Shown here: piece by piece, positions 1-64,000 of the stretch
How positions within the stretch are numbered: the stretch's first letter is position 1
Layout of the letters: every line of letters begins with the position of its first letter
Origin: Haematococcus lacustris
Lineage: Eukaryota; Chlorophyta; Chlorophyceae; Chlamydomonadales; Haematococcaceae
Length of the DNA: 64,000 nt
Assembly (NCBI GenBank): GCA_030144725.1
Contig: JASKMD010000029.1
Coordinates: 15,829,135 to 15,893,134 of the forward strand
Direction of reading: 5' to 3'
Program-made: the position numbers and the translations under genes
Notes under the pieces: generated by a model
What the model was told of the DNA's origin: nothing
What the model saw: only the letters and a program-made list of their open reading frames with translations
Database searches by the model: none

Positions 1-273
1 TTAGACTCAAATGGCGATTTTTGCGATTTATTTTAACTTATTTTGATTTATATTTAATAAACAATTAATTAGTTAATTAATATATATTAAAAGTAATAAA
101 AAACTCCTGTTTTGATGTTTTTTATTACACTGAGTAATACGTCTTTGGCGAATCGCCCAGCACTGGTGCCCAGTGACCAGCACTTATTTTCACACAACCG
201 TGTATTTTTCACGGGAAACCCAAGTTGCTTGAAAAGGCCACCGCCCGTCGCACTGCGCATCGCGTGATGGCTG
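1..273. other. AT-rich left flank, no gene recognised
   Basis: The first ~125 bases are strikingly AT-rich (runs of TTAATTAA type) compared with the GC-rich rest of the window. The remainder is the DNA that continues at 14609 on the far side of the LINE insertion. Short lysine/arginine-rich reading frames approach the insertion site on the plus strand, but none joins in frame to the Fanzor-like tail at 14609-14888 without a stop codon (TGA at 272-274). It may be intron or decayed exon of that gene. Confidence 0.4.
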
Positions 274-285
274 AGAAGAAGCACA
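274..285. repeat. Target-site duplication of LINE-1A (copy at the element's 3' end)
   Basis: The 12-bp AGAAGAAGCACA directly abuts the GAA/TTC tail of the LINE and recurs exactly at 14609-14620, next to the element's 5' end. The same 12-bp duplication length is seen for the independent LINE copy at 60553-63336, which supports both boundary calls. Confidence 0.85.
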
Positions 286-310
286 GAAGAAGAAGAAGAA
301 GAAGAAGACT

Positions 311-366
311 ACTCCGGTATTCACCGGCGTGCATTAAGGGAGGAGCTACCGCCTGGGGCGCGGCCT
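311..366 (-). promoter_or_regulatory. Conserved LINE 3' UTR with terminal hairpin
   Basis: Immediately inside the (TTC)n tail lies a ~55-bp block almost identical in LINE-1A, LINE-1B (50872-50940) and the truncated copy (63240-63302), although LINE-1A and LINE-1B proteins are clearly diverged. It contains the hairpin CCGGT-GAAT-ACCGG (minus strand, 314-327). Such 3' hairpins are the template-recognition signal of several LINE reverse transcriptases (established for other LINEs, inferred here). Confidence 0.7.
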
Positions 367-401
367 GCTCCCACCATCCAACCAAAGAAGAGGCGTCCCC
401 C

Positions 402-3400
402 CTACCCTCCCCCCCCTTGGTTAGCCCTGAGTCTGTAGCTTGTCTTTGCAATGGAGTGGGCTGCCTCCACAGCGTGTCTAGTTAACTTGTTGAGCAGCTT
501 GGTAGTGTTGGCCTGTGTAATCCCTAGGGCCAAGAGGTGTTGCCGTGTGTGCGCTTCGTAGGTTATGCCACCTATGCCTAGTAGGATAGGTATGATAGCG
601 ACCATATGGTCTTCCTTGCGTATGGTCTCGGCTAAGTGGGTGTGTTGAGTGAGTGCCTTGTTTAATTGGTCCTTCCACCGTGAGTCCGAGCAGTATTTGA
701 TTTCTATGATATTGACCAGCTTGGCGTCCTTGCCTTCCTTGCTTGCCTTCTTATGAGGGAGCACCATGAGGATATCCGGCCTGGTGGTGTGTTTAGTATC
801 GTCTGGTTTCAGTCCGAGTGTTCGGAGTGTTGTGTGTAGCGTGTCGCTCGGGAGGTCCAGGCTTTCCTTTGCGCCCTTCTCCCAGCTGCCGGTGTCCGCG
901 AAGCTGATGTATCCGCCTAGGGTTCCCTTGCTTATAGCTTTAGTGATGAGGCGGCCCGCCCCGTTGTGCCTTTCTTGCACCAGCGGTAGTGTCTCGCTGC
1001 AGCCCGAGAGGAGGTGAGTGGCACTGTCCGCTTCCCCGCAGAGCGGGCATCGGTCATCCGTCGCCCGTTTCCAGCGCATAGCTAGTTTTTGGTTGTATAG
1101 CCCTCCGGTGCGGTAGAGTAGGGCAGTGCGTTGCGCGTGGGTGGGGATGTTCGTGTCGATCATCACCCTTTCGCCAGCTCCTGTTGCTGCGACCTTCTTA
1201 ATTTCTTGGGACATTTGGTAGTAGATACTGTCTTGGTTGGCTAGGCCCAACTTGTGTTTGCGGTGCATGTGTTCCCGCACGCTTTGGCGGCAGTCCGGCA
1301 ATGGGGCGGGGGAGTCGCCGTCGGCTGCGTTGCTGAGCCAGTTCTTCGTCTCTCTCCGTGTGGTTGGGCTGTAGGCCGGGGTGTTGGCGAGCTCTGGGTG
1401 TAGCGCCGCGTGCTTGGCGAGGGCATCGGCGCCTTCGTTGCCGATGATGCCCGAGTGGGCCCTGACTTTATAGAATTGGATTGTCACGGGGCTGTCGATG
1501 ATAAGGGTAGCGATGGCTGTCAGAATGTCGTTGTGTCTGTGGGTGATGAGCGACATCGGGTTAGCGAGGGCTCTGCGGATCTGGTAGAGGGAGCAAAGGC
1601 TGTCGGTGGCGATGCGTTTGGCCCCTGCTTTGAGTGCCGCGTGTATCGCTGTGAGTTCTGCCTTGTTGATGGTGTTGCTTTCTGGGTCGTTCAAAGCGGC
1701 TGTGATGAGGACGTTGGGCTCCGGGATATAAACCCCCGCCCCGACGCTCGCCGGGGCTGCCCCCGAGGTCTTAATGCAGCTACCGTCCGTGTACGCGATC
1801 GTGGCCCATTCGGTGATGGCCATCCGTGGCTGCGTCGTGGAATGGTGCGTGAGTTGTTCGTGGCTGCGTTGGTGCCCTGAGGTGGGGAGGTCCCTGTCCA
1901 TCGGCAAGCGCATGTGTTGTTTGTGACCGCTAGGGGGTGTGGCTGGCTGGCTTTGATTCGTTGGTCTGTTGCGGATTGGGTGTGTGTCTCGTTGAGGGTG
2001 GAGGGCAGTGGCCGTGCTAGCCAGCCAACCTTGGGGGTTGCCTTTGGTGACGAGTTGTTGTCCTGCTGCATTCCAGATGACGTAGATGTGGAGTTTGGCG
2101 TGCTTGCCTGGCTTGGGGCATCTGGTCTTGGTGGGGGGTATGCTAGCCAGGTGCTGGCAGTACTCAGGGTACCGCCGCAGGGTGTCAATGTGTTTAGGGT
2201 AGGAGATGCCCTTTTTCCCAGGGATCAGCATGATGGTTGCCATGGCCTCCTCTTGAGTAGCTGAATGTATAGCATGGTTGACGCATTTAAGTGCCACTGC
2301 ATCATCTGCCGGTACGTTCCATGTGGATAAGCCAGTGTGGCGTACCAGTAGGCAGTTGTGGTGAGCCCCAAAGGCCGTGTCGTTGGTGTCAGGGCTCCAA
2401 TAGGTGGTGGTTTCTGGTCTAACTGTGAGTGGATCAGCCCATCTTTGCACGGTGCTTGGAAAGCTTCGTGTGGTGTGTAGGGTGTTAAGGGCTTTGTCTT
2501 GTGCCCCTCTCATGGGGTGGTGGCTGCTCTGTGCGTCCTGTCTCCTTAGTAGGGCCACTACCTCTGTGGCCAGGTTGCGTGTGTGTGGTGTGTGTTGTAA
2601 CCAAGCGTGTAGTTGTTGGTGTTGGTCTTTTGTCAGGAGGCCGACTGTGCGACCCGACTCGTCGTGGACCGTTACGTGTTGCGCTAAGTCGTGCCGTGGC
2701 ATAATGGGCTCCCCCGTGCTGAGGCTCATCGCGGGGGCGGTCATGTGAGGGTGAAGTTGGAGGAAGGTTTCGCAGTTGCCCGTCCCGACGATGTCCGTCT
2801 GCGGGTTGATGGGGTAGGTGTGAAAGGTGGCCTTCGAGTGCAGGTTGGTGCACCGGGGTAGCCAGGTGTGCGGGTCCGGTAGTCCCTGTCGGGTGTGGGC
2901 CGGCAGGTGCGCGTCGGGTCTCGCATGTCTGGCCTCTTGTATCTGCCTGTTTTCCTCGTCGTAGTCGTTGCGCTTTGCCATGTAGTCCAGGTGTGCCGTG
3001 ATGAGCGGCGCCGGTTCGAGAGTGGGTTGCCAGTGTACTCGTATGAGGTCCGAGTGCGCTGACTGGCGCATGGTTGTCTTAAAGTCATTGCTGCCAAACT
3101 TGCATATAGGGCATAGCCAGTATCCTGGTTCCTTGTGTCCTGACAGGTGGGCTTCCTCAAGGCAGGCTGGGTGGTAGGCCCTCTTGCAGTTGTGGCACGT
3201 TGGGCTGTCTCCTCTTGGTAGCCAGCACAGCTCACAAGTGCATACGTCCTTAGCCTCTTCCCTGCTGATGGTCTCTATGTGTGTGGGTGTATAGCCTTCT
3301 TCCGCACATAGTGGTAAGGCCCATCTATCTATGACTGTGGGCTTCCAATGCACCTTGTAGTAGTTTTCCTTGTTAATGCCGTCCCATTGCCAGCCATCTA

Positions 3401-6400
3401 TGCTGGTTATGGCCTCTTGGTGGCCGTACATGGCCCCTAGTATGCAGCCTAGGTTCTTGGGTTTACATCGGCAGGCTTTATCCACCTTCCAGCTGGAGAG
3501 TCCTGGGAGGTCAAGGCCTACTATGCGCACTATATCCTGCGGGATAGTTTGGGTCTGTCTGCCCTCATTGTTCCGTTTCGTGCCCGCCTTGGGTGGCGTG
3601 GGCTTCGTTGGGGCCGATTGTGTTGCTCGTTGCTCTCGTTTCAGCAGTCGTGAGCTCGTCCTAGTGGCGTCATGGACTGCGGGTGCCGCTGCGGCCCGGT
3701 CCGCCGTTGCTGGTTGCGTTGCGTGCATGGCCGCATACGCTTTCATATCCATATAGCGAGTTCTGGTGTCTGGCACTGCGGGTGTGGGCGCAAGTTCCGT
3801 GAGGCCCGCGGCCCATGTTGTGATTTTGCGTTGGTCGGGCGGGAGGTCGAGTGATGTGTTGCGGCTGTCTCGGATGGCACGCGTTGCGGTCGCGTCTGGG
3901 CATGAGGGTTGGGCCGCCATGGCTGCAAGTTTGTTGAGGGCGATGATGTGCTTCTGCTTGACCTTTTTTCCGTACTTCGATGTGAGCATGCTACCGGTGA
4001 TGATGTGTGTGTTGCAGCTGAGTTCAGAAGCGTGCGTGATGCCTAGGCTTTTGAGGCAGGTGATGCTGGCGCTGACGACATCGTGTGCTTGAGAGCTGCT
4101 GGCCTGTGTGATGAGGCGGCCGAGTGTTTGGCATTCTTCGTGATAGAGAGGTAGCCCCTCTTCTGTGGCCGATAGCCCGGATATAGAGGCATAGACTAGC
4201 TGCCGTGCTCTAAGGGTGTGATGAAGGAGGGTGAGCATGCGGTGTCCTTGTGTGCTTGCCTGGGTATTGAGCCATGTGATTTGTTTGTGCAGCATGCTCC
4301 TCGAGATGTGGGCGTGTGCCACATCTGTGGACTGGAGGCTGTGTGTAAGGGCTGTCGTGTTGCGGGCGTGATATTCTTGGGCAGTGGAGCTAATGCCTAT
4401 GCCTAGTTTGTCAGCGTCTTCTCTGATGATGGCATTGGGCGTTCCCAGGGGGAGTCTGAGTTTGAGCTTCACGCATTGATTGATGGACCTGTCGTACAGC
4501 TCAAGGTCCCCTGGGGTGCACGGCACGGCGCAGAAGCTGTAGGCTAGGCTGGGTATGATGGCCGTGCGGATGATGTGTATGGCCTGCCTAGCGCTAGCAA
4601 AGGAGCGTCTGAGTCTCTCGAGTTTTTGGCGGAGCTGGGTGATCATAGCGGTGTGTTGTGGTTTCCAGTCCAGCGTCATGGTGATGAGCACACCCAAGTA
4701 GGTGAAAGGTGAGGTCGGGCGGTGGTAGGTGACGGGTTTCCCTTGTAGGCTGACGGTTTGGAGTTGTTGGCGGGCCCGCTTGTCCGCTTCGGCCGCGTTG
4801 CTGCACATGCCTGTTTCGACCGAGTGATGGAGCGCCGCTGTAGCGAGGGTTTTACTGTGTGAGATGATGAGGTGACCCCAGTCCGAGAAGGCTGAGAGTT
4901 TGTCCGCTTGGCATCGGAGGTTGCGAAGGGTGTTGCAGAGTATGGCTATGTCATCAGCATAGTCGATGCTGCTGACGGTGGCGCGTTCCCCGCTGTCGGC
5001 CGTTGCTGATTTGAATTTATAGCCCCTCGCGCCCACTTGCAGCCATCGCAGGAGGGGTTCAATGTAAATGAGGAATAGGAAGGGCGAGAGAGAGTCGCCT
5101 TGTATGGTGCCCCGGTTTACGGGTACCGGGTCAGTATGGCCGTACGGGGTTTTAAAGCGCGTTGTAGCGCCCGTGTATAGGTCCTTTACAGCGTCAGTCG
5201 CGTCCGTGGGGAAGCCTAGGTCATGCATGATCCAGAGTAGTTTGTCTTGGCACGTGGTGTTGAACGCACTGGTGAAGTCGACCAGGAGTGCGTAGATATC
5301 TGCCTTGGCCAGTTTAGCATCCTCAAGGGCCATGACAAGCATCTGCAGCTGTTGTGTGGTGTTCCTGTGGGAGCGGAACCCAGCCTGGTTCTTGCTGAGC
5401 ATCCCATTAGCTTCAGCATACTCAGACAGCGTCTTGGTAATGAGGCTGGTCCACAGCTTGTAAACGGTGTTGGCTAGGCCCACAGGTCTGTAGGAGTTGA
5501 GGTCCGTTTCTTGCCCCTTGTCCTTGTAGAGGAGGCATGTGTCACTGGTTTTCCATGCTGTGGGTGTGCAACCTGTTGCCCACATGATGATGAAGAGCTG
5601 GTGGATGGTTTCCCGCATCTCCCATGGCAGCATCTTGATGATCTCGTTCTCCACCCCGTCTGGTCCCGGGGCCTTGCCTCCTGACAGCCTGCTGATGCAT
5701 TCCTGGAAGCCTGCCTTGTCCATGATGGCTGTGTGCAGCCAGTGTATGTTTTGGCATGCGTGTAACGCGAAGGCGTCGTCGGCTTTGGCGCGAGCCCACG
5801 GGTAGTTTCGTGTCTGTGTGTTAGTGTAGTGGCCAGTCTTGGGGGTCGGGGCCGCCAGCTTCTGCCCATATGCGGCGGTGATTATCCGGTTGAGGTCGGC
5901 AGGGGCTGTGCATATGGTTTTGGTGTCAGGGTCAGCTAGCGCCTGTAGGCCTTTGTGGTCGGTGCGGGACGGGCGCAAGATACGTTTGTTAGCCTTCTTG
6001 GGCTGGGTGCTGATCAGTTGTTGCATTCTGACGCGAGCTTGTGCGATGGCGAATGCGGAGTCATCGTCGTCTAGTTGGTGGATTTGGTCGCGGTACGTAT
6101 TGGTCAGTTGGGCTAGCGCGGCCTGCACGTGATTTTCGGTTGGGTCTTCACCCTGTCGCGCTTGCACCGCGTCCCTGATCTCTTCGTTTATCGCATCTGT
6201 CCCTAGAATGAGTTCGTCGATTGTCGGGTGCACGTTGGTTTGCTTAAAGAGGGAGTTAGCCTTCCGGCTGAGGTCTCTAGCGGTCTTAAGCTTTCTGCCC
6301 AGTGCCAGTCTAATCCTGCACATGGTCCTGCGTTGGTAGTGCTGGCCTCCCCTTGTGAGGGTCTTAGTGTTGCATGTCTTTATAGCTGCCGTCCTGCAGG

Positions 6401-9400
6401 TTTGTAGGAGGTTTGTGAGCATGGTGGCTGCGGTGTCTACGGCTTCCCTGGCCGGGCGTCCTGCCACTGATGTCAGACGCTGTGGTTGTTGAGGGTTGGT
6501 CTTGCCAAGTGTAGCCAGGTGGTGGGTAGCCTCTGTGTATATGGGGGCTAAGAAGGCTGTCAGTTCTGCATGCAATTGTGGGACGCCTGAGCTGGGTTGT
6601 TGCACTGCCAGGCGGTAGGCTTCCCTGTCCTTGTTGGTAATGGGGGTGGTGAGGATGGTGTGGTTGTGCTTCGGTGGTTTGAGTGGGGCTGACAGGTCTA
6701 TGCCCAGGCGGGCTGTACTCAGTGTGGCGGTGAGTGGCCTGTGGTCGCTCAGATAGACGTTGGTATCGACGTGCGTGCGGTGCTCAGGTCCGTGTCTTGC
6801 GTCGCGTGTTAGAATAGCGTCGATGCGGCTGTTGCAGTGCGGTTGCTGGTAGGTCCAGGCCCGGTCGCCGGGGTCAGCTTCCTTCAGGTGCATTTCTGCG
6901 GCGAACCCCCTCATCATGCTGTCTTGTGTGTATTCGGTGTGCTCGGAACGATCCTCTGTTTTCATCGTGGCGTTGATATCTCCCGCCAGGATGAGTGAGC
7001 CGGGCAGGTGGCCCGTGGCTGTTCGTATGTGCTCTTGCATTTTTCCTCGCATTATCAGCGCGTCCCCGTTGTTTCCCGACGGCCAATACGTGGCGATGAT
7101 GGTGAGCTGTTCGCACTGGTGTTGGTTGAGGGTCAGGATGACACATCGTGCGTTTATCTCGGCGTCGTTGCTCGGTGGAAGCATAGTGGTTTTCATTTGG
7201 ATGGCTAAGTGGTGTTTGATGCCTATTAGGACGTCACTGTGGCCTCTGTGTCGGTGTGTCGTATAGTCTGGCATGACTCGCCTCAGCCAGCCAGAGCTTG
7301 GGTTATTGCTCTTGGGCTGGGTCATGGTTTCAGTTAGGATCAGGATGTCCGGGCTGTGTTGATGCACATGGTTTAGGACGTCGTTCCTGGACCTATGGAG
7401 GCTTCTGACGTTCAGGGTCGTTAGTGTGATATGCTGTCGATTGTGTGTTGTTTGTGGCTGCCGGGTTGGCAAGGTGCTGTGTTGTGGGTGTGGTCCTGGG
7501 TGCTCAGGTAGGTTACCGGTGGGGGGTGGCGGTGTTGTGGGGATGGCGGCGGGGGGTGGGGTGGGGGCTGTGTTTAGGTATCTGTACATCAGGGTCTGCG
7601 TGTGTGAGTCCTTAGTATGCGCTCTTGGTTTGGTCCGTCTTTTGTCTACGATGGTGCCCGATGTCGTGGGCCGCTTACTGCTGCATGCCCGGTCTTGTAG
7701 AGTGGGGAGAGTGACTGTGGGGGCGACCTGGCGCAGTCGCGGCCGGGCCTGCTTGTCTGTCGGGTGGGTGTCTTCTGTGGCTGTTAGTATGCGCTTGTAA
7801 CTCGCTGGTTGTGCAGTGGGTAGCGGCCGGTCTGTTCGGGGGTTGTGCGCGGGTTGTGTGCCCAGGTCTTGGGTAGTAAGATCGATGTGGGTGGTACGTA
7901 GATGTTGTTCCAGCTGTTCCGTTGTGGCGCGCCTTGTTGGGTCAGCTAGCCAACATAGTGGATGGATGAGGTTGGTATCAGCCGCGTCGCCCTTTTTGAT
8001 TTGGACGAGTGTACCCTTCAGCTGAAGCCAGTCTTCCGGGGTGTCCAATCGGCATGGGCGGCCTTGCTCCGAGTCCAACCAGTGCCATGCGTTGTTAATG
8101 TGGCGGATGGTGGTAGCGTGATTGTGAGTAATGAGGATGGCGGCTGTGTTAGTGTAGCTGTCCGTCTTGCCCGTGAGCGTGGTGAGGAGCTCGGGTGTGA
8201 TGTTGGTGGTGGTGGTGGTGGTGGTGGTGGTGGTGGTGGTGGTGGTTATAGGGCATAGGTGGAGGTCCTTGTGGTGGTGGAATAGGTAGTGGTTTATGGT
8301 GGAGATGGTAAAGTTGCCAGATTCCTCGTAGATGTGTGGGAGGCTGCTACGTAGTGGTATTATCCTGTGCTCCTGCCTTGCCTGGTTGGATAGGCCTTGG
8401 ATGTGTGTGTAGAGTGATTTGCAGTGGGTGATGACGTCTTCGGGCCAGATCATGGGTTTCCCTATGGCCATGTTGATGGCGTGTACAAGACAACATTGTT
8501 TGTATTGCCTTTCCATGTAGCATTGGGACGGGTTCCGGTTGTCTTCCTTGTGGCTGATAATGTGGCTAATACCCTGTCGGGTGGCGGCCATGGTTTGGGC
8601 TGGTGTAGCTGCCGGGTCAGGTGCGATGACGAACACCTCGTGGAAGTGTGTCGTGTAGGAGCGCGACAGCTCGCAGATGGCTATAGCTGATTTACTGGGG
8701 CTGTCGGAGTCTAGGAGCTTCCACTGCCCGCCCAACTTCCTGAGCGCCATGCTGTGGCCGTTCGTTTTGCACAAGAGGTTGAGTGTGGCATACTCTATCG
8801 CTATGGTGTCGAGGTTGTCGTCGTTCCAGTCGTCTGTGTTGCGTAGGTGAGCGACCCTCGTAATAGTGAGGCCGTATTTGGTCCTGAGGTAGAGGTGGAT
8901 GACCTCGTCACTGAAAGCACCCCCTTGCCCGTGCGCGGTGCGCCACGCCTGTTTGTCGCCTTCGTCGTGTAGTGTTGTATCCCAGGCTGTCCAAAAGTTA
9001 TGTAGGTCCTCAGGCTTCACCCATTCCTTTCCGGCTGCATTGTTGAGGGAGTGGGCCTGGCAGTTGCGGTTCACCTGTGCTTCAAAAAACAAGGGGTTGG
9101 GGTTGGGGTGTGGGGTATGTGTTGTCCTGTGGATGTCATGTGGATGTTGTCTCCCACTGGGGCATGGGCCAGGGTTGACTTCAACGTCCCCGGCTGCGAG
9201 TAGTAGCCATGATATGAAGTAGTCAACGGTGAACGAGGGTTTCCATGTGGGGTCCTGGTGTCGTGCCGTTGCCGTGGTTCTCTCAGTTCCCCTGATCTGA
9301 TAGGTACAGTAGGCCTGTATGGTTGTGTTGTATTGGCTGACTGTCCGGGAGTAGCTCTTGTGCCCTCCCTTCAGGTGCAGGTAGAATCTATTTGAGATCC

Positions 9401-12400
9401 TACAGATGGCCGTAGTGACAGGCACTATACCGGTGAGGTCTCGCAATGTGTTGTATGTCGTGATATGTACTATGGCCCTGAGGCGCGTGATCTTTCTTCT
9501 TTGTCGTGCCAGGCAACGTTTGGAGTCTTTCGGGGTAGGTATCTGTGGTTGGTGTCGTTGTGTCGCACACCATCCTATGAGGATGGCGATGAGGATAGGT
9601 GTGTCTAGGTGATAGGTTCGTCCAAGTTGAGTTGCGTTGGAGGGGCATGGGTGGGTGGTATAGTCTAGGTTCATGTGTGTGCTCGTCTCAGTAGCGGTAG
9701 TGCCCATAGTTCTTACATTCAGATGACCAATGCACAAGGGTAGGAGGCTGCTGTCCGCTGTAGGATGTGCACGGTGCCCTATGTGGTGTCCTATCTCAGC
9801 TTGTGAGGCTTGGGGTTCTGCAGTGCTAGGGTCTGAATTCCAGCCCAAGTCGCCATCTAGCATACCCATTTCTACTTCAGATACTGTGTGGCATTCATGT
9901 TCTACGAGCTCATAAGTACTTATCCTCCCTGGTACCTCTCCAACCCCGCTGGGCTCCCGGGCCCAGCTAGCTCCAGCAGCTGCCTGTCCAGGTTGCTGCT
10001 TGCTACGAGGTCCAGGTTTGCCGTGCCCATTTTTTAGTTGCTGGGTCCAGTCCCCTGCAGTCATGTGGGCAGCATGGTGCAAGCTGTCCTGATTGGTGAT
10101 AGGTATGTGGTTGGTGTGCGGTGGTGGGGGGCCATGTTGGGACAACAGGGTCTGCCCTGCAAGGCCCATTGACTTCTCGTTCCTGTCGGTGTGGTTGGGG
10201 GTGGTGCAATGTGTCACACGGTGGGCTTGTGTGGCTGGTCTGCTCACCGCCGTCTTGGTGCCCTCCTTAGGCATCTCCTCTTGCTCCTCCTCCATGGGTG
10301 AGCCGCCTGTGCAGTTACACGGTGTGGGTGTGAGTATGTGTTGTGTGGTAGTGGTGAGGTCTATGGGCCCCTTCCAGGTATGTCCATGGTGCGGCTTATT
10401 ATTGCACACCTGGGTTATGATCCTCAGCTGATACGGAGTCCATCTTGGAGATAAATGAGAGGTTGAGTCCTCTGCCCCCGCCTGAGCTCCCATGGCGCTG
10501 TCGGCGGGCAGCCCTCTCTGCTCCTGGGGTAAGGGCCGGTGAGTGTACCTGCGGGTATGCGTGAGTTTAGCGGCAGGTGTGTGTACCTGTCGTGGCATAT
10601 GGGTGTGGTGTATAACATTGAGTATAGTGTTACTAGGTTGCATGCTATGGTGATGTGTGGTGGTGCTGACCTGGGTACGTCCTCCAGCCCGTTGGATGCC
10701 GCTGGACCCCGCTAGGTCTCGCTGGGTTGCCCCCTCCTGGGTGGTGTCAGCTCCGCCTGATGGGTCATTGTCACCTGCGCTTGTGGGCAGTGCCATCTGT
10801 GTGTGGTAGAGTGTCCTACCATTATTGGTATATTTTGTGGTGTGCTCCTGGTGGGGCGGTGTTAGCCAGGCGATGAGTCTGTCTGAGTGGTGTGACCTTG
10901 AGGGCATGCAGCCTAGCGCAGTGGGGGAGCGTGTTTTCGTGGGTGCTGCTGTCACCTGTTGTGTGGGGCAGGGGGTCCACCAGCGTTGCGTTGTTCTCAA
11001 GGGTTGCCCCGTCGTTGCCTCCGGTCTCATTGGTAGGGGCCTGCATGGCAATGTGTGAGGATTGTGGGGTTGATGTGGCCCTTCCGGCAGGCTGGTAGGG
11101 TGTTGATTGTCAATCGTGTGTGTTCTTCCGTAGTGTGTGTGCATGTACTCTTTGCTGCGCACTTGGTGGGTCTGCTCTGCGGGTTGTGTGCAGTGTGTCA
11201 CCTGTGCAGTGTAGAGGAAGCCCGCCTCGATGGCGAGTTCGTCAAAAGCCGCGATACTGCTGTCGCTGCTGGCTCTGCTGCTGGTGCCTCTGCCAGCCCA
11301 TGCCCCTGACGAGGCGCCCCTCACCAGGTTGGGGGAGGGACCCCTGCTGGTGCCTCTGCCTGATGGGTCTGGGACGGAGTTGGGTCCCCGGCCCCGGCCT
11401 CCCGCCCCTCCCCTGCCAGGGGCCCTTGCCGCTGCGCCTCCGGTGGGTGGGATGGGGGCTGTGGTCGCGGTGGTGTTGCGGGGCGGGGCGGCCTGGAGCT
11501 GAGTCGCTACTGCAACAGCCCTGGTTCCCCATCCCCTGCTGGTTGCCGCCGGCTGGGGAGTGGGCTGTGTGCTGCCCTCATGGGTAAGGGCCCGTAGCAC
11601 AGCTGGGGTGTATTTGGCATCGCTGTGGTCCACGACGCGTGCCTCCACCAGGTAGGTGGTGGCCCTGCCCTGTAGCTCATAGGCCGCGTTGGCCCCCACC
11701 ACCTGTTGCATGGTGATGCCGTCTGTGACGGCTGCGATAGCCCTGAAGGTGAGGGCCGCCTGGTCCGGCACATGCTGGAGGCCTGTGTAGCGTGTGTTCC
11801 TGCTCGCAATCCTAGCTCGGGTGGCCGGGTCTGCCGCATCCACGGGGGTCCCCACCTCCTTCAACCAGATGGGGAGGTTGATGCCGCCGCTGACACCTGC
11901 CAGGCTGCGTGGTACTCCTATCCATACTTGCCCCCGCTGCGTCTCTACTACCCCTCCCAAGTCCTGGGCGGCTGCCAGGGCGCTGACCATGGCTTGCTTG
12001 CTGGCCGGCGTGAGGTAGAGGATGGGGGCCTCCCTGACCCCGTGGCTGCTGAGGGGCAGGCCATTTGGCGTGCAGCACGCTGTGATAGCTCTGGCCACCG
12101 TGCCCAATGGATGCTCGTTGGCAATCACCTGTATAGCACAAGCAAACAATGTTTTGGGTGTAGCATATGTATGGTGTTGATGTGTTCTAGTCGGTCGCAA
12201 GCTTGTGTCCATTGTGTGGGCCATTTTCAGGGTTGCGACTTCTTGTGCGTATTGTATGTTAGAACAGGGTGTGGCAATGTATGTGCTAGTGCTTGCCTGG
12301 TCTGTCAGGGGGTCCTTGATGGTAGTCAGGAGCATCTTGCTGGATCCATGTTGCTTCATGGTCAGCATGTCCCCAGCGAAGTTGGCAAAGGAGAGAGGCA

Positions 12401-12605
12401 GGGTGGCTCCCTGGGCCAACATATCTCGCAAGCGTTGCCCCTCAGCACTCTGCGCACTGACCAAAGGAGCCACCGCATCAGGGGGGTGGTGAGCATCGTG
12501 CAGGGCCCATAGCACGTCACAGAGTTCTGATGGGCTGACAGGACCGCCTGTGGGCTTGCCGATGGCGATGCAATGGGGGGGCAGCGGGGGGGGGGGACGC
12601 CGCAC
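402..12605 (-). CDS. LINE-1A polyprotein: RG-rich ORF1 region, 2A, 2x Josephin-like protease, APE, RT, PHD, RNase H, CCHC, RLE
   Basis: A 4067-codon open frame with no ATG at its start: the first codon is GTG just after an in-frame stop, so it probably continues from the upstream frame (12517-14439). Approximate order by residue: ORF1-like domain with RG-rich stretch (GRGGAGGRGRG) near 400-450; 2A motif GDVEVNPGP ending at 1147; Josephin-like protease 1 at ~1160-1330 (NCQAHSLNNA, GHSMALRKLGGQW, LLDSDS); protease 2 at ~1345-1560 (QCCLVHAIN, HATTIRH, WLDSE); APE ~1720-1955 (TLNVR, LTET, GDINA, RIDAIL, SDHRP); RT ~2300-2600 with YADD at 2549-2552; PHD finger ~3120-3170; RNase H ~3595-3735 (TDGSC, NKAEL, TDSL, GNEGADAL); CCHC at ~3852 followed by RHN; RLE ~3940-3975 (RPDILMV, EIKY). 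The 2A motif should split an ORF1-like product from the protease-replicase product. Confidence 0.88.
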   Translation of the reverse strand: MRRPPPPLPPHCIAIGKPTGGPVSPSELCDVLWALHDAHHPPDAVAPLVSAQSAEGQRLRDMLAQGATLPLSFANFAGDMLTMKQHGSSKMLLTTIKDPLTDQASTSTYIATPCSNIQYAQEVATLKMAHTMDTSLRPTRTHQHHTYATPKTLFACAIQVIANEHPLGTVARAITACCTPNGLPLSSHGVREAPILYLTPASKQAMVSALAAAQDLGGVVETQRGQVWIGVPRSLAGVSGGINLPIWLKEVGTPVDAADPATRARIASRNTRYTGLQHVPDQAALTFRAIAAVTDGITMQQVVGANAAYELQGRATTYLVEARVVDHSDAKYTPAVLRALTHEGSTQPTPQPAATSRGWGTRAVAVATQLQAAPPRNTTATTAPIPPTGGAAARAPGRGGAGGRGRGPNSVPDPSGRGTSRGPSPNLVRGASSGAWAGRGTSSRASSDSSIAAFDELAIEAGFLYTAQVTHCTQPAEQTHQVRSKEYMHTHYGRTHTIDNQHPTSLPEGPHQPHNPHTLPCRPLPMRPEATTGQPLRTTQRWWTPCPTQQVTAAPTKTRSPTALGCMPSRSHHSDRLIAWLTPPHQEHTTKYTNNGRTLYHTQMALPTSAGDNDPSGGADTTQEGATQRDLAGSSGIQRAGGRTQVSTTTHHHSMQPSNTILNVIHHTHMPRQVHTPAAKLTHTRRYTHRPLPQEQRGLPADSAMGAQAGAEDSTSHLSPRWTPYQLRIITQVCNNKPHHGHTWKGPIDLTTTTQHILTPTPCNCTGGSPMEEEQEEMPKEGTKTAVSRPATQAHRVTHCTTPNHTDRNEKSMGLAGQTLLSQHGPPPPHTNHIPITNQDSLHHAAHMTAGDWTQQLKNGHGKPGPRSKQQPGQAAAGASWAREPSGVGEVPGRISTYELVEHECHTVSEVEMGMLDGDLGWNSDPSTAEPQASQAEIGHHIGHRAHPTADSSLLPLCIGHLNVRTMGTTATETSTHMNLDYTTHPCPSNATQLGRTYHLDTPILIAILIGWCATQRHQPQIPTPKDSKRCLARQRRKITRLRAIVHITTYNTLRDLTGIVPVTTAICRISNRFYLHLKGGHKSYSRTVSQYNTTIQAYCTYQIRGTERTTATARHQDPTWKPSFTVDYFISWLLLAAGDVEVNPGPCPSGRQHPHDIHRTTHTPHPNPNPLFFEAQVNRNCQAHSLNNAAGKEWVKPEDLHNFWTAWDTTLHDEGDKQAWRTAHGQGGAFSDEVIHLYLRTKYGLTITRVAHLRNTDDWNDDNLDTIAIEYATLNLLCKTNGHSMALRKLGGQWKLLDSDSPSKSAIAICELSRSYTTHFHEVFVIAPDPAATPAQTMAATRQGISHIISHKEDNRNPSQCYMERQYKQCCLVHAINMAIGKPMIWPEDVITHCKSLYTHIQGLSNQARQEHRIIPLRSSLPHIYEESGNFTISTINHYLFHHHKDLHLCPITTTTTTTTTTTTTTNITPELLTTLTGKTDSYTNTAAILITHNHATTIRHINNAWHWLDSEQGRPCRLDTPEDWLQLKGTLVQIKKGDAADTNLIHPLCWLADPTRRATTEQLEQHLRTTHIDLTTQDLGTQPAHNPRTDRPLPTAQPASYKRILTATEDTHPTDKQARPRLRQVAPTVTLPTLQDRACSSKRPTTSGTIVDKRRTKPRAHTKDSHTQTLMYRYLNTAPTPPPAAIPTTPPPPTGNLPEHPGPHPQHSTLPTRQPQTTHNRQHITLTTLNVRSLHRSRNDVLNHVHQHSPDILILTETMTQPKSNNPSSGWLRRVMPDYTTHRHRGHSDVLIGIKHHLAIQMKTTMLPPSNDAEINARCVILTLNQHQCEQLTIIATYWPSGNNGDALIMRGKMQEHIRTATGHLPGSLILAGDINATMKTEDRSEHTEYTQDSMMRGFAAEMHLKEADPGDRAWTYQQPHCNSRIDAILTRDARHGPEHRTHVDTNVYLSDHRPLTATLSTARLGIDLSAPLKPPKHNHTILTTPITNKDREAYRLAVQQPSSGVPQLHAELTAFLAPIYTEATHHLATLGKTNPQQPQRLTSVAGRPAREAVDTAATMLTNLLQTCRTAAIKTCNTKTLTRGGQHYQRRTMCRIRLALGRKLKTARDLSRKANSLFKQTNVHPTIDELILGTDAINEEIRDAVQARQGEDPTENHVQAALAQLTNTYRDQIHQLDDDDSAFAIAQARVRMQQLISTQPKKANKRILRPSRTDHKGLQALADPDTKTICTAPADLNRIITAAYGQKLAAPTPKTGHYTNTQTRNYPWARAKADDAFALHACQNIHWLHTAIMDKAGFQECISRLSGGKAPGPDGVENEIIKMLPWEMRETIHQLFIIMWATGCTPTAWKTSDTCLLYKDKGQETDLNSYRPVGLANTVYKLWTSLITKTLSEYAEANGMLSKNQAGFRSHRNTTQQLQMLVMALEDAKLAKADIYALLVDFTSAFNTTCQDKLLWIMHDLGFPTDATDAVKDLYTGATTRFKTPYGHTDPVPVNRGTIQGDSLSPFLFLIYIEPLLRWLQVGARGYKFKSATADSGERATVSSIDYADDIAILCNTLRNLRCQADKLSAFSDWGHLIISHSKTLATAALHHSVETGMCSNAAEADKRARQQLQTVSLQGKPVTYHRPTSPFTYLGVLITMTLDWKPQHTAMITQLRQKLERLRRSFASARQAIHIIRTAIIPSLAYSFCAVPCTPGDLELYDRSINQCVKLKLRLPLGTPNAIIREDADKLGIGISSTAQEYHARNTTALTHSLQSTDVAHAHISRSMLHKQITWLNTQASTQGHRMLTLLHHTLRARQLVYASISGLSATEEGLPLYHEECQTLGRLITQASSSQAHDVVSASITCLKSLGITHASELSCNTHIITGSMLTSKYGKKVKQKHIIALNKLAAMAAQPSCPDATATRAIRDSRNTSLDLPPDQRKITTWAAGLTELAPTPAVPDTRTRYMDMKAYAAMHATQPATADRAAAAPAVHDATRTSSRLLKREQRATQSAPTKPTPPKAGTKRNNEGRQTQTIPQDIVRIVGLDLPGLSSWKVDKACRCKPKNLGCILGAMYGHQEAITSIDGWQWDGINKENYYKVHWKPTVIDRWALPLCAEEGYTPTHIETISREEAKDVCTCELCWLPRGDSPTCHNCKRAYHPACLEEAHLSGHKEPGYWLCPICKFGSNDFKTTMRQSAHSDLIRVHWQPTLEPAPLITAHLDYMAKRNDYDEENRQIQEARHARPDAHLPAHTRQGLPDPHTWLPRCTNLHSKATFHTYPINPQTDIVGTGNCETFLQLHPHMTAPAMSLSTGEPIMPRHDLAQHVTVHDESGRTVGLLTKDQHQQLHAWLQHTPHTRNLATEVVALLRRQDAQSSHHPMRGAQDKALNTLHTTRSFPSTVQRWADPLTVRPETTTYWSPDTNDTAFGAHHNCLLVRHTGLSTWNVPADDAVALKCVNHAIHSATQEEAMATIMLIPGKKGISYPKHIDTLRRYPEYCQHLASIPPTKTRCPKPGKHAKLHIYVIWNAAGQQLVTKGNPQGWLASTATALHPQRDTHPIRNRPTNQSQPATPPSGHKQHMRLPMDRDLPTSGHQRSHEQLTHHSTTQPRMAITEWATIAYTDGSCIKTSGAAPASVGAGVYIPEPNVLITAALNDPESNTINKAELTAIHAALKAGAKRIATDSLCSLYQIRRALANPMSLITHRHNDILTAIATLIIDSPVTIQFYKVRAHSGIIGNEGADALAKHAALHPELANTPAYSPTTRRETKNWLSNAADGDSPAPLPDCRQSVREHMHRKHKLGLANQDSIYYQMSQEIKKVAATGAGERVMIDTNIPTHAQRTALLYRTGGLYNQKLAMRWKRATDDRCPLCGEADSATHLLSGCSETLPLVQERHNGAGRLITKAISKGTLGGYISFADTGSWEKGAKESLDLPSDTLHTTLRTLGLKPDDTKHTTRPDILMVLPHKKASKEGKDAKLVNIIEIKYCSDSRWKDQLNKALTQHTHLAETIRKEDHMVAIIPILLGIGGITYEAHTRQHLLALGITQANTTKLLNKLTRHAVEAAHSIAKTSYRLRANQGGGG
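8203..8247. repeat. (GGT)n microsatellite encoding poly-threonine
   Basis: A run of about 14 GGT triplets on the plus strand reads as a poly-Thr tract in the second protease domain of LINE-1A, between its Cys and His motifs. LINE-1B lacks the tract, so it is a private expansion in frame. Confidence 0.9.
9165..9206 (-). other. 2A ribosome-skipping motif in LINE-1A
   Basis: The minus-strand codons spell LLLAAGDVEVNPGP, matching the canonical 2A consensus D-(V/I)-E-x-N-P-G-P with the usual upstream hydrophobic residues. Skipping would occur between the last Gly and Pro (residues 1146/1147). 2A motifs are established in some trypanosome and animal non-LTR retrotransposons; here it separates the ORF1-like part from the protease/replicase part. 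Confidence 0.85.
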
Positions 12606-14439
12606 TGAGCCGGAGGGTGAGGATTCCCTCTAGCTCAAACACCAGGCTGTGGCAGGCGGTGAGCATCTCCCTTAGAGCTGGCGTGGTGCTGTGCGCTGTG
12701 TATGCGCCTGCTTGTTGGCCCCTTTCCTGGGTGACGGCGTTGACGCTGAGGGCTTGCATCAGCCTAAGGCTAGAAAGGGGCACTCGCGCTGCGTATGCTC
12801 GCCAGGCCTCCAGGCTGCCGGGGGGGGCTCCCATATCTGACAGAGCCAGGACGCAGCCCAGGATGTGCATGACCTGTCTGATGGCTTGCGGTGTATGAGC
12901 ACCCTGCATGTGCTCAGGTGGCCAAATGCCCAGGCAGTCTGCACCCGGCAGGAGCTGCAGGTGTGCTTGCACCCTCATTGTGTGAGAGCTGTTCCTAGGG
13001 TGCTCTTCCAGCAAGGTGCACTGCATTCTGCCCTGCACCACCCCTTTCTCTGTGGCGATGTCTGTAAGGGGGGGGTCTGTCTCATATGCCTCCAGGAAGC
13101 GGCTGATGCTAGCAGGGGGGAGTTTGACGTTGTACTGGTAGGGGTGGCAGGTGTACCCTGTCTGTCCTAGGCTGAAATGACGCATAGGGCAGTGGGTGAC
13201 TGTGCTGGCCCCTTCTATGTTCTTCTCCTCTAGCCAGAGCTGGATTCTGACGGCTGTTGCTTCCGGGCTGGTGCTGTACATAAGGTTTGGCAGCTGGCCA
13301 CCTGGGCAGTTTAGCACAGTCTTGACGATGTGCCCCAGGAGAGCTGCTTCTACCAGCTGGCCCTCAGTGCAGCCAGACAGGGCTGTGGCTGGTATGTCTG
13401 CAAACCTGGCGTCCACCCTGCGCTGGCTGCTGTGCTGCGCTGTGGATGTTGAGCCCCTATACGGGGTGCCAGTCAGCAGGGCTCCTCGCATGGTTTTGTT
13501 GATGTACGTCGTGTTGTTAAGGATGGCCCTCAGTCTTGCTTCCCCTGCATGTGATGCACCAGGGGCAGCACGGCATGTGGGGGTGTGTTTGTCAGCACCG
13601 GGCCAGGGTCTTGAGTCTCCACTGCCATGGACAGGACAGGTGCATGGTTGCAGAGTGGGAGGCGGGGCTATATGCGGCTGTTCATCTAGGAACGACGGGT
13701 GGTGCAAGGGTGTGTGCCACTGTCCTCTTGGTGAGAGCAGATTATGAGGCGGTGTTGGTGCATCTGGCGGCGGCAATTTAAAGAACCGGGGTGAGTACAC
13801 CAGTTTGCCAGGGGAAAGCCAAGTTAAGATCGGGGCTGGGTGCACCAGTTTGTCCGAGGAAAGCAAGGTCCGAAGCGGGGCTGGGTGCACCAGTTTGCCC
13901 GACGAGAGCAGAACAAGAAGCGGGGCTGGGTACTCCAGTTTGCCCGAGGAGAGCCAATCGATATGCGGGGCTGGGTGCACCAGTTTGCCCGGGGAAAGCA
14001 GAACAAGAGGCGGGGCTGGGTACACCAGTTTGCCCGAGGAAAGCAAGGCCAGAATCGGGGCTGGGTACACCAGTTTGCCCGAGGACAGCAAGACAGGGGC
14101 CGGGGCTGAGTACGTCAGTTTGCCCGTAGGAAGCAAGACAAGGAGCGGAGTTGGGTGCGTCAACTTGCGCTGGGGAGCTCTACACGATCCTGCAGACGAA
14201 TCTACCTCGACATTTCGTAACCGCAGCAAGCAGCTCTGCTTAGCCTCGATGCTATCATCTGTAGGCCATAGCTGCTGTATTGAAGCTGTCGGTGCGCTGT
14301 TGCGATTTGTCTGCAACAGAGCTGTCAGCAAGATGGCCACAATGAGAATATGTCTAGTGGTGTTGTGCTTACCACGGAGGTTGATGCAGTGGCTGATAAG
14401 GGCGAGGGTGCCCGCGGTATTGGTCGTCGCACTCCACAT
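12517..14439 (-). CDS. LINE-1A upstream ORF with 15-aa tandem repeats (likely N-terminus of the polyprotein)
   Basis: The open frame runs from the element's 5' end; the first ATG is at 14439, while the frame itself is open back through 14608. It contains a short hydrophobic stretch (HILIVAILLTALLQ), then about eight copies of a 15-aa repeat around SGKLVYPAP, then a globular-looking region similar in composition to an ORF1 protein. It overlaps the next frame at 12517-12605 and differs from it by one base. An 11-G run at 12586-12596 (plus strand) lies exactly in the overlap; with one G fewer the two frames would be one. Function of the repeats is unknown. I do not recognise a known domain. Confidence 0.6.
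   Translation of the reverse strand: MWSATTNTAGTLALISHCINLRGKHNTTRHILIVAILLTALLQTNRNSAPTASIQQLWPTDDSIEAKQSCLLRLRNVEVDSSAGSCRAPQRKLTHPTPLLVLLPTGKLTYSAPAPVLLSSGKLVYPAPILALLSSGKLVYPAPPLVLLSPGKLVHPAPHIDWLSSGKLEYPAPLLVLLSSGKLVHPAPLRTLLSSDKLVHPAPILTWLSPGKLVYSPRFFKLPPPDAPTPPHNLLSPRGQWHTPLHHPSFLDEQPHIAPPPTLQPCTCPVHGSGDSRPWPGADKHTPTCRAAPGASHAGEARLRAILNNTTYINKTMRGALLTGTPYRGSTSTAQHSSQRRVDARFADIPATALSGCTEGQLVEAALLGHIVKTVLNCPGGQLPNLMYSTSPEATAVRIQLWLEEKNIEGASTVTHCPMRHFSLGQTGYTCHPYQYNVKLPPASISRFLEAYETDPPLTDIATEKGVVQGRMQCTLLEEHPRNSSHTMRVQAHLQLLPGADCLGIWPPEHMQGAHTPQAIRQVMHILGCVLALSDMGAPPGSLEAWRAYAARVPLSSLRLMQALSVNAVTQERGQQAGAYTAHSTTPALREMLTACHSLVFELEGILTLRLSAASPPPAAPPLHRHRQAHRRSCQPIRTL
13800..14160. repeat. 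45-bp coding tandem repeat in the LINE-1A 5' ORF
   Basis: About eight units with a 45-bp period, each beginning near CAGTTTGCCCGAGGAAAGCA on the plus strand and separated by variable 8-10-bp segments. On the minus strand every unit encodes 15 residues around SGKLVYPAP. The period keeps the reading frame, so copy number can vary without a frameshift. Confidence 0.9.
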
Positions 14440-14608
14440 ATCTCTTGGGCTCTTTTCTCGTGCTGGTTCCGATGGGTCGGGTGTAGGAGTCTGGAGCGTC
14501 GTGTCAGGGCCGCAAAACTCTTTTTCGTGGTGTCTCCATGGAAGGTCCGGGTTGACAAGCTTAATTGGTTCTTTGTGAGGAGCACCAACGTGTCCCTTTG
14601 ACAAATCT

Positions 14609-14620
14609 AGAAGAAGCACA
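14609..14620. repeat. Target-site duplication of LINE-1A (copy at the 5' end)
   Basis: Exact second copy of the 12-bp AGAAGAAGCACA found at 274-285; it marks the 5' boundary of the element at 14608. Confidence 0.85.
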
Positions 14621-14888
14621 AGAAGGACCCGGCAAGGGCAAGGGCAAGGCTGCTAAAGCCAAGCCAGTACCACAGCCAGGCAGGTGGCTGGACAGGGACT
14701 GCAATGCAGCGCTGAACATGCAGCGCATTGGGGAGAGCAGGTGGCGTCCACTCGAGCTGTGCTACTGGCCAGACCAGGGAGCTCTGCCAGCCAAGGGCAA
14801 GGAGTACCCTGGCCTGGGCTACAAGCGGGTGCGAGACAAGCCACCCAAGGCCCAGGAGCAGCAGCAGCAGCCTGCTGAGGCACAATAA
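14609..14888 (+). pseudogene. C-terminal remnant of a TnpB/Fanzor-like nuclease gene
   Basis: The open frame ends in the third RuvC motif and tail typical of TnpB/Fanzor proteins: WLDRDCNAALNMQR, then ELCYW, then a basic Gln-rich end before TAA at 14886-14888. Only the last catalytic Asp (of DRDCNAAL) is present; RuvC-I and RuvC-II are missing because LINE-1A occupies the sequence directly upstream. The GKGKGKAAKAK stretch before it could be exon or an intron ending at the CAG before GTGGCTGG (14678). It belongs to a different family from the complete gene at 21507-24177: the tails do not align beyond the motif. Confidence 0.7.
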
Positions 14889-16259
14889 TGTGCCCCCCTA
14901 TCTTGAGCTGTCATCAGCTTACAATTAGTGCATGTCTTGTCATGCCAACTCTACATCATAGCCCTAACGGGTCAGGCAATAGTGTAGGTGGTAGGCTAAA
15001 CACTCCACACAGCCACACTGTTTGAGTCGGATCTAGTTAGTGGCTGCTAGTGGCTGCTAGTGGCTGATAGTTCTGATCCGGCTCAAATGGTGGCCCTAGT
15101 GAGGGACAAGAGGGCTGGAGTTGCTGCTTGAGTTGTGGTTTGCACACGGCATCATGCCGCACCAATACACATTCACGCATCCCACCCCTGGAGCCATGCA
15201 ATGCAGTGAAGGTCGGTGGTCGGACCTATGTCGGTAGCTATGGCAGGTGGAGAAAGGTAAACGCCCTGACGCGTGTGTGGCATGTCCATGCGGTCATGCA
15301 AATCGGGATCTGAGATCTTCTCATGCAAGTTTAAGATCTGGAATGGTGGTGGTGTTCTGAGGCTGGGTTCAACTCCCAGGCAGACTTGACATCCTTGTCA
15401 GGCGTTCCCAACATGGGGTTGGTAATCTTCATGCAACTGCAGCCCATCTACTCCATCATTTGATGTAACGTTTGCTGCGTCTGCTGCATTGCGATATTGC
15501 GCGTTTAATGTAAGACTGGAATTGCCATCGGAGTCATTCGATGCGGGCAGGCACATGTGACCCCGGATGTGTCCCAAATACAGACCGTGATTAGCTACAC
15601 TGGTAAGCCACGCCCTTGGCTATCCGTTGGCGATGCACGACATGTCGGTGGCGCACACCACCGAAGTCCGGCAAACATGGCTGCGCGAGCTTCCTGATGG
15701 TGCAGGCCGCTTGGCGAGGATGTGAAGAAACCCGAATTCGTGTGCGGCAGCGCTGTATCGCTATAATGGTGGGCGGCACAGTAGGGACTAGTCACCCCCT
15801 CTAGCTATGATCCGCTTTAGGTTTTCAACCTTTGAACAACAGCCTGGCCTCACACGAATCTTTTGTAGCAAACTCATTAACGCGTCTATGGCACTATGCA
15901 ACTCAATTATTGGGTTTGTATGTGACAAGATGGACCGCTTACAAGGTACACATGCTGATGGCTACAGGTGCATGAGGAGCCGACTGAGCTTGGCTGACCA
16001 CTCCGCCACATGGCCACCACCAACACACCTTAACCCACCATCTCCCAACCTCGTCTACCCCGCCCAGCTCCTAGTAGCCCCTCCTCCCAGCCTGCCATCA
16101 GCCTCCTCCCCCCTAACTCTCCTTCTCCTCGCCTCCTACCTCTCCCCTGGGTCCCCAACCTCTCCTTCACCCATCTCCCCCCCTACCTCACCTTCACCCA
16201 TCTCCGTATCCATCACCCCCCATCACCCTGACCACTGAGCCACCTCTCAATCCCTAACC
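14889..16259. other. Intergenic stretch without a recognised gene
   Basis: Apart from the hairpin at 15021-15087, I see a tRNA T-arm-like segment (15363-15379) without a matching acceptor stem, and a pyrimidine-rich tract at 16010-16240 rich in CCTCCC/TCTCC. Open frames here are short and without recognisable motifs. Confidence 0.4.
15021..15087 (+). other. Long-stem hairpin downstream of the Fanzor-like remnant
   Basis: TTTGAGTCGGATC (15021-15033) and GATCCGGCTCAAA (15075-15087) form a 13-bp stem with one G-U pair. The 41-nt loop holds three 10-bp tandem repeats (TGGCTGCTAG twice, then TGGCTGATAG; 15041-15070). It lies 130 nt 3' of the remnant's stop codon, the region where TnpB/Fanzor guide RNAs and element ends are found. 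Function is inferred only from position. Confidence 0.5.
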
Positions 16260-16949
16260 ATGAAGAGAACCAAGAAGAGATTAAGCAAGGCCAAGAGTGC
16301 TCAGCTCTATGCACTAAACAAGTCGCCAAGGGCTGGCTATCTGCATTGCCCTAACAACATCAAGGCTGGAGCTTGTACGGCACAAGCGACAAACCGTGAT
16401 CTGCAGGCTGAGGTGCAGCGGCTGCGGGATGTGGAGCAGTCCCTTATGGGCACCGTGGATGGGTTGCAGGGCGACCTAGACGACCTGCAGGCAGCACACC
16501 AACGCCTGCAGGATGAGCACACGGCTTTGCAGCAGGTGGCGTCCAGAGCTGCAGCTACCAATCACTCCCTACGGGCTGCTCGACGCAGCCTGCAAGGGCA
16601 AGTGCATATCTACCGGCACAAATGCCACCCCCACCACTCCCCATTCACCTTCAAGCAGAGGCAGCAGCTGCTGGTTTTAGAGCAGCACCCCGTCTCAGTG
16701 GAGGTGTTGAGGCGGTGTGCACAGGCTGGCTACGGAAGGCTGGATGGCCATGGCCGGCCCATGGGCAGCATGCCAGAGCAGCCCAGCCCAGCCGGCCTCG
16801 CACCCTCACCAACAGACATCTTCATTTCAACTCAAGAGGCGCCTGTGGGGAGGTACACACGAGCTGGAGGGTACCCAAGCTACAGAGCCACGTGTGCACC
16901 CACATCCGCCCCCTCATCAGCAGCTGACACCTGCAGGCACCACCCCTGA
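16260..16949 (+). CDS. Unassigned ORF with a coiled-coil segment
   Basis: A 229-aa open frame starting at ATG in a good context (AACC before ATG). The N-terminus is basic (MKRTKKRLSKAK). Residues ~46-112 have heptad-like Leu spacing with Gln/Glu/Asp/Arg (for example LQAEVQRLRD, LDDLQAAHQRLQDE), typical of a coiled coil. The C-terminal third is Pro/Ser/His-rich and may be a mistranslated intron. A further open, basic frame (about 88 codons, ending TAG near 17226) follows and could be a later exon. I do not recognise the family; it may be a transposon-borne protein. Confidence 0.35.
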   Translation: MKRTKKRLSKAKSAQLYALNKSPRAGYLHCPNNIKAGACTAQATNRDLQAEVQRLRDVEQSLMGTVDGLQGDLDDLQAAHQRLQDEHTALQQVASRAAATNHSLRAARRSLQGQVHIYRHKCHPHHSPFTFKQRQQLLVLEQHPVSVEVLRRCAQAGYGRLDGHGRPMGSMPEQPSPAGLAPSPTDIFISTQEAPVGRYTRAGGYPSYRATCAPTSAPSSAADTCRHHP

Positions 16950-17226
16950 GCTGGCTGTGCACGTCACGTAAGCGTGAGGCACCTGCAGCTAACAAATCGA
17001 GGGCAGCAAAGCAAGGTGAGACAACACCACGTACTGCACCTAGCACCTTGTTTCAGCGTAGTAGAGCAGCCGGTAATGCACTAGCGCCAGCAGCAGCTCC
17101 AAAAGGACTAGTGGTATCCAGTCGTCACGACTGCCGTCGTCGCGTCCACATGCCAAAAGCAAAACATGTTCCGACTGCTGCTGCGCGTTGCAGGTGCCAC
17201 ACACAACAGCGTGGCGAAGCGTGCTA

Positions 17227-17625
17227 GTGCGGCGCGCCTCGCATGTGGCGAAATCACATGAATTCAAATGTCGATACTTGGGCAGGCACTGAGCACCGCT
17301 GAGAGCGAAATAGTTTTTGCTGCGTCTGCCATCTCGTAGCTATGAGTCTCCTCTGTTTAAAGCACTGTTTACATATATGTTTGACTGAGTGGCTGCGGAG
17401 ATACAGGCTACGTATCACAGGGGGGTGGTTTTCAGGTAGTTGGGAACGCCTGAATCCTTGACTACGCCCTAGTCTGCTCAGACGACCTCTTAACACTATT
17501 GACCGCTGTAGCCTCACGCTACAGCGTGCTCTAGGAAGACCATGCTTTTCGCAAGCAGACGCACTGAAGTACTCCTGCCAACGCACGACGTGCCGCACGA
17601 CGTTCCCCACTTGCGCTTGGTGTAA
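17227..17625. other. 3' flank of the METTL1-like gene
   Basis: No convincing gene. On the minus strand this is downstream of the methyltransferase stop codon and presumably holds its 3' UTR. A TGTAA motif (minus strand, 17369-17373), the usual green-algal polyadenylation signal, lies about 255 nt after the stop. Confidence 0.35.
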
Positions 17626-20815
<3,190 letters not shown>

Positions 20816-20865
20816 CGCTCCCTACGCGGAAACCTGCGACGTCTTGTATGGTTGCCTTCGCAAGA

Positions 20866-21088
20866 CTAATCCCTGCAGCCCTCATGCTACAAAGCACGAG
20901 TCGCAATGAGACACAGGCTGTAAGCTCGTCATTGTCAAGGCTACTGCTAGTGTGCCTATTGCCCATCTCAGCTCAGCCATTCTGGTATGTGTGCCTCCTG
21001 GTCTAACTGAGTCCAGGTCGAGCTCTAACTAACCCTGTTGCTCTTACTCACACACATCCCCTCTGCGAGGGGTTTTGTATCTTGTTTA
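20866..21088 (-). repeat. Diverged second copy of the Fanzor 3'-end segment (RE1)
   Basis: About 220 bp that aligns over its length with 21258-21480 at roughly three quarters identity by eye. It has the same end block: on the plus strand CTCTTACTCACACACATCCC, hairpin CCCCTC-TGC-GAGGGG (21058-21072), then a TATCTTGTTT end. No Fanzor coding sequence adjoins it. It starts only ~50 bp upstream of the METTL1-like ATG. Confidence 0.7.
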
Positions 21089-21170
21089 GCGAGCGGTTCC
21101 TCCGCTTCATGTTAACTTAATAGCTTAATTAATAGGGTGCGGTATTTATAATTATATACTAGGGCAGTGG

Positions 21171-21192
21171 GCCCGTCCCACATCGGACGGGC
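21171..21192. other. 8-bp perfect hairpin between the two 3'-end copies
   Basis: GCCCGTCC (21171-21178) pairs perfectly with GGACGGGC (21185-21192) across a 6-nt loop. It lies between RE1 and RE2 next to an AT-rich stretch (21111-21160). It could be part of an element end or a small RNA; no family recognised. Confidence 0.45.
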
Positions 21193-21257
21193 AGCAGGCA
21201 ACATATGTATGTGCGGCCTCCATTTCTTTAACAATGGCAACATTTCTTGAACAAGTT

Positions 21258-21506
21258 TTAATCCCTACAGCCCTCATGCAACACCAAAATAAAGCATGAG
21301 TTGTAATCAAACACAGGCTGCGAGATCGCTGTTGTAAAGGCTACTGACAGTGTGCCTAATGCCCACTTCAGCTCAGCCTTCTGGTGTGTGTGCCTCCAGG
21401 CTACTACTAGCAAGAGCTCTACCCTACTCTATAGCTCTTACTCACACACATCCCCTTCGTGAGGGGTTTGGTATCTTGTTTTCTTGGATTGTCTTGCTGT
21501 AGCTGG
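21258..21506 (-). ncRNA. Candidate guide (omega) RNA / right end of the Fanzor element (RE2)
   Basis: The segment begins about 26 nt after the Fanzor stop codon on the minus strand. It opens with a block ending in the hairpin CCCCTCACGAAGGGG (21452-21466 in minus sense) and continues for ~200 nt that are repeated in diverged form at 20866-21088. In the hairpin a U-G pair in this copy corresponds to a C-G pair in the other, so pairing is conserved while sequence changes. For TnpB and Fanzor, the guide RNA scaffold lies at and just beyond the 3' end of the nuclease gene and runs to the element's right end (established knowledge). The RNA call here is inference. Confidence 0.4.
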
Positions 21507-24177
21507 CTATCGCCGCCACTTGCGCCGCCACTTACGCAGCAGGGCCTTGTCGGGCAGGTACACCCACTCCTGGCCTGGCCTGCCTAGCTTTGGCATGGCT
21601 GGGCGGCCATCCCAGTAGCACAGCTCGGTGGGGCGTGGGCCTGGGCCGACTGCACAGCGGCGGATGTTCAGCGCGGCTGACACGTCCCGGTCGTAGAACC
21701 TGCACATGGGTGTGGGAAATGCATTGAGTCAAGTCATGTGCCATGTCATGTGTCACCTCATGTGGGATATGTTGCAGCCATGTACATGTGCATTGTCTGG
21801 TCATTGCTTACCTGATGTTGTAGCTTGTTGAGCTCATCAAGCCCCTGACTTGGGAACGCTTCGCCTCGCTGTACACTGGCCGCAGCCACCTGCATGGACA
21901 CATGGGGCAATGCACATTTGTAAGATTTTTCCTTACCTTCCCAATCTTGACCCTACCAAGCCGCCTTCACTCCACCACCTCCCAGCACTACCCTGGCCCT
22001 CCCCCACTGACCCTCTCACCTGAAGGACTCAGGCGGCTGCCCAGGCAAGGCCTCAATGGGGTGGCTGTAGGCTGAGCTGACCCGGCTTGTGCGGAACTCA
22101 TCCACCAGCACCACACGCCCTGCCCCGAATTGCTGCACTGCCTCTTTCCTCATCTGGCTGACTGGGACACCCCTGCAGCCAATGCTGCCGCTGCCGCTGA
22201 AGCTAGCTGCCCCATAGGCCAGGGCCAGGATGCGGTCCGGCCACCGCTTCTGTGCCTGCTTCTTGACCTGCGTCCACACATGGTACAGCACACAGTGGCA
22301 CACATGTGTAAGGTCGGGTATATCAGCAGCAACAGAGGCAGCAACAGGAGCAACAGCAGCTGGCCAGGTGAGCTGACTGTGGTTGGCTGCTGCCTAGCTC
22401 GTGGCTAGCTGCTACTGGGCCTTACCTTGGCCCAGAACGAAGCCACCACGCGCCGCTTGCCACAGTACAGCCGGAACTTGGCGTTGGCCCAGCGCTTCTT
22501 CGAGACCTCGGCCCACATGGCGTCATACGTCTCCAAGACGGTGTCGGCGAACCGCCGGTACGAGGCCAGCGAGCTGGGCTTGCTGCTGACCCGCGACAGG
22601 GCTGTGAGCTGCGGCTTCACCTTGGTCAGCCACGTCTTGGTCGCCTGGGCCTGCCGCGTAATGCCGCTGTCCCGGTAGTACTGACCGGCTGTGAGCTTCC
22701 AGTGCCGCACGGATACCACTGTGCCGGCAGCGCTGCGCTCCTCGTGCGCTACAGTGGCCATGTTGGTTTTGCCAGGGTCAACGCTCACAAGGCAGGCACA
22801 AGGCAGCTGACTGCAGGCTCACAAGGCATGTGACAGCACACATGGCAGCTGACGGAGCACCAGAGGACTGGCTAGCACCTGACTGCAAGGAGCACTCACG
22901 TGGCTGTCTTTGGGCCCTGCAATGAAGTTGCCCGGCACCGCTGGGTCAGGTAGGGCACCGTTCCTGAACTTCTTCAAGGAGGTGACCCCTGCCTCCGTCA
23001 GCACCCCCAGCATGCCGGCGTCATGCATCATGCCGTATAGGCCCCTGGTGTCGATGAAGATGTGCCGAGCCTGGCACTTGCTGGTGGGGGTGAGGGCATA
23101 GGGTGTGGGGGGGCGGGGGGGCCTTGGCAGCAGCCCTGGGTTGGTGAGCTCAGCCTGCTGCCAAGGCACCATATCCAGCTGCCAGGCTGCCATGGCTGCC
23201 TCCATCTCTCTGGTAGTGTGCACCGCATGGCGCAGCAGCCGGCCCCGGTTGACTGGATCCTCCACCCAGTCGTCATCCACCCTCTCCCCCTCCTCAAGCC
23301 CCAGCAGGCCCCGTTGCAAAGCCACCTCAGCCTGCATGGCTGGAGTTGGCACCACCCCACCCTGCTGCAGCAGCCAGCTGACGTCCAGGCCGCACACCAT
23401 GCGGCGCACATAGGTGCACTCCCGCTTTGACCAGGCTGGCAGGTGCCCACCACCCTCGACCCCCCAGAATCCAAATCTGCGCCGGTGTTCCTCAGTGCCC
23501 AGCAGGACCTTTGCCCCAGCCAGGGACACAGACTTCTTGAGCCTACCAGCGAAGAGCAGCGTGAGCATGTTGCTGAAAGCTGTCTCCAGCTGCTTGCCGA
23601 CGTGGTCCACCATGTTGGTGTCAGACAGGTGGCGGGGGATTGCTGCGAGGCGGGCGCGAAGGTCAGGGTGCTCTGCCAGCACGGCAGCCACTGCCGCGTT
23701 TGGCTGAGTGTTCGCGCCGTTTCCGGGCGGGCCGCGGACCAGCTGCAGGAACAGGTTCCTGCAGCTCAGGTCCGGGATGGCTGCCTGGGAGACTGGGATG
23801 TCTGTGTACACGGGCTGGTCGTGCAGGCCCAGCGGGTCGGCTACGCGAATGGTAAACAAGCCGCGCACGAGTAAGCCCAACAGCAGGCTGGCGAGCACCC
23901 CACGCTCGCTGATGGCCTCCGCTCGTGGCCGCACAGCGTCGGCCAGGAAGGCATCCCAAAGCTCTTGCGGGAGGTGGTCGATGAGGTGGGCTATCTTACA
24001 CTTCCTGCCGTGGTATGTGTTATCCCTATCGCGGGCAGCGCGGGCCTCTCCGGAAACCTTTCTATTTTGCTGCGCCTCGGTGAGATCCGGCTGTAGTGCC
24101 TCGTCGCGGTCCTCAATGTCACTGTCCGGGTCCTCCGGCACTGGCCTAGGCACGGTTCGTCTTTTTTTCTTAGCCAT
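21507..24177 (-). CDS. Fanzor: eukaryotic TnpB-like RNA-guided RuvC endonuclease
   Basis: Five exons with GT-AG introns join in frame on the minus strand: 24177-22900, 22806-22426, 22267-22020, 21889-21812, 21699-21507, giving 725 aa. The start ATG (24177) precedes a basic AKKKRRTVPRP segment that looks like a nuclear localisation signal. Residues 1-426 are a long N-terminal region; the RuvC core follows: SVDPGKTNMATVA with D436 (RuvC-I), a helical middle with KFRLYCGKRRVV, LAYGAASF, VVLVDEFRTS with E610 (RuvC-II), and FYDRDVSAALNIRR with D667 (RuvC-III), then a basic tail KWRRKWRR. The D-E-D triad is intact. The zinc-ribbon position between E610 and D667 has no cysteines (TSRVSSAYS where TnpB usually has CxxC). 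Fanzors cut DNA under guidance of an RNA made from their own locus (family knowledge). Confidence 0.87.
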
Positions 24178-24908
24178 AGAAAACAATAACGTCAAGCCAT
24201 CACAAATACTAGGATATTATCGGTTTTGTTTGTTTGCATTTGCGGTTTTGTTTGTTTGTTTGTCGTCTTCGCCGCCTTGAACAACCAGCTCGATAGACAG
24301 CCGGTCAAGCAAGCCCGCATGCAGCCAAACAAAAGTATGCACGTTCAAGTTATGCAACGTCAGGTCATGTGTCAAGAAAGAAGTAAAGACTAAGCTCTCG
24401 CCATCAAGCGTGCAAGCAGGGTGGAGAGAAGCCTCACGGCATGCCCTTGCTATCCTGCCACCAGGGAAGGTCATGTGTCAGGTCAATTGGAATCTGCTCA
24501 TGTTGACAGAGTGGCCCGTAATTACCTGATGTGCGAGATTGCTATGCCTTACTGAACACTGGCCGCAGCCACCTCCAAGGACATTTGCCATTGCTCAAGT
24601 GGAATGTCTTTTCATCGTGTTGCTGTTTGTGACATAGTGTGGGACTGCTGTTAAATCCTACAACCCTCATGTAGAGCCAGTCATGTCCCCGTTGTCGTGC
24701 TTGCCGATCCTCAGCTGGCTGTTCATTGCTTGCAGTATTCAGCTAAAGCATCAAATGTGCACCATCGCACTATCCCTCTGCACCCATTGCCAAGTATGAA
24801 CCACCAGCATGCAACATGTGATGGCTGATGCACCGCTGGCCTTCAAGCGTGCCATCAACACCCTAATGGAACTCCCTCCACTTCCAGCCTGCTGCCGCAC
24901 CCAGTTGC
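24178..24908. other. Fanzor 5' flank with a decayed Fanzor-like fragment
   Basis: GTTT tetranucleotide repeats at ~24218-24263 lie just upstream of the Fanzor start. At ~24540-24590 the segment around ACACTGGCCGCAGCCACCT matches exon 4 and its splice acceptor (21875-21894), and at ~24650-24672 a CTACAACCCTCATG block resembles the far end of RE1/RE2. This looks like a second, largely eroded Fanzor element in the same orientation. No intact gene seen. Confidence 0.4.
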
Positions 24909-25540
24909 ATGCTCAAGTTGTTGCCTGCTGCTTTAGATCATGAGGTTGCTGCCGCTGCCGCTGCCGCTGCCCCTGCTGCCGCAGCTGCTGCTGCTGCCAC
25001 TGCCCCTGCTGCCCCTGCCGCCCCTGCTGCCCCTGCTGCTGCTGGCCCTTTTGCTGCTGCCCCTGCTGCCCCTGCTGCTGCTGCTGCCCCTGCTGCTGCT
25101 GCCCCTGTTGTTGCTGCCCCTGCTGCTCCTGCCCCTGCTACTGCTGCCCCTGCTGCTGCTGGTGATGATGCCGCTGCTGCTGCCCCTGCTGCTGCCACCG
25201 CCGCCGCTGGCGCTGCTGCAGTTGCCGCTGATGCCCCTACTGCCCCTGCCGCCCCTGCCCCTCCTGACCCTGCTGCTGCTGCCCCTGCTGCTGCTGCCCC
25301 TGATACTGCTGCCCCTGCTGCCCCTGCTGCTGCTGCCCCTGCTGCTGCTGCCCCTACTGCCCATGCCGCCCCTGCCCCTGCCGCCCCTGCTGCTGCTTCC
25401 CCTGCTGCTGCTGCCCTTGTTGCTCCTGCCCCTGCTGTTGCCTGCTGCCTACTGCTGCTGCTGCCGCTGCTACTGCTGCTGCCCCTGCCCCTTCTGCTGC
25501 TGCCCCTGCTGCTAGCCTGGCTGCTTTTCGGTGCTAGACA
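24909..25540. repeat. 630-bp GCT/CCCCTGCTG low-complexity tract
   Basis: Imperfect repetition of TGC and CCCCTGCTGCTGCTG motifs. Several frames are open on both strands (Ala/Pro, Leu/Pro, Gly/Ser), which is a by-product of the repeat, not evidence for coding. Confidence 0.85.
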
Positions 25541-26031
25541 CCTGCCATCAGGTGCATTGGGGACGTGAGCCTCCCTCGCGCTGAAGCAGAGGCTGAGCGT
25601 GTTTTACAGCATAGGCAGTGCGCAGAGTTGACGTGCACGCCACGCACGCCACGGCCAAGCGCCGCATCCGTGAGGTGCAGCCCAGTCCTGGCCCTGGACT
25701 GCGGCTGTCAGTTCGAATTGACGGATCAACCTGCGTCATGTTCATTTAATTCCGCGCACTGGCGCCACCACGTGCCGAGCCATGATCGCAGCTCAAACGT
25801 ATTTATTCGTCTCAAAAAGTCGCCAATCGAAAGTGAATCTCACTTCTTAGTGCAGCGCTGGGGCTGTCTTCTTGTATGATTGGTGGCTCTGATTAGAGGA
25901 GGCTGTGCGCGCGTTTGCAGGCCATTCCGAGCACATTTTTCATCTTGCCCCCTTATGTTTTTTATATGTAGATAATATATGATACCGTTTTTATCATTAT
26001 ATGATACTTATTACATCAGCCTGCTTGTATC
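25541..26031. other. Intergenic, nothing recognised
   Basis: No motif-bearing open frame and no clear repeat. The right half becomes AT-rich (around 25950-26030) just before the TIR element. Confidence 0.4.
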
Positions 26032-26869
26032 GGGCCTATCCGCGAACCGACGAGAAAAACTTTCAAATTATTCGCCCCAACCGCTACGCTTTTTGGCCGC
26101 CCGCACGACTGGCTGCAGCTCTAACTGGTCTGACCCCGAAGAATTCTATTGTGCTATAACAACAGCCCGGGGAGTGGTTCAGCGCTGCAAATGGTCGACG
26201 TTTAGGGTCCTCACTCGGCACAGATAACTTTCAAATTTTCTGCTTTTTCTCGGCCTGGTTTCCCCCGCCGAGAAAAAGGAGTAAATTGAAAATAATCTCT
26301 TTCACACACACACACGTGGTCGGCTTCGGCGTCGGCAGTGCTAAACAGCCCAGCATGGCGAATGCCCTGGCAGTGGAGGCGAATGCCCTGGCAGCGGCGT
26401 CCCTATTAGCTACAGGGATTCAGCCCACGACGCTGACGTTGGAGCAGATGCGCCTTCTCCAGCAGCGGTGCCTGCAGGTCGTGGTGCAGCAGAAACAGCA
26501 GATGCAAGCGCAGCAGATGCAGCAGATGCAGCAGTCAACACTAGCGGCGCCGTCGTTCGCACAGCAGACACCGCAGCCTCTGGCGGGTCGGCGGGCGCCC
26601 CCATACTCACCCAGCTCTCCCTTCGAGTTCGTACAATTGCAGGTAAAGAAGAAAGTCGCCATTGTGCCCTCGAAGCCTGTCAGCGTCAGCGTCGAAATCG
26701 TCTTGCTGCCGCTGGCGCTCATCGTCGCTGCTATCAGTATCCAGCAGGGCCCGGCAGATGGGTTGGTAGTGGCAAAGGCGCAGGCGCAGGCGCAGGCGGT
26801 TGGCGCAACCACCACCGAACTAGAAAATCAAAGAAAATTTGAATTACGAGCCCGTTCGCGGATAGGCCC
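26032..26869. mobile_element. Small TIR DNA transposon, non-autonomous
   Basis: GGGCCTATCCGCGAACCG at 26032-26049 is inverted at 26852-26869 with one mismatch, followed inward by weaker inverted similarity (AGAAAA and TTCAAATT motifs). Flanking ATC trinucleotides (26029-26031 and 26870-26872) could be a 3-bp target duplication, which with a GGGCC terminus would suggest PIF/Harbinger. The element holds Gln-rich open frames (from ATG 26355: repeated QQMQAQQMQQ) with no transposase motif; the frame runs out past the right TIR, so it is unlikely to be a real gene. Confidence 0.5.
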
Positions 26870-28376
26870 ATCATCTTACGCATGACTTGCAGCCTGACTT
26901 GCACGACTCAAGTCACAAATGCACCGCACCGCACTTGCGATGCTTATGTGTACCATTAAAACTACCCTCGTCACCAAAACTGCAACCTGCCAGCCTTCCT
27001 TGCATAGCCTGTTCCAAACTTATAATACTGCACCCAACCTACAAACAGCCACACAAAGCAAACCGTGGCCATCGCAACCAATGTGGCCTGCTCAGCCTGG
27101 CCCAACCGCTTTTGCGCGGCCCAGCCACATTTGCGCGGCCCAACCAAAACCTGACGCGCCCGGCCTATTAAGTTACCTTATGGGGATTTAGTGGCTTGTT
27201 TTTGGCCTACACTGCTATGAGTGCAGCTGTGCGACCCCAGCGCACGGGTCGCAGTCGCAATATTACAGCACACCGACTTTGTCGACTGTAGTGATGAGGA
27301 TAGTGATAGTCCAGGCCAGCAAGCACAAACATCAATGGGAGTGTGCTAACAATGGGGCCAACAATGACGGGCTCAGCGGCGCTTCAATGAGGACGCTTTT
27401 GGCCCAGTCCCGCTGGACGACCGCGGTTTGCCAGAGGGCCACGCCGACTTCAAGCCATCTTGAACATGTTGGGTGTGGATTTGCACAAGGAGACCTTCTA
27501 CCGCACTACACAGCTCGAGGAATTGCATGGAGAGGTCAAAGAGCTGACCTTGAAGGAAGTGGTGAAGGTAATTGCCATGCCATGCCGTCACCCATCCACC
27601 CTCCCGAGTGAGTTTAAACTTACTCGGGCCGTTTAAAGGGTGCTGAGCTATTGCCCTAACCGCCGACAACGAACAAAACTGGGGTACACTGGGGAAACAT
27701 TCAAGTTTGCACGTTTGCGATGGTTTGCGCTGTTGGGCATACGAAGGCCAGGTGTTCCGTGTCAGCCAGAACGATAGCCAATACCGTGCAGTTGTGGGCG
27801 CCTGAGACTAAGACCAAGTCAGCGCACAACCATGTTACATTCAACTCCCAGCTTCCTCGCTCACACTTCAAAGCCAAATTCAATGTGGGATACATACAGC
27901 CATAATTCTACAAGCTGCATGATGCAGTTCCTACCATACAAAATGTTCATATTCGCTCACGCTATGCAAGGATGCTGCCTGTCACTCCATGCAGGTACAT
28001 CACAAATACTCCGCATGCTAAACACCAGCATGCTAGACACAAGCATGCACGGTACAAGCGCAGGGGAACCTCGCCAGTTATAGCTGTAGCTTTAGCCTCC
28101 CCACCTAATGCGTACACTCCCCTCATCACCGGACCCCAGCTGGTCAGCAGCAGCGGGTCACTCGGCTAATGGGCAAAACTTGTTTGCAAAACCTAGCTGC
28201 CTCCATGGCTCCAAAGCCAGCATGTGTTAACTCCCAGCATTTTCAATCTGCTCACCCATGACTGTCGGGCTGTCGGCCTGACCTTCCCCACACCACTCCC
28301 CGACCTTCCCCACACCACTCCCCATCACAATGCTTGCATGACACAGCTGACTGGCTGCCTCGTCCACTGCCCTTGC
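26870..28376. other. Intergenic with a possible broken exon
   Basis: At 27390-27570 on the plus strand two frames look protein-like in sequence but are one base out of register: one reads NEDAFGPVPLDDRGLPEGH, the next MLGVDLHKETFYRTTQLEEL and ends at a GTAATT donor-like site near 27569. I do not know the family; it may be a decayed gene. From ~27715 the sequence is the left edge of the ABCC duplication unit and is repeated near 36645. Confidence 0.3.
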
Positions 28377-31300
28377 TCAGCGCCCGTGCCCTGCAGCCTG
28401 GCGTGCCGCAAAGAAGTTGGCTGCCATCTGGCGCAGCGCGGCTGCAGCAGCGTCGCCAGTCTTGTCCACCAGCTTGCTGAACATGGACTCCCGGTCAGCC
28501 AGCAGGGCGCTGGGCTCCGCATTCTCCTTCAGCACACCAGCCTCCATCACCAGCACCTGGGCAGGGCAGGGGGCAGGGGGCATTGTGAAGCCAGCACTCA
28601 CTGCCCTCCAGCCTAATGGCACGCAATGCCAGCAACCAGCGCCTCACCTTGTCGGACTCGATCACGGTGTCCAGGCGGTGCGCAATGGTGATGATGGTGC
28701 GTGCCTGGAACACACGCTTGATGACGGCCTGCACCTCCTGCTCAGTGGCCGGGTCCATGGCGGCAGTGGCCTCGTCCAGGCACAGCACAGGCACCTGCAG
28801 CACCAGGGCCACCAGCCAGGGCTCAGCTCCACCACTGCTCCTCCTGGCCAGCTTGACCCGCAGCACAGCAGATGTGGACCTCACACCCTGGCTGAGGTCC
28901 ACTCCAGCGCTGTCCCTGGGCCAACAGCCATCCACCACCACCAGCAGTGCCGGTTGGCCACACACACCTTGCGCAGGGCAGCGCGTGACAGGCACACCAG
29001 CTGCTGCTGGCCCAGGGACCAGGCGCCTGAGCCAGTGCCAGCCACACGGCCGTCCAGGCCGCCAGTGCGCTTCACCTGCTCCTCAAGGCTGGCCTGCGGG
29101 GCAGGACAGGGCAGAAGGGGGTCAGCTGTGAGTGTGGAGCAGCGGCAGGGACGAGTGGGAAGGTGCCAGCAGGGGCAGGGGCTGCAGTATTTGGCTGTGC
29201 GCCTGACCCTGGCTGCACTCCCTGACTGCTGCTGCTGTTATCAGCACTGGCCTGGCCTGGCTCACCTGCTTGATGACATCCCACAGCTCCACATCAGTGT
29301 GCTCGCTGAAGGGGTCCAGGTTGGTGCGCACGGTGCCGCTGAACACCACTGGCTCCTGGGGGATGATGCTCAGACCGCGGCGCAGGCGGCGCAGGGTCAT
29401 GCTGGCAATGTTTGCACCGTCCACGAAGATGTTGCCCTTCTCCAGCTCAAACATGCGGTACAGCGCCAGCAGCAGCGTGCTCTTGCCCGACCCAGTGCGA
29501 CCCACCACGCCAACCTGCAGTGGGGGGCAGTCAGGCAGCCAGGCAGCTTAGCAGTCAGTGGGTGCAGTAGCCTGTGGGGTGGGGAGCAGTGCCCTGTCCT
29601 GGTGCTCACCTTGTCATGGTGGGCCAGCGAGAAGGTGACGCCCTTGAGGGCAAAGGGTGCAGTGGGCGCATCTGCAGGTCATGGGCAGCAAGCTGCTGGT
29701 GGGCAGAGCGTGGGCTGATGCCCAGCAATGAGAATGTTGACCATGAGGTCGTGGATGCATGCAAGCTGGCACAGGGGCAGCACAGGGGCAGGGACACAGG
29801 CTGGTCAGCTGGAGGTGCATCACGTCAGGCCAGCCACTGCCTGCAGGGGCTTGGACCAGCCACTCACATTTCATCCACACGTTGTCAAACACCACGGTGC
29901 CGCGGCTGGGCCAGTTGATGGGTGCCCCGTCAGCGTCCATGGTGCCAGACTTGGCCTGCTTGCCTCCCGCTGACACCACGATGCTCAGGTCAGGCTTGCC
30001 ATCACTGCCCGAGGTGCTGGAAGCCGGGGTTTGATCAGCCTTGGCAGCACCCTCCACTGGAATGGAGGTGGCTGCAGCAGCAGGGAGGCGAGCAGGGCCA
30101 GCAAGGGTGGGCAGCTGGGAATGCGGCAGTGGTCCGGGTGCTGCAGGGTGTGGTGTGGGGCCAGCACTAGGCAGGGGCAGTCCTGTGCTCGTCAGGGTGT
30201 GCGCTGGGCTGCTGTCCAGGCAGGAGCACGGCCACCACCCACCCAGCCAGCCGATCTTCTCCACAGCAGCCAGGTTGAACAGGGACTCTGCCAGGAAGCG
30301 CACGGACCAGGTGTAGAACACAAGCATCTGCACAGAAAGCAGGGCATGCCAGGGTAAGTGGTGCGGTAAGGGTTAGTGGTGCAGTGTGGTGTGGCAGGGC
30401 AGGGGATGCTGGAACAGGTCAGGTCAGGTCAGGTTGATCAGCAGCAGCGGTTGCAGTGACGTGTCACCCAGTGTCGTTGCCCAGTGCAAGGGGCCCTCAC
30501 CTGGATGGTGTTGCTGAACGCCAGTCCCACAGTGGCTGCTCCCAGCTCCTCCGCCAGGCCCACCGCAAAGCAGGACACGGCCAGCACCAGGATGGCGCCG
30601 TACAGGTCGCACCAGTGCGCCAGCCACAGGTTCAGGGACTCGCCAGTGAACACGGTGGCGTGGTGCACGTCATTCCTGAGCAGCCAAGGCGGCAATAGGC
30701 AGGCAGGCTGGGAAGGTGGTGTGCCTGGGTGCTGGGGCTGGGAGGCGGACATGGCCAGGTGCTCAGCCCAGTGGCCTGGAGCCTTGCGCCCCAGGCAGCT
30801 GTGGAGCAGCCAGGTGGCTAGCCATGCGAGGGATGTCACGCATGCTCCATGGCATGCAGGCTGGGGCTGGTGCGTCCACTCACCGCTGGATGGCAGTCTG
30901 GATGAAGAATTCGGTCTTGTTGAAGGCCTGGATGACGGACAGCCCCTCCAGCGTCTCAGCCACCAGGCCCACCAGCGCTCCTGCTCAGCAGGCAGGGCCA
31001 GGGAGCGGCTCATGCCAGGGCCAGGGCCAGGGCCACAGGGCAGGGTTGATGCCAGGCAGGCCAGGTGCCAGCAGGGCTACCTGCACCGCCAGCAGCCCAC
31101 CAGTGCTGCAACTAGATTTGCTTGTGCACTGACCAACTGAGGCGTGTCATACAGCCCTCACCTCCTGTGGTGGTGCGGTGCGCCTTGAGCTTGGTGGCAG
31201 CGGGCAGGTAGAACACCAACATGATCAGGGTCACGATGATGAGCACGCCCGCAAAGGCGGAGAAGTAGTAGATGGTGGTCGACACCGTAATGATGGTGGA

Positions 31301-34300
31301 CAACATGATCAGCCCTGCACCACCACACCCAGGGCACCAGCAGCGAGGCTGACAAGCCACGACACAACCAACCAACCAACCAACCAACCAACCAACCTAC
31401 CACCCTTGCTGCTGCAGTGGGCTGATGCTGCTGCTGGTTCTTGTGCTGCCCTCACCATAGATGCCCAGGTAGTGCAGGGAGTCCACCAGGTTCTCGTCCA
31501 TGATGTCCTGGTCCTTGGTGAACGCCAGCAGCAGCTCGCCCACTGGGTTTTGCAGGAAGAAGCTCAGCGGGGCATACAGGGTGCTGCGGGCGAGTGGGGC
31601 AGTAACTGATCAGCCAACAGTGCAAGGAAGGGCAAAGGAAAGGAAAGGGAAAAGGGCGCAACTGCGACTGCGACTGCTAGTGTGGTCAGCTGGAGGCATC
31701 AAGCAGCATGGCATAGCTGCCAGATGCCTGGTCCTAGGCCCCTCCTGCTGCTGCCCTCCTGGATCAGGCCCAGCCTCACTTGTGCACGGCGCGGGCGTGC
31801 AGGCGCTGGCAGGAGCCGTGTGTCCACCAGTGGAAGCCGGCACCGCGGAAGAACATGGAGAAGACGAAGAACAGCACAGGGATGGAGTAGGTGATGATGT
31901 AGGCCTGTAACACACACCAGAGCATCTAGGATTGGATGGGACCCTGGCTGGCCTTCCACTGCACAGCACCACTGCTTCACAGCTGTTGCCCTCCTGCCTG
32001 GGCTGCCCTGTCCACCCAGCCAACCACCCCTGTAGCTGCACTTCCAGCCCACCTGGCCGGCAGACAGCTTGGTGAAGGGCGGGTCAGTGGCGGCGTCCAC
32101 GGGGTTCCTCCTAATCACGCTCTTGGGGTACCACACGCGCGCGTCACTGGTCCACTGCCGCAGCCACCAGTCGCTGATCTGGCGGGAGGTCTGGCAGGCC
32201 AGGAAGATGATCAAGGTGATGGTGAACACCGTGCCCCAGCCCGGCGAGTAGGCTAACATGGTGCGCATGGCCTCGTTCACAGTCAGCGCGGTCTTCTTCT
32301 CCTTCTTCTTGCCCATGCTGCCCTTCAGGTCGGTCACGCCCAGGTTCAGCGAGCCGGAGGTCGCGGGGCGCGCCTTCTTGGTCGTGTCGCGCGGCTGCTC
32401 TGCGCCACCAGCAGCTGCCAGGAGGTGCGAGGTGGGCAGCACCCTCGACAGCAGCTCGCGCGCGCGCTCGTTCCAGGGTCCAAAGTACAGCATGCGGCCG
32501 TCCTCCATGATGGCCACCTTGTCCATCTGCGGCAGGAACTCGACCTGGTGCGTGATCATGACCACGGCCTTGTCGCGCATCAGGCCGCGCAGGCAGTGGC
32601 TGAACATGTGGTGGGCGGTGTGGTGGTCCACAGCGGACAGGGCGTTGTCCAGCAGCACCAGGTCGCTGTCAGCGTAGGCAGCGCGGGCCACGTTCAGGCG
32701 CTGGCGCTGGCCTGCAGTGCAGGAAGTCAAGCAAGCAGCTCTTCACGTGGCAGGCCTGTGGTTGCAGAGGAGTGGATGGGAGGGAGCATATGGCTGGGTG
32801 GAGGGGCCAGGCCAGGCCCAGCAGCAGGCAGGCGTGCTCACCACCGCTGAGGTTGATGCCACGCAGGCCTGCATAGCTCTGGTCGCCCTGTGGGAGGATC
32901 TGCAGGTCCAGCTCCAGGGCACAGGCGTGGATGACGGCGTCGTAAGCCTCAGGGTCGAACTCCTTGCCAAACAGGATGCTGTCACGCTGCAAGCATCCAG
33001 GCAGGAAGGAAATGTAGGCATTGGTCCAGCATGGAAGAGGCACTTGCCTTGCCCTGCCCTACAACTCCACACCCAGCTGTGTCCCAGATGTTGACCATCC
33101 CTGCCCTGCCCTGCCCTGCGCAGCCCTGTGCTACCTGGATGTGTGCCTCACCAGGGTCAGGTTCTGGCACCAGGGGTTCTGGGGCACATAGGCCACGCGG
33201 CCACCGTATGTGGCGCTGCCATGCAGCTTCTCCATGTTGCCCAGGATGGCGGAGATGAGGGACGACTTGCCAGCACCCACACGCCCCACAACAGCCACCA
33301 GTTCACCAGCCTTGACGCTGAACTCGGGCACTGACAAGGTGAATGGGGTGGTGCTGTTGGGGTGCTTGAACTCCGCGTCCCGCTGCAGCCAGTCAGGCAC
33401 AGCCACCAGGTGAGGCAAGGATGGGCAGGGGAGGCACAGCGGCAGGGATGAGGGGCAGGGCAGTGGTTGCAAGAGGCATTGAAAGGGGTGGGCCAGGGGC
33501 GGGATTGCGCGAGCAGCCTGCATCCTGCACTCACAATAGCGACCCCGGCTGTGCGGTTCATGGCCTGGCGGTCCGGCACCTCAGCCAGCAGGAACGCCTC
33601 CACCCTGCGGCAAGCACAGGCCAGCAGCAGCGGCAGCCGCATGTCCACTGCTGGGGCTGGCAGGCCTAGCAATGCCTGAGACACCTGGCAGGCTGGAGCT
33701 GCTGCTGGTGGCACGTGTGGCAGCAGCACCTCACCTGTCGATTGAGGCAAGCATATCTGATGCAGCGCGCATGGCCTTGGGCAGCACCACCAGGGGGAAG
33801 CGCAGGATGTTGAACAGGGACAGGATGGGGAAGGTCAGGGTGCTGGTGATGCGCGACACATTGAGCTCGTAGGCGCTGAAGATGACCAGGGCCGTGGCAG
33901 GTGGGGTGCCGAACACCATCCTGCGGCACAAAGGCGCATGGCACAGCAGCCAGGGCTAGGCGGGGCAGGGCAGGTAGAGGGGAAGCATGGCCAGTCCGCT
34001 GCTGCCCACTCACATGACCTGGATGGTCTTGATCAGGGCCACGCGAAACTGGATGGCCAGCTCACGCTTGCGGATCTACACAACAGGCAGCACGGCGCAA
34101 GATGACACCCAATGCCCACCTAAGACAGCTGAAGGCACAGAACAAATTGCTCCAGACCAAGAAGGACTCAGGCCAGGCAGGGGCAGGGGCAGGGGCAGGG
34201 GCATTGTAGGGAGCAGCCACTCACTGTGCTGACGGTCTTCTCAAAGAACTGCTCCCAGGCATAGTACCTGGCAAGGGGCAGCGCCAGCCAGCAACAGGCC

Positions 34301-36381
34301 ACTCAGCCCGCAGCCCACAGCTGTGTTCAGGTCGCTGATAGCTGTGTTTAGGGCAGGGGTGGGTGGGCAATTGTGACCATCGCCAGGAGACCAGGGCATG
34401 TGTGACCAGGATGTGTGCCAGTCAGCCGATGCTGGGTGCTGTGGCGCTCACTTGACCAGCTTCATGGCGGGCAGCAGCTCCTGGAAGATGGAGCCGCGCT
34501 CCTGGGTGTTGGCTGCGTTGGCCTTCTTGTGCAGGATGATGCGCCAGCCGAACAGGTACTGGCAGGGCATGACGATGAACACCACACCCCAGCCAGGCAG
34601 CGCCCACTGCTTGACCAGCACCACCAGAATGGTCAGGATGGCCAGCGCCTCAATGGGAGCGGTCCACAGGTAGTGGATGTCCTGCAGGGCCAGAGGGGCA
34701 GGCGGGTGAGGGGCATCCTGGTGTGCAGCTAGGCCCCAACCTGGCCTGGCAAGCGCGGCAGCAGCCATAGCAGCAGGCCAGCAGCAGCCCATCAACAGCA
34801 CACCTGGCAGCAGGTACTAGGCAGCCTAAGTGCCTGACCTCCATACCGCACACCCACGCCCACGCCTCGCCCCACGCCTTGCCTGGATGCCATCGAAGAT
34901 CTTGGTGATGTCACTGGCCACAAATGACACAGCGTCCGAGGCCATCTCCTTGGTAATGCTGGCCATGGCAAAGGACTTGCGGCAGATGGCGTTGGTCAGG
35001 GCGGCGCGTACAGACACGCCCACCGTCATGCAGCCATACGTCATGCGCTGGAGGGCAATGCCTGCAGCCAGGCGCAGCTTTGCAGTTTGCTGATACTGCG
35101 ATATGGAGTGGGCGGCGAGGATGGAAGGCACAGCCAACCAGACCAGACCAGGGCAGGTCAGGCAGGTCAGCAGGCAGCCTAGCAGGCCGGCATGCAGGCC
35201 AGGCAGGGTCGAGCCTTGCTGGTGCAATGGCCGCGCAGTCAAGCCAGCCTTGGTGCCAGCTTCAGCAGGGCAGGGCAGGTAGGTGTGGTGAGGGCAGGCA
35301 GTCTGTGCACCCACCCAGCACGTAGCCGTCCATGAAGAAGGCTGCAGCCAGGATCCAGCCCTGGTAGGGCTCCCTCCACTCTGGGTGCCTGTTCACGTGG
35401 AACTGGAGCGTGCGAACGAAGAAGAAGGCACCCATGATGACGCACACCGACCACAGCAGCTTGAACAGGCCTGCAAGGGCAGGGGCGTTGGTGCAGGCGC
35501 ATTGGACCTCAGCACAGGGTGTGTGATGTTTGCTGAGCATAACAGACAAGGACCAGGCATGAGGCTGGGGTGGCTCAGGGAGTCAGGGCTGAGAGAGGTG
35601 TGCAGGCATGGTCACCAAGAGGTGGCAGTGGCAGACTGTAGAGCTGGCTCAGGCATCAGAGCCAAACACAGAGAGGCCAGGTGGTGAAGTGGGCAGGCAG
35701 ATGGTGTGGCACAGGAGGTGCCAGGCGGCAGTGTGATGCAGGCAGCGGGCAGCAGGTGGGCTGTGTCCTGGACCTCACCTGCCAGCATCAGCTGCCGGCC
35801 AAACACTGATTGCAGGACCTTGCGGAGCTTGGGGTTGCCCTTGGCCACAGCTTCATCCCAGGCGGTGCGGAACCGTTCGTAAGCCACCTGCGTACAGATC
35901 GCGGCGTAGGCTGCGTCAGTTGGCAGCGCAAGCGTCCAGGTGAGGCCATAGGCTGCGACAAGCTGTCAAATCCCGGTCCGGAAAAGGTCAGGTCGCCTAA
36001 AAGATGGTTGACTCTTGGAAGTAGTAGGGTTCAAAAGCTGTGGAGCACGCTGCGGCTGACGGCTGAAGTTGCAGGACAATGTCCGCTGCCAACGGCGATG
36101 GTTGCACCCCGGCCTAGGGAGCCAATGACCCTCCCGCGGCACTCACGTCTGCAGTTTGCTCAGGTGGCAGCACGCAGGCCTCCACTGGCACATCATCTCT
36201 CCGCGCAGCCGAGACAATGGGATTAATCCACCTGCCGGCCGGCACCAGGGTTATATGAGCTGGACCGGGGCTTGCGACGCTGCGGAATGGCTGCGACCCA
36301 ACAACTCTCCTACCTGAAGCTATACTTGTTGAAGAAGCCAGCGGTCGCGTCCGACGCGGCGTACTTATTGGCGACGCCCAT
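28377..36381 (-). CDS. ABCC-type (MRP-like) ABC transporter, copy A
   Basis: ABCC proteins export organic anions and conjugates across vacuolar or plasma membranes (family knowledge). About 25 short exons on the minus strand from ATG 36381 to TGA 28377. Approximate exon ranges at the 5' end: 36381-36314, 36231-36147, 35887-35779, 35470-35315, 35061-34883 (apparent GC donor), 34681-34452, 34267-34225, 34075-34014, 33920-33735, 33604-33535, 33382-33152, 32986-32842, 32711-32053. Order: short N-terminus without TMD0; TMD1; NBD1 with Walker [18 protein letters not shown] and [12 protein letters not shown] (Asn where the catalytic Glu is expected); linker; TMD2; NBD2 with [28 protein letters not shown] and TIAHRL. 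NBD1 degenerate and NBD2 canonical is usual for ABCC. No lesion seen. Confidence 0.9.
31355..31400. repeat. (CCAA)n microsatellite in ABCC intron
   Basis: About nine CCAA units in the intron that splits TMD2 of copy A; copy B has a shorter run at ~40617-40642. Confidence 0.85.
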
Positions 36382-37344
36382 TGCGGGTGTGGCCAAATGC
36401 GGTGGAAGCTGGGCTGGTCCAGCTCTGACTGTATCGTGGGTGGGTGAGGCTTTAAGCTTTTAGGATTGTAGGAGTGAGTGTTCGAGGTTCCGGCATACAA
36501 CCCCCTACGCGGCTGAACCTCGGCATTGGTGCGTGATGGTATGTTCGCACCATTGGATGACCTCACGCAACACAAGAGCTTGTCAGACAACAGCTCGTGT
36601 CACACGGTTTCAAGAGACGGAGCAACCCAACAATAGTAGAGGACTGCGATGGTTTGCGCTGAGCGCGGCACTCACATCTACGCAGTTCGGTGTTCGGTGT
36701 AAGCCAACACGATAGCCAATACCGTGCAGTTGTGGGCGCCTAATACTATGGCAGGGTGTAGAGTGTAGTTACATTCATTCAACTCCCAGCAACCTCACTC
36801 ACGCTTCAGATCCAAGTTCACAGATACATCCATTGTTCTACACAACAAGCTGCATGATGCTGTTCCTGCCATACAAAATGTTCACACATATCTGCTCACA
36901 CTATGCAAGGATGCTGCCTGTCATTCTATGCAGGTACACAGGTGCTCCGCATGCAACTGCCAGCGCAGCAGGTGTTGGACAAGCATAAACAGTACAAGCG
37001 TAGGGACATCTCGCCAGTTTTAGCTGTAGCTTTAGCTTCCCCACCTACACATACACTCCCCTCATCACCGGATCCCAGCTGGTCAGCAGCAGCGGGTCAC
37101 TCAGCTACAGGCAAAAACTCGTTGCAAAATCTTGCTGCCTCAATGGCTTGACAGCCAGCATGTGAAAGCTCCCAGCCTCTTTCAATTCTCCTCAACTATG
37201 GCTGTCAGCCCCATGGCCTGACCTATAGACCCCTCACATATCCCCCATCACACAACCCACTTGCTTGCGTGTCACGGCTTGCGTGTCACGGCTTGACTGG
37301 CTGCCTCTTGCCCTCCTTCACTGGCTGCTGTCCACTGCCCCTGC
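36382..37344. other. Spacer between the two ABCC genes, including the duplication junction
   Basis: Upstream flank of copy A and downstream flank of copy B. The junction of units A and B lies near 36640-36650, where the CAACCCAAC end of unit A meets GCGATGGTTTGCGCTG of unit B. No other gene recognised. Confidence 0.5.
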
Positions 37345-40300
37345 TCAGCGCCCATGCCCTGCAGCCTGGCGTGCCGCAAAGAAGTTGGCTGCCATCTGGC
37401 GCAGAGCGGCTGCAGCAGCGTCGCCAGTCTTGTCCACCAGCTTGCTGAACATGGACTCCCGGTCAGCCAGCAGGGCGCTGGGCTCCGCATTCTCCTTCAG
37501 CACACCAGCCTCCATCACCAGCACCTGGGCAGGGCAGGGGGCAGGGGGCACTGTGAAGCCAGCACTCACTGCCCTCCAGCCTAATGGCACGCAATGCCAG
37601 CAACCAGCGCTTCCAGCACCACAGCCTGACAGGCCCCTCCTCTGCTGCTGGGTTCAGGCAGACCAGCGCATGCCCCTGCCAAAGGCTGTGCCTTGCCCTG
37701 CCACCCGCCCTTCACGGCCTGAGCAGCTGCTGGCCTCACCTTGTCGGACTCAATCACGGTGTCCAGGCGGTGCGCAATGGTGATGGTGCGCGCCTGGAAC
37801 ACGCGCTTGATGACGGCCTGCACCTCCTGCTCAGTGGCCGGGTCCATGGCGGCAGTGGCCTCGTCCAGGCACAGCACAGGCACCTGCAGCACCAGGGCCA
37901 CCAGCCAGGGCTCAGCTCCACCACTGCTCCTCCTGGCCACCTTGACCAGCAGCACAGCAGATGTGGACCTCACACCCTGGCTGATGTGCACTCCAGCGCT
38001 GTTCCTGGGCCAGCAGCCTTCCACCACCACCAGCAGTGCCGGTTGGCCACACGCACCTTGCGCAGGGCAGCGCGTGACAGGCACACCAGCTGCTGCTGGC
38101 CCAGGGACCAGGCGCCTGAGCCAGTGCCAGCCACACGGCCGTCCAGGCCGCCCGTGCGCTTCACCTGCTCCTCAAGGCTGGCCTGTGGGGCAGGGCAGGG
38201 CAGGGGGGGTCCAGCTGTGGGTGTGGAGCAGGGGCAGGGACGAGTGGGAAGGTGCCAGCAGGGGCAGGGGCTGCAGTATTCGGCTGTGCGCCTGACCCTG
38301 GCTGCAGTCCCTGACTGCTGCTGCTGCTACCAGCACTGGCCTGGCCTGGCTCACCTGCTTGATCACATCCCACAGCTCCACATCGGTGTGCTCGCTGAAG
38401 GGGTCCAGGTTGGTGCGCACGGTGCCGCTGAACACCACAGGCTCCTGGGGGATGATGCTCAGACCGCGGCGCAGGCGGCGCAGGGTCATGCTGGCGATGT
38501 TGGCACCGTCCACGAAGATGTTGCCCTTCTCCAGCTCAAACATGCGGTACAGCGCCAGCAGCAGCGTGCTCTTGCCCGACCCAGTGCGACCCACCACACC
38601 GACCTGCAGTGGGGGGCAGCCAGGCAGCCAGGCAGCTTCGAGTCCATGTAGGGTGGAACAAATTGCTGACAGGCTGGACTGCATGTGGGTGGGGTGGGCT
38701 GGGCAGGGCGGCAGCAGCGAGGCAGTGCTGGACGTTGCTTGATGGTGGGGCTGGAGGGGCTTGCTGAAACACTGGGCTATGCTGCATGGTCCAGGTGCAT
38801 GACACTGCCAGGGAGGCCAGTGTGTGGCTGCAGTAGCCTGTGGTGAAGGGGAGCAGTGCCCTGTCCTGGGTCTCACCTTGTCATGGTGGGCCAGCGAGAA
38901 GGTGACGCCCTTGAGGGCAAAGGGTGCAGTGGGCGCATCTGCAAGTCATGGACAGCAAGCTGCTGGTGGGCAGAGCGTGGGCTGATGCTCAACAATGGGA
39001 ATGTCGAATCTTCGATGCATGCAAGCTGGCACAGGGGCAGCACAGGGGCAGGGACACAGGCTGGTCAGCTGGAGGTGCATCACGTCAGGCCAGCCACTGC
39101 CTGCGGGGGCTTGGACCAGCCACTCACATTTCATCCACACATTGTCAAACACCACGGTCCCGCGGCTGGGCCAGTTGATGGGTGCCCCGTCAGCGTCCAT
39201 GGTGCCAGACTTGGCCTGCTTGCCTCCCGCTGACACCACAATGCTCAGGTCAGGCTTGCCACCACTGGTAGAGGTGCTGGAAGCCGGGGTCTGATCAGCC
39301 TTTGCAGCACCCTCCACTGGAATGGAGGTGGCTGCAGCAGCAGGGAGGCGAGCAGGCCAGCAGGGGTGGGCAGCTGGGAATGGGGTTTTGGTCCGGGTGC
39401 TGCAGGGTGTGGTGTGGGGCCAGCACCAGGCAGGGGCAGTCCTGTGCTGGACAGGATGTGCGCTGGGCTGCTGTCCAGGCAGGTGCAGGGCCGCCACCCA
39501 CCCAGCCAGCCGATCTTCTCCACAGCAGCCAGGTTAAACAGGGACTCTGCCAGGAAGCGCACGGACCAGGTGTAGAACACAAGCATCTGCACAGGAAGCA
39601 GGGCATGCCAGGCCAGGGTAAGTGGTGCGGTAAGGGTAAGTGGTGCGTTGTGGTGTGGCAGGGCAGGGCAGGCTGAAGCAGGTTATGTCAGGCCGGCGGC
39701 AGTGGCAGTGGCACACAGCATGCAGTGGCCCTCACCTGGATGGTGTTGCTGAATGCCAGTCCCACAGTGGCTGCGCCCAGCTCCTCCGCCAGGCCCACCG
39801 CAAAGCAGGACACGGCCAGCACCAGGATGGCGCCGTACAGGTCGCACCAGTGCGCCAGCCACAGGTTCAGGGACTCGCCAGTGAACACGGTGGCGTGGTG
39901 CACGTCATTCCTGAGCAGCCAAGGCGGCAATAGGCAGGCAGGCAGGGTGGTGTGCCTGGGTGCTGGGGCTGGGAGGCGGACATGGCCAGGTGCTCAGCTC
40001 AGTGGCCTGAAGCCTTGCGCTCCAGGCAGCTGTGGAGCAGCCAGGTGGCTGGCCGCAAGGGATGTCACGCATGCTCCATGGCAGGCAGGCTGGGGCTGGT
40101 GCGTCCACTCACCGCTGGATGGCAGTCTGGATGAAGAATTCGGTCTTGTTGAAGGCCTGGATGACGGACAGCCCCTCCAGCGTCTCAGCCACCAGGCCCA
40201 CCAGCGCTCCTGCTCAGCAGGCAGGGCCAGGGAGCGGCTCATGCCAGGGCCAGGGCCAGGGCCAGGGCCACAGAGCAGGGGTTGATGCCAGGCAGGCCAG

Positions 40301-43167
40301 GTGCCAGCAGGGCTACCTGCACCGCCAGCAGCCCACCAGTGCTGCAACTAGATTTGCTTGTGCACTGACCAACTGAGGCGTGTCATACAGCCCTCACCTC
40401 CTGTGGTGGTGCGGTGCGCCTTGAGCTTGGTGGCAGCGGGGAGGTAGAACACCAACATGATCAGGGTCACGATGATGAGCACGCCCGCAAAGGCGGAGAA
40501 GTAGTAGATGGTTGTCGACACCGTGATGATGGTGGACAACATGATCAGCCCTGCACCACCACACCCAGGGCACCAGCAGTGAGGCTGACAAGGCACGACA
40601 CCAGCGGGTCAGGCCACAACCAACCAACCAACCAACCAATCAACCATCCACCACTGCTGAGAGGATGCCTAGCCTGCTGCTGCTGCCCTCACCATAGATG
40701 CCCAGGTAGTGCAGGGAGTCCACCAGGCCCTCGTCCATGGTGTCCTGGTCCTTGGTGAACGCCAGCAGCAGCTCACCCACTGGGTTTTGCAGGAAAAAGC
40801 TCAGCGGGGCGTACAGGGTGCTGCGGGTGCAGGGTGGGACTAATCAGTGTAGGCAAAGGAAAGGAAAAGGGAACGAGCTGCCCTGGCGCTATCTGCACTG
40901 AATGCTTGCAACCAGTGGTATGGCATAGCTGGCAGCTGCCTGATCCTAGGAGCCTCACTGCTGCAGCTGCTGCTGCTGCTGCTGCCCTCCTGGATCAGGC
41001 CCAGCCTCACTTGTGCACGGCGCGGGCGTGCAGGCGCTGGCAGGAGCCGTGTGTCCACCAGTGGAAGCCCTCACCGCGGAAGTACATGGAGAAGACGAAG
41101 AACAGCACAGGGATGGAGTAGGTGATGATGTAGGCCTGCGGCACACACCAGGGGCAGGACAGCAGCCAGGATTAGATGGGAAGCAGCCCTCGCTGCCCCT
41201 GCACCACACAGGAGCACTGTCCCTGACCTCCTGCCCTCCTGCCTGGACTGCTGTCCCACCCAACCCACCACTCCTGAAGCTGCATTTCCAGCCCACCTGG
41301 CCGGCAGACAGCTTGGTGAAGGGCGGGTCAGTGGCGGCGTCCACGGGGTTCCTCCTAATCACGCTCTTGGGGTACCACACGCGCGCGTCACTGGTCCACT
41401 GCCGCAGCCACCAGTCGCTGATCTGGCGGGAGGTCTGGCAGGCCAGGAAGATGATCAAGGTGATGGTGAACACCGTGCCCCAGCCCGGCGAGTAGGCTAA
41501 CATGGTGCGCATGGCCTCGTTCACAGTCAGCGCGGTCTTCTTCTCCTTCTTCTTGCCCATGCTGCCCTTCAGGTCGGTCACGCCCAGGTTCAGCGAGCCG
41601 GAGGTCGCGGGGCGCGCCTTCTTGGTCGTGTCGCGCGGCTGCTCTGCGCCACCAGCAGCTGCCAGGAGGTGCGAGGTGGGCAGCACCCTCGACAGCAGCT
41701 CGCGCGCGCGCTCATTCCAGGGTCCGAAGTACAGCATGCGGCCGTCCTCCATGATGGCCACCTTGTCCATCTGCGGCAGGAACTCGACCTGGTGCGTGAT
41801 CATGACCACGGCCTTGTCGCGCATCAGGCCGCGCAGGCAGTGGCTGAACATGTGGTGGGCGGTGTGGTGGTCCACAGCGGACAGGGCGTTGTCCAGCAGC
41901 ACCAGGTCGCTGTCGGCGTAGGCAGCGCGGGCCACGTTCAGGCGCTGGCGCTGGCCTGCAGTGCAGGAAGCCAAGCAAGCAGCTCCACACGTGGCAGGCC
42001 TGAGGTTGCAAAGGAGTGGATGGGAGGGAGCATATGGCTGGGTGGAGGGGCCAGGCCAGGCCCAGCAGCAGGCAGGCGTGCTCACCACCGCTTAGGTTGA
42101 TGCCACGCAGGCCTGCATAGCTCTGGTCGCCCTGTGGGAGGATCTGCAGGTCCAGCTCCAGGGCACAGGCGTGGATGACGGCGTCGTAAGCCTCAGGGTC
42201 GAACTCCTTGCCAAACAGGATGCTGTCACGCTGCAAGCACCCAGGCAGTAAAGAAATGTAGGCATTGGTCCAGCATGGAAGAGGCACTTGCCTCGCCCTG
42301 CCCTACTACTCCACACATCCAGCTGTGTCCCAGATGTTGACAATCCCTGCCCTGCCCTGCCCTGCGCAGCCCTGTGCTGCCTGGCTGTGCGTCTCACCAG
42401 GGTCAGGTTCTGGCACCAGGGGTTCTGGGGCACATAGGCCACGCGGCCACCGCATGTGGCGCTGCCGTGCAGCTTCTCCATGTTGCCCTGGATGGCGGAG
42501 ATGAGGGACGACTTGCCAGCACCCACACGCCCCACAACAGCCACCAGTTCACCAGCCTTGACGCTGAACTCGGGCACGGACAAGGTGAATGGGGTGGTGC
42601 TGTTGGGGTGCTTGAACTCCGCGTCCCGCTGCAGCCAGGCAGGCACAGCCACCAGATGAGGCAAGGACGGGCAGGGGAGGCACAGCGGCAGGGATGAGGG
42701 GCAGGGCAGTGGTTGCAAGAGGCATTGAAAGGGGTGGGCCAGGGGCAGGATTGCACGAGCAGCCTGCATCCTGCACTCACAATAGCGACCCCGGCTGTGC
42801 GGTTCATGGCCTGGCGGTCTGGCACCTCAGCCAGCAGGAACGCCTCCACCCTGCGGCAAGCACAGGCCAGCAGCAGCGGCAGCCGCATGTCCACTGCTGG
42901 GGCTGGCAGGCCTAGTCAGCTTGTTGTTCATCAGCAAAGCCTGAAACACCTGCCAGGCTGGAGCTGCTGCTGGTGGCACGTGTGGCAGCAGCACCTCACC
43001 TGTCAATGGAGGCAAGCATATCTGATGCAGCGCGCATGGCCTTGGGCAGCACCACCAGGGGGAAGCGCAGGATGTTGAACAGGGACAGGATGGGGAAGGT
43101 CAGGGTGCTGGTGATGCGCGACACGTTGAGCTCGTAGGCGCTGAAGATGACCAGTGCGGTGGCAGGT

Positions 43168-43310
43168 TGTTAGAATATGAGTGTTTGTAGGCAGCCAGCC
43201 TCAGACCTTCGTATGTGCAGGTAGAAACCTGACATGTGTGAAGGTTGAAGTTTGCTCTTAAACTTGCTCCTTAGCCCCTTCCTGTAATGCAAGATCTGTG
43301 ATTCCTTACA
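43168..43310 (+). repeat. 5' LTR
   Basis: 143-bp long terminal repeat, TG...CA ends, identical to the 3' LTR except one base. Confidence 0.92.
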
Positions 43311-43373
43311 GGTTATGGGCCCTCATAGCTGTTGTGCTAGGGAGCAGGGATAGACCAGTGCGCATTCGGAGCC

Positions 43374-43901
43374 ATGGCCGCGGAGGGTCAGCGCTCAGTT
43401 ATAGTACCCTTGTTTACAGAAGCCAACTCAGAGGAGTGGTTCGTGCGACAACAAGCTTACTTAGTGGTTCATGATTTATGGGACGTCGTTGAGGACGGCG
43501 TAGAGACTGTCTCCGAGGAAGGGAGCAGCACCGTTACTGACGCCAGTGCCAAGGCGAGAAAGGACGCAAAAGCCAAGGCGATCATTTCGCTAGCTTTGTC
43601 CACGCAGTTTCTGCAACTCGCGAAGGAGAGCAGGACTGCTGGGGAGCTGTGGAAGCGCTTGCTTGAGCTGTTCAAGCGCTCTGCAGCAGCAAGTCGGATT
43701 CAGCTAGTGATGGAGATGGCTGATCTCAGCAAGGAGCCAACCGAGTCGATGCTGCAGTACGTGGGCCGTGCGGAGGCCCTGGCCGGCAAGATTGAGCTGA
43801 CGGGGAAGCCTTTTCCAGATGTGCTGTCCTTCGTGCTCAAAGGGCTGTGGGTACAGTGTGGTAGCGCTGTGGAATGTTGTTACCCTGAAACAGCTCTGTG
43901 A
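43374..43901 (+). CDS. Copia-type Gag (truncated)
   Basis: 175-aa frame starting at the ATG 63 nt after the 5' LTR. The pattern EEWFVRQQAYL, LWDVVED, KDAKAKAIISLAL, TAGELWKRLLELF and LVMEMADLSK matches the UBN2/Copia Gag fold that opens Ty1/copia polyproteins. It ends after FVLKGL in repeat-derived sequence, so the C-terminal part, including any zinc knuckle, is missing. Gag forms the virus-like particle in LTR retrotransposons (family knowledge). Confidence 0.8.
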   Translation: MAAEGQRSVIVPLFTEANSEEWFVRQQAYLVVHDLWDVVEDGVETVSEEGSSTVTDASAKARKDAKAKAIISLALSTQFLQLAKESRTAGELWKRLLELFKRSAAASRIQLVMEMADLSKEPTESMLQYVGRAEALAGKIELTGKPFPDVLSFVLKGLWVQCGSAVECCYPETAL

Positions 43902-44152
43902 GGGCTGTGGGTACAGTGTGGTAGTGCTGTGGAAGGTTGCTGACCCTGAGACAGCTCTGTGAGGGCTGTGAGTGTGGTGTTGCAGCTCTGTGGGAGCAGT
44001 GTGTGAGCTGAGTGAAAGCTGTGGCAGCTCTGTGGGAGCTAAGTAGGAGCTTTGCAAGAGACCTGTGTTAACTGTGGTCTTGGTTTCAAGTGTTGACTTT
44101 TATGAGTCTGGCAGGCTAAGGTGTAGAAGTCTGAAGTCTGTCTGTGTGGGAG

Positions 44153-44295
44153 TGTTAGAATATGAGTGTTTGTAGGCAGCCAGCCTCAGACCTTCGTATG
44201 TGCAGGTAGAAACCTGACATGTGTGAAGGTTGAAGTTTGCTCTTAAACTTGCTCCTTAGCCCCTTCCTGTAATGCAAGATCTGTGATTCCTTTCA
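44153..44295 (+). repeat. 3' LTR
   Basis: 143-bp copy of the 5' LTR; the preceding GTGTGGGAG may serve as a short polypurine tract. Confidence 0.92.
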
Positions 44296-47050
44296 CAGGT
44301 GGGGTGCCAAACACCATCCTGCGGCACAAAGGCGCATGGCACAGCAGCCAGCAGCAGCAAGTCAAGGCACAGGATGGTAGGCAGTCTGTGGCCACTGGGT
44401 GTCATGCTCATGCAGGCCAGAGGGGCCAAGTGGGAGAGTTCAGGGCAGGGCTAGGCAGGGCTAGGCAGGGCAGGGCAGGGCGGTAGTGCAGGATTAGGGG
44501 TAGTAGTGGGAGAGGGGTGACAGGGGGTAGGCATGGCTAGTACAACCTCAGGATATGATGCTTTTGGGGTGGAGGGTCACAACTGTGCCTTGTCCGCTGC
44601 TGCCCACTCACATGATCTGGATGGTCTTGATGAAGGCCACACGGGACTGGATGGCCAGCTCACGCTTGCGGATCTGCACAACAGGCAGCACAGCTCAAGA
44701 TGACACCCAATGCCCACCCAAGACGGCTAAAGGCACAGCACAAATTGCTCAAGACCAAGCAGGTGAAGCTGCAGGCCTCATTCCAGACAGGCAGGGGCAG
44801 GTGCAGGTGCAGGTAGGTGCCAGAGCAAGGTGTGTGTGTAGGGAGCAGCCACTCACTGTGCTGACGGTCTTCTCAAAGAACTGCTCCCAGGCATAGTACC
44901 TGGCAAGGGGCAGCGCCAGCCAGCAACAGGCCACTCAGCCAGCAGCCTGCAGCTGTGTTCAGGTCGCTGATAGCTGTGTTTAGGGCAGGGGTGGGTGGGC
45001 AATTGTGACCATCGCCAGGCGACCAGGGCAGGTGTGACCAGGGTGTGAGCCAGTCAGCCGGTGTTGGGTGCTGTGGTGCTCACTTGACCAGCTTCATGGC
45101 GGGCAGCAGCTCCTGGAAGATGGAGCCGCGCTCCTGGGTGTTGGCTGCGTTGGCCTTCTTGTGCAGGATGATGCGCCAGCCAAACAGGTACTGGCAGGGC
45201 ATGACGATGAACACCACACCCCAGCCAGGCAGCGCCCACTGCTTGACCAGCACCACCAGAATGGTCAGGATGGCCAGCGCCTCAATGGGAGCGGTCCACA
45301 GGTAGTGGATGTCCTGCAGGGCCAGAGGGGCAGGCGGGTGAGGGGCATCCAGTGCGCGGCTAGGCCCCAACCTGGCCTGGCAAGCGCAGCAGCAGCCGTA
45401 GCAGCAGGCCAGCAGCAGCCCATCAACAGCACACCTGGCAGCAGGTACTAGGCAGCCTACGTGCCTGACCTCCATACCACACCACACCCCCATGCCCACG
45501 CCTCGCCCCACGCCTTGCCTGGATGCCATCGAAGATCTTGGTGATGTCACTGGCCACGAAGGACACTGCGTCCGAGGCCATCTCCTTGGTGATGCTGGCC
45601 ATGGCAAAGGACTTGCGGCAGATGGCGTTGGTCAGGGCGGCGCGCACAGACACGCCCACCGTCATGCAGCCATACGTCATGCGCTGGAGGGCAATGCCTG
45701 CGGCCAGGCGCGGCTTTGCAGTTTGCTGTGATTGTGATATGGAGTGGGCGGCGAGGATGGAAGACACAGCCAACCAGACCAGACCAGGCAAGGTCAGGCA
45801 GGTCAGCAGGCAGCCTAGTAGAGGGGCCTGCAGGCCAGGCAGGGTCAAGCCTTACTGGTGCAATGGCTGCGCAGTTAAGCCAGCCTTGGTCCCAGCTCCA
45901 GCAGAGCAGGGCAGGGCAGCAGGGCAGGGCAGGTAGGTGTGGTGAGGGCAGGCAGTCTGTGCACCCACCCAGCACGTAGCCGTCCATGAAGAAGGCTGCA
46001 GCCAGGATCCAGCCCTGGTAGGGCTCCCTCCACTCTGGGTGCCTGTTCACGTGGAACTGGAGCGTTCGAACGAAGAAGAAGGCACCCATGATGACGCACA
46101 CCGACCACAGCAGCTTGAACAGGCCTGCAAGAGCGTGTTGGTGCAGGCGCGTTGGACCTCAGCACAGGGTGTGAGATGTCTGCTGAATATAACAGACAAG
46201 AACCAGGCATGAGGCTGGGGTGGCTCAGGAGTCAGGGCTGAAGTGGGTGTGCAGGCATGGTCACCAAGAGGTGGCAGTGGCAGACTGACGAGCTGGCTCA
46301 GGCATCAGAGCCAAACACAGAGAAACCAGGCGGTGAGGTGGGCAGGCAGATGGTGTGGCACAGGAGGTGCCAGGCGGCAGTGTGATGCAGGCAGCGGGCA
46401 GCAGGTGGGCTGTGTCCTGGACCTCACCTGCCAGCATCAGCTGCCGGCCAAACACTGATTGCAGGACCTTGCGAAGCTTGGGGTTGCCCTTGGCCACAGC
46501 TTCATCCCAGGCGGTGCGGAACCGTTCGTAAGCCACCTGCGTGCAGATCGCGGCGTGAGCTGGGTCGATTGGCAGCGCAAGCGTCTAGGTGAGGCCATAG
46601 GCTGCGTCAAGCGGTCATCTCCGTCCGGATAAAGTCAGGTAGCCTAAAAGATGGTTGGCTCGTGGAAGCAGAATGGTTCAAACGCTATGGAGCACGTATT
46701 GAGGCTCACGGCCGCGTTTGCAGACAACGTCCGCTGCCGACGGCGATGGTTGCGTCCCGGCTTAGTGAGCCATTCAGCCTCCCCCGGCACTCACGTCAGC
46801 GGTTTGCTCAGGTGGCAGCACGCAGGCCTCCACTGGAACCTCATCTTTCCGCGCAGCCGAAACAATGGGATTAATCCACCTGCCGGCCGGCACCAGGGTG
46901 TTATGAGCTGGACCGGGGCTTGCGACCCTGCGGAGTGGCTGCGACCCAACAGCTCTCCACTGCGACCCAACAGCTTTCCAACCTGAAGCTATACTTGTTG
47001 AAGAAGCCAGCGGTCGCGTCCGATGCGGCGTATTTATTGGCGACGCCCAT

Positions 47051-47704
47051 TGCGGGTGTGGCCAGGTGCAGTGGGAGCTGGGTTGGTCCAGCGCTACCTA
47101 TTCTGATGCGAACGGGGCTTATAAGCTATTAGGATTGTAGGAGTGAGTGTTCGAGGTTCCAGCACACAACCCCTACGCGGCCCGGTACGAGGTTCCAGCA
47201 CACAACCCCTACGCGGCCCAACCTCGGTATCGGTACGTCATGGTATGTTCGCACCATCGGATGACCTAACGCACGACTAGATATTGTAGGACAACAGCTC
47301 GTGTCACACGGTTCCAAGCGACGAAGCAACCCAACGGTAGTACTTGCAAAACCAAACTTGATGTCGATGCTGGATAGGGGTAGATCAGCAACGCGCGAGC
47401 ACGTGGTGGGCGTTGCTGGTGTATGCCAGGAGGCGAAAGCCAGAGTGCTGACGTGCAGTACTGCCACCTAGCTTGCCAGCTCTGTGTGTTGTTGCAATGA
47501 CGGGCTATGAATGGGGCTTTGGGTAGTGTCCACTCATATGCACCACTGCAGGCGCCACGCTGCTTGTTGTTGTGTCTATACACAGTCAATGTGGGGCCAA
47601 GGAAGGGTCACTTAGTTCTGGGCTCTGGTATGCAGCTTAAGCAGCACAGGACACCAGCGGCGGGACAGGGCAAGCAGCAGGCCCCTGCGACAGCAGCAGC
47701 AGCA
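47051..47704. other. Upstream flank of ABCC copy B
   Basis: Includes the end of unit B near 47340 and, beyond it, single-copy sequence without a recognised gene; an AGC microsatellite at 47690-47704 precedes the next element. Confidence 0.4.
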
Positions 47705-48671
47705 GGTCACCCCCGCCATTGGCCGCACCCCCGTGGCTCAAGAGATAAAAACTTTCTCATTTCTGCTCGGATGAGGCCGCCGATTGGTGCGATGAGCTGC
47801 TTATGGCCTAACTAGAGTGGAGCCAGCCCCAGCGGTTTGCCGGGTGGCTGGGCCCAACCCGCGACGGACATTTCAAATTTTCAGGTCAGCACGCGACAGT
47901 GCCGCTGCGTCCCAGCACGCATTGATACCATCTCCCAAGCTGGGGGCGTGACCGCGACGGCGGATTGCTGCTGAACCTGCAATTTCGCAACTTGCCCCCA
48001 ACCCGCGACGGACATTTGATTTTTCAGGTTGCACAGGATGATCTTATAGTTGATGTCTGTGGCTTCCGAGCAACCAAGAGCAGCAAGAATCGGTCAAAAA
48101 GTTGTAGAAACTGAGCTGATATAAAAGTCCTGCGCCCACACACGAAACGGCCCACACATGAAGGCAACGCGTTTCTGTCCTGATAACACGTTAGAAGCCC
48201 ACATAAGGAGCCGCACATAGCTGGCACTTCATCATTCGACGTCCTGGTTGGACAGTTATGGCGGCCGGAAAAAGTGCCCATTTATGAAAATTTGACTTGG
48301 GTGACGTGACACGAGTTGCACGCTGTTGTGGTGTAAGGACAGCCACAAGACATAAAAGCACTCTCAAGCATATCATCAGCACTAGCACTAGCACTAGAAC
48401 ACATGTCAGGGGGGGTCCAGCGCCCGACAAAAATTCAAAAAATAAATTTCCGTCCATGTCGCTGGGCCACTGAGCGCGATAGCTGTTCGCTGATCACAGC
48501 CCCACTAAGCAGGCCATTCCCGGCACAACGCGACCCGATCTCCCAGCACCCCCGCCCGCCCCGGCACAGGTGCACATCAGCCCGAGCAGCCCGCTCTGCG
48601 CGAGAATCGCTATAAAACTCGTAAAAACCAGAAAGATTTTATCAGGGGTGCAGCCAATGGCGGGGGTGACC
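47705..48671. mobile_element. 967-bp non-autonomous TIR transposon
   Basis: A 28-bp terminal inverted repeat starting GGTCACCCCCGCCATTGG (47705-47732) is found inverted at 48644-48671 with 26 of 28 matches, with weaker similarity further inward. Both ends abut AGC-repeat DNA, so the target duplication cannot be sized. Inside are two direct repeats of ~30 bp around CCCGCGACGGACATTT (47857 and 47999). No transposase. Confidence 0.65.
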
Positions 48672-48988
48672 AGCAGCAGCAGCCTGGGACTAGCTGTAGA
48701 TTGGGAGTCAGACCACGCCCATGGGTATGGGGATAGAGCTGGGCAGCACCTAGGCAGGCAGCAGAGCCGCAGGGGTGTGGTGCTTGGGCGTGCTAGTGAA
48801 CTTGTGTGTCAAAAGCTGACAAGGATCTTGCAAAAAGTGCGTCATGCCAGTGGCTAGCACATGGCCCTCACTAGCTCCCCCTACAAAGCTGTGGTTCTGC
48901 AATGTCGTGGAGTCCCGCGCCTGAGCGGTGGTGATGCCAATCCTCTCTGCAGGACCGGTGGCTTTGTCCTGAACGCCACTGGCTTTCA
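48672..48988. other. Spacer between two TIR elements
   Basis: No gene recognised. Contains CTTTGTCCTGAACGC (48962-48976), which recurs at 50278-50292 on the other side of the next element. Confidence 0.4.
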
Positions 48989-50276
48989 GCGCGTTTCCAA
49001 TGGACGGAGAAAAGAGAAAAGAGATCGCCCATGTGCATGAATTCAAACGCGTTTCCAATGGACGGAGAAAAGAGAAAAGAGATGCATGGAAGTCCACTTT
49101 CCAGCCGCCGCCTACGCCTTCATTGATCTACACACGAGCTGCCCAGCAACATGGATAGCAGTAGCAGCAGCGGTTACAGCGGAAGTAGCAGCAGTAGAGC
49201 ATGACCCGGTTTGTTTAACAAAGGGATAATGTTTAACAAATGTTTAACACGACCGCCAGGTCTCGCTCCGCAGTCGCGATGGAAGGCGAAGCAACCACGA
49301 CCCCAATGTTCGAACCAATGCACACACGCAGCCTTCCCGCGAACCAAAGCTACACGCAGAGCTACAACGCTCGGCTGGTGTTTCACTATGATGTACTTGG
49401 AGCAGGCCATGGCTGTGTGCTTGGGTTTTGGGGCTGGTTGGCTTTGGGGCTGGTTAGCTTTGGGGCTGGTTGGCTGTAGCTCTGGGGGCGATCTTTTCAT
49501 ATGGTATGGGAACAAGGACGCAATTGTCCCGTTAGCAGGGATGGTGGCAGGTATGATGGCGTCAAGCATCGCAGGCGCAAGTGCACAAAGTGCGCCGTGC
49601 AAGTCGGTCGTGCAAGTCAGTGGAGTTGTGCAAGTCAGGCTGCGGGGCTTATCAGGCTAACTAGTCAAGAACTCTCCGCACTAGCGGGACTAGCTAAGTA
49701 TGCTCCTGTGCGATTGGGCCCCATAGCGTTGTTGAACAGCTTCCAACTGTCCTGGAGTTTCTTGTATAGCGTCCTGCACTGCTCCGCGTTGAAATTGCGG
49801 TGCTCGTCAAACAGCTGATGCGCCCTCAGCTGATGCGCCCTCAACAACAACACGGACGAGGACCATCTGTCCTCTTCATCAGCTCCTGCGGCTTAGGTGG
49901 CGACGCAGAAGCGGCAACGGGACATTGGGGCGTCACAGCGATGCCCTGGAGAAACATGCTGTCGCCCAGCCTAACCCAGCTCTCGCTGCGGCTCCGGTGC
50001 AAAAGGTCACATCTCTCGGTCACATCTCTTTTTCTCCTGGGGGGGTCGGCCTGGAGGACGCTAGCGCTCGAAAAAGAGATGAAATGGAGCTCACTCTAGG
50101 AGAGTTATTCGTCTCTATCTCCGCGCATTGGAAACGGGAGAGAAGAGATCCGGACCGTTGGCGGCAGTTAGAGGGACATGGGCTGGCGGCGATCTCTTTC
50201 TCTCCTTCTCTTTCTCTCTTTCTCTTCTCTTTTTCTCCGATCTCTTTTCTCTTTTCTCCGTGCATTGGAAACGCGC
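48989..50276. mobile_element. 1.29-kb TIR transposon with doubled terminal repeats
   Basis: A 38-bp inverted repeat starting GCGCGTTTCCAATGGACGGA (48989-49026) recurs inverted at 50239-50276 with 37 of 38 matches. A second copy lies inward at the left end (~49046-49083) and a weaker one at the right (~50110-50150). The 15-bp CTTTGTCCTGAACGC flanks both sides. Short frames inside (for example 49665-49853, minus) show no transposase motif. Two small tandem repeats occur at 49432-49478 (16 bp x3) and 49806-49840 (15 bp x2). Confidence 0.65.
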
Positions 50277-50588
50277 CCTTTGTCCTGAACGCAATTTCCC
50301 CTTTTGCATGCACCTCCGACTGCCCATTTACTTGCCACCATTTACTTATCTGTGGGGGCTAGGCTGCAGAGCACTGGCCGGGCGTTGATGGCTGGGCCAT
50401 AGGGCGCGACCGAAACATGATTTTCCTGAGGAAACGCCGATATGACTGAATACAGTACTCTCCCTTTTGATTCGCGTCCGCGAATCGTTTTATTGGCCTC
50501 GCGAAATCGCAAACGAGTAAACAATGTAGTTTTTGACTGAATCGCGAAGTGGTCAAACAATTATCTGAGCTGCGAAGATAGTGTTGCG

Positions 50589-50847
50589 ATGGACCGCTTC
50601 GTGGTCCGTGACATCAGTGCCGACGACGCAGCCAAAAATCAGCTACGCCAGGTTGACCAACACGATGAAATGCTCCATCAAAGGGCTCTCGACCGTGAAG
50701 AGTGAAGCCAAGCCAACTGCAGCAACGGCAGATGATCCACCCATGCGCAAACGTGGCAGGCCATCGGGCTCCAAAAACAAGCCTAAGCCAGCACCAACAG
50801 CACAAGCCACGCCCACTCCCATACGCACGGTTGGTGTGCAAAACTAG
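50589..50847 (+). pseudogene. Frameshifted AT-hook protein fragment
   Basis: From ATG 50589 a frame reads MDRFVVRDISADDAAKNQL and stops after 38 codons at TGA (50703). One base out of register the sequence continues as an AT-hook-like segment (MRKRGRPSGSKNKPKPAP) ending at TAG 50847. The two halves look like one small DNA-binding protein broken by a one-base shift or an unrecognised intron. LINE-1B ends a dozen bases further on. Family not recognised; it could be the start of a transposase gene. Confidence 0.35.
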
Positions 50848-50874
50848 CAGCAGCGCCAGAAGAAGAAGACTACT

Positions 50875-50889
50875 CCGGCGTGGAGCCGG
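50875..50889 (-). promoter_or_regulatory. LINE-1B 3'-terminal hairpin
   Basis: CCGGC-TCCAC-GCCGG on the minus strand. Relative to LINE-1A (CCGGT-GAAT-ACCGG) the loop changes and the loop-closing pair changes from T-A to C-G, preserving the stem. Confidence 0.7.
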
Positions 50890-50966
50890 CGTGCATTAAG
50901 GAAGGAGCTTCCGCCTGGGGCGCGGCCTGCTCCCACCACCTACCCTGGGTGATGGAGAGACCCTTC

Positions 50967-53900
50967 CTAGCCCCAATCCCCTTTCCCTGCTCTGAGTCTG
51001 TAGCTTGTTTTGGCGATGCTATGTGAGCTTATCACTGCGTGCCGGGTGAGCTTGTTAAGTAGTTTGATGGTGTTAGTGTGTGTTACACCCAACTCCCTCA
51101 TATGTTGCTTGGTGTGTGCTTCGTATGTAATGCCGCCTATGCCAAGTAGGATAGGTCGGATGGTAACGGTGTTGCCAGCTTCCCGGATGGCCGTGGCGAG
51201 GGCTGCGTGTTGTGTGCTGGCTTTTTCTAGTTGTTCGGTCCATCGAGAGTCGGCGCAATATTTAATCTCCAATATAGTGACGTGCTTGTTGGACTCGTCC
51301 TTATCCCTGTTTCTTTTGTTGCTTTTGGTGGTGACCATGATGATATCAGGGCGGGTTGTCGTATTGTGTGCTGTTGGCAGGCCTATGGCTGCAAGGGTGT
51401 CGCTTAAGGTGGTGTTAGGGAGATCCATGTCGTTTTGCTCGCCGCGTGCGTGGCTGCCGATGTCAGTGTATGTGATGCACCCTCCTTGCGAGCCTTTACT
51501 GATCGCTTTAGTGATGAGGCGGCCCGCCCCGTTGTGCCGCTCTTGTACTAAAGCTGCAGTGCGGGTGCAACCCGAGAGAAGGTGAGTAGCACTATCGGCC
51601 TCGCCGCAGAGCGGGCACCGATCGTCCGCGGTCTTCCCCCAGCGCATCGCCAATTTCTGGTTGTAGAGCCCGCCCGTGCGGTAGAGCAGTGCTGTTCTTT
51701 GGGCAGCGGTCGGGATGCCCGGGTCGAGCATTACTCTTTCACATGACCCTTTGGCGGCGACCCTGGCGATGTCTTGGGACATCTGGTAGTAAATGCTATC
51801 TTGGTTTGCGAGTCCCAGTTTGTGTTTGGCGCGCATATGTGTGCGTACGCTGTGTCGGCAGTCCGGTAGCGGTATGGTGGTGCCAGTTTCGGTGGTTGCG
51901 CTCAGCCAGGTCTGTTGTTCGGTGTGCTCGTGCGGGGCCTGAGTGTGGGCCTGCTCCGGGTACATAGCCGCGTGTTTGGCCAGGGTGTCTGCCGCTTCAT
52001 TTCCGATGATGCCGGAATGTGCCCGGACTTTTCGTAGGTGTATAGTGTCGCGGCTGTTCATGATCAGGGTGGCGATGTCGGCCAAGATGTCCCTATGATG
52101 ATGTGTGCGGATCGACATTGGGTTGGCCAGTGCTCTCCGTATTTGGTATATGGAGCAGAGGCTGTCAGTGGCGATATGGGTTGCTCCCGACTTGATGGCC
52201 GCGTGGATAGCTGCGAGCTCTGCTCTGTTTATGGTGCTGTGGTCGGGTAGGGCAATGGTGAGCCGCTCGTCATTCTCCGGTGTGTACACTCCCGCTCCCA
52301 CTTTCCGCGACGGGGCGCGATCCGTTCCTTGCATGCAGCTGCCATCTGTGTACGTGACAGTCCTCCAGTTGGGGATGACCATACTTGATGTTGTGCAGAA
52401 CGGGGGTGCGATCTGGTTGGGTTGGCGCATGTGCCCCGTGGCGGGGAGCTCGCGGTCTGCCGGGAGGTGCATGTGCTTGTAGTGCCCGCTGGGCAGTTGG
52501 GTGGGCTGGACGTGTTTCGAGGGTTGGTTGTGTTTAGGGTGCCGTTCGGGTCTGGGGTGTAGCGCTTTGGCTGTGTTGGTCAGCCAGCCCTGTGGATTCC
52601 CTTTTGTGACGCGTTGTTGCCCCGCCTTGTTCCAAACGATGTAGGTGAGCAGCGTGGCGTGTTTGCATGACTTGGTAGCTGCCTTTGATTTGTCAAGGGG
52701 GATGGTGGCCAGGTGCTGACAGTACTCCGGGTAGCTTTTGAGCATGGCTATGTGTTTAGGATATGAGATGCCTTTCTTTCCTGGGATGAGCAGGATAGTG
52801 GCCGTAGCCTCCTCCGTTGTGGCAGAGTGTATTGCATGTTTGATGCATTTTAGGGCCAGGGCATCCTCAGCTGGGACGTTCCATGTAGAGAGCCCTGTGT
52901 GTCTCACGAGGAGGCAGTTGTGGTGTGCCCCATAGGCTGTGTCGTTGATGTCTGGGCTCCAGTAGGTAGTGGTCTCAGCCCTGACCGTGAGTGGATTGGC
53001 CCATCTCTGGACGGTGCTGGGAAAGTACTGTGTGTTGTAGAGGGTGGTGATGGCCTTGTTTTGTGCTGCTAGGAGTGGTTGGGGAGTGCTTTGTGTATTA
53101 TTTCTACGTAGGAGAGCTGCTAGCTCCATGGCTGGGTCCCGTGGGTGTGGTGTGTGCTGCAGCCATGTGGTTAGATTTTGGTAATTGGTCTTGTTGATCA
53201 GGCCCACTGTGCGCCCCGCCTCATCATGGGCTACTACGTGTTCAATGAGGCTGTGTTGGGGCAGGTTGGGTCCTTGGCTCCCTCCACACATAGCTTGGGT
53301 GGTGATGTGGGAGTGATTCTGGAGTGTGATTTCGCACCTTCCCGTCCCGACGATGTCTGTTTGCGGGTTGACCGGTGAGGTGTGGAATGTGGCTCTGGAG
53401 TGCAGGTCGGTGCAGCGGGGTATCCAGGTGTGGGGGTCGGGCAGACCCTGCCGGGTATGCTCTGGGAGGGCCGCGTCGAGTGGTCGGCGTCTCGCCTCTT
53501 GTCTCTTACTATTATCCGCGTCGTACTCATTCTTCTTATCGGTGTAGTCGATATGCGCTAGAATGAGCGGTTTAGGTTCAGTTGTGGGGTGCCAGTGGGC
53601 CTTTATTAGGTCCGTCTCCGCTGAATTTCGCATGGCGGTTTTGAGGTCATCTTCGCCGTGTGCGCAGACTGGGCAGAGCCAGTGGTCGTCCCTCGCTTGC
53701 CCCTCTAGGCCTGTCTTGGCTAGGCAGGCCGGGTGGTAGGCTCTCATGCAGTTGTTGCACATGGGGCTGTCCTCTTTGGGTTCCCAGCATAGTTCGCATG
53801 TGCAACCATGTTCAGCATCTGCTCTGCAGATGTCTTCTGTGTGGGCGGGCGTGTAGCCTTCCTTCTTGTACATTTGGAGAGCCCATTTCTCTATGATGGT

Positions 53901-56900
53901 GAAGTCCACCAGGAGCGCGTAGATATCTGCCTTAGCCAGCTTAGCATCTTCAAGGGCCATGACAAGCATCTGTAGCTGTTGTGTAGTGTTCCTATGGGAG
54001 CGGAACCCTGCTTGGTTCTTGCTGAGCATCCCATTGGCTTCAGCATACTCAGAGAGTATCTTAGTTATGAGGCTGGTCCACAACTTATAAACGGTGTTGG
54101 CAAGGCCCACTGGCCTGTAGGAGTTAAGGTCCGTTTCTTGCCCTTTGTCCTTGTAGAGTAGGCATGTGTCACTGGTCTTCCACGTGGTTGGTGTGCAGCC
54201 TGTAGCCCACATGATGATGAACAGCTGGTGTATGGTGTCCCTCATCTCCCATGGCAGCATCTTGATGATCTCGTTTTCAATGCCGTCTGGTCCTGGGGCT
54301 TTGCCCCCCGACAGCCTACTGAGGCATTCCTGGAAGCCTGCCTTGTCCATGATGGCTGTGTGTAACCAATGTACGTTTTGGCAGGTGTGCATCGTGAAAG
54401 GGTCGTCCGCTTTGGCGCGGGCCCACGGGTAGTTTCTTGTCTGCGTGTTTGTGTAGTTGCCAGTTTTGGGGGTCGGCGGCGCCAGCTTCGTTCCATAGGC
54501 CTCGGTAATTATCCGGTTCAGGTCGGCCGGGGCCGTGCATATCTTGTTGGTGATGGGGTCGGCTAGCGCCTGCAGGCCTTTGTGATCGGTGCGGGACGGG
54601 CGTAGGATGTATTTGTTCGCTTTCTTAGGCTGGGTGCTGATGAGTTGTTGCATTCTGACACGGGCTTGTGCGATGGCGAGTGCGGAGTCGTCGTCGTCGA
54701 GCTTGTGAATTTGGTCGCGGTACGAGTTGGTCAGCTGGGCGAGCGCGGCCTGCACGTGGTTTTCGGTTGTGTCGTTGCCCTGGCGCGCTTGCACCGCCTC
54801 CCTTGTTTCCGCATTTGTCGTATCCGTCTCTGGGATAAGTTCATCGATGGTTGGGTGCACGTTGTTTTGCTTGAAAAGCAACCTAGCCTTCCGGCTAAGT
54901 TCTCTGGTGGTTTTGAGCTTTCTGCCTAGTGCTTGTCTAATCCTACACATGGTTCTGCGTTGGTAGTGTTGGCCTCCCCTGGTTAGGGTCTTAGTGTGGC
55001 ATGTCTTCATAGCTGTCGTCCTGCAGGTTTGCAGTAGGTTTGTGAGCATGGTAGCTGCTGTGTCTATGGCTTCCCTGGCTGGGAGGCCTGCCAGCAGCGT
55101 TAGGCGCTGTGGTTGTTGGGGGTTGGCCTTGTCGATAGTGGTCAGGAAGTGGATAGCATCAGTGTACATGGGAGCAAGGTATGCTGTCAGGTGTGCATGC
55201 AGTTGTGGGACACCTGAGCTGGGTTGTTGCACTGCCAGGCGGTAGGCTTCCCTGTCCTCATTGGTAATGGGGGTGGTGAGGATGGTGTGGCTGTGCCTTT
55301 GAGGTTTTTGTGGGGCTGCCAGGTCTATGCCCAGTCGGGCTGTACTAAGTGTGGCGGTGAGCGGTCTGTGGTCGCTGAGGTACGCGTTTGTATCGACGTG
55401 CGTGCGATGCCCAGGGCCGTGTCTCGCGTCGCGCGTCAGGATGGCGTCTATACGGCTGTTGCAGTGTGGTTGCTGGTATGTCCAGGCCCGGTCGCCGGGG
55501 TCGGCTTCGGATAGGCGCAGCTCTGTGGCGAACTCCCTCATCATGTGGTCTTGTGTGTATTCAGTGTGTTCGGAGCGATCCTCTTTTTTCATCGTGGCGT
55601 TGATATCTCCCGCCAGGATGAGTGAGCCGGGTAGGTGCCCAGTGGCTGCTCGTATGTGCTCTTGCATTTTTCTCCTTAATGGGATCGCGTCGTCGTTGTT
55701 CCCCGAGGGCCAGTACGTGGCGACGAGCGTGAGCTCTTCGCTTTGCCGTTGGCGGAGGCTCAGGATGACGCAGCGGGTGTTGACATCCGCATCTGTGCAC
55801 GGTTGTATCATGGTAGCTTGCATCTGGATGGCTAGATCATGTCTGATGCCAATGAGGACTTCGCTGTTGCCTTGGTGGCGGTGGACAGTATAGTTGGGCA
55901 TAACCCTCTTCAGCCAGCCAGAGCTAGGGTTGTTGCTCCTGGGTTGGGTCATGGTTTCAGTAAGGATTAGGATGTCTGGGCTTTGGTTGCGCACCAGGTT
56001 GAGGACGTCGTTTCTAGATCTGTGTAGGCCTCTGACGTTGAAGGTTGTGAGGGTGATGTGTTGCCGGTTGAGGATGGGTGGCGGTGGGGGGCTGTGATGT
56101 TGGTTCGTGCCAAGGTCGTTGTCGGGCGTGGATTTAGGTGTCTCGTCTATGGTGGAGACTGGCCGAGTGTTGTGGGCCTGAGCTGTGGGTTTGCAAAGAT
56201 ATTTGAACATGAGGGTTTGAGTGTGTGTGTCGTTACCGTGTCTCTTGGTGACTCGAACGCGCTTTTTGGCAGCGTCGGTGGCGTTGTCGAGGGGCGTAGT
56301 GGGTCGATGAATACGTGTCGTTGTTTGCGGACGGAGAGTGACCGTGGGTGTGTCCCGGCGCTGTCGCAGCCGGGTAGGCTCGTCGTGTGGGGGGATGCCC
56401 TCTGCTGTCGCCCTGCGCTTGCTATCGGTTGTGCAGCTGGTCTCGGCGTTAGTGGTGGTCACGTGCAAGGGGCCAGGGGCCTCTCTTGCCTCTGTGTGGT
56501 CTGTGGTAAGATCTATAGGGTCCAGGTGATCTCGGAAGTGTGCTGCAAGCGCTGACGGGGTGGTGGCCTCCAGTGGGTCCGCTATCCAGATCTCCCTCCT
56601 AATAAATCTTGTGTGTCTCACGTCGCCTGTGCAGATAGTGAGGATGTTCCCTTGAAGGCTGCTCCAGTCGTCAGGTGTAGAGAGTGGTTTAGGCACCCGG
56701 TTAAAAGAGTCCAGTTGGTGCCAACCATGTGGTGTGTGCTTGATGGCAGTAGCGTGTTGGTGTGATAGTAGGATGACAGCCGTGTGTGTTGCGCCGGTGC
56801 TTGTTATAGCGTTAGTGATCGTCTCAGGGGTGATACTCTGGGTGGGTAGGTAGGTTGAGGCTGGATGCAGGTACATGTGCATCTCATGGTGTTTGCGATG

Positions 56901-59900
56901 AAGGTAGTGATTCAGTGTGTCAGATGAAAACTTGCCTTTCGCATGGTAGATATGGTCGGTTTTGAGGGTTTGGATTGTGTGCCCTGCAGCTCGTGCTTCT
57001 TGTGCTAAGTGTTGTAGGTGCTCTGCTAGCTGCTTGCAGTGGCTGATGACTGCGTGGTAGTCAATACATTTTTTTCCCATGGCCATGTTGAAAGCATGTA
57101 CTAGGCAGCACTCTTCGTATTGCCTTTCCATGTAGCCATGGTCTAGGTTACGGGCCGTTACTGTGGGGTGAGCGGGGTCGACTGCTGTGGCGTTGTGACC
57201 GTGTCCTGTTTGTTCTACATGGCTGATGATGTGATGGATGTCCTTCTCAGCGCACATGCGCATCTGTTCCCGTGAGCGGGTGTTGGGCGTGATGACAAAG
57301 AGTTGATGCATAGTCCGCATAGTTGCAGTAGGGATGTGAGAGAGGGGCGTCGGTGTTGTTTCCATGGAGTCCAGTAGGCTCCATGCGCCGTCAATGCACT
57401 TCATGGCCATGCTGTGGCCTGGCTTTTTGCACAAAAATGTGTGCGTACCGTATTGGCCGGCGAGGTTTCCCAGGTTGTCAGCAGACCAGTCACTGGGTTG
57501 GTTGAGTTGGGCAATGCTCTGAACTGCTAGGCCGTAGTGGATACGTAAGTACATCTCAATGACTTCGTCGGAATAGCCGTCGACACCTCTTGCCATTAAC
57601 CATGCGCCGCGCTCAAACTGATCAGTAAACTGAAGGAGCCTGTTCTCATAAAATAAGTCTATGTCTTGCATGGTGACCCATTCATGTCCCGCTGCATTGT
57701 TCAAGGAATAAACTTGGCACGCGGAGCTATGCCTGGCCTGCATGTAGTGCTCGTTGGTTGGGCCGGGGTTCGCTTCAACATCCCCAGCGGCGAGCAGTAG
57801 CCAGGCCATGTAAATGAGGGAAATAGTGGAGTAAACTGTGGTGATGACGCCCAACCACTGTGTAGCCGTAGCCAGCAAGCAAGAGGGTAGCATGGTATTG
57901 TGCACACCCTGCTTGCTAGTGATGCCTATCTTATAGATAGTGTAGCGATGCAACGTTGTGTTGTAGTGGTGGACGATAAGGGAGGCCCTTGGCCCACTAT
58001 GGGTGAAGTGTCCATGTGCATACCAATTGTCCATGCACACAGAGAGACAAAGTAGAGCGTTGTGCCGTGGGGCGCTGCCGTCCAAGTATGGGCAGAGGGG
58101 GAGGGCTGACATAACAATGACACCCTTCCACCTACGCACTCTCTTGATATTTTTGAGCAAGCACGCTTTGGATTGGGAGGTGGTGGTAACCTGGGTGCGT
58201 TGGGGAGGGGTACGGAGATGGAGCCCGAGCATGCTAAAGAGAGCTATGGTAATGTGAATGAGATACGCCTTGCCCCCCACCACTTTATTCATATCAAGAG
58301 GCAACATGTCAACATATAGGTCATGTATGGGTGGTCCATGGGGTATCGGCCTGCCATGTAGCTGCTCACATGGCTGCTCATCCTCCGCTCCATTGGTGTG
58401 GGCATGGGGGTACCTGGAGCGGGGTGACATGCCAGCGTGTGGTGCATACACAGCTGGTCCTGGCAGCATGCTGGGCTGTGCACACGGCTGCTCATCCTCT
58501 GTCTCGTTGGTGTAGGCATGGGAGTACCTGGTGCAGGGCAACATGCCAGCGCGTGGCGCATGCATGGCTGGCCCTGGCTGCTTGCTGGGCTGTTCACACA
58601 GCTGCCCATCCTCCGTCTCATTGGTGTTGGCATGGGGGTACCTGGTGCATGGCAGCGGGTCAGCGTGTGGTGCATACACAGCTGCTCCTGGCAGCATGCT
58701 GGGCTGAGCACACGGCTGCTCATCCTCTGTCTCGTTGGTGTAGGCATGGGAGTACCTGGTGCGGGGCAACATGCCAGCGCGTGGCGCATGCATGGCTGGC
58801 CCTGGCCGCTTGCTGGGCTGTTCACACAGCTGCTCATCCTCCGTCACATTGGTGTTGGCATGGGGGTACCTGGTGCATGGCAGCGGGTCAGCGTGTGGTG
58901 CATACACAGCTGGTCCTGGCAGCATGCTGGGCTGAGCACACGGCTGCTCATCTTCTGTCTCGTTGGTGTAGGCATGGGAGTACCTGGTGCGGGGCAACAT
59001 GCCAGCGCGTGGCGCATGCATGGCTGGCCCTGGCTGCTTGCTGGGCTGTTCACACAGCTGCTCATCCTCCGTCTCTTTGGTGTCGGCATGGGGGTACCTG
59101 GTGCATGGCAGCGGGTCAGCGTGTGGTGTATACTTGGCTGGTCCTAGCAGCGTGCTAAGCTCATCACAAGGCTGCTTATCCTCTGGCTTGTTGGTGTGGG
59201 CATAGGGGTACCTGGTGCAGGGCAGCAGGCCAGCATGTGTGGGTCTGTGCTCTATGTCAGTAGTGTTAAGCTGTAAGTCTCGAGTGTGTTCTCTTGGCAT
59301 ATCTGCGTAGCATGGGTATGTTCCCAGCTGGGCAATGTGGCTCTGGGTATATTCCCATTGCCAAACACATGGGTGTGTTCCCATCGTGTCTAGATGCCAC
59401 AGGGTATGTTCCCTGGGCAGATTGGCTTCGCTTGGGTATGTTCCCAGCTTGGCAATGTGGCTCTGGGTATGTTCCCATTGCCAGACGCAAGGGTTTGTTC
59501 CCAGCGTGTCTAGATGCCACAGGGTATGTTCCCTGGGCAGATTGGCTTCGCTTGGGTATGTTCCCAGCTTGGCAATGTGGCTCTGGGTATGTTCCCATTG
59601 CCATACGCAAGGGTTTGTTCCCAGCGTGTCTAGATGCAACAGGGTATGTTCCCTAGGCAGATTGGCTTCGCATGGGTATGTTCCCACCTTGGCAAGGACA
59701 AGGACATTGCTGAGTGAATGAGCGTTGTTGTAGGCCTCTTGACGTGTGCAAAACCGTGTCTTGCAGTCACCAGATTGATTGTTGTACCTGGATTGACTAG
59801 CAGAGGGAACGTTAATTGTTCGAGTGGTGCTACTGTCCTGCCAGCTTCTGTAGCTAGCTGCAGTCGTACTCTGCTGCTTGTCGGTATCGCAAAACGCGAG

Positions 59901-60020
59901 CCGACTAATGAAAAGCAGACAGAACCAGCAATTCAGACCCAGCAGGAAGGGCTTGGCCCTGTTGTGCTTACCCGGCCTCGGGCTGGTATCCAGTGCCACC
60001 TCGGAGTTGGAGTTCGCCAT
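50967..60020 (-). CDS. LINE-1B polyprotein: repeats, 2A, 2x Josephin-like protease, APE, partial RT, PHD, RNase H, CCHC, RLE
   Basis: Starts at ATG 60020, 17 bases from the gap, so an earlier start is possible. The N-terminus has a signal-like hydrophobic stretch (FLLGLNCWFCLLFI). Two repeat arrays follow (59330-59690 and ~58370-59230), then hydrophobic sequence and the 2A motif LLLAAGDVEANPGP ending at residue 754. Both Josephin-like proteases keep Cys, His and Asp (ACQVYSLNNA and GHSMAMK; ECCLVHAFN and HATAIKH). APE motifs TFNVR, LTET, GDINA and SDHRP are intact. The RT reads as far as LLVDFT and then jumps in frame to the sequence before the PHD finger, losing YADD. RNase H (TDGSC, NRAEL, TDSL, GNEAADTL), CCHC, RHN, RPDIIMV and EIKY are all present. 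It cannot copy itself; protein may still be made. Confidence 0.86.
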   Translation of the reverse strand: MANSNSEVALDTSPRPGKHNRAKPFLLGLNCWFCLLFISRLAFCDTDKQQSTTAASYRSWQDSSTTRTINVPSASQSRYNNQSGDCKTRFCTRQEAYNNAHSLSNVLVLAKVGTYPCEANLPREHTLLHLDTLGTNPCVWQWEHTQSHIAKLGTYPSEANLPREHTLWHLDTLGTNPCVWQWEHTQSHIAKLGTYPSEANLPREHTLWHLDTMGTHPCVWQWEYTQSHIAQLGTYPCYADMPREHTRDLQLNTTDIEHRPTHAGLLPCTRYPYAHTNKPEDKQPCDELSTLLGPAKYTPHADPLPCTRYPHADTKETEDEQLCEQPSKQPGPAMHAPRAGMLPRTRYSHAYTNETEDEQPCAQPSMLPGPAVYAPHADPLPCTRYPHANTNVTEDEQLCEQPSKRPGPAMHAPRAGMLPRTRYSHAYTNETEDEQPCAQPSMLPGAAVYAPHADPLPCTRYPHANTNETEDGQLCEQPSKQPGPAMHAPRAGMLPCTRYSHAYTNETEDEQPCAQPSMLPGPAVYAPHAGMSPRSRYPHAHTNGAEDEQPCEQLHGRPIPHGPPIHDLYVDMLPLDMNKVVGGKAYLIHITIALFSMLGLHLRTPPQRTQVTTTSQSKACLLKNIKRVRRWKGVIVMSALPLCPYLDGSAPRHNALLCLSVCMDNWYAHGHFTHSGPRASLIVHHYNTTLHRYTIYKIGITSKQGVHNTMLPSCLLATATQWLGVITTVYSTISLIYMAWLLLAAGDVEANPGPTNEHYMQARHSSACQVYSLNNAAGHEWVTMQDIDLFYENRLLQFTDQFERGAWLMARGVDGYSDEVIEMYLRIHYGLAVQSIAQLNQPSDWSADNLGNLAGQYGTHTFLCKKPGHSMAMKCIDGAWSLLDSMETTPTPLSHIPTATMRTMHQLFVITPNTRSREQMRMCAEKDIHHIISHVEQTGHGHNATAVDPAHPTVTARNLDHGYMERQYEECCLVHAFNMAMGKKCIDYHAVISHCKQLAEHLQHLAQEARAAGHTIQTLKTDHIYHAKGKFSSDTLNHYLHRKHHEMHMYLHPASTYLPTQSITPETITNAITSTGATHTAVILLSHQHATAIKHTPHGWHQLDSFNRVPKPLSTPDDWSSLQGNILTICTGDVRHTRFIRREIWIADPLEATTPSALAAHFRDHLDPIDLTTDHTEAREAPGPLHVTTTNAETSCTTDSKRRATAEGIPPHDEPTRLRQRRDTPTVTLRPQTTTRIHRPTTPLDNATDAAKKRVRVTKRHGNDTHTQTLMFKYLCKPTAQAHNTRPVSTIDETPKSTPDNDLGTNQHHSPPPPPILNRQHITLTTFNVRGLHRSRNDVLNLVRNQSPDILILTETMTQPRSNNPSSGWLKRVMPNYTVHRHQGNSEVLIGIRHDLAIQMQATMIQPCTDADVNTRCVILSLRQRQSEELTLVATYWPSGNNDDAIPLRRKMQEHIRAATGHLPGSLILAGDINATMKKEDRSEHTEYTQDHMMREFATELRLSEADPGDRAWTYQQPHCNSRIDAILTRDARHGPGHRTHVDTNAYLSDHRPLTATLSTARLGIDLAAPQKPQRHSHTILTTPITNEDREAYRLAVQQPSSGVPQLHAHLTAYLAPMYTDAIHFLTTIDKANPQQPQRLTLLAGLPAREAIDTAATMLTNLLQTCRTTAMKTCHTKTLTRGGQHYQRRTMCRIRQALGRKLKTTRELSRKARLLFKQNNVHPTIDELIPETDTTNAETREAVQARQGNDTTENHVQAALAQLTNSYRDQIHKLDDDDSALAIAQARVRMQQLISTQPKKANKYILRPSRTDHKGLQALADPITNKICTAPADLNRIITEAYGTKLAPPTPKTGNYTNTQTRNYPWARAKADDPFTMHTCQNVHWLHTAIMDKAGFQECLSRLSGGKAPGPDGIENEIIKMLPWEMRDTIHQLFIIMWATGCTPTTWKTSDTCLLYKDKGQETDLNSYRPVGLANTVYKLWTSLITKILSEYAEANGMLSKNQAGFRSHRNTTQQLQMLVMALEDAKLAKADIYALLVDFTIIEKWALQMYKKEGYTPAHTEDICRADAEHGCTCELCWEPKEDSPMCNNCMRAYHPACLAKTGLEGQARDDHWLCPVCAHGEDDLKTAMRNSAETDLIKAHWHPTTEPKPLILAHIDYTDKKNEYDADNSKRQEARRRPLDAALPEHTRQGLPDPHTWIPRCTDLHSRATFHTSPVNPQTDIVGTGRCEITLQNHSHITTQAMCGGSQGPNLPQHSLIEHVVAHDEAGRTVGLINKTNYQNLTTWLQHTPHPRDPAMELAALLRRNNTQSTPQPLLAAQNKAITTLYNTQYFPSTVQRWANPLTVRAETTTYWSPDINDTAYGAHHNCLLVRHTGLSTWNVPAEDALALKCIKHAIHSATTEEATATILLIPGKKGISYPKHIAMLKSYPEYCQHLATIPLDKSKAATKSCKHATLLTYIVWNKAGQQRVTKGNPQGWLTNTAKALHPRPERHPKHNQPSKHVQPTQLPSGHYKHMHLPADRELPATGHMRQPNQIAPPFCTTSSMVIPNWRTVTYTDGSCMQGTDRAPSRKVGAGVYTPENDERLTIALPDHSTINRAELAAIHAAIKSGATHIATDSLCSIYQIRRALANPMSIRTHHHRDILADIATLIMNSRDTIHLRKVRAHSGIIGNEAADTLAKHAAMYPEQAHTQAPHEHTEQQTWLSATTETGTTIPLPDCRHSVRTHMRAKHKLGLANQDSIYYQMSQDIARVAAKGSCERVMLDPGIPTAAQRTALLYRTGGLYNQKLAMRWGKTADDRCPLCGEADSATHLLSGCTRTAALVQERHNGAGRLITKAISKGSQGGCITYTDIGSHARGEQNDMDLPNTTLSDTLAAIGLPTAHNTTTRPDIIMVTTKSNKRNRDKDESNKHVTILEIKYCADSRWTEQLEKASTQHAALATAIREAGNTVTIRPILLGIGGITYEAHTKQHMRELGVTHTNTIKLLNKLTRHAVISSHSIAKTSYRLRAGKGDWG
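57759..57800 (-). other. 2A ribosome-skipping motif in LINE-1B
   Basis: Codons spell LLLAAGDVEANPGP on the minus strand. Flanks differ from LINE-1A but the D-V-E-x-N-P-G-P core and the upstream LLLAAG are retained, as expected for a functional 2A. Confidence 0.85.
58370..59230. repeat. 117-bp coding tandem repeat (higher-order 234 bp)
   Basis: About seven units of 39 codons with two alternating types, recognisable in the protein as CTRYPHANTNETED and RTRYSHAYTNETED. Adjacent-but-one units are most alike, giving a 234-bp higher-order period. All in frame in LINE-1B. Confidence 0.85.
59330..59690. repeat. 120-bp coding tandem repeat
   Basis: Three units of 120 bp (40 codons), each containing several GGTATGTTCCC motifs at ~30-bp spacing; protein motifs LGTYPSEANLPREHTL and VWQWEHTQSHIAK. 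In frame in LINE-1B. Confidence 0.9.
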
Positions 60021-60037
60021 CTGTCGACTTGGTTATG

Positions 60038-60537
60038 NNNNNNNNNNNNNNNNNNNNNNNNNNNNNNNNNNNNNNNNNNNNNNNNNNNNNNNNNNNNNNN
60101 NNNNNNNNNNNNNNNNNNNNNNNNNNNNNNNNNNNNNNNNNNNNNNNNNNNNNNNNNNNNNNNNNNNNNNNNNNNNNNNNNNNNNNNNNNNNNNNNNNNN
60201 NNNNNNNNNNNNNNNNNNNNNNNNNNNNNNNNNNNNNNNNNNNNNNNNNNNNNNNNNNNNNNNNNNNNNNNNNNNNNNNNNNNNNNNNNNNNNNNNNNNN
60301 NNNNNNNNNNNNNNNNNNNNNNNNNNNNNNNNNNNNNNNNNNNNNNNNNNNNNNNNNNNNNNNNNNNNNNNNNNNNNNNNNNNNNNNNNNNNNNNNNNNN
60401 NNNNNNNNNNNNNNNNNNNNNNNNNNNNNNNNNNNNNNNNNNNNNNNNNNNNNNNNNNNNNNNNNNNNNNNNNNNNNNNNNNNNNNNNNNNNNNNNNNNN
60501 NNNNNNNNNNNNNNNNNNNNNNNNNNNNNNNNNNNNN
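60038..60537. other. Assembly gap (500 N)
   Basis: Exactly 500 N, a conventional size for a gap of unknown length. It hides the 5' end of LINE-1B and, by inference from the flank at 60538-60552, the downstream part of the Copia element. Confidence 0.98.
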
Positions 60538-60540
60538 ATC

Positions 60541-60552
60541 TGAATGTGGATG
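60541..60552. repeat. Target-site duplication of the truncated LINE copy (left)
   Basis: TGAATGTGGATG, identical to 63337-63348. Together with ATC at 60538-60540, its reverse complement continues the Copia reading frame as I-H-I-Q. Confidence 0.85.
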
Positions 60553-63210
60553 GCGCACTCGGACCTCATACGAGTACACTGGCGCCCCACCCTTGAACCG
60601 GCGCCGCTCATCACGGCACACCTGGACTACACGGCTAAGCGCAACGTCTACGACGAGGAAAATAGGCTGATACAAGAAGCCAGACATGCGAGGCCTGACG
60701 CGAACCTGCCGGACCACACCCGGCAGGGATTACCGGACCCGCACACCTGGCTACCCCGGTGCACCAACCTGCACTCGAAGGCCACCTTCCACACGTACCC
60801 CATCAACCCGCAGACGGACATCGTCGGGACGGGCAAATGCGAAACCTTCCTCCAACTGCACCCGCACATGACCATCCCCGCGATGAGCCTCAGCACGGGG
60901 GAGCCCATCATGCCAAAGCACGACCTAGTGCAACACGTGACGATCCACGACGAGTCGGGCCGCACAGCAGGTCTTCTGACAAAACAACAACACCAACACC
61001 TACACGCTTGGCTACAACACACACCACAAGCACGCAACCTGGCCACAGAACTGGTGGCCCTCCTTAGGAGACAGGATACACAGAGCAACCACCACCCCAT
61101 GAGAGCGGCACAAGACAAAGCCCTAGCCACCCTACACACCACACGAAGCTTCCCAAGTACCGTCCAAAGGTGGGCTGACCCACTCACAGTCAGACCGGAA
61201 ACCACTACCTACTGGAGCCCTGACATCAATGACACGGCCTTCGGAGCACACCACAACTGCCTGCTGGTGCGCCACACTGGCCTATCCACATGGAATGTAC
61301 CGGCAGACGATGCAGTGGCACTGAAATGCGTCAACCATGCCATACACTCAGCTACACAGGAGGAGGCCATGGCCACCATCATGTTGATCCCTGGGAAAAA
61401 GGGCATCTCCTACCCCAAACACATAGACACCCTGCGGCGCTACCCAGAATACTGCCAGCACCTGGCTAGCATACCCCCCACCAAGACCAGCTGCACCAAG
61501 CCAGGCAAGCACGCCAACCTCCACGTCTACGTCATCTGGAACGCAGCGGGCCAACAACTCGTCACCAAAGGCAACCCCCAAGGTTGGCTGGCTAGCACTG
61601 CCACTGCCCTCCACCCCCAACGAGACACACACCCCATCCGCAACAGACCAACAAACCAAAGCCAACCGGCCACACCCCCTAGCGGCCACAAACAACACAT
61701 GCGCCTGCCGTTGGACAGGGACCTCCCCACCTCGGGGCACCAACGCAGCCACAACCAGCTCACGGAACACTCCACGACGCAGCCACGAATGGCCATCAAC
61801 GAATGGGCCACGCTAGCGTACTCGGACGGCAGCTGCATCAAGGCCTCTGGTGCTCACCCAGCGCGCGTCGGTGCGGGGGTCTACATCCCGGAAGAAAACG
61901 TCCTTGTCACCGTCGCCATGGATGACCCGGACAGCAACACCATCAACAAGGCGGAACTCACGGCGATACACGCGGCACTCACAGCGGGGGTCAAACGCAT
62001 CGCCACCGACAGCCTCTGCTCTATCTACCAGATCCGCCGAGCCCTCGCTAACCCGATGTCGCTCATCACACACAGACACAACGACATCCTGACCGCTATC
62101 GCTACCCTCATCATCGATAGCCCCGTCACTATCCAATTCTACAAAGTCCGGGCCCACTCGGGAATCATCGGCAACGAAGGCGCAGATGCCCTCGCCAAGC
62201 ACGCGGCGCTACACCCAGAGCTCGCCAACACCCCGGCCTACCGCCCGACCACACGGAAAGAGACCAACACCTGGCTCAACAACGAAGCTGACGGCGACAC
62301 CCCCGTCCCACTGCCGGACTGCCGCCACAGCGTGCGAGCACACATGCACTGCAAACACAAGCTTGGCCTTGCCAATCAAGACAGTATCTACTACCAGATG
62401 TCCCAGGAGATCACCAAAGCCGCGGCGAACGGAGCGGGCGAAAGGGTGATGACCGACACGAACATCTCCATACACGCGCAACGAACTGCCCTTCTCTACC
62501 GTACTGGCGGGCTCTATAACCAAAAGCTGGCCATGCGCTGGAAACGGGCGACCGACGACCGGTGCCCACTCTGCGGGGAAGCCGATAGTGCCACTCACCT
62601 CCTCTCGGGCTGCAGCGAGACACTACCGATGGTGCAAGAAAGGCATAACGGGGCCGGTCGCCTCATCGCTAAAGCCATAAGCAAGGGTACCCTAGGCGGG
62701 TACATCCGATTCGCGGACACCGGCAGTTGGGAGAAGGGCGCGAAGGAAGACCTTGACCTCCCCAACGACACGCTACACACAACGTTACGAGCACTCGGGC
62801 TGAAAACAGCGGCAACCAAAAACACCACTAGACCAGATATACTCATGGTGACGCCGCAAGCGAAGGCGGGCAAAAGCGGCAAAGCCACAAAACGGGTCAC
62901 CATCATAGAAATCAAGTACTGCTCGGACTCAAGGTGGACGGATCAATTAGACAAGGCACTCAACCAACACACCAATCTAGCTCATACCATACGCAAGGAA
63001 GGTCACATGGTGGAGATTAGACCAATCCTCCTGGGCATAGGGGGCATAACTTATGAAGCACACACACGGCAACACCTCCTGGCCTTGGGGATCTCACAAG
63101 ATAACACTACTAAACTCCTACACAAGTTAACAAGACACGCGGTGGAGACAGCCCACTCCATTGCAAAGACAAGCTACAGACTCAGGGCTACTAAGAGGGA
63201 GGGAGGGTAG
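60553..63210 (+). pseudogene. LINE-1A polyprotein C-terminal part (RNase H, CCHC, RLE)
   Basis: About 885 codons open to the stop at 63210 and closely similar to the C-terminus of the LINE-1A protein. RNase H motifs SDGSC, NKAEL, TDSLCS and GNEGADAL, the CCHC knuckle CPLCGEADSATHLLSGC, RHN, RPDILMV and EIKY are all intact. The truncation removes everything N-terminal to this, including the PHD finger, so there is no natural start; the first ATG lies in the duplicated target DNA. The lack of stops suggests a recent insertion. Confidence 0.88.
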
Positions 63211-63336
63211 GGGGGTCGCCTCTTTCTTGGCTTGATTGGTGGGAGCAGGCCGCGCCCCAGGCGGTAGCTCCTCCCTTAATGCACGCCGGTGAATACCGGA
63301 GTAGTCTTCTTCTTCTTCTAGTCTTCTTCTTCTTCT
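60553..63336 (+). mobile_element. 5'-truncated LINE-1A copy
   Basis: Plus-strand copy of the last ~2.8 kb of LINE-1A, starting at the position that corresponds to ~3062 in the full element. It ends with the conserved 3' UTR, hairpin (63286-63299) and a (TCT)n tail in two blocks. A 12-bp target duplication flanks it. 5' truncation is typical of target-primed reverse transcription. Confidence 0.92.
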
Positions 63337-63348
63337 TGAATGTGGATG
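63337..63348. repeat. Target-site duplication of the truncated LINE copy (right)
   Basis: TGAATGTGGATG directly after the (TCT)n tail; exact copy of 60541-60552. Confidence 0.85.
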
Positions 63349-64000
63349 ACTTCATCAGGCTGCAGTGTGCCATTCAGAAAGGCTGCCTCAACATCAATCT
63401 GGTGCACTTCCATGTCTCGTGCAGCTGCCAGAGCCAGCAGAGAGCGCAGAGTGGTGTGCTTGCTCACTGGTGCATACACATCTCCCACATCCACACCTGA
63501 GACTTGCATAAAACCCTTTGCCACCAGACGGGCTTTGAACTTCTCGATTGCCCCTGTAGCATCACGCTTGATCTTAAGCACCCACTTAGTAGGCAGCACA
63601 CGTGCACCAGATGGCCTTTCAACAAGAGTCCATGTGCCATTGGCATGCAAGGACGCCAGCTCAGTGTGCATGGCCTCACGCCAGTACTCAGCATGCGGTC
63701 CTGACAAGGCCTCAAGGACAGTGGGTGTGTCACTGGATGATGTGTCACTGACAGTCATGGAACCCAGCTCAGGCTGCCTGATCCTAATAGGTGGCTGCCT
63801 TGAGCGAGCAGGATTGCGACGAGGTGCATCAGGCATTACTGAGGCAGCAGGTAATGGAGCATCAGGTGCTGCCACAACAGGGGCTGAGTTAGCGGGAGGA
63901 GGAGGCAAGGCAGTTGGTCCAGCCAAAGGTATTGGCCTGAGGCCAGGAAATCTGAACCTGCCAATGCCAGGGAAGTTGTTGACTCCCACTGGGCCCCTGC
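63349..64000 (-). pseudogene. Ty1/Copia retrotransposon RT, split by the LINE insertion and by the window edge
   Basis: Minus-strand frame open from beyond the window end. It has a Pro/Ala-rich linker, then the start of a Copia RT (RVT_2): WREAMHTELASLHANGTW, PTKWVLKIKRDATGAIEKFK, RLVAKGFMQ, GVDVGDVYAPV and VHQIDVEAAFLNG. The latter contains the first catalytic Asp of the RT. Coding breaks at EVIHIQ, where the LINE copy was inserted, and would resume left of 60552 in the gap. Copia RT makes cDNA from the element RNA; this copy is disrupted. Confidence 0.88.

Follow-up and report, generated by a model that had tools for sequence, protein, structure and literature searches.

A probably young copy, with an internal deletion, of a Fanzor1-type mobile element repeated in the genome of Haematococcus lacustris

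The Fanzor-like gene on the minus strand of the window (the whole stretch of 64,000 nucleotides of Haematococcus lacustris DNA that was analysed) is best explained as part of a mobile element of Fanzor1 type that this alga carries in many copies, here in a young copy that has suffered an internal deletion. We assign this reading a probability of roughly 0.78. An earlier note on this DNA had presented the gene as complete and correctly spliced, and its intact locus as a good candidate for a working RNA-guided system. That observation is partly confirmed: the gene is a real member of the Fanzor family, but it is not an intact one.

The components of the gene model are present in the sequence. 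Between 24177 and 21507, the exons 24177-22900, 22806-22426, 22267-22020, 21889-21812 and 21699-21507 (minus strand) join into a protein of 725 amino acids, all introns are of the GT-AG type, and D436, E610 and D667 are present in the RuvC motifs. The basic N-terminus that had been claimed is found as MAKKKRR at the start of exon 1. When the donors are held fixed, 48 acceptor combinations give an open frame, every one with an exon 2 that starts at 22806, and openness alone is therefore no proof of the splice. Comparison with sibling copies elsewhere in the genome gives the following parts (positions of the window):

22900..24177, minus strand: exon 1, with the ATG at 24177 and the N-terminal MAKKKRR
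22784..22899, minus strand: 5' remnant of intron 1; donor kept, acceptor of the siblings deleted here; contains the AG for an exon start at 22806
22783..22784, minus strand: deletion point, with ~265 bp absent and a 2-nt microhomology GC
22426..22783, minus strand: what is left of exon 2, opening with RuvC-I (VDPGKTN; D436 in the 725-aa model)
22020..22267, minus strand: exon 3, with RuvC-II VDEFRTSRVSSA (E610)
21812..21889, minus strand: exon 4, part of the zinc-finger segment of other Fanzors, without cysteines
21507..21699, minus strand: exon 5, with RuvC-III YDRDVSAALNI (D667) and the stop codon

The deletion is apparent from the sibling copies. The genome (308 Mb, 597 contigs) was searched with 2.9 kb of the locus as query; of 3,789 candidates 40 were scored, and these yielded 82 matches. 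The other long copies match the window copy in two halves, at 95–99% identity, which part near query position 1517/1518 and are separated there by ~265 additional bases. These bases, which were read in L002, belong between window positions 22784 and 22783 and are present in all seven other loci of that search. They comprise the last part of intron 1, including its acceptor (CTACAG, directly followed by GTGGCCAAC), and the first 217 nt of exon 2; compared with its siblings, the gene is thus not complete. In the alignment, the acceptor AG of intron 1 is found in 20 of the 20 fetched siblings and is absent only from the window copy. The coding columns of that copy hold 2,156 nt, versus 2,370 or 2,373 in the open copies. 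The full-length frame of 789–790 amino acids is open in 11 of the 20 siblings, and the other nine carry a stop, a frame shift or a deletion (L012, L014, L015, L017, L021, L025, L026, L027 and L028).

The claim of correct splicing is not confirmed either. The AG in front of 22806 also occurs in the siblings, but there it lies inside the intron as modelled, where the use of the downstream acceptor rests on an annotated gene model and on homology. The eight residues LPCACLVS, which replace the lost segment in the 725-aa model, are translated intron. In P0001, the best-scoring annotated homolog, residues 426-498 (VANRW...WLG) immediately precede VDPGKTN, and these residues are the part lost from the window copy. 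In the profile alignment presented below, the lost stretch aligns with positions ~300–381 of SpuFz1, which cover a WED strand with the TDG motif and the approach to RuvC-I; T328 is kept in 20 of 20 rows and G330 in 19 of 20. Within the same stretch fall R315, R317 and Y345, through which, according to Saito (2023), the WED domain contacts the guide RNA and the TAM. A protein without this segment is unlikely to work. With neither the WED strand nor the approach to RuvC-I, the window copy probably makes no working nuclease. It differs by only 0.66% from the nearest open sibling (private codons: four synonymous, two nonsynonymous), so the deletion is probably recent.

Two other explanations of the locus have to be weighed. 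The 725-aa protein might be complete and functional after all, by means of a cryptic acceptor before 22806. Its frame is open and in phase, all three catalytic codons are kept, and the eight intron-derived residues close with a hydrophobic run before VDPG, such that a strand could re-form. However, 73 residues including the Fanzor1 motif TDG are lost, the same AG is intron-internal in the sibling models, and the exon junction was found in none of the 120 listed homologs. We consider this explanation highly improbable, and only marginally less so the idea that the 265 bp were wrongly dropped during assembly from a locus that is in truth intact. Errors of this kind are conceivable in a repeated family with near-identical copies, and our basis is the assembled sequence rather than the reads. 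Yet, besides the window copy, no match in the genome search (40 scored of 3,789 candidates) runs through the deletion junction, and a similar assembly has been published that, by its description, was built from HiFi reads.

The earlier note had also proposed a search of the spliced protein against TnpB and Fanzor profiles, and had named the lack of a hit as an outcome that would refute its claim. Formally, this outcome did occur. In Pfam, the 725-aa model gave a sub-threshold match to GUN4 alone (E 0.028) and none to TnpB or Fanzor, and it had no match in NCBIfam or in PDB (phmmer). Since SpuFz1, a proven Fanzor, was also without a match at E ≤ 1 in the same copy of Pfam, this silence of the libraries was not taken as refutation. 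A weak likeness to TnpB and Cas12f is seen in their TNB domain (PF07282), which matched 14 of 36 family members at E ≤ 1 (best 3e-5, below the cut-off). Searching the algal genome with PF07282 in six frames gave nothing over the cut-off and one weak match (E 0.53), and was uninformative because the exons split the domain.

The family does match the profile of SpuFz1. This profile was prepared from a C-terminal piece obtained through a PDB match, with which 57 relatives were fetched and 20 aligned. Compared by hhalign, the two profiles matched with a probability of 97.4% (E 1.3e-11, score 99.7) over 580 columns, in a collinear alignment that starts close to the N-terminus and extends as far as the RP motif. 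In the controls, the best of 20 column-shuffled profiles scored 20.4 and the reversed profile 17.7. This comparison supersedes those with single pieces of SpuFz1, PpFz1 and Cas12f, which were weak (probability 3.5, 9.6 and 0.1, respectively). The family profile found one meaningless match in PDB (E 1.4), and viral contigs gave 28 pattern matches and 0 relatives. Protein homologs numbered 196 at E ≤ 0.01 among 7,999 candidates scored, and all 120 that were listed come from Haematococcus lacustris.

The motifs are in line with this result. Yoon (2023) names two signatures that separate Fanzors from TnpB, the motif DPG and a shifted glutamate. Typical of TnpB are, instead, D-phi-G and a glutamate at the canonical position. 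In RuvC-I, Asp precedes PGKTNMAT in 69 of 70 homologs with a readable motif, and the window copy has VDPGKTN. The shifted glutamate (Ealt) is E610, followed by FRTSRV and then S617, six residues before the first zinc-finger Cys position. With SpuFz1 and its fungal Fanzor1 relatives (PDB 8gkh), the family shares the collinear alignment, the WED motif TDG, the shifted glutamate, the RuvC-III aspartate and VHGL-like and RP motifs, although the identity in the alignment is only 18% and SpuFz1 has DPN where the Haematococcus family has DPG. Judged by profile and motifs, the family is Fanzor1-related, and the earlier note was right to see a Fanzor relative in it.

The zinc finger of these proteins is missing, however, a point on which the earlier note is silent. 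At the four zinc-finger positions of SpuFz1 (C548, C551, C586 and C591), Cys is found in 19, 19, 19 and 18 of the 20 aligned relatives, respectively, and a CCCC zinc finger is described as common to TnpB and SpuFz1. In contrast, residues 611 to 666 of the window protein include no cysteine, and a CxxC in this segment was found in 0 of the 73 readable homologs among the 120 listed of 196 (no cysteine in 25, one in 46 and two in 2). For a second Fanzor family, 987 proteins matched at E ≤ 0.001; the 120 listed are all from Haematococcus, and 119 of them are new. Among these 119, CxxC was found in 0 of the 56 readable ones (47 begin RVSSAVNG). Since both families lack CxxC where they are readable, the loss of the C4 zinc finger is probably older than the split of the two families. 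Bao and Jurka (2013) include the C4 finger in the strict Fanzor1 motif, and Yoon (2023) reports it as present in 'many'. Because it is absent here, we speak of a 'Fanzor1-derived variant' and not of Fanzor1 in the strict sense of 2013. No zinc-finger-free Fanzor family was found in titles and abstract openings of the Fanzor papers listed, and a full-text search for Haematococcus together with Fanzor found one work, on Auxenochlorella.

Sibling and flank comparisons place the gene in the following larger structure:

21255..24275, minus strand: Fanzor element copy of 3,021 nt, with its 3' end at 21255, from sibling alignment and target-site duplication
21255..21506, minus strand: conserved 3' noncoding module, candidate guide-RNA scaffold, from sibling comparison
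21273..21300, minus strand: subterminal hairpin CTCATGC...GCATGAG, near the 3' end
24276..24284, no strand: target-site duplication CTTGAACAA, 5' side of the element, from flank comparison
21246..21254, no strand: target-site duplication CTTGAACAA, 3' side of the element, from flank comparison
20867..21087, minus strand: 3' module of an older decayed Fanzor copy, 78% identical
24451..24611, minus strand: what remains of the exon-4 region of that older copy (63% identity), across the insertion from its 3' module

The 3' module, a stretch of ~250 nt that follows the stop codon, has 1,663 candidate places in the genome, of which 40 were scored. With 39 other places and the two of the window, a set of 41 copies was obtained, which is biased because it was found with a 3'-module query. 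Pairwise identity averaged 90.0% in the module and 83.9% in the coding end, and dropped to 27.9% past the 3' end, calculated for the 30 of 41 copies with an aligned coding end and leaving out the 11 in which the coding end beside the module did not align. From the alignment for the fold, 3 of the 41 sequences were left out. RNA folding was slightly better than for shuffled sequences (z -2.6, with 2 of 200 shuffles as good, and z -2.0, with 7 of 200). Covariation was weak, with 5 double changes versus 200 broken cells of 2,658 and too little variation in the module. Rfam gave no match for the module. On conservation and position, it is a candidate guide RNA.

Sibling alignments showed a sharp 3' end (...GCATGAGGGCTGTAGGGATTAAAAC, then usually TTG) and variable 5' ends; extra 5' sequence is common to several copies, and the 5' boundary given here is provisional. 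Of 19 loci compared, leaving out L017 and the reference L009, four have what we regard as clear target duplications: the longest string common to both sides measures 9 bp in the window and 12, 13 and 14 bp in three other loci. In the remaining fifteen it measures 3 to 7 bp. Mismatched flank pairs reached a maximum of 10 (in 8 of 342), so the 9 bp of the window are weak by themselves. When the flanks were joined without the element, they ran collinear with a related element (exon-4 region 63%, E 4e-8; 3' module 78%, E 2e-45), and the other matches were short and mostly low-complexity. By this collinearity, the window copy lies within an older decayed copy, as a nested insertion flanked by a 9-bp duplication. 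In L021, L023 and L026 the flanks are alike on both sides, so these loci probably represent duplication of a larger segment instead of separate insertions. L016 contains two element copies near each other in direct orientation. A long low-complexity repeat rich in CTG/CCC, which can be read as open in more than one frame, adjoins the element at window 24940-25520.

Intronless copies were not found: the 40 copies scored, out of 2,550 candidates, each matched exon by exon, and in none was exon 3 fused to exon 4 or exon 4 to exon 5. The exon-4 matches extend 18 nt beyond the junction with mismatches, which we read as an intron end that resembles the exon end. Retrotransposition of spliced RNA, which would give retrogenes, is rejected on the basis of the copies scored, and for the same reason we infer movement at the DNA level. 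The variable 5' ends, conserved 3' end and target duplications of variable length (clear in 4 of 19 loci) make up the trait set of Helitron2-borne elements of the CRe type. Common ends that would point to a Helitron origin were not found in the two loci examined of seven strong RepHel (Helitron Rep) loci, whose Helitron limits are not fixed, apart from one 17-mer with 3 mismatches in each.

By description, the CRe-1/2/3 Fanzor1 elements of Chlamydomonas reinhardtii (Bao and Jurka, 2013) resemble the Haematococcus element in many respects. They likewise occur in a green alga in many copies, with five exons (CRe-1), variable 5' ends, a conserved 3' end, target duplications and a 3' hairpin. They differ in that their published motif includes the C4 zinc finger, and in their link to Helitron ends, which was not found for the Haematococcus element in the two RepHel loci. 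Similarly, the repeat reported to be most abundant in the green alga Auxenochlorella is an element that codes for a Fanzor (Plant Cell, 2025).

Possibly, the protein family no longer cuts DNA, and the Fanzor has turned into a DNA-binding regulator or is a remnant multiplied by other transposon enzymes. The lack of cysteines in the window protein and of CxxC in its readable homologs would fit this explanation, as the missing zinc finger might signify loss of the usual activity. So would the apparent Ala at the RuvC-I Asp position in 12 of 89 homologs, as counted in pairwise alignments. Conversely, the nearly constant Asp before PGKTNMAT speaks for a cutting enzyme, and in the pairwise alignments 90 of 96 homologs retain the catalytic glutamate (the others show 4 gaps and 2 Lys), while 92 of 100 retain the last Asp (with 4 gaps). 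Moreover, the 11 open copies have a pooled pN/pS of 0.26 (mean dS 0.044), a value biased low because these copies were chosen as open; an unconstrained protein would hardly be expected to give so low a ratio. We therefore consider loss of cutting throughout the family unlikely, and the open siblings may make a working nuclease. The recent function claimed by the earlier note is accordingly plausible for the family, with its open siblings, but not for the window locus. A stronger challenge concerns the 3' module, which could be only a transposon end, with a signal for replication or integration, and not a guide RNA. The sharp 3' end, subterminal hairpin and variable 5' ends, features also known from the description of CRe Helitron2 elements, are consistent with this idea, and so are the weak covariation and the 11 of 41 modules without an aligned coding end beside them. 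However, ~250 nt is long for an end signal, and Fanzor guide RNAs are described as lying between the stop codon and the 3' end. An end signal alone is a realistic possibility, if a rather doubtful one. The two roles are compatible, and we retain the module as a candidate guide RNA.

The window contains further open frames of note. A single open frame of 4,075 amino acids at window 402-12629 (minus strand) contains an AP-type endonuclease, a reverse transcriptase, RNase H, a Josephin domain (ubiquitin protease) and a sub-threshold PHD-like finger, and thus resembles a non-LTR retrotransposon, in which the Josephin domain would be unusual. At 50967-60032 (minus strand), a frame of 3,021 amino acids contains endonuclease, Josephin and RNase H, with a reverse transcriptase fragment and PHD below the cut-off; on the opposite strand, an 888-aa frame with RNase H at 60544-63210 (plus strand) adjoins this second retrotransposon. 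The last exon of the second Fanzor family lies at 14565-14888 (plus strand; WLDRDCNAALNMQRIGESRWRPLELCYW) and adjoins an open frame on the retrotransposon side. In annotated Haematococcus proteins (P0003, P0005, P0006, P0103 and others), Fanzor exons are fused to host domains; 36 proteins scanned included one with Ras, one with Ssu72 and one with TPR. These fusions may be gene-model artefacts caused by the element.

The activity of the element can be pictured as follows. In the open siblings, the RuvC protein would bind RNA from the 3' module, with a guide that runs into the flanking DNA. The RNA-guided protein would then cut matching DNA and help the element to persist or spread, as proposed for TnpB and Fanzor, whereas a separate activity other than the Fanzor protein would move the element at the DNA level. 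The window copy, with its intact 3' module, could still supply RNA to proteins made elsewhere.

The case carries a warning for genome annotation: open, well-spliced gene models in repeats may be artefacts that are exposed only by sibling copies. The interest of the family, as judged from its sequences, lies in the combination of many copies, a mostly kept RuvC triad, a candidate guide-RNA module and the absence of the zinc finger as far as the proteins were read. Because the two protein searches listed at least 239 different Haematococcus proteins of Fanzor families (120 listed of 196 plus 119 further of 987, many of them fused gene models), Haematococcus is a natural test bed for the role of Fanzors in elements. 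Tentatively, and at somewhat less than even odds, we propose that two greatly multiplied Fanzor1-type lineages of this alga lost the C4 finger before they separated. At least the lineage of the window would keep its RuvC triad under purifying selection, so that eukaryotic RNA-guided cutting would need no zinc finger, and broken copies with an intact 3' module would persist as RNA-donor or decoy loci. If the open siblings are active, they would be natural zinc-finger-free Fanzors, and would reveal a dispensable part of the NUC domain.
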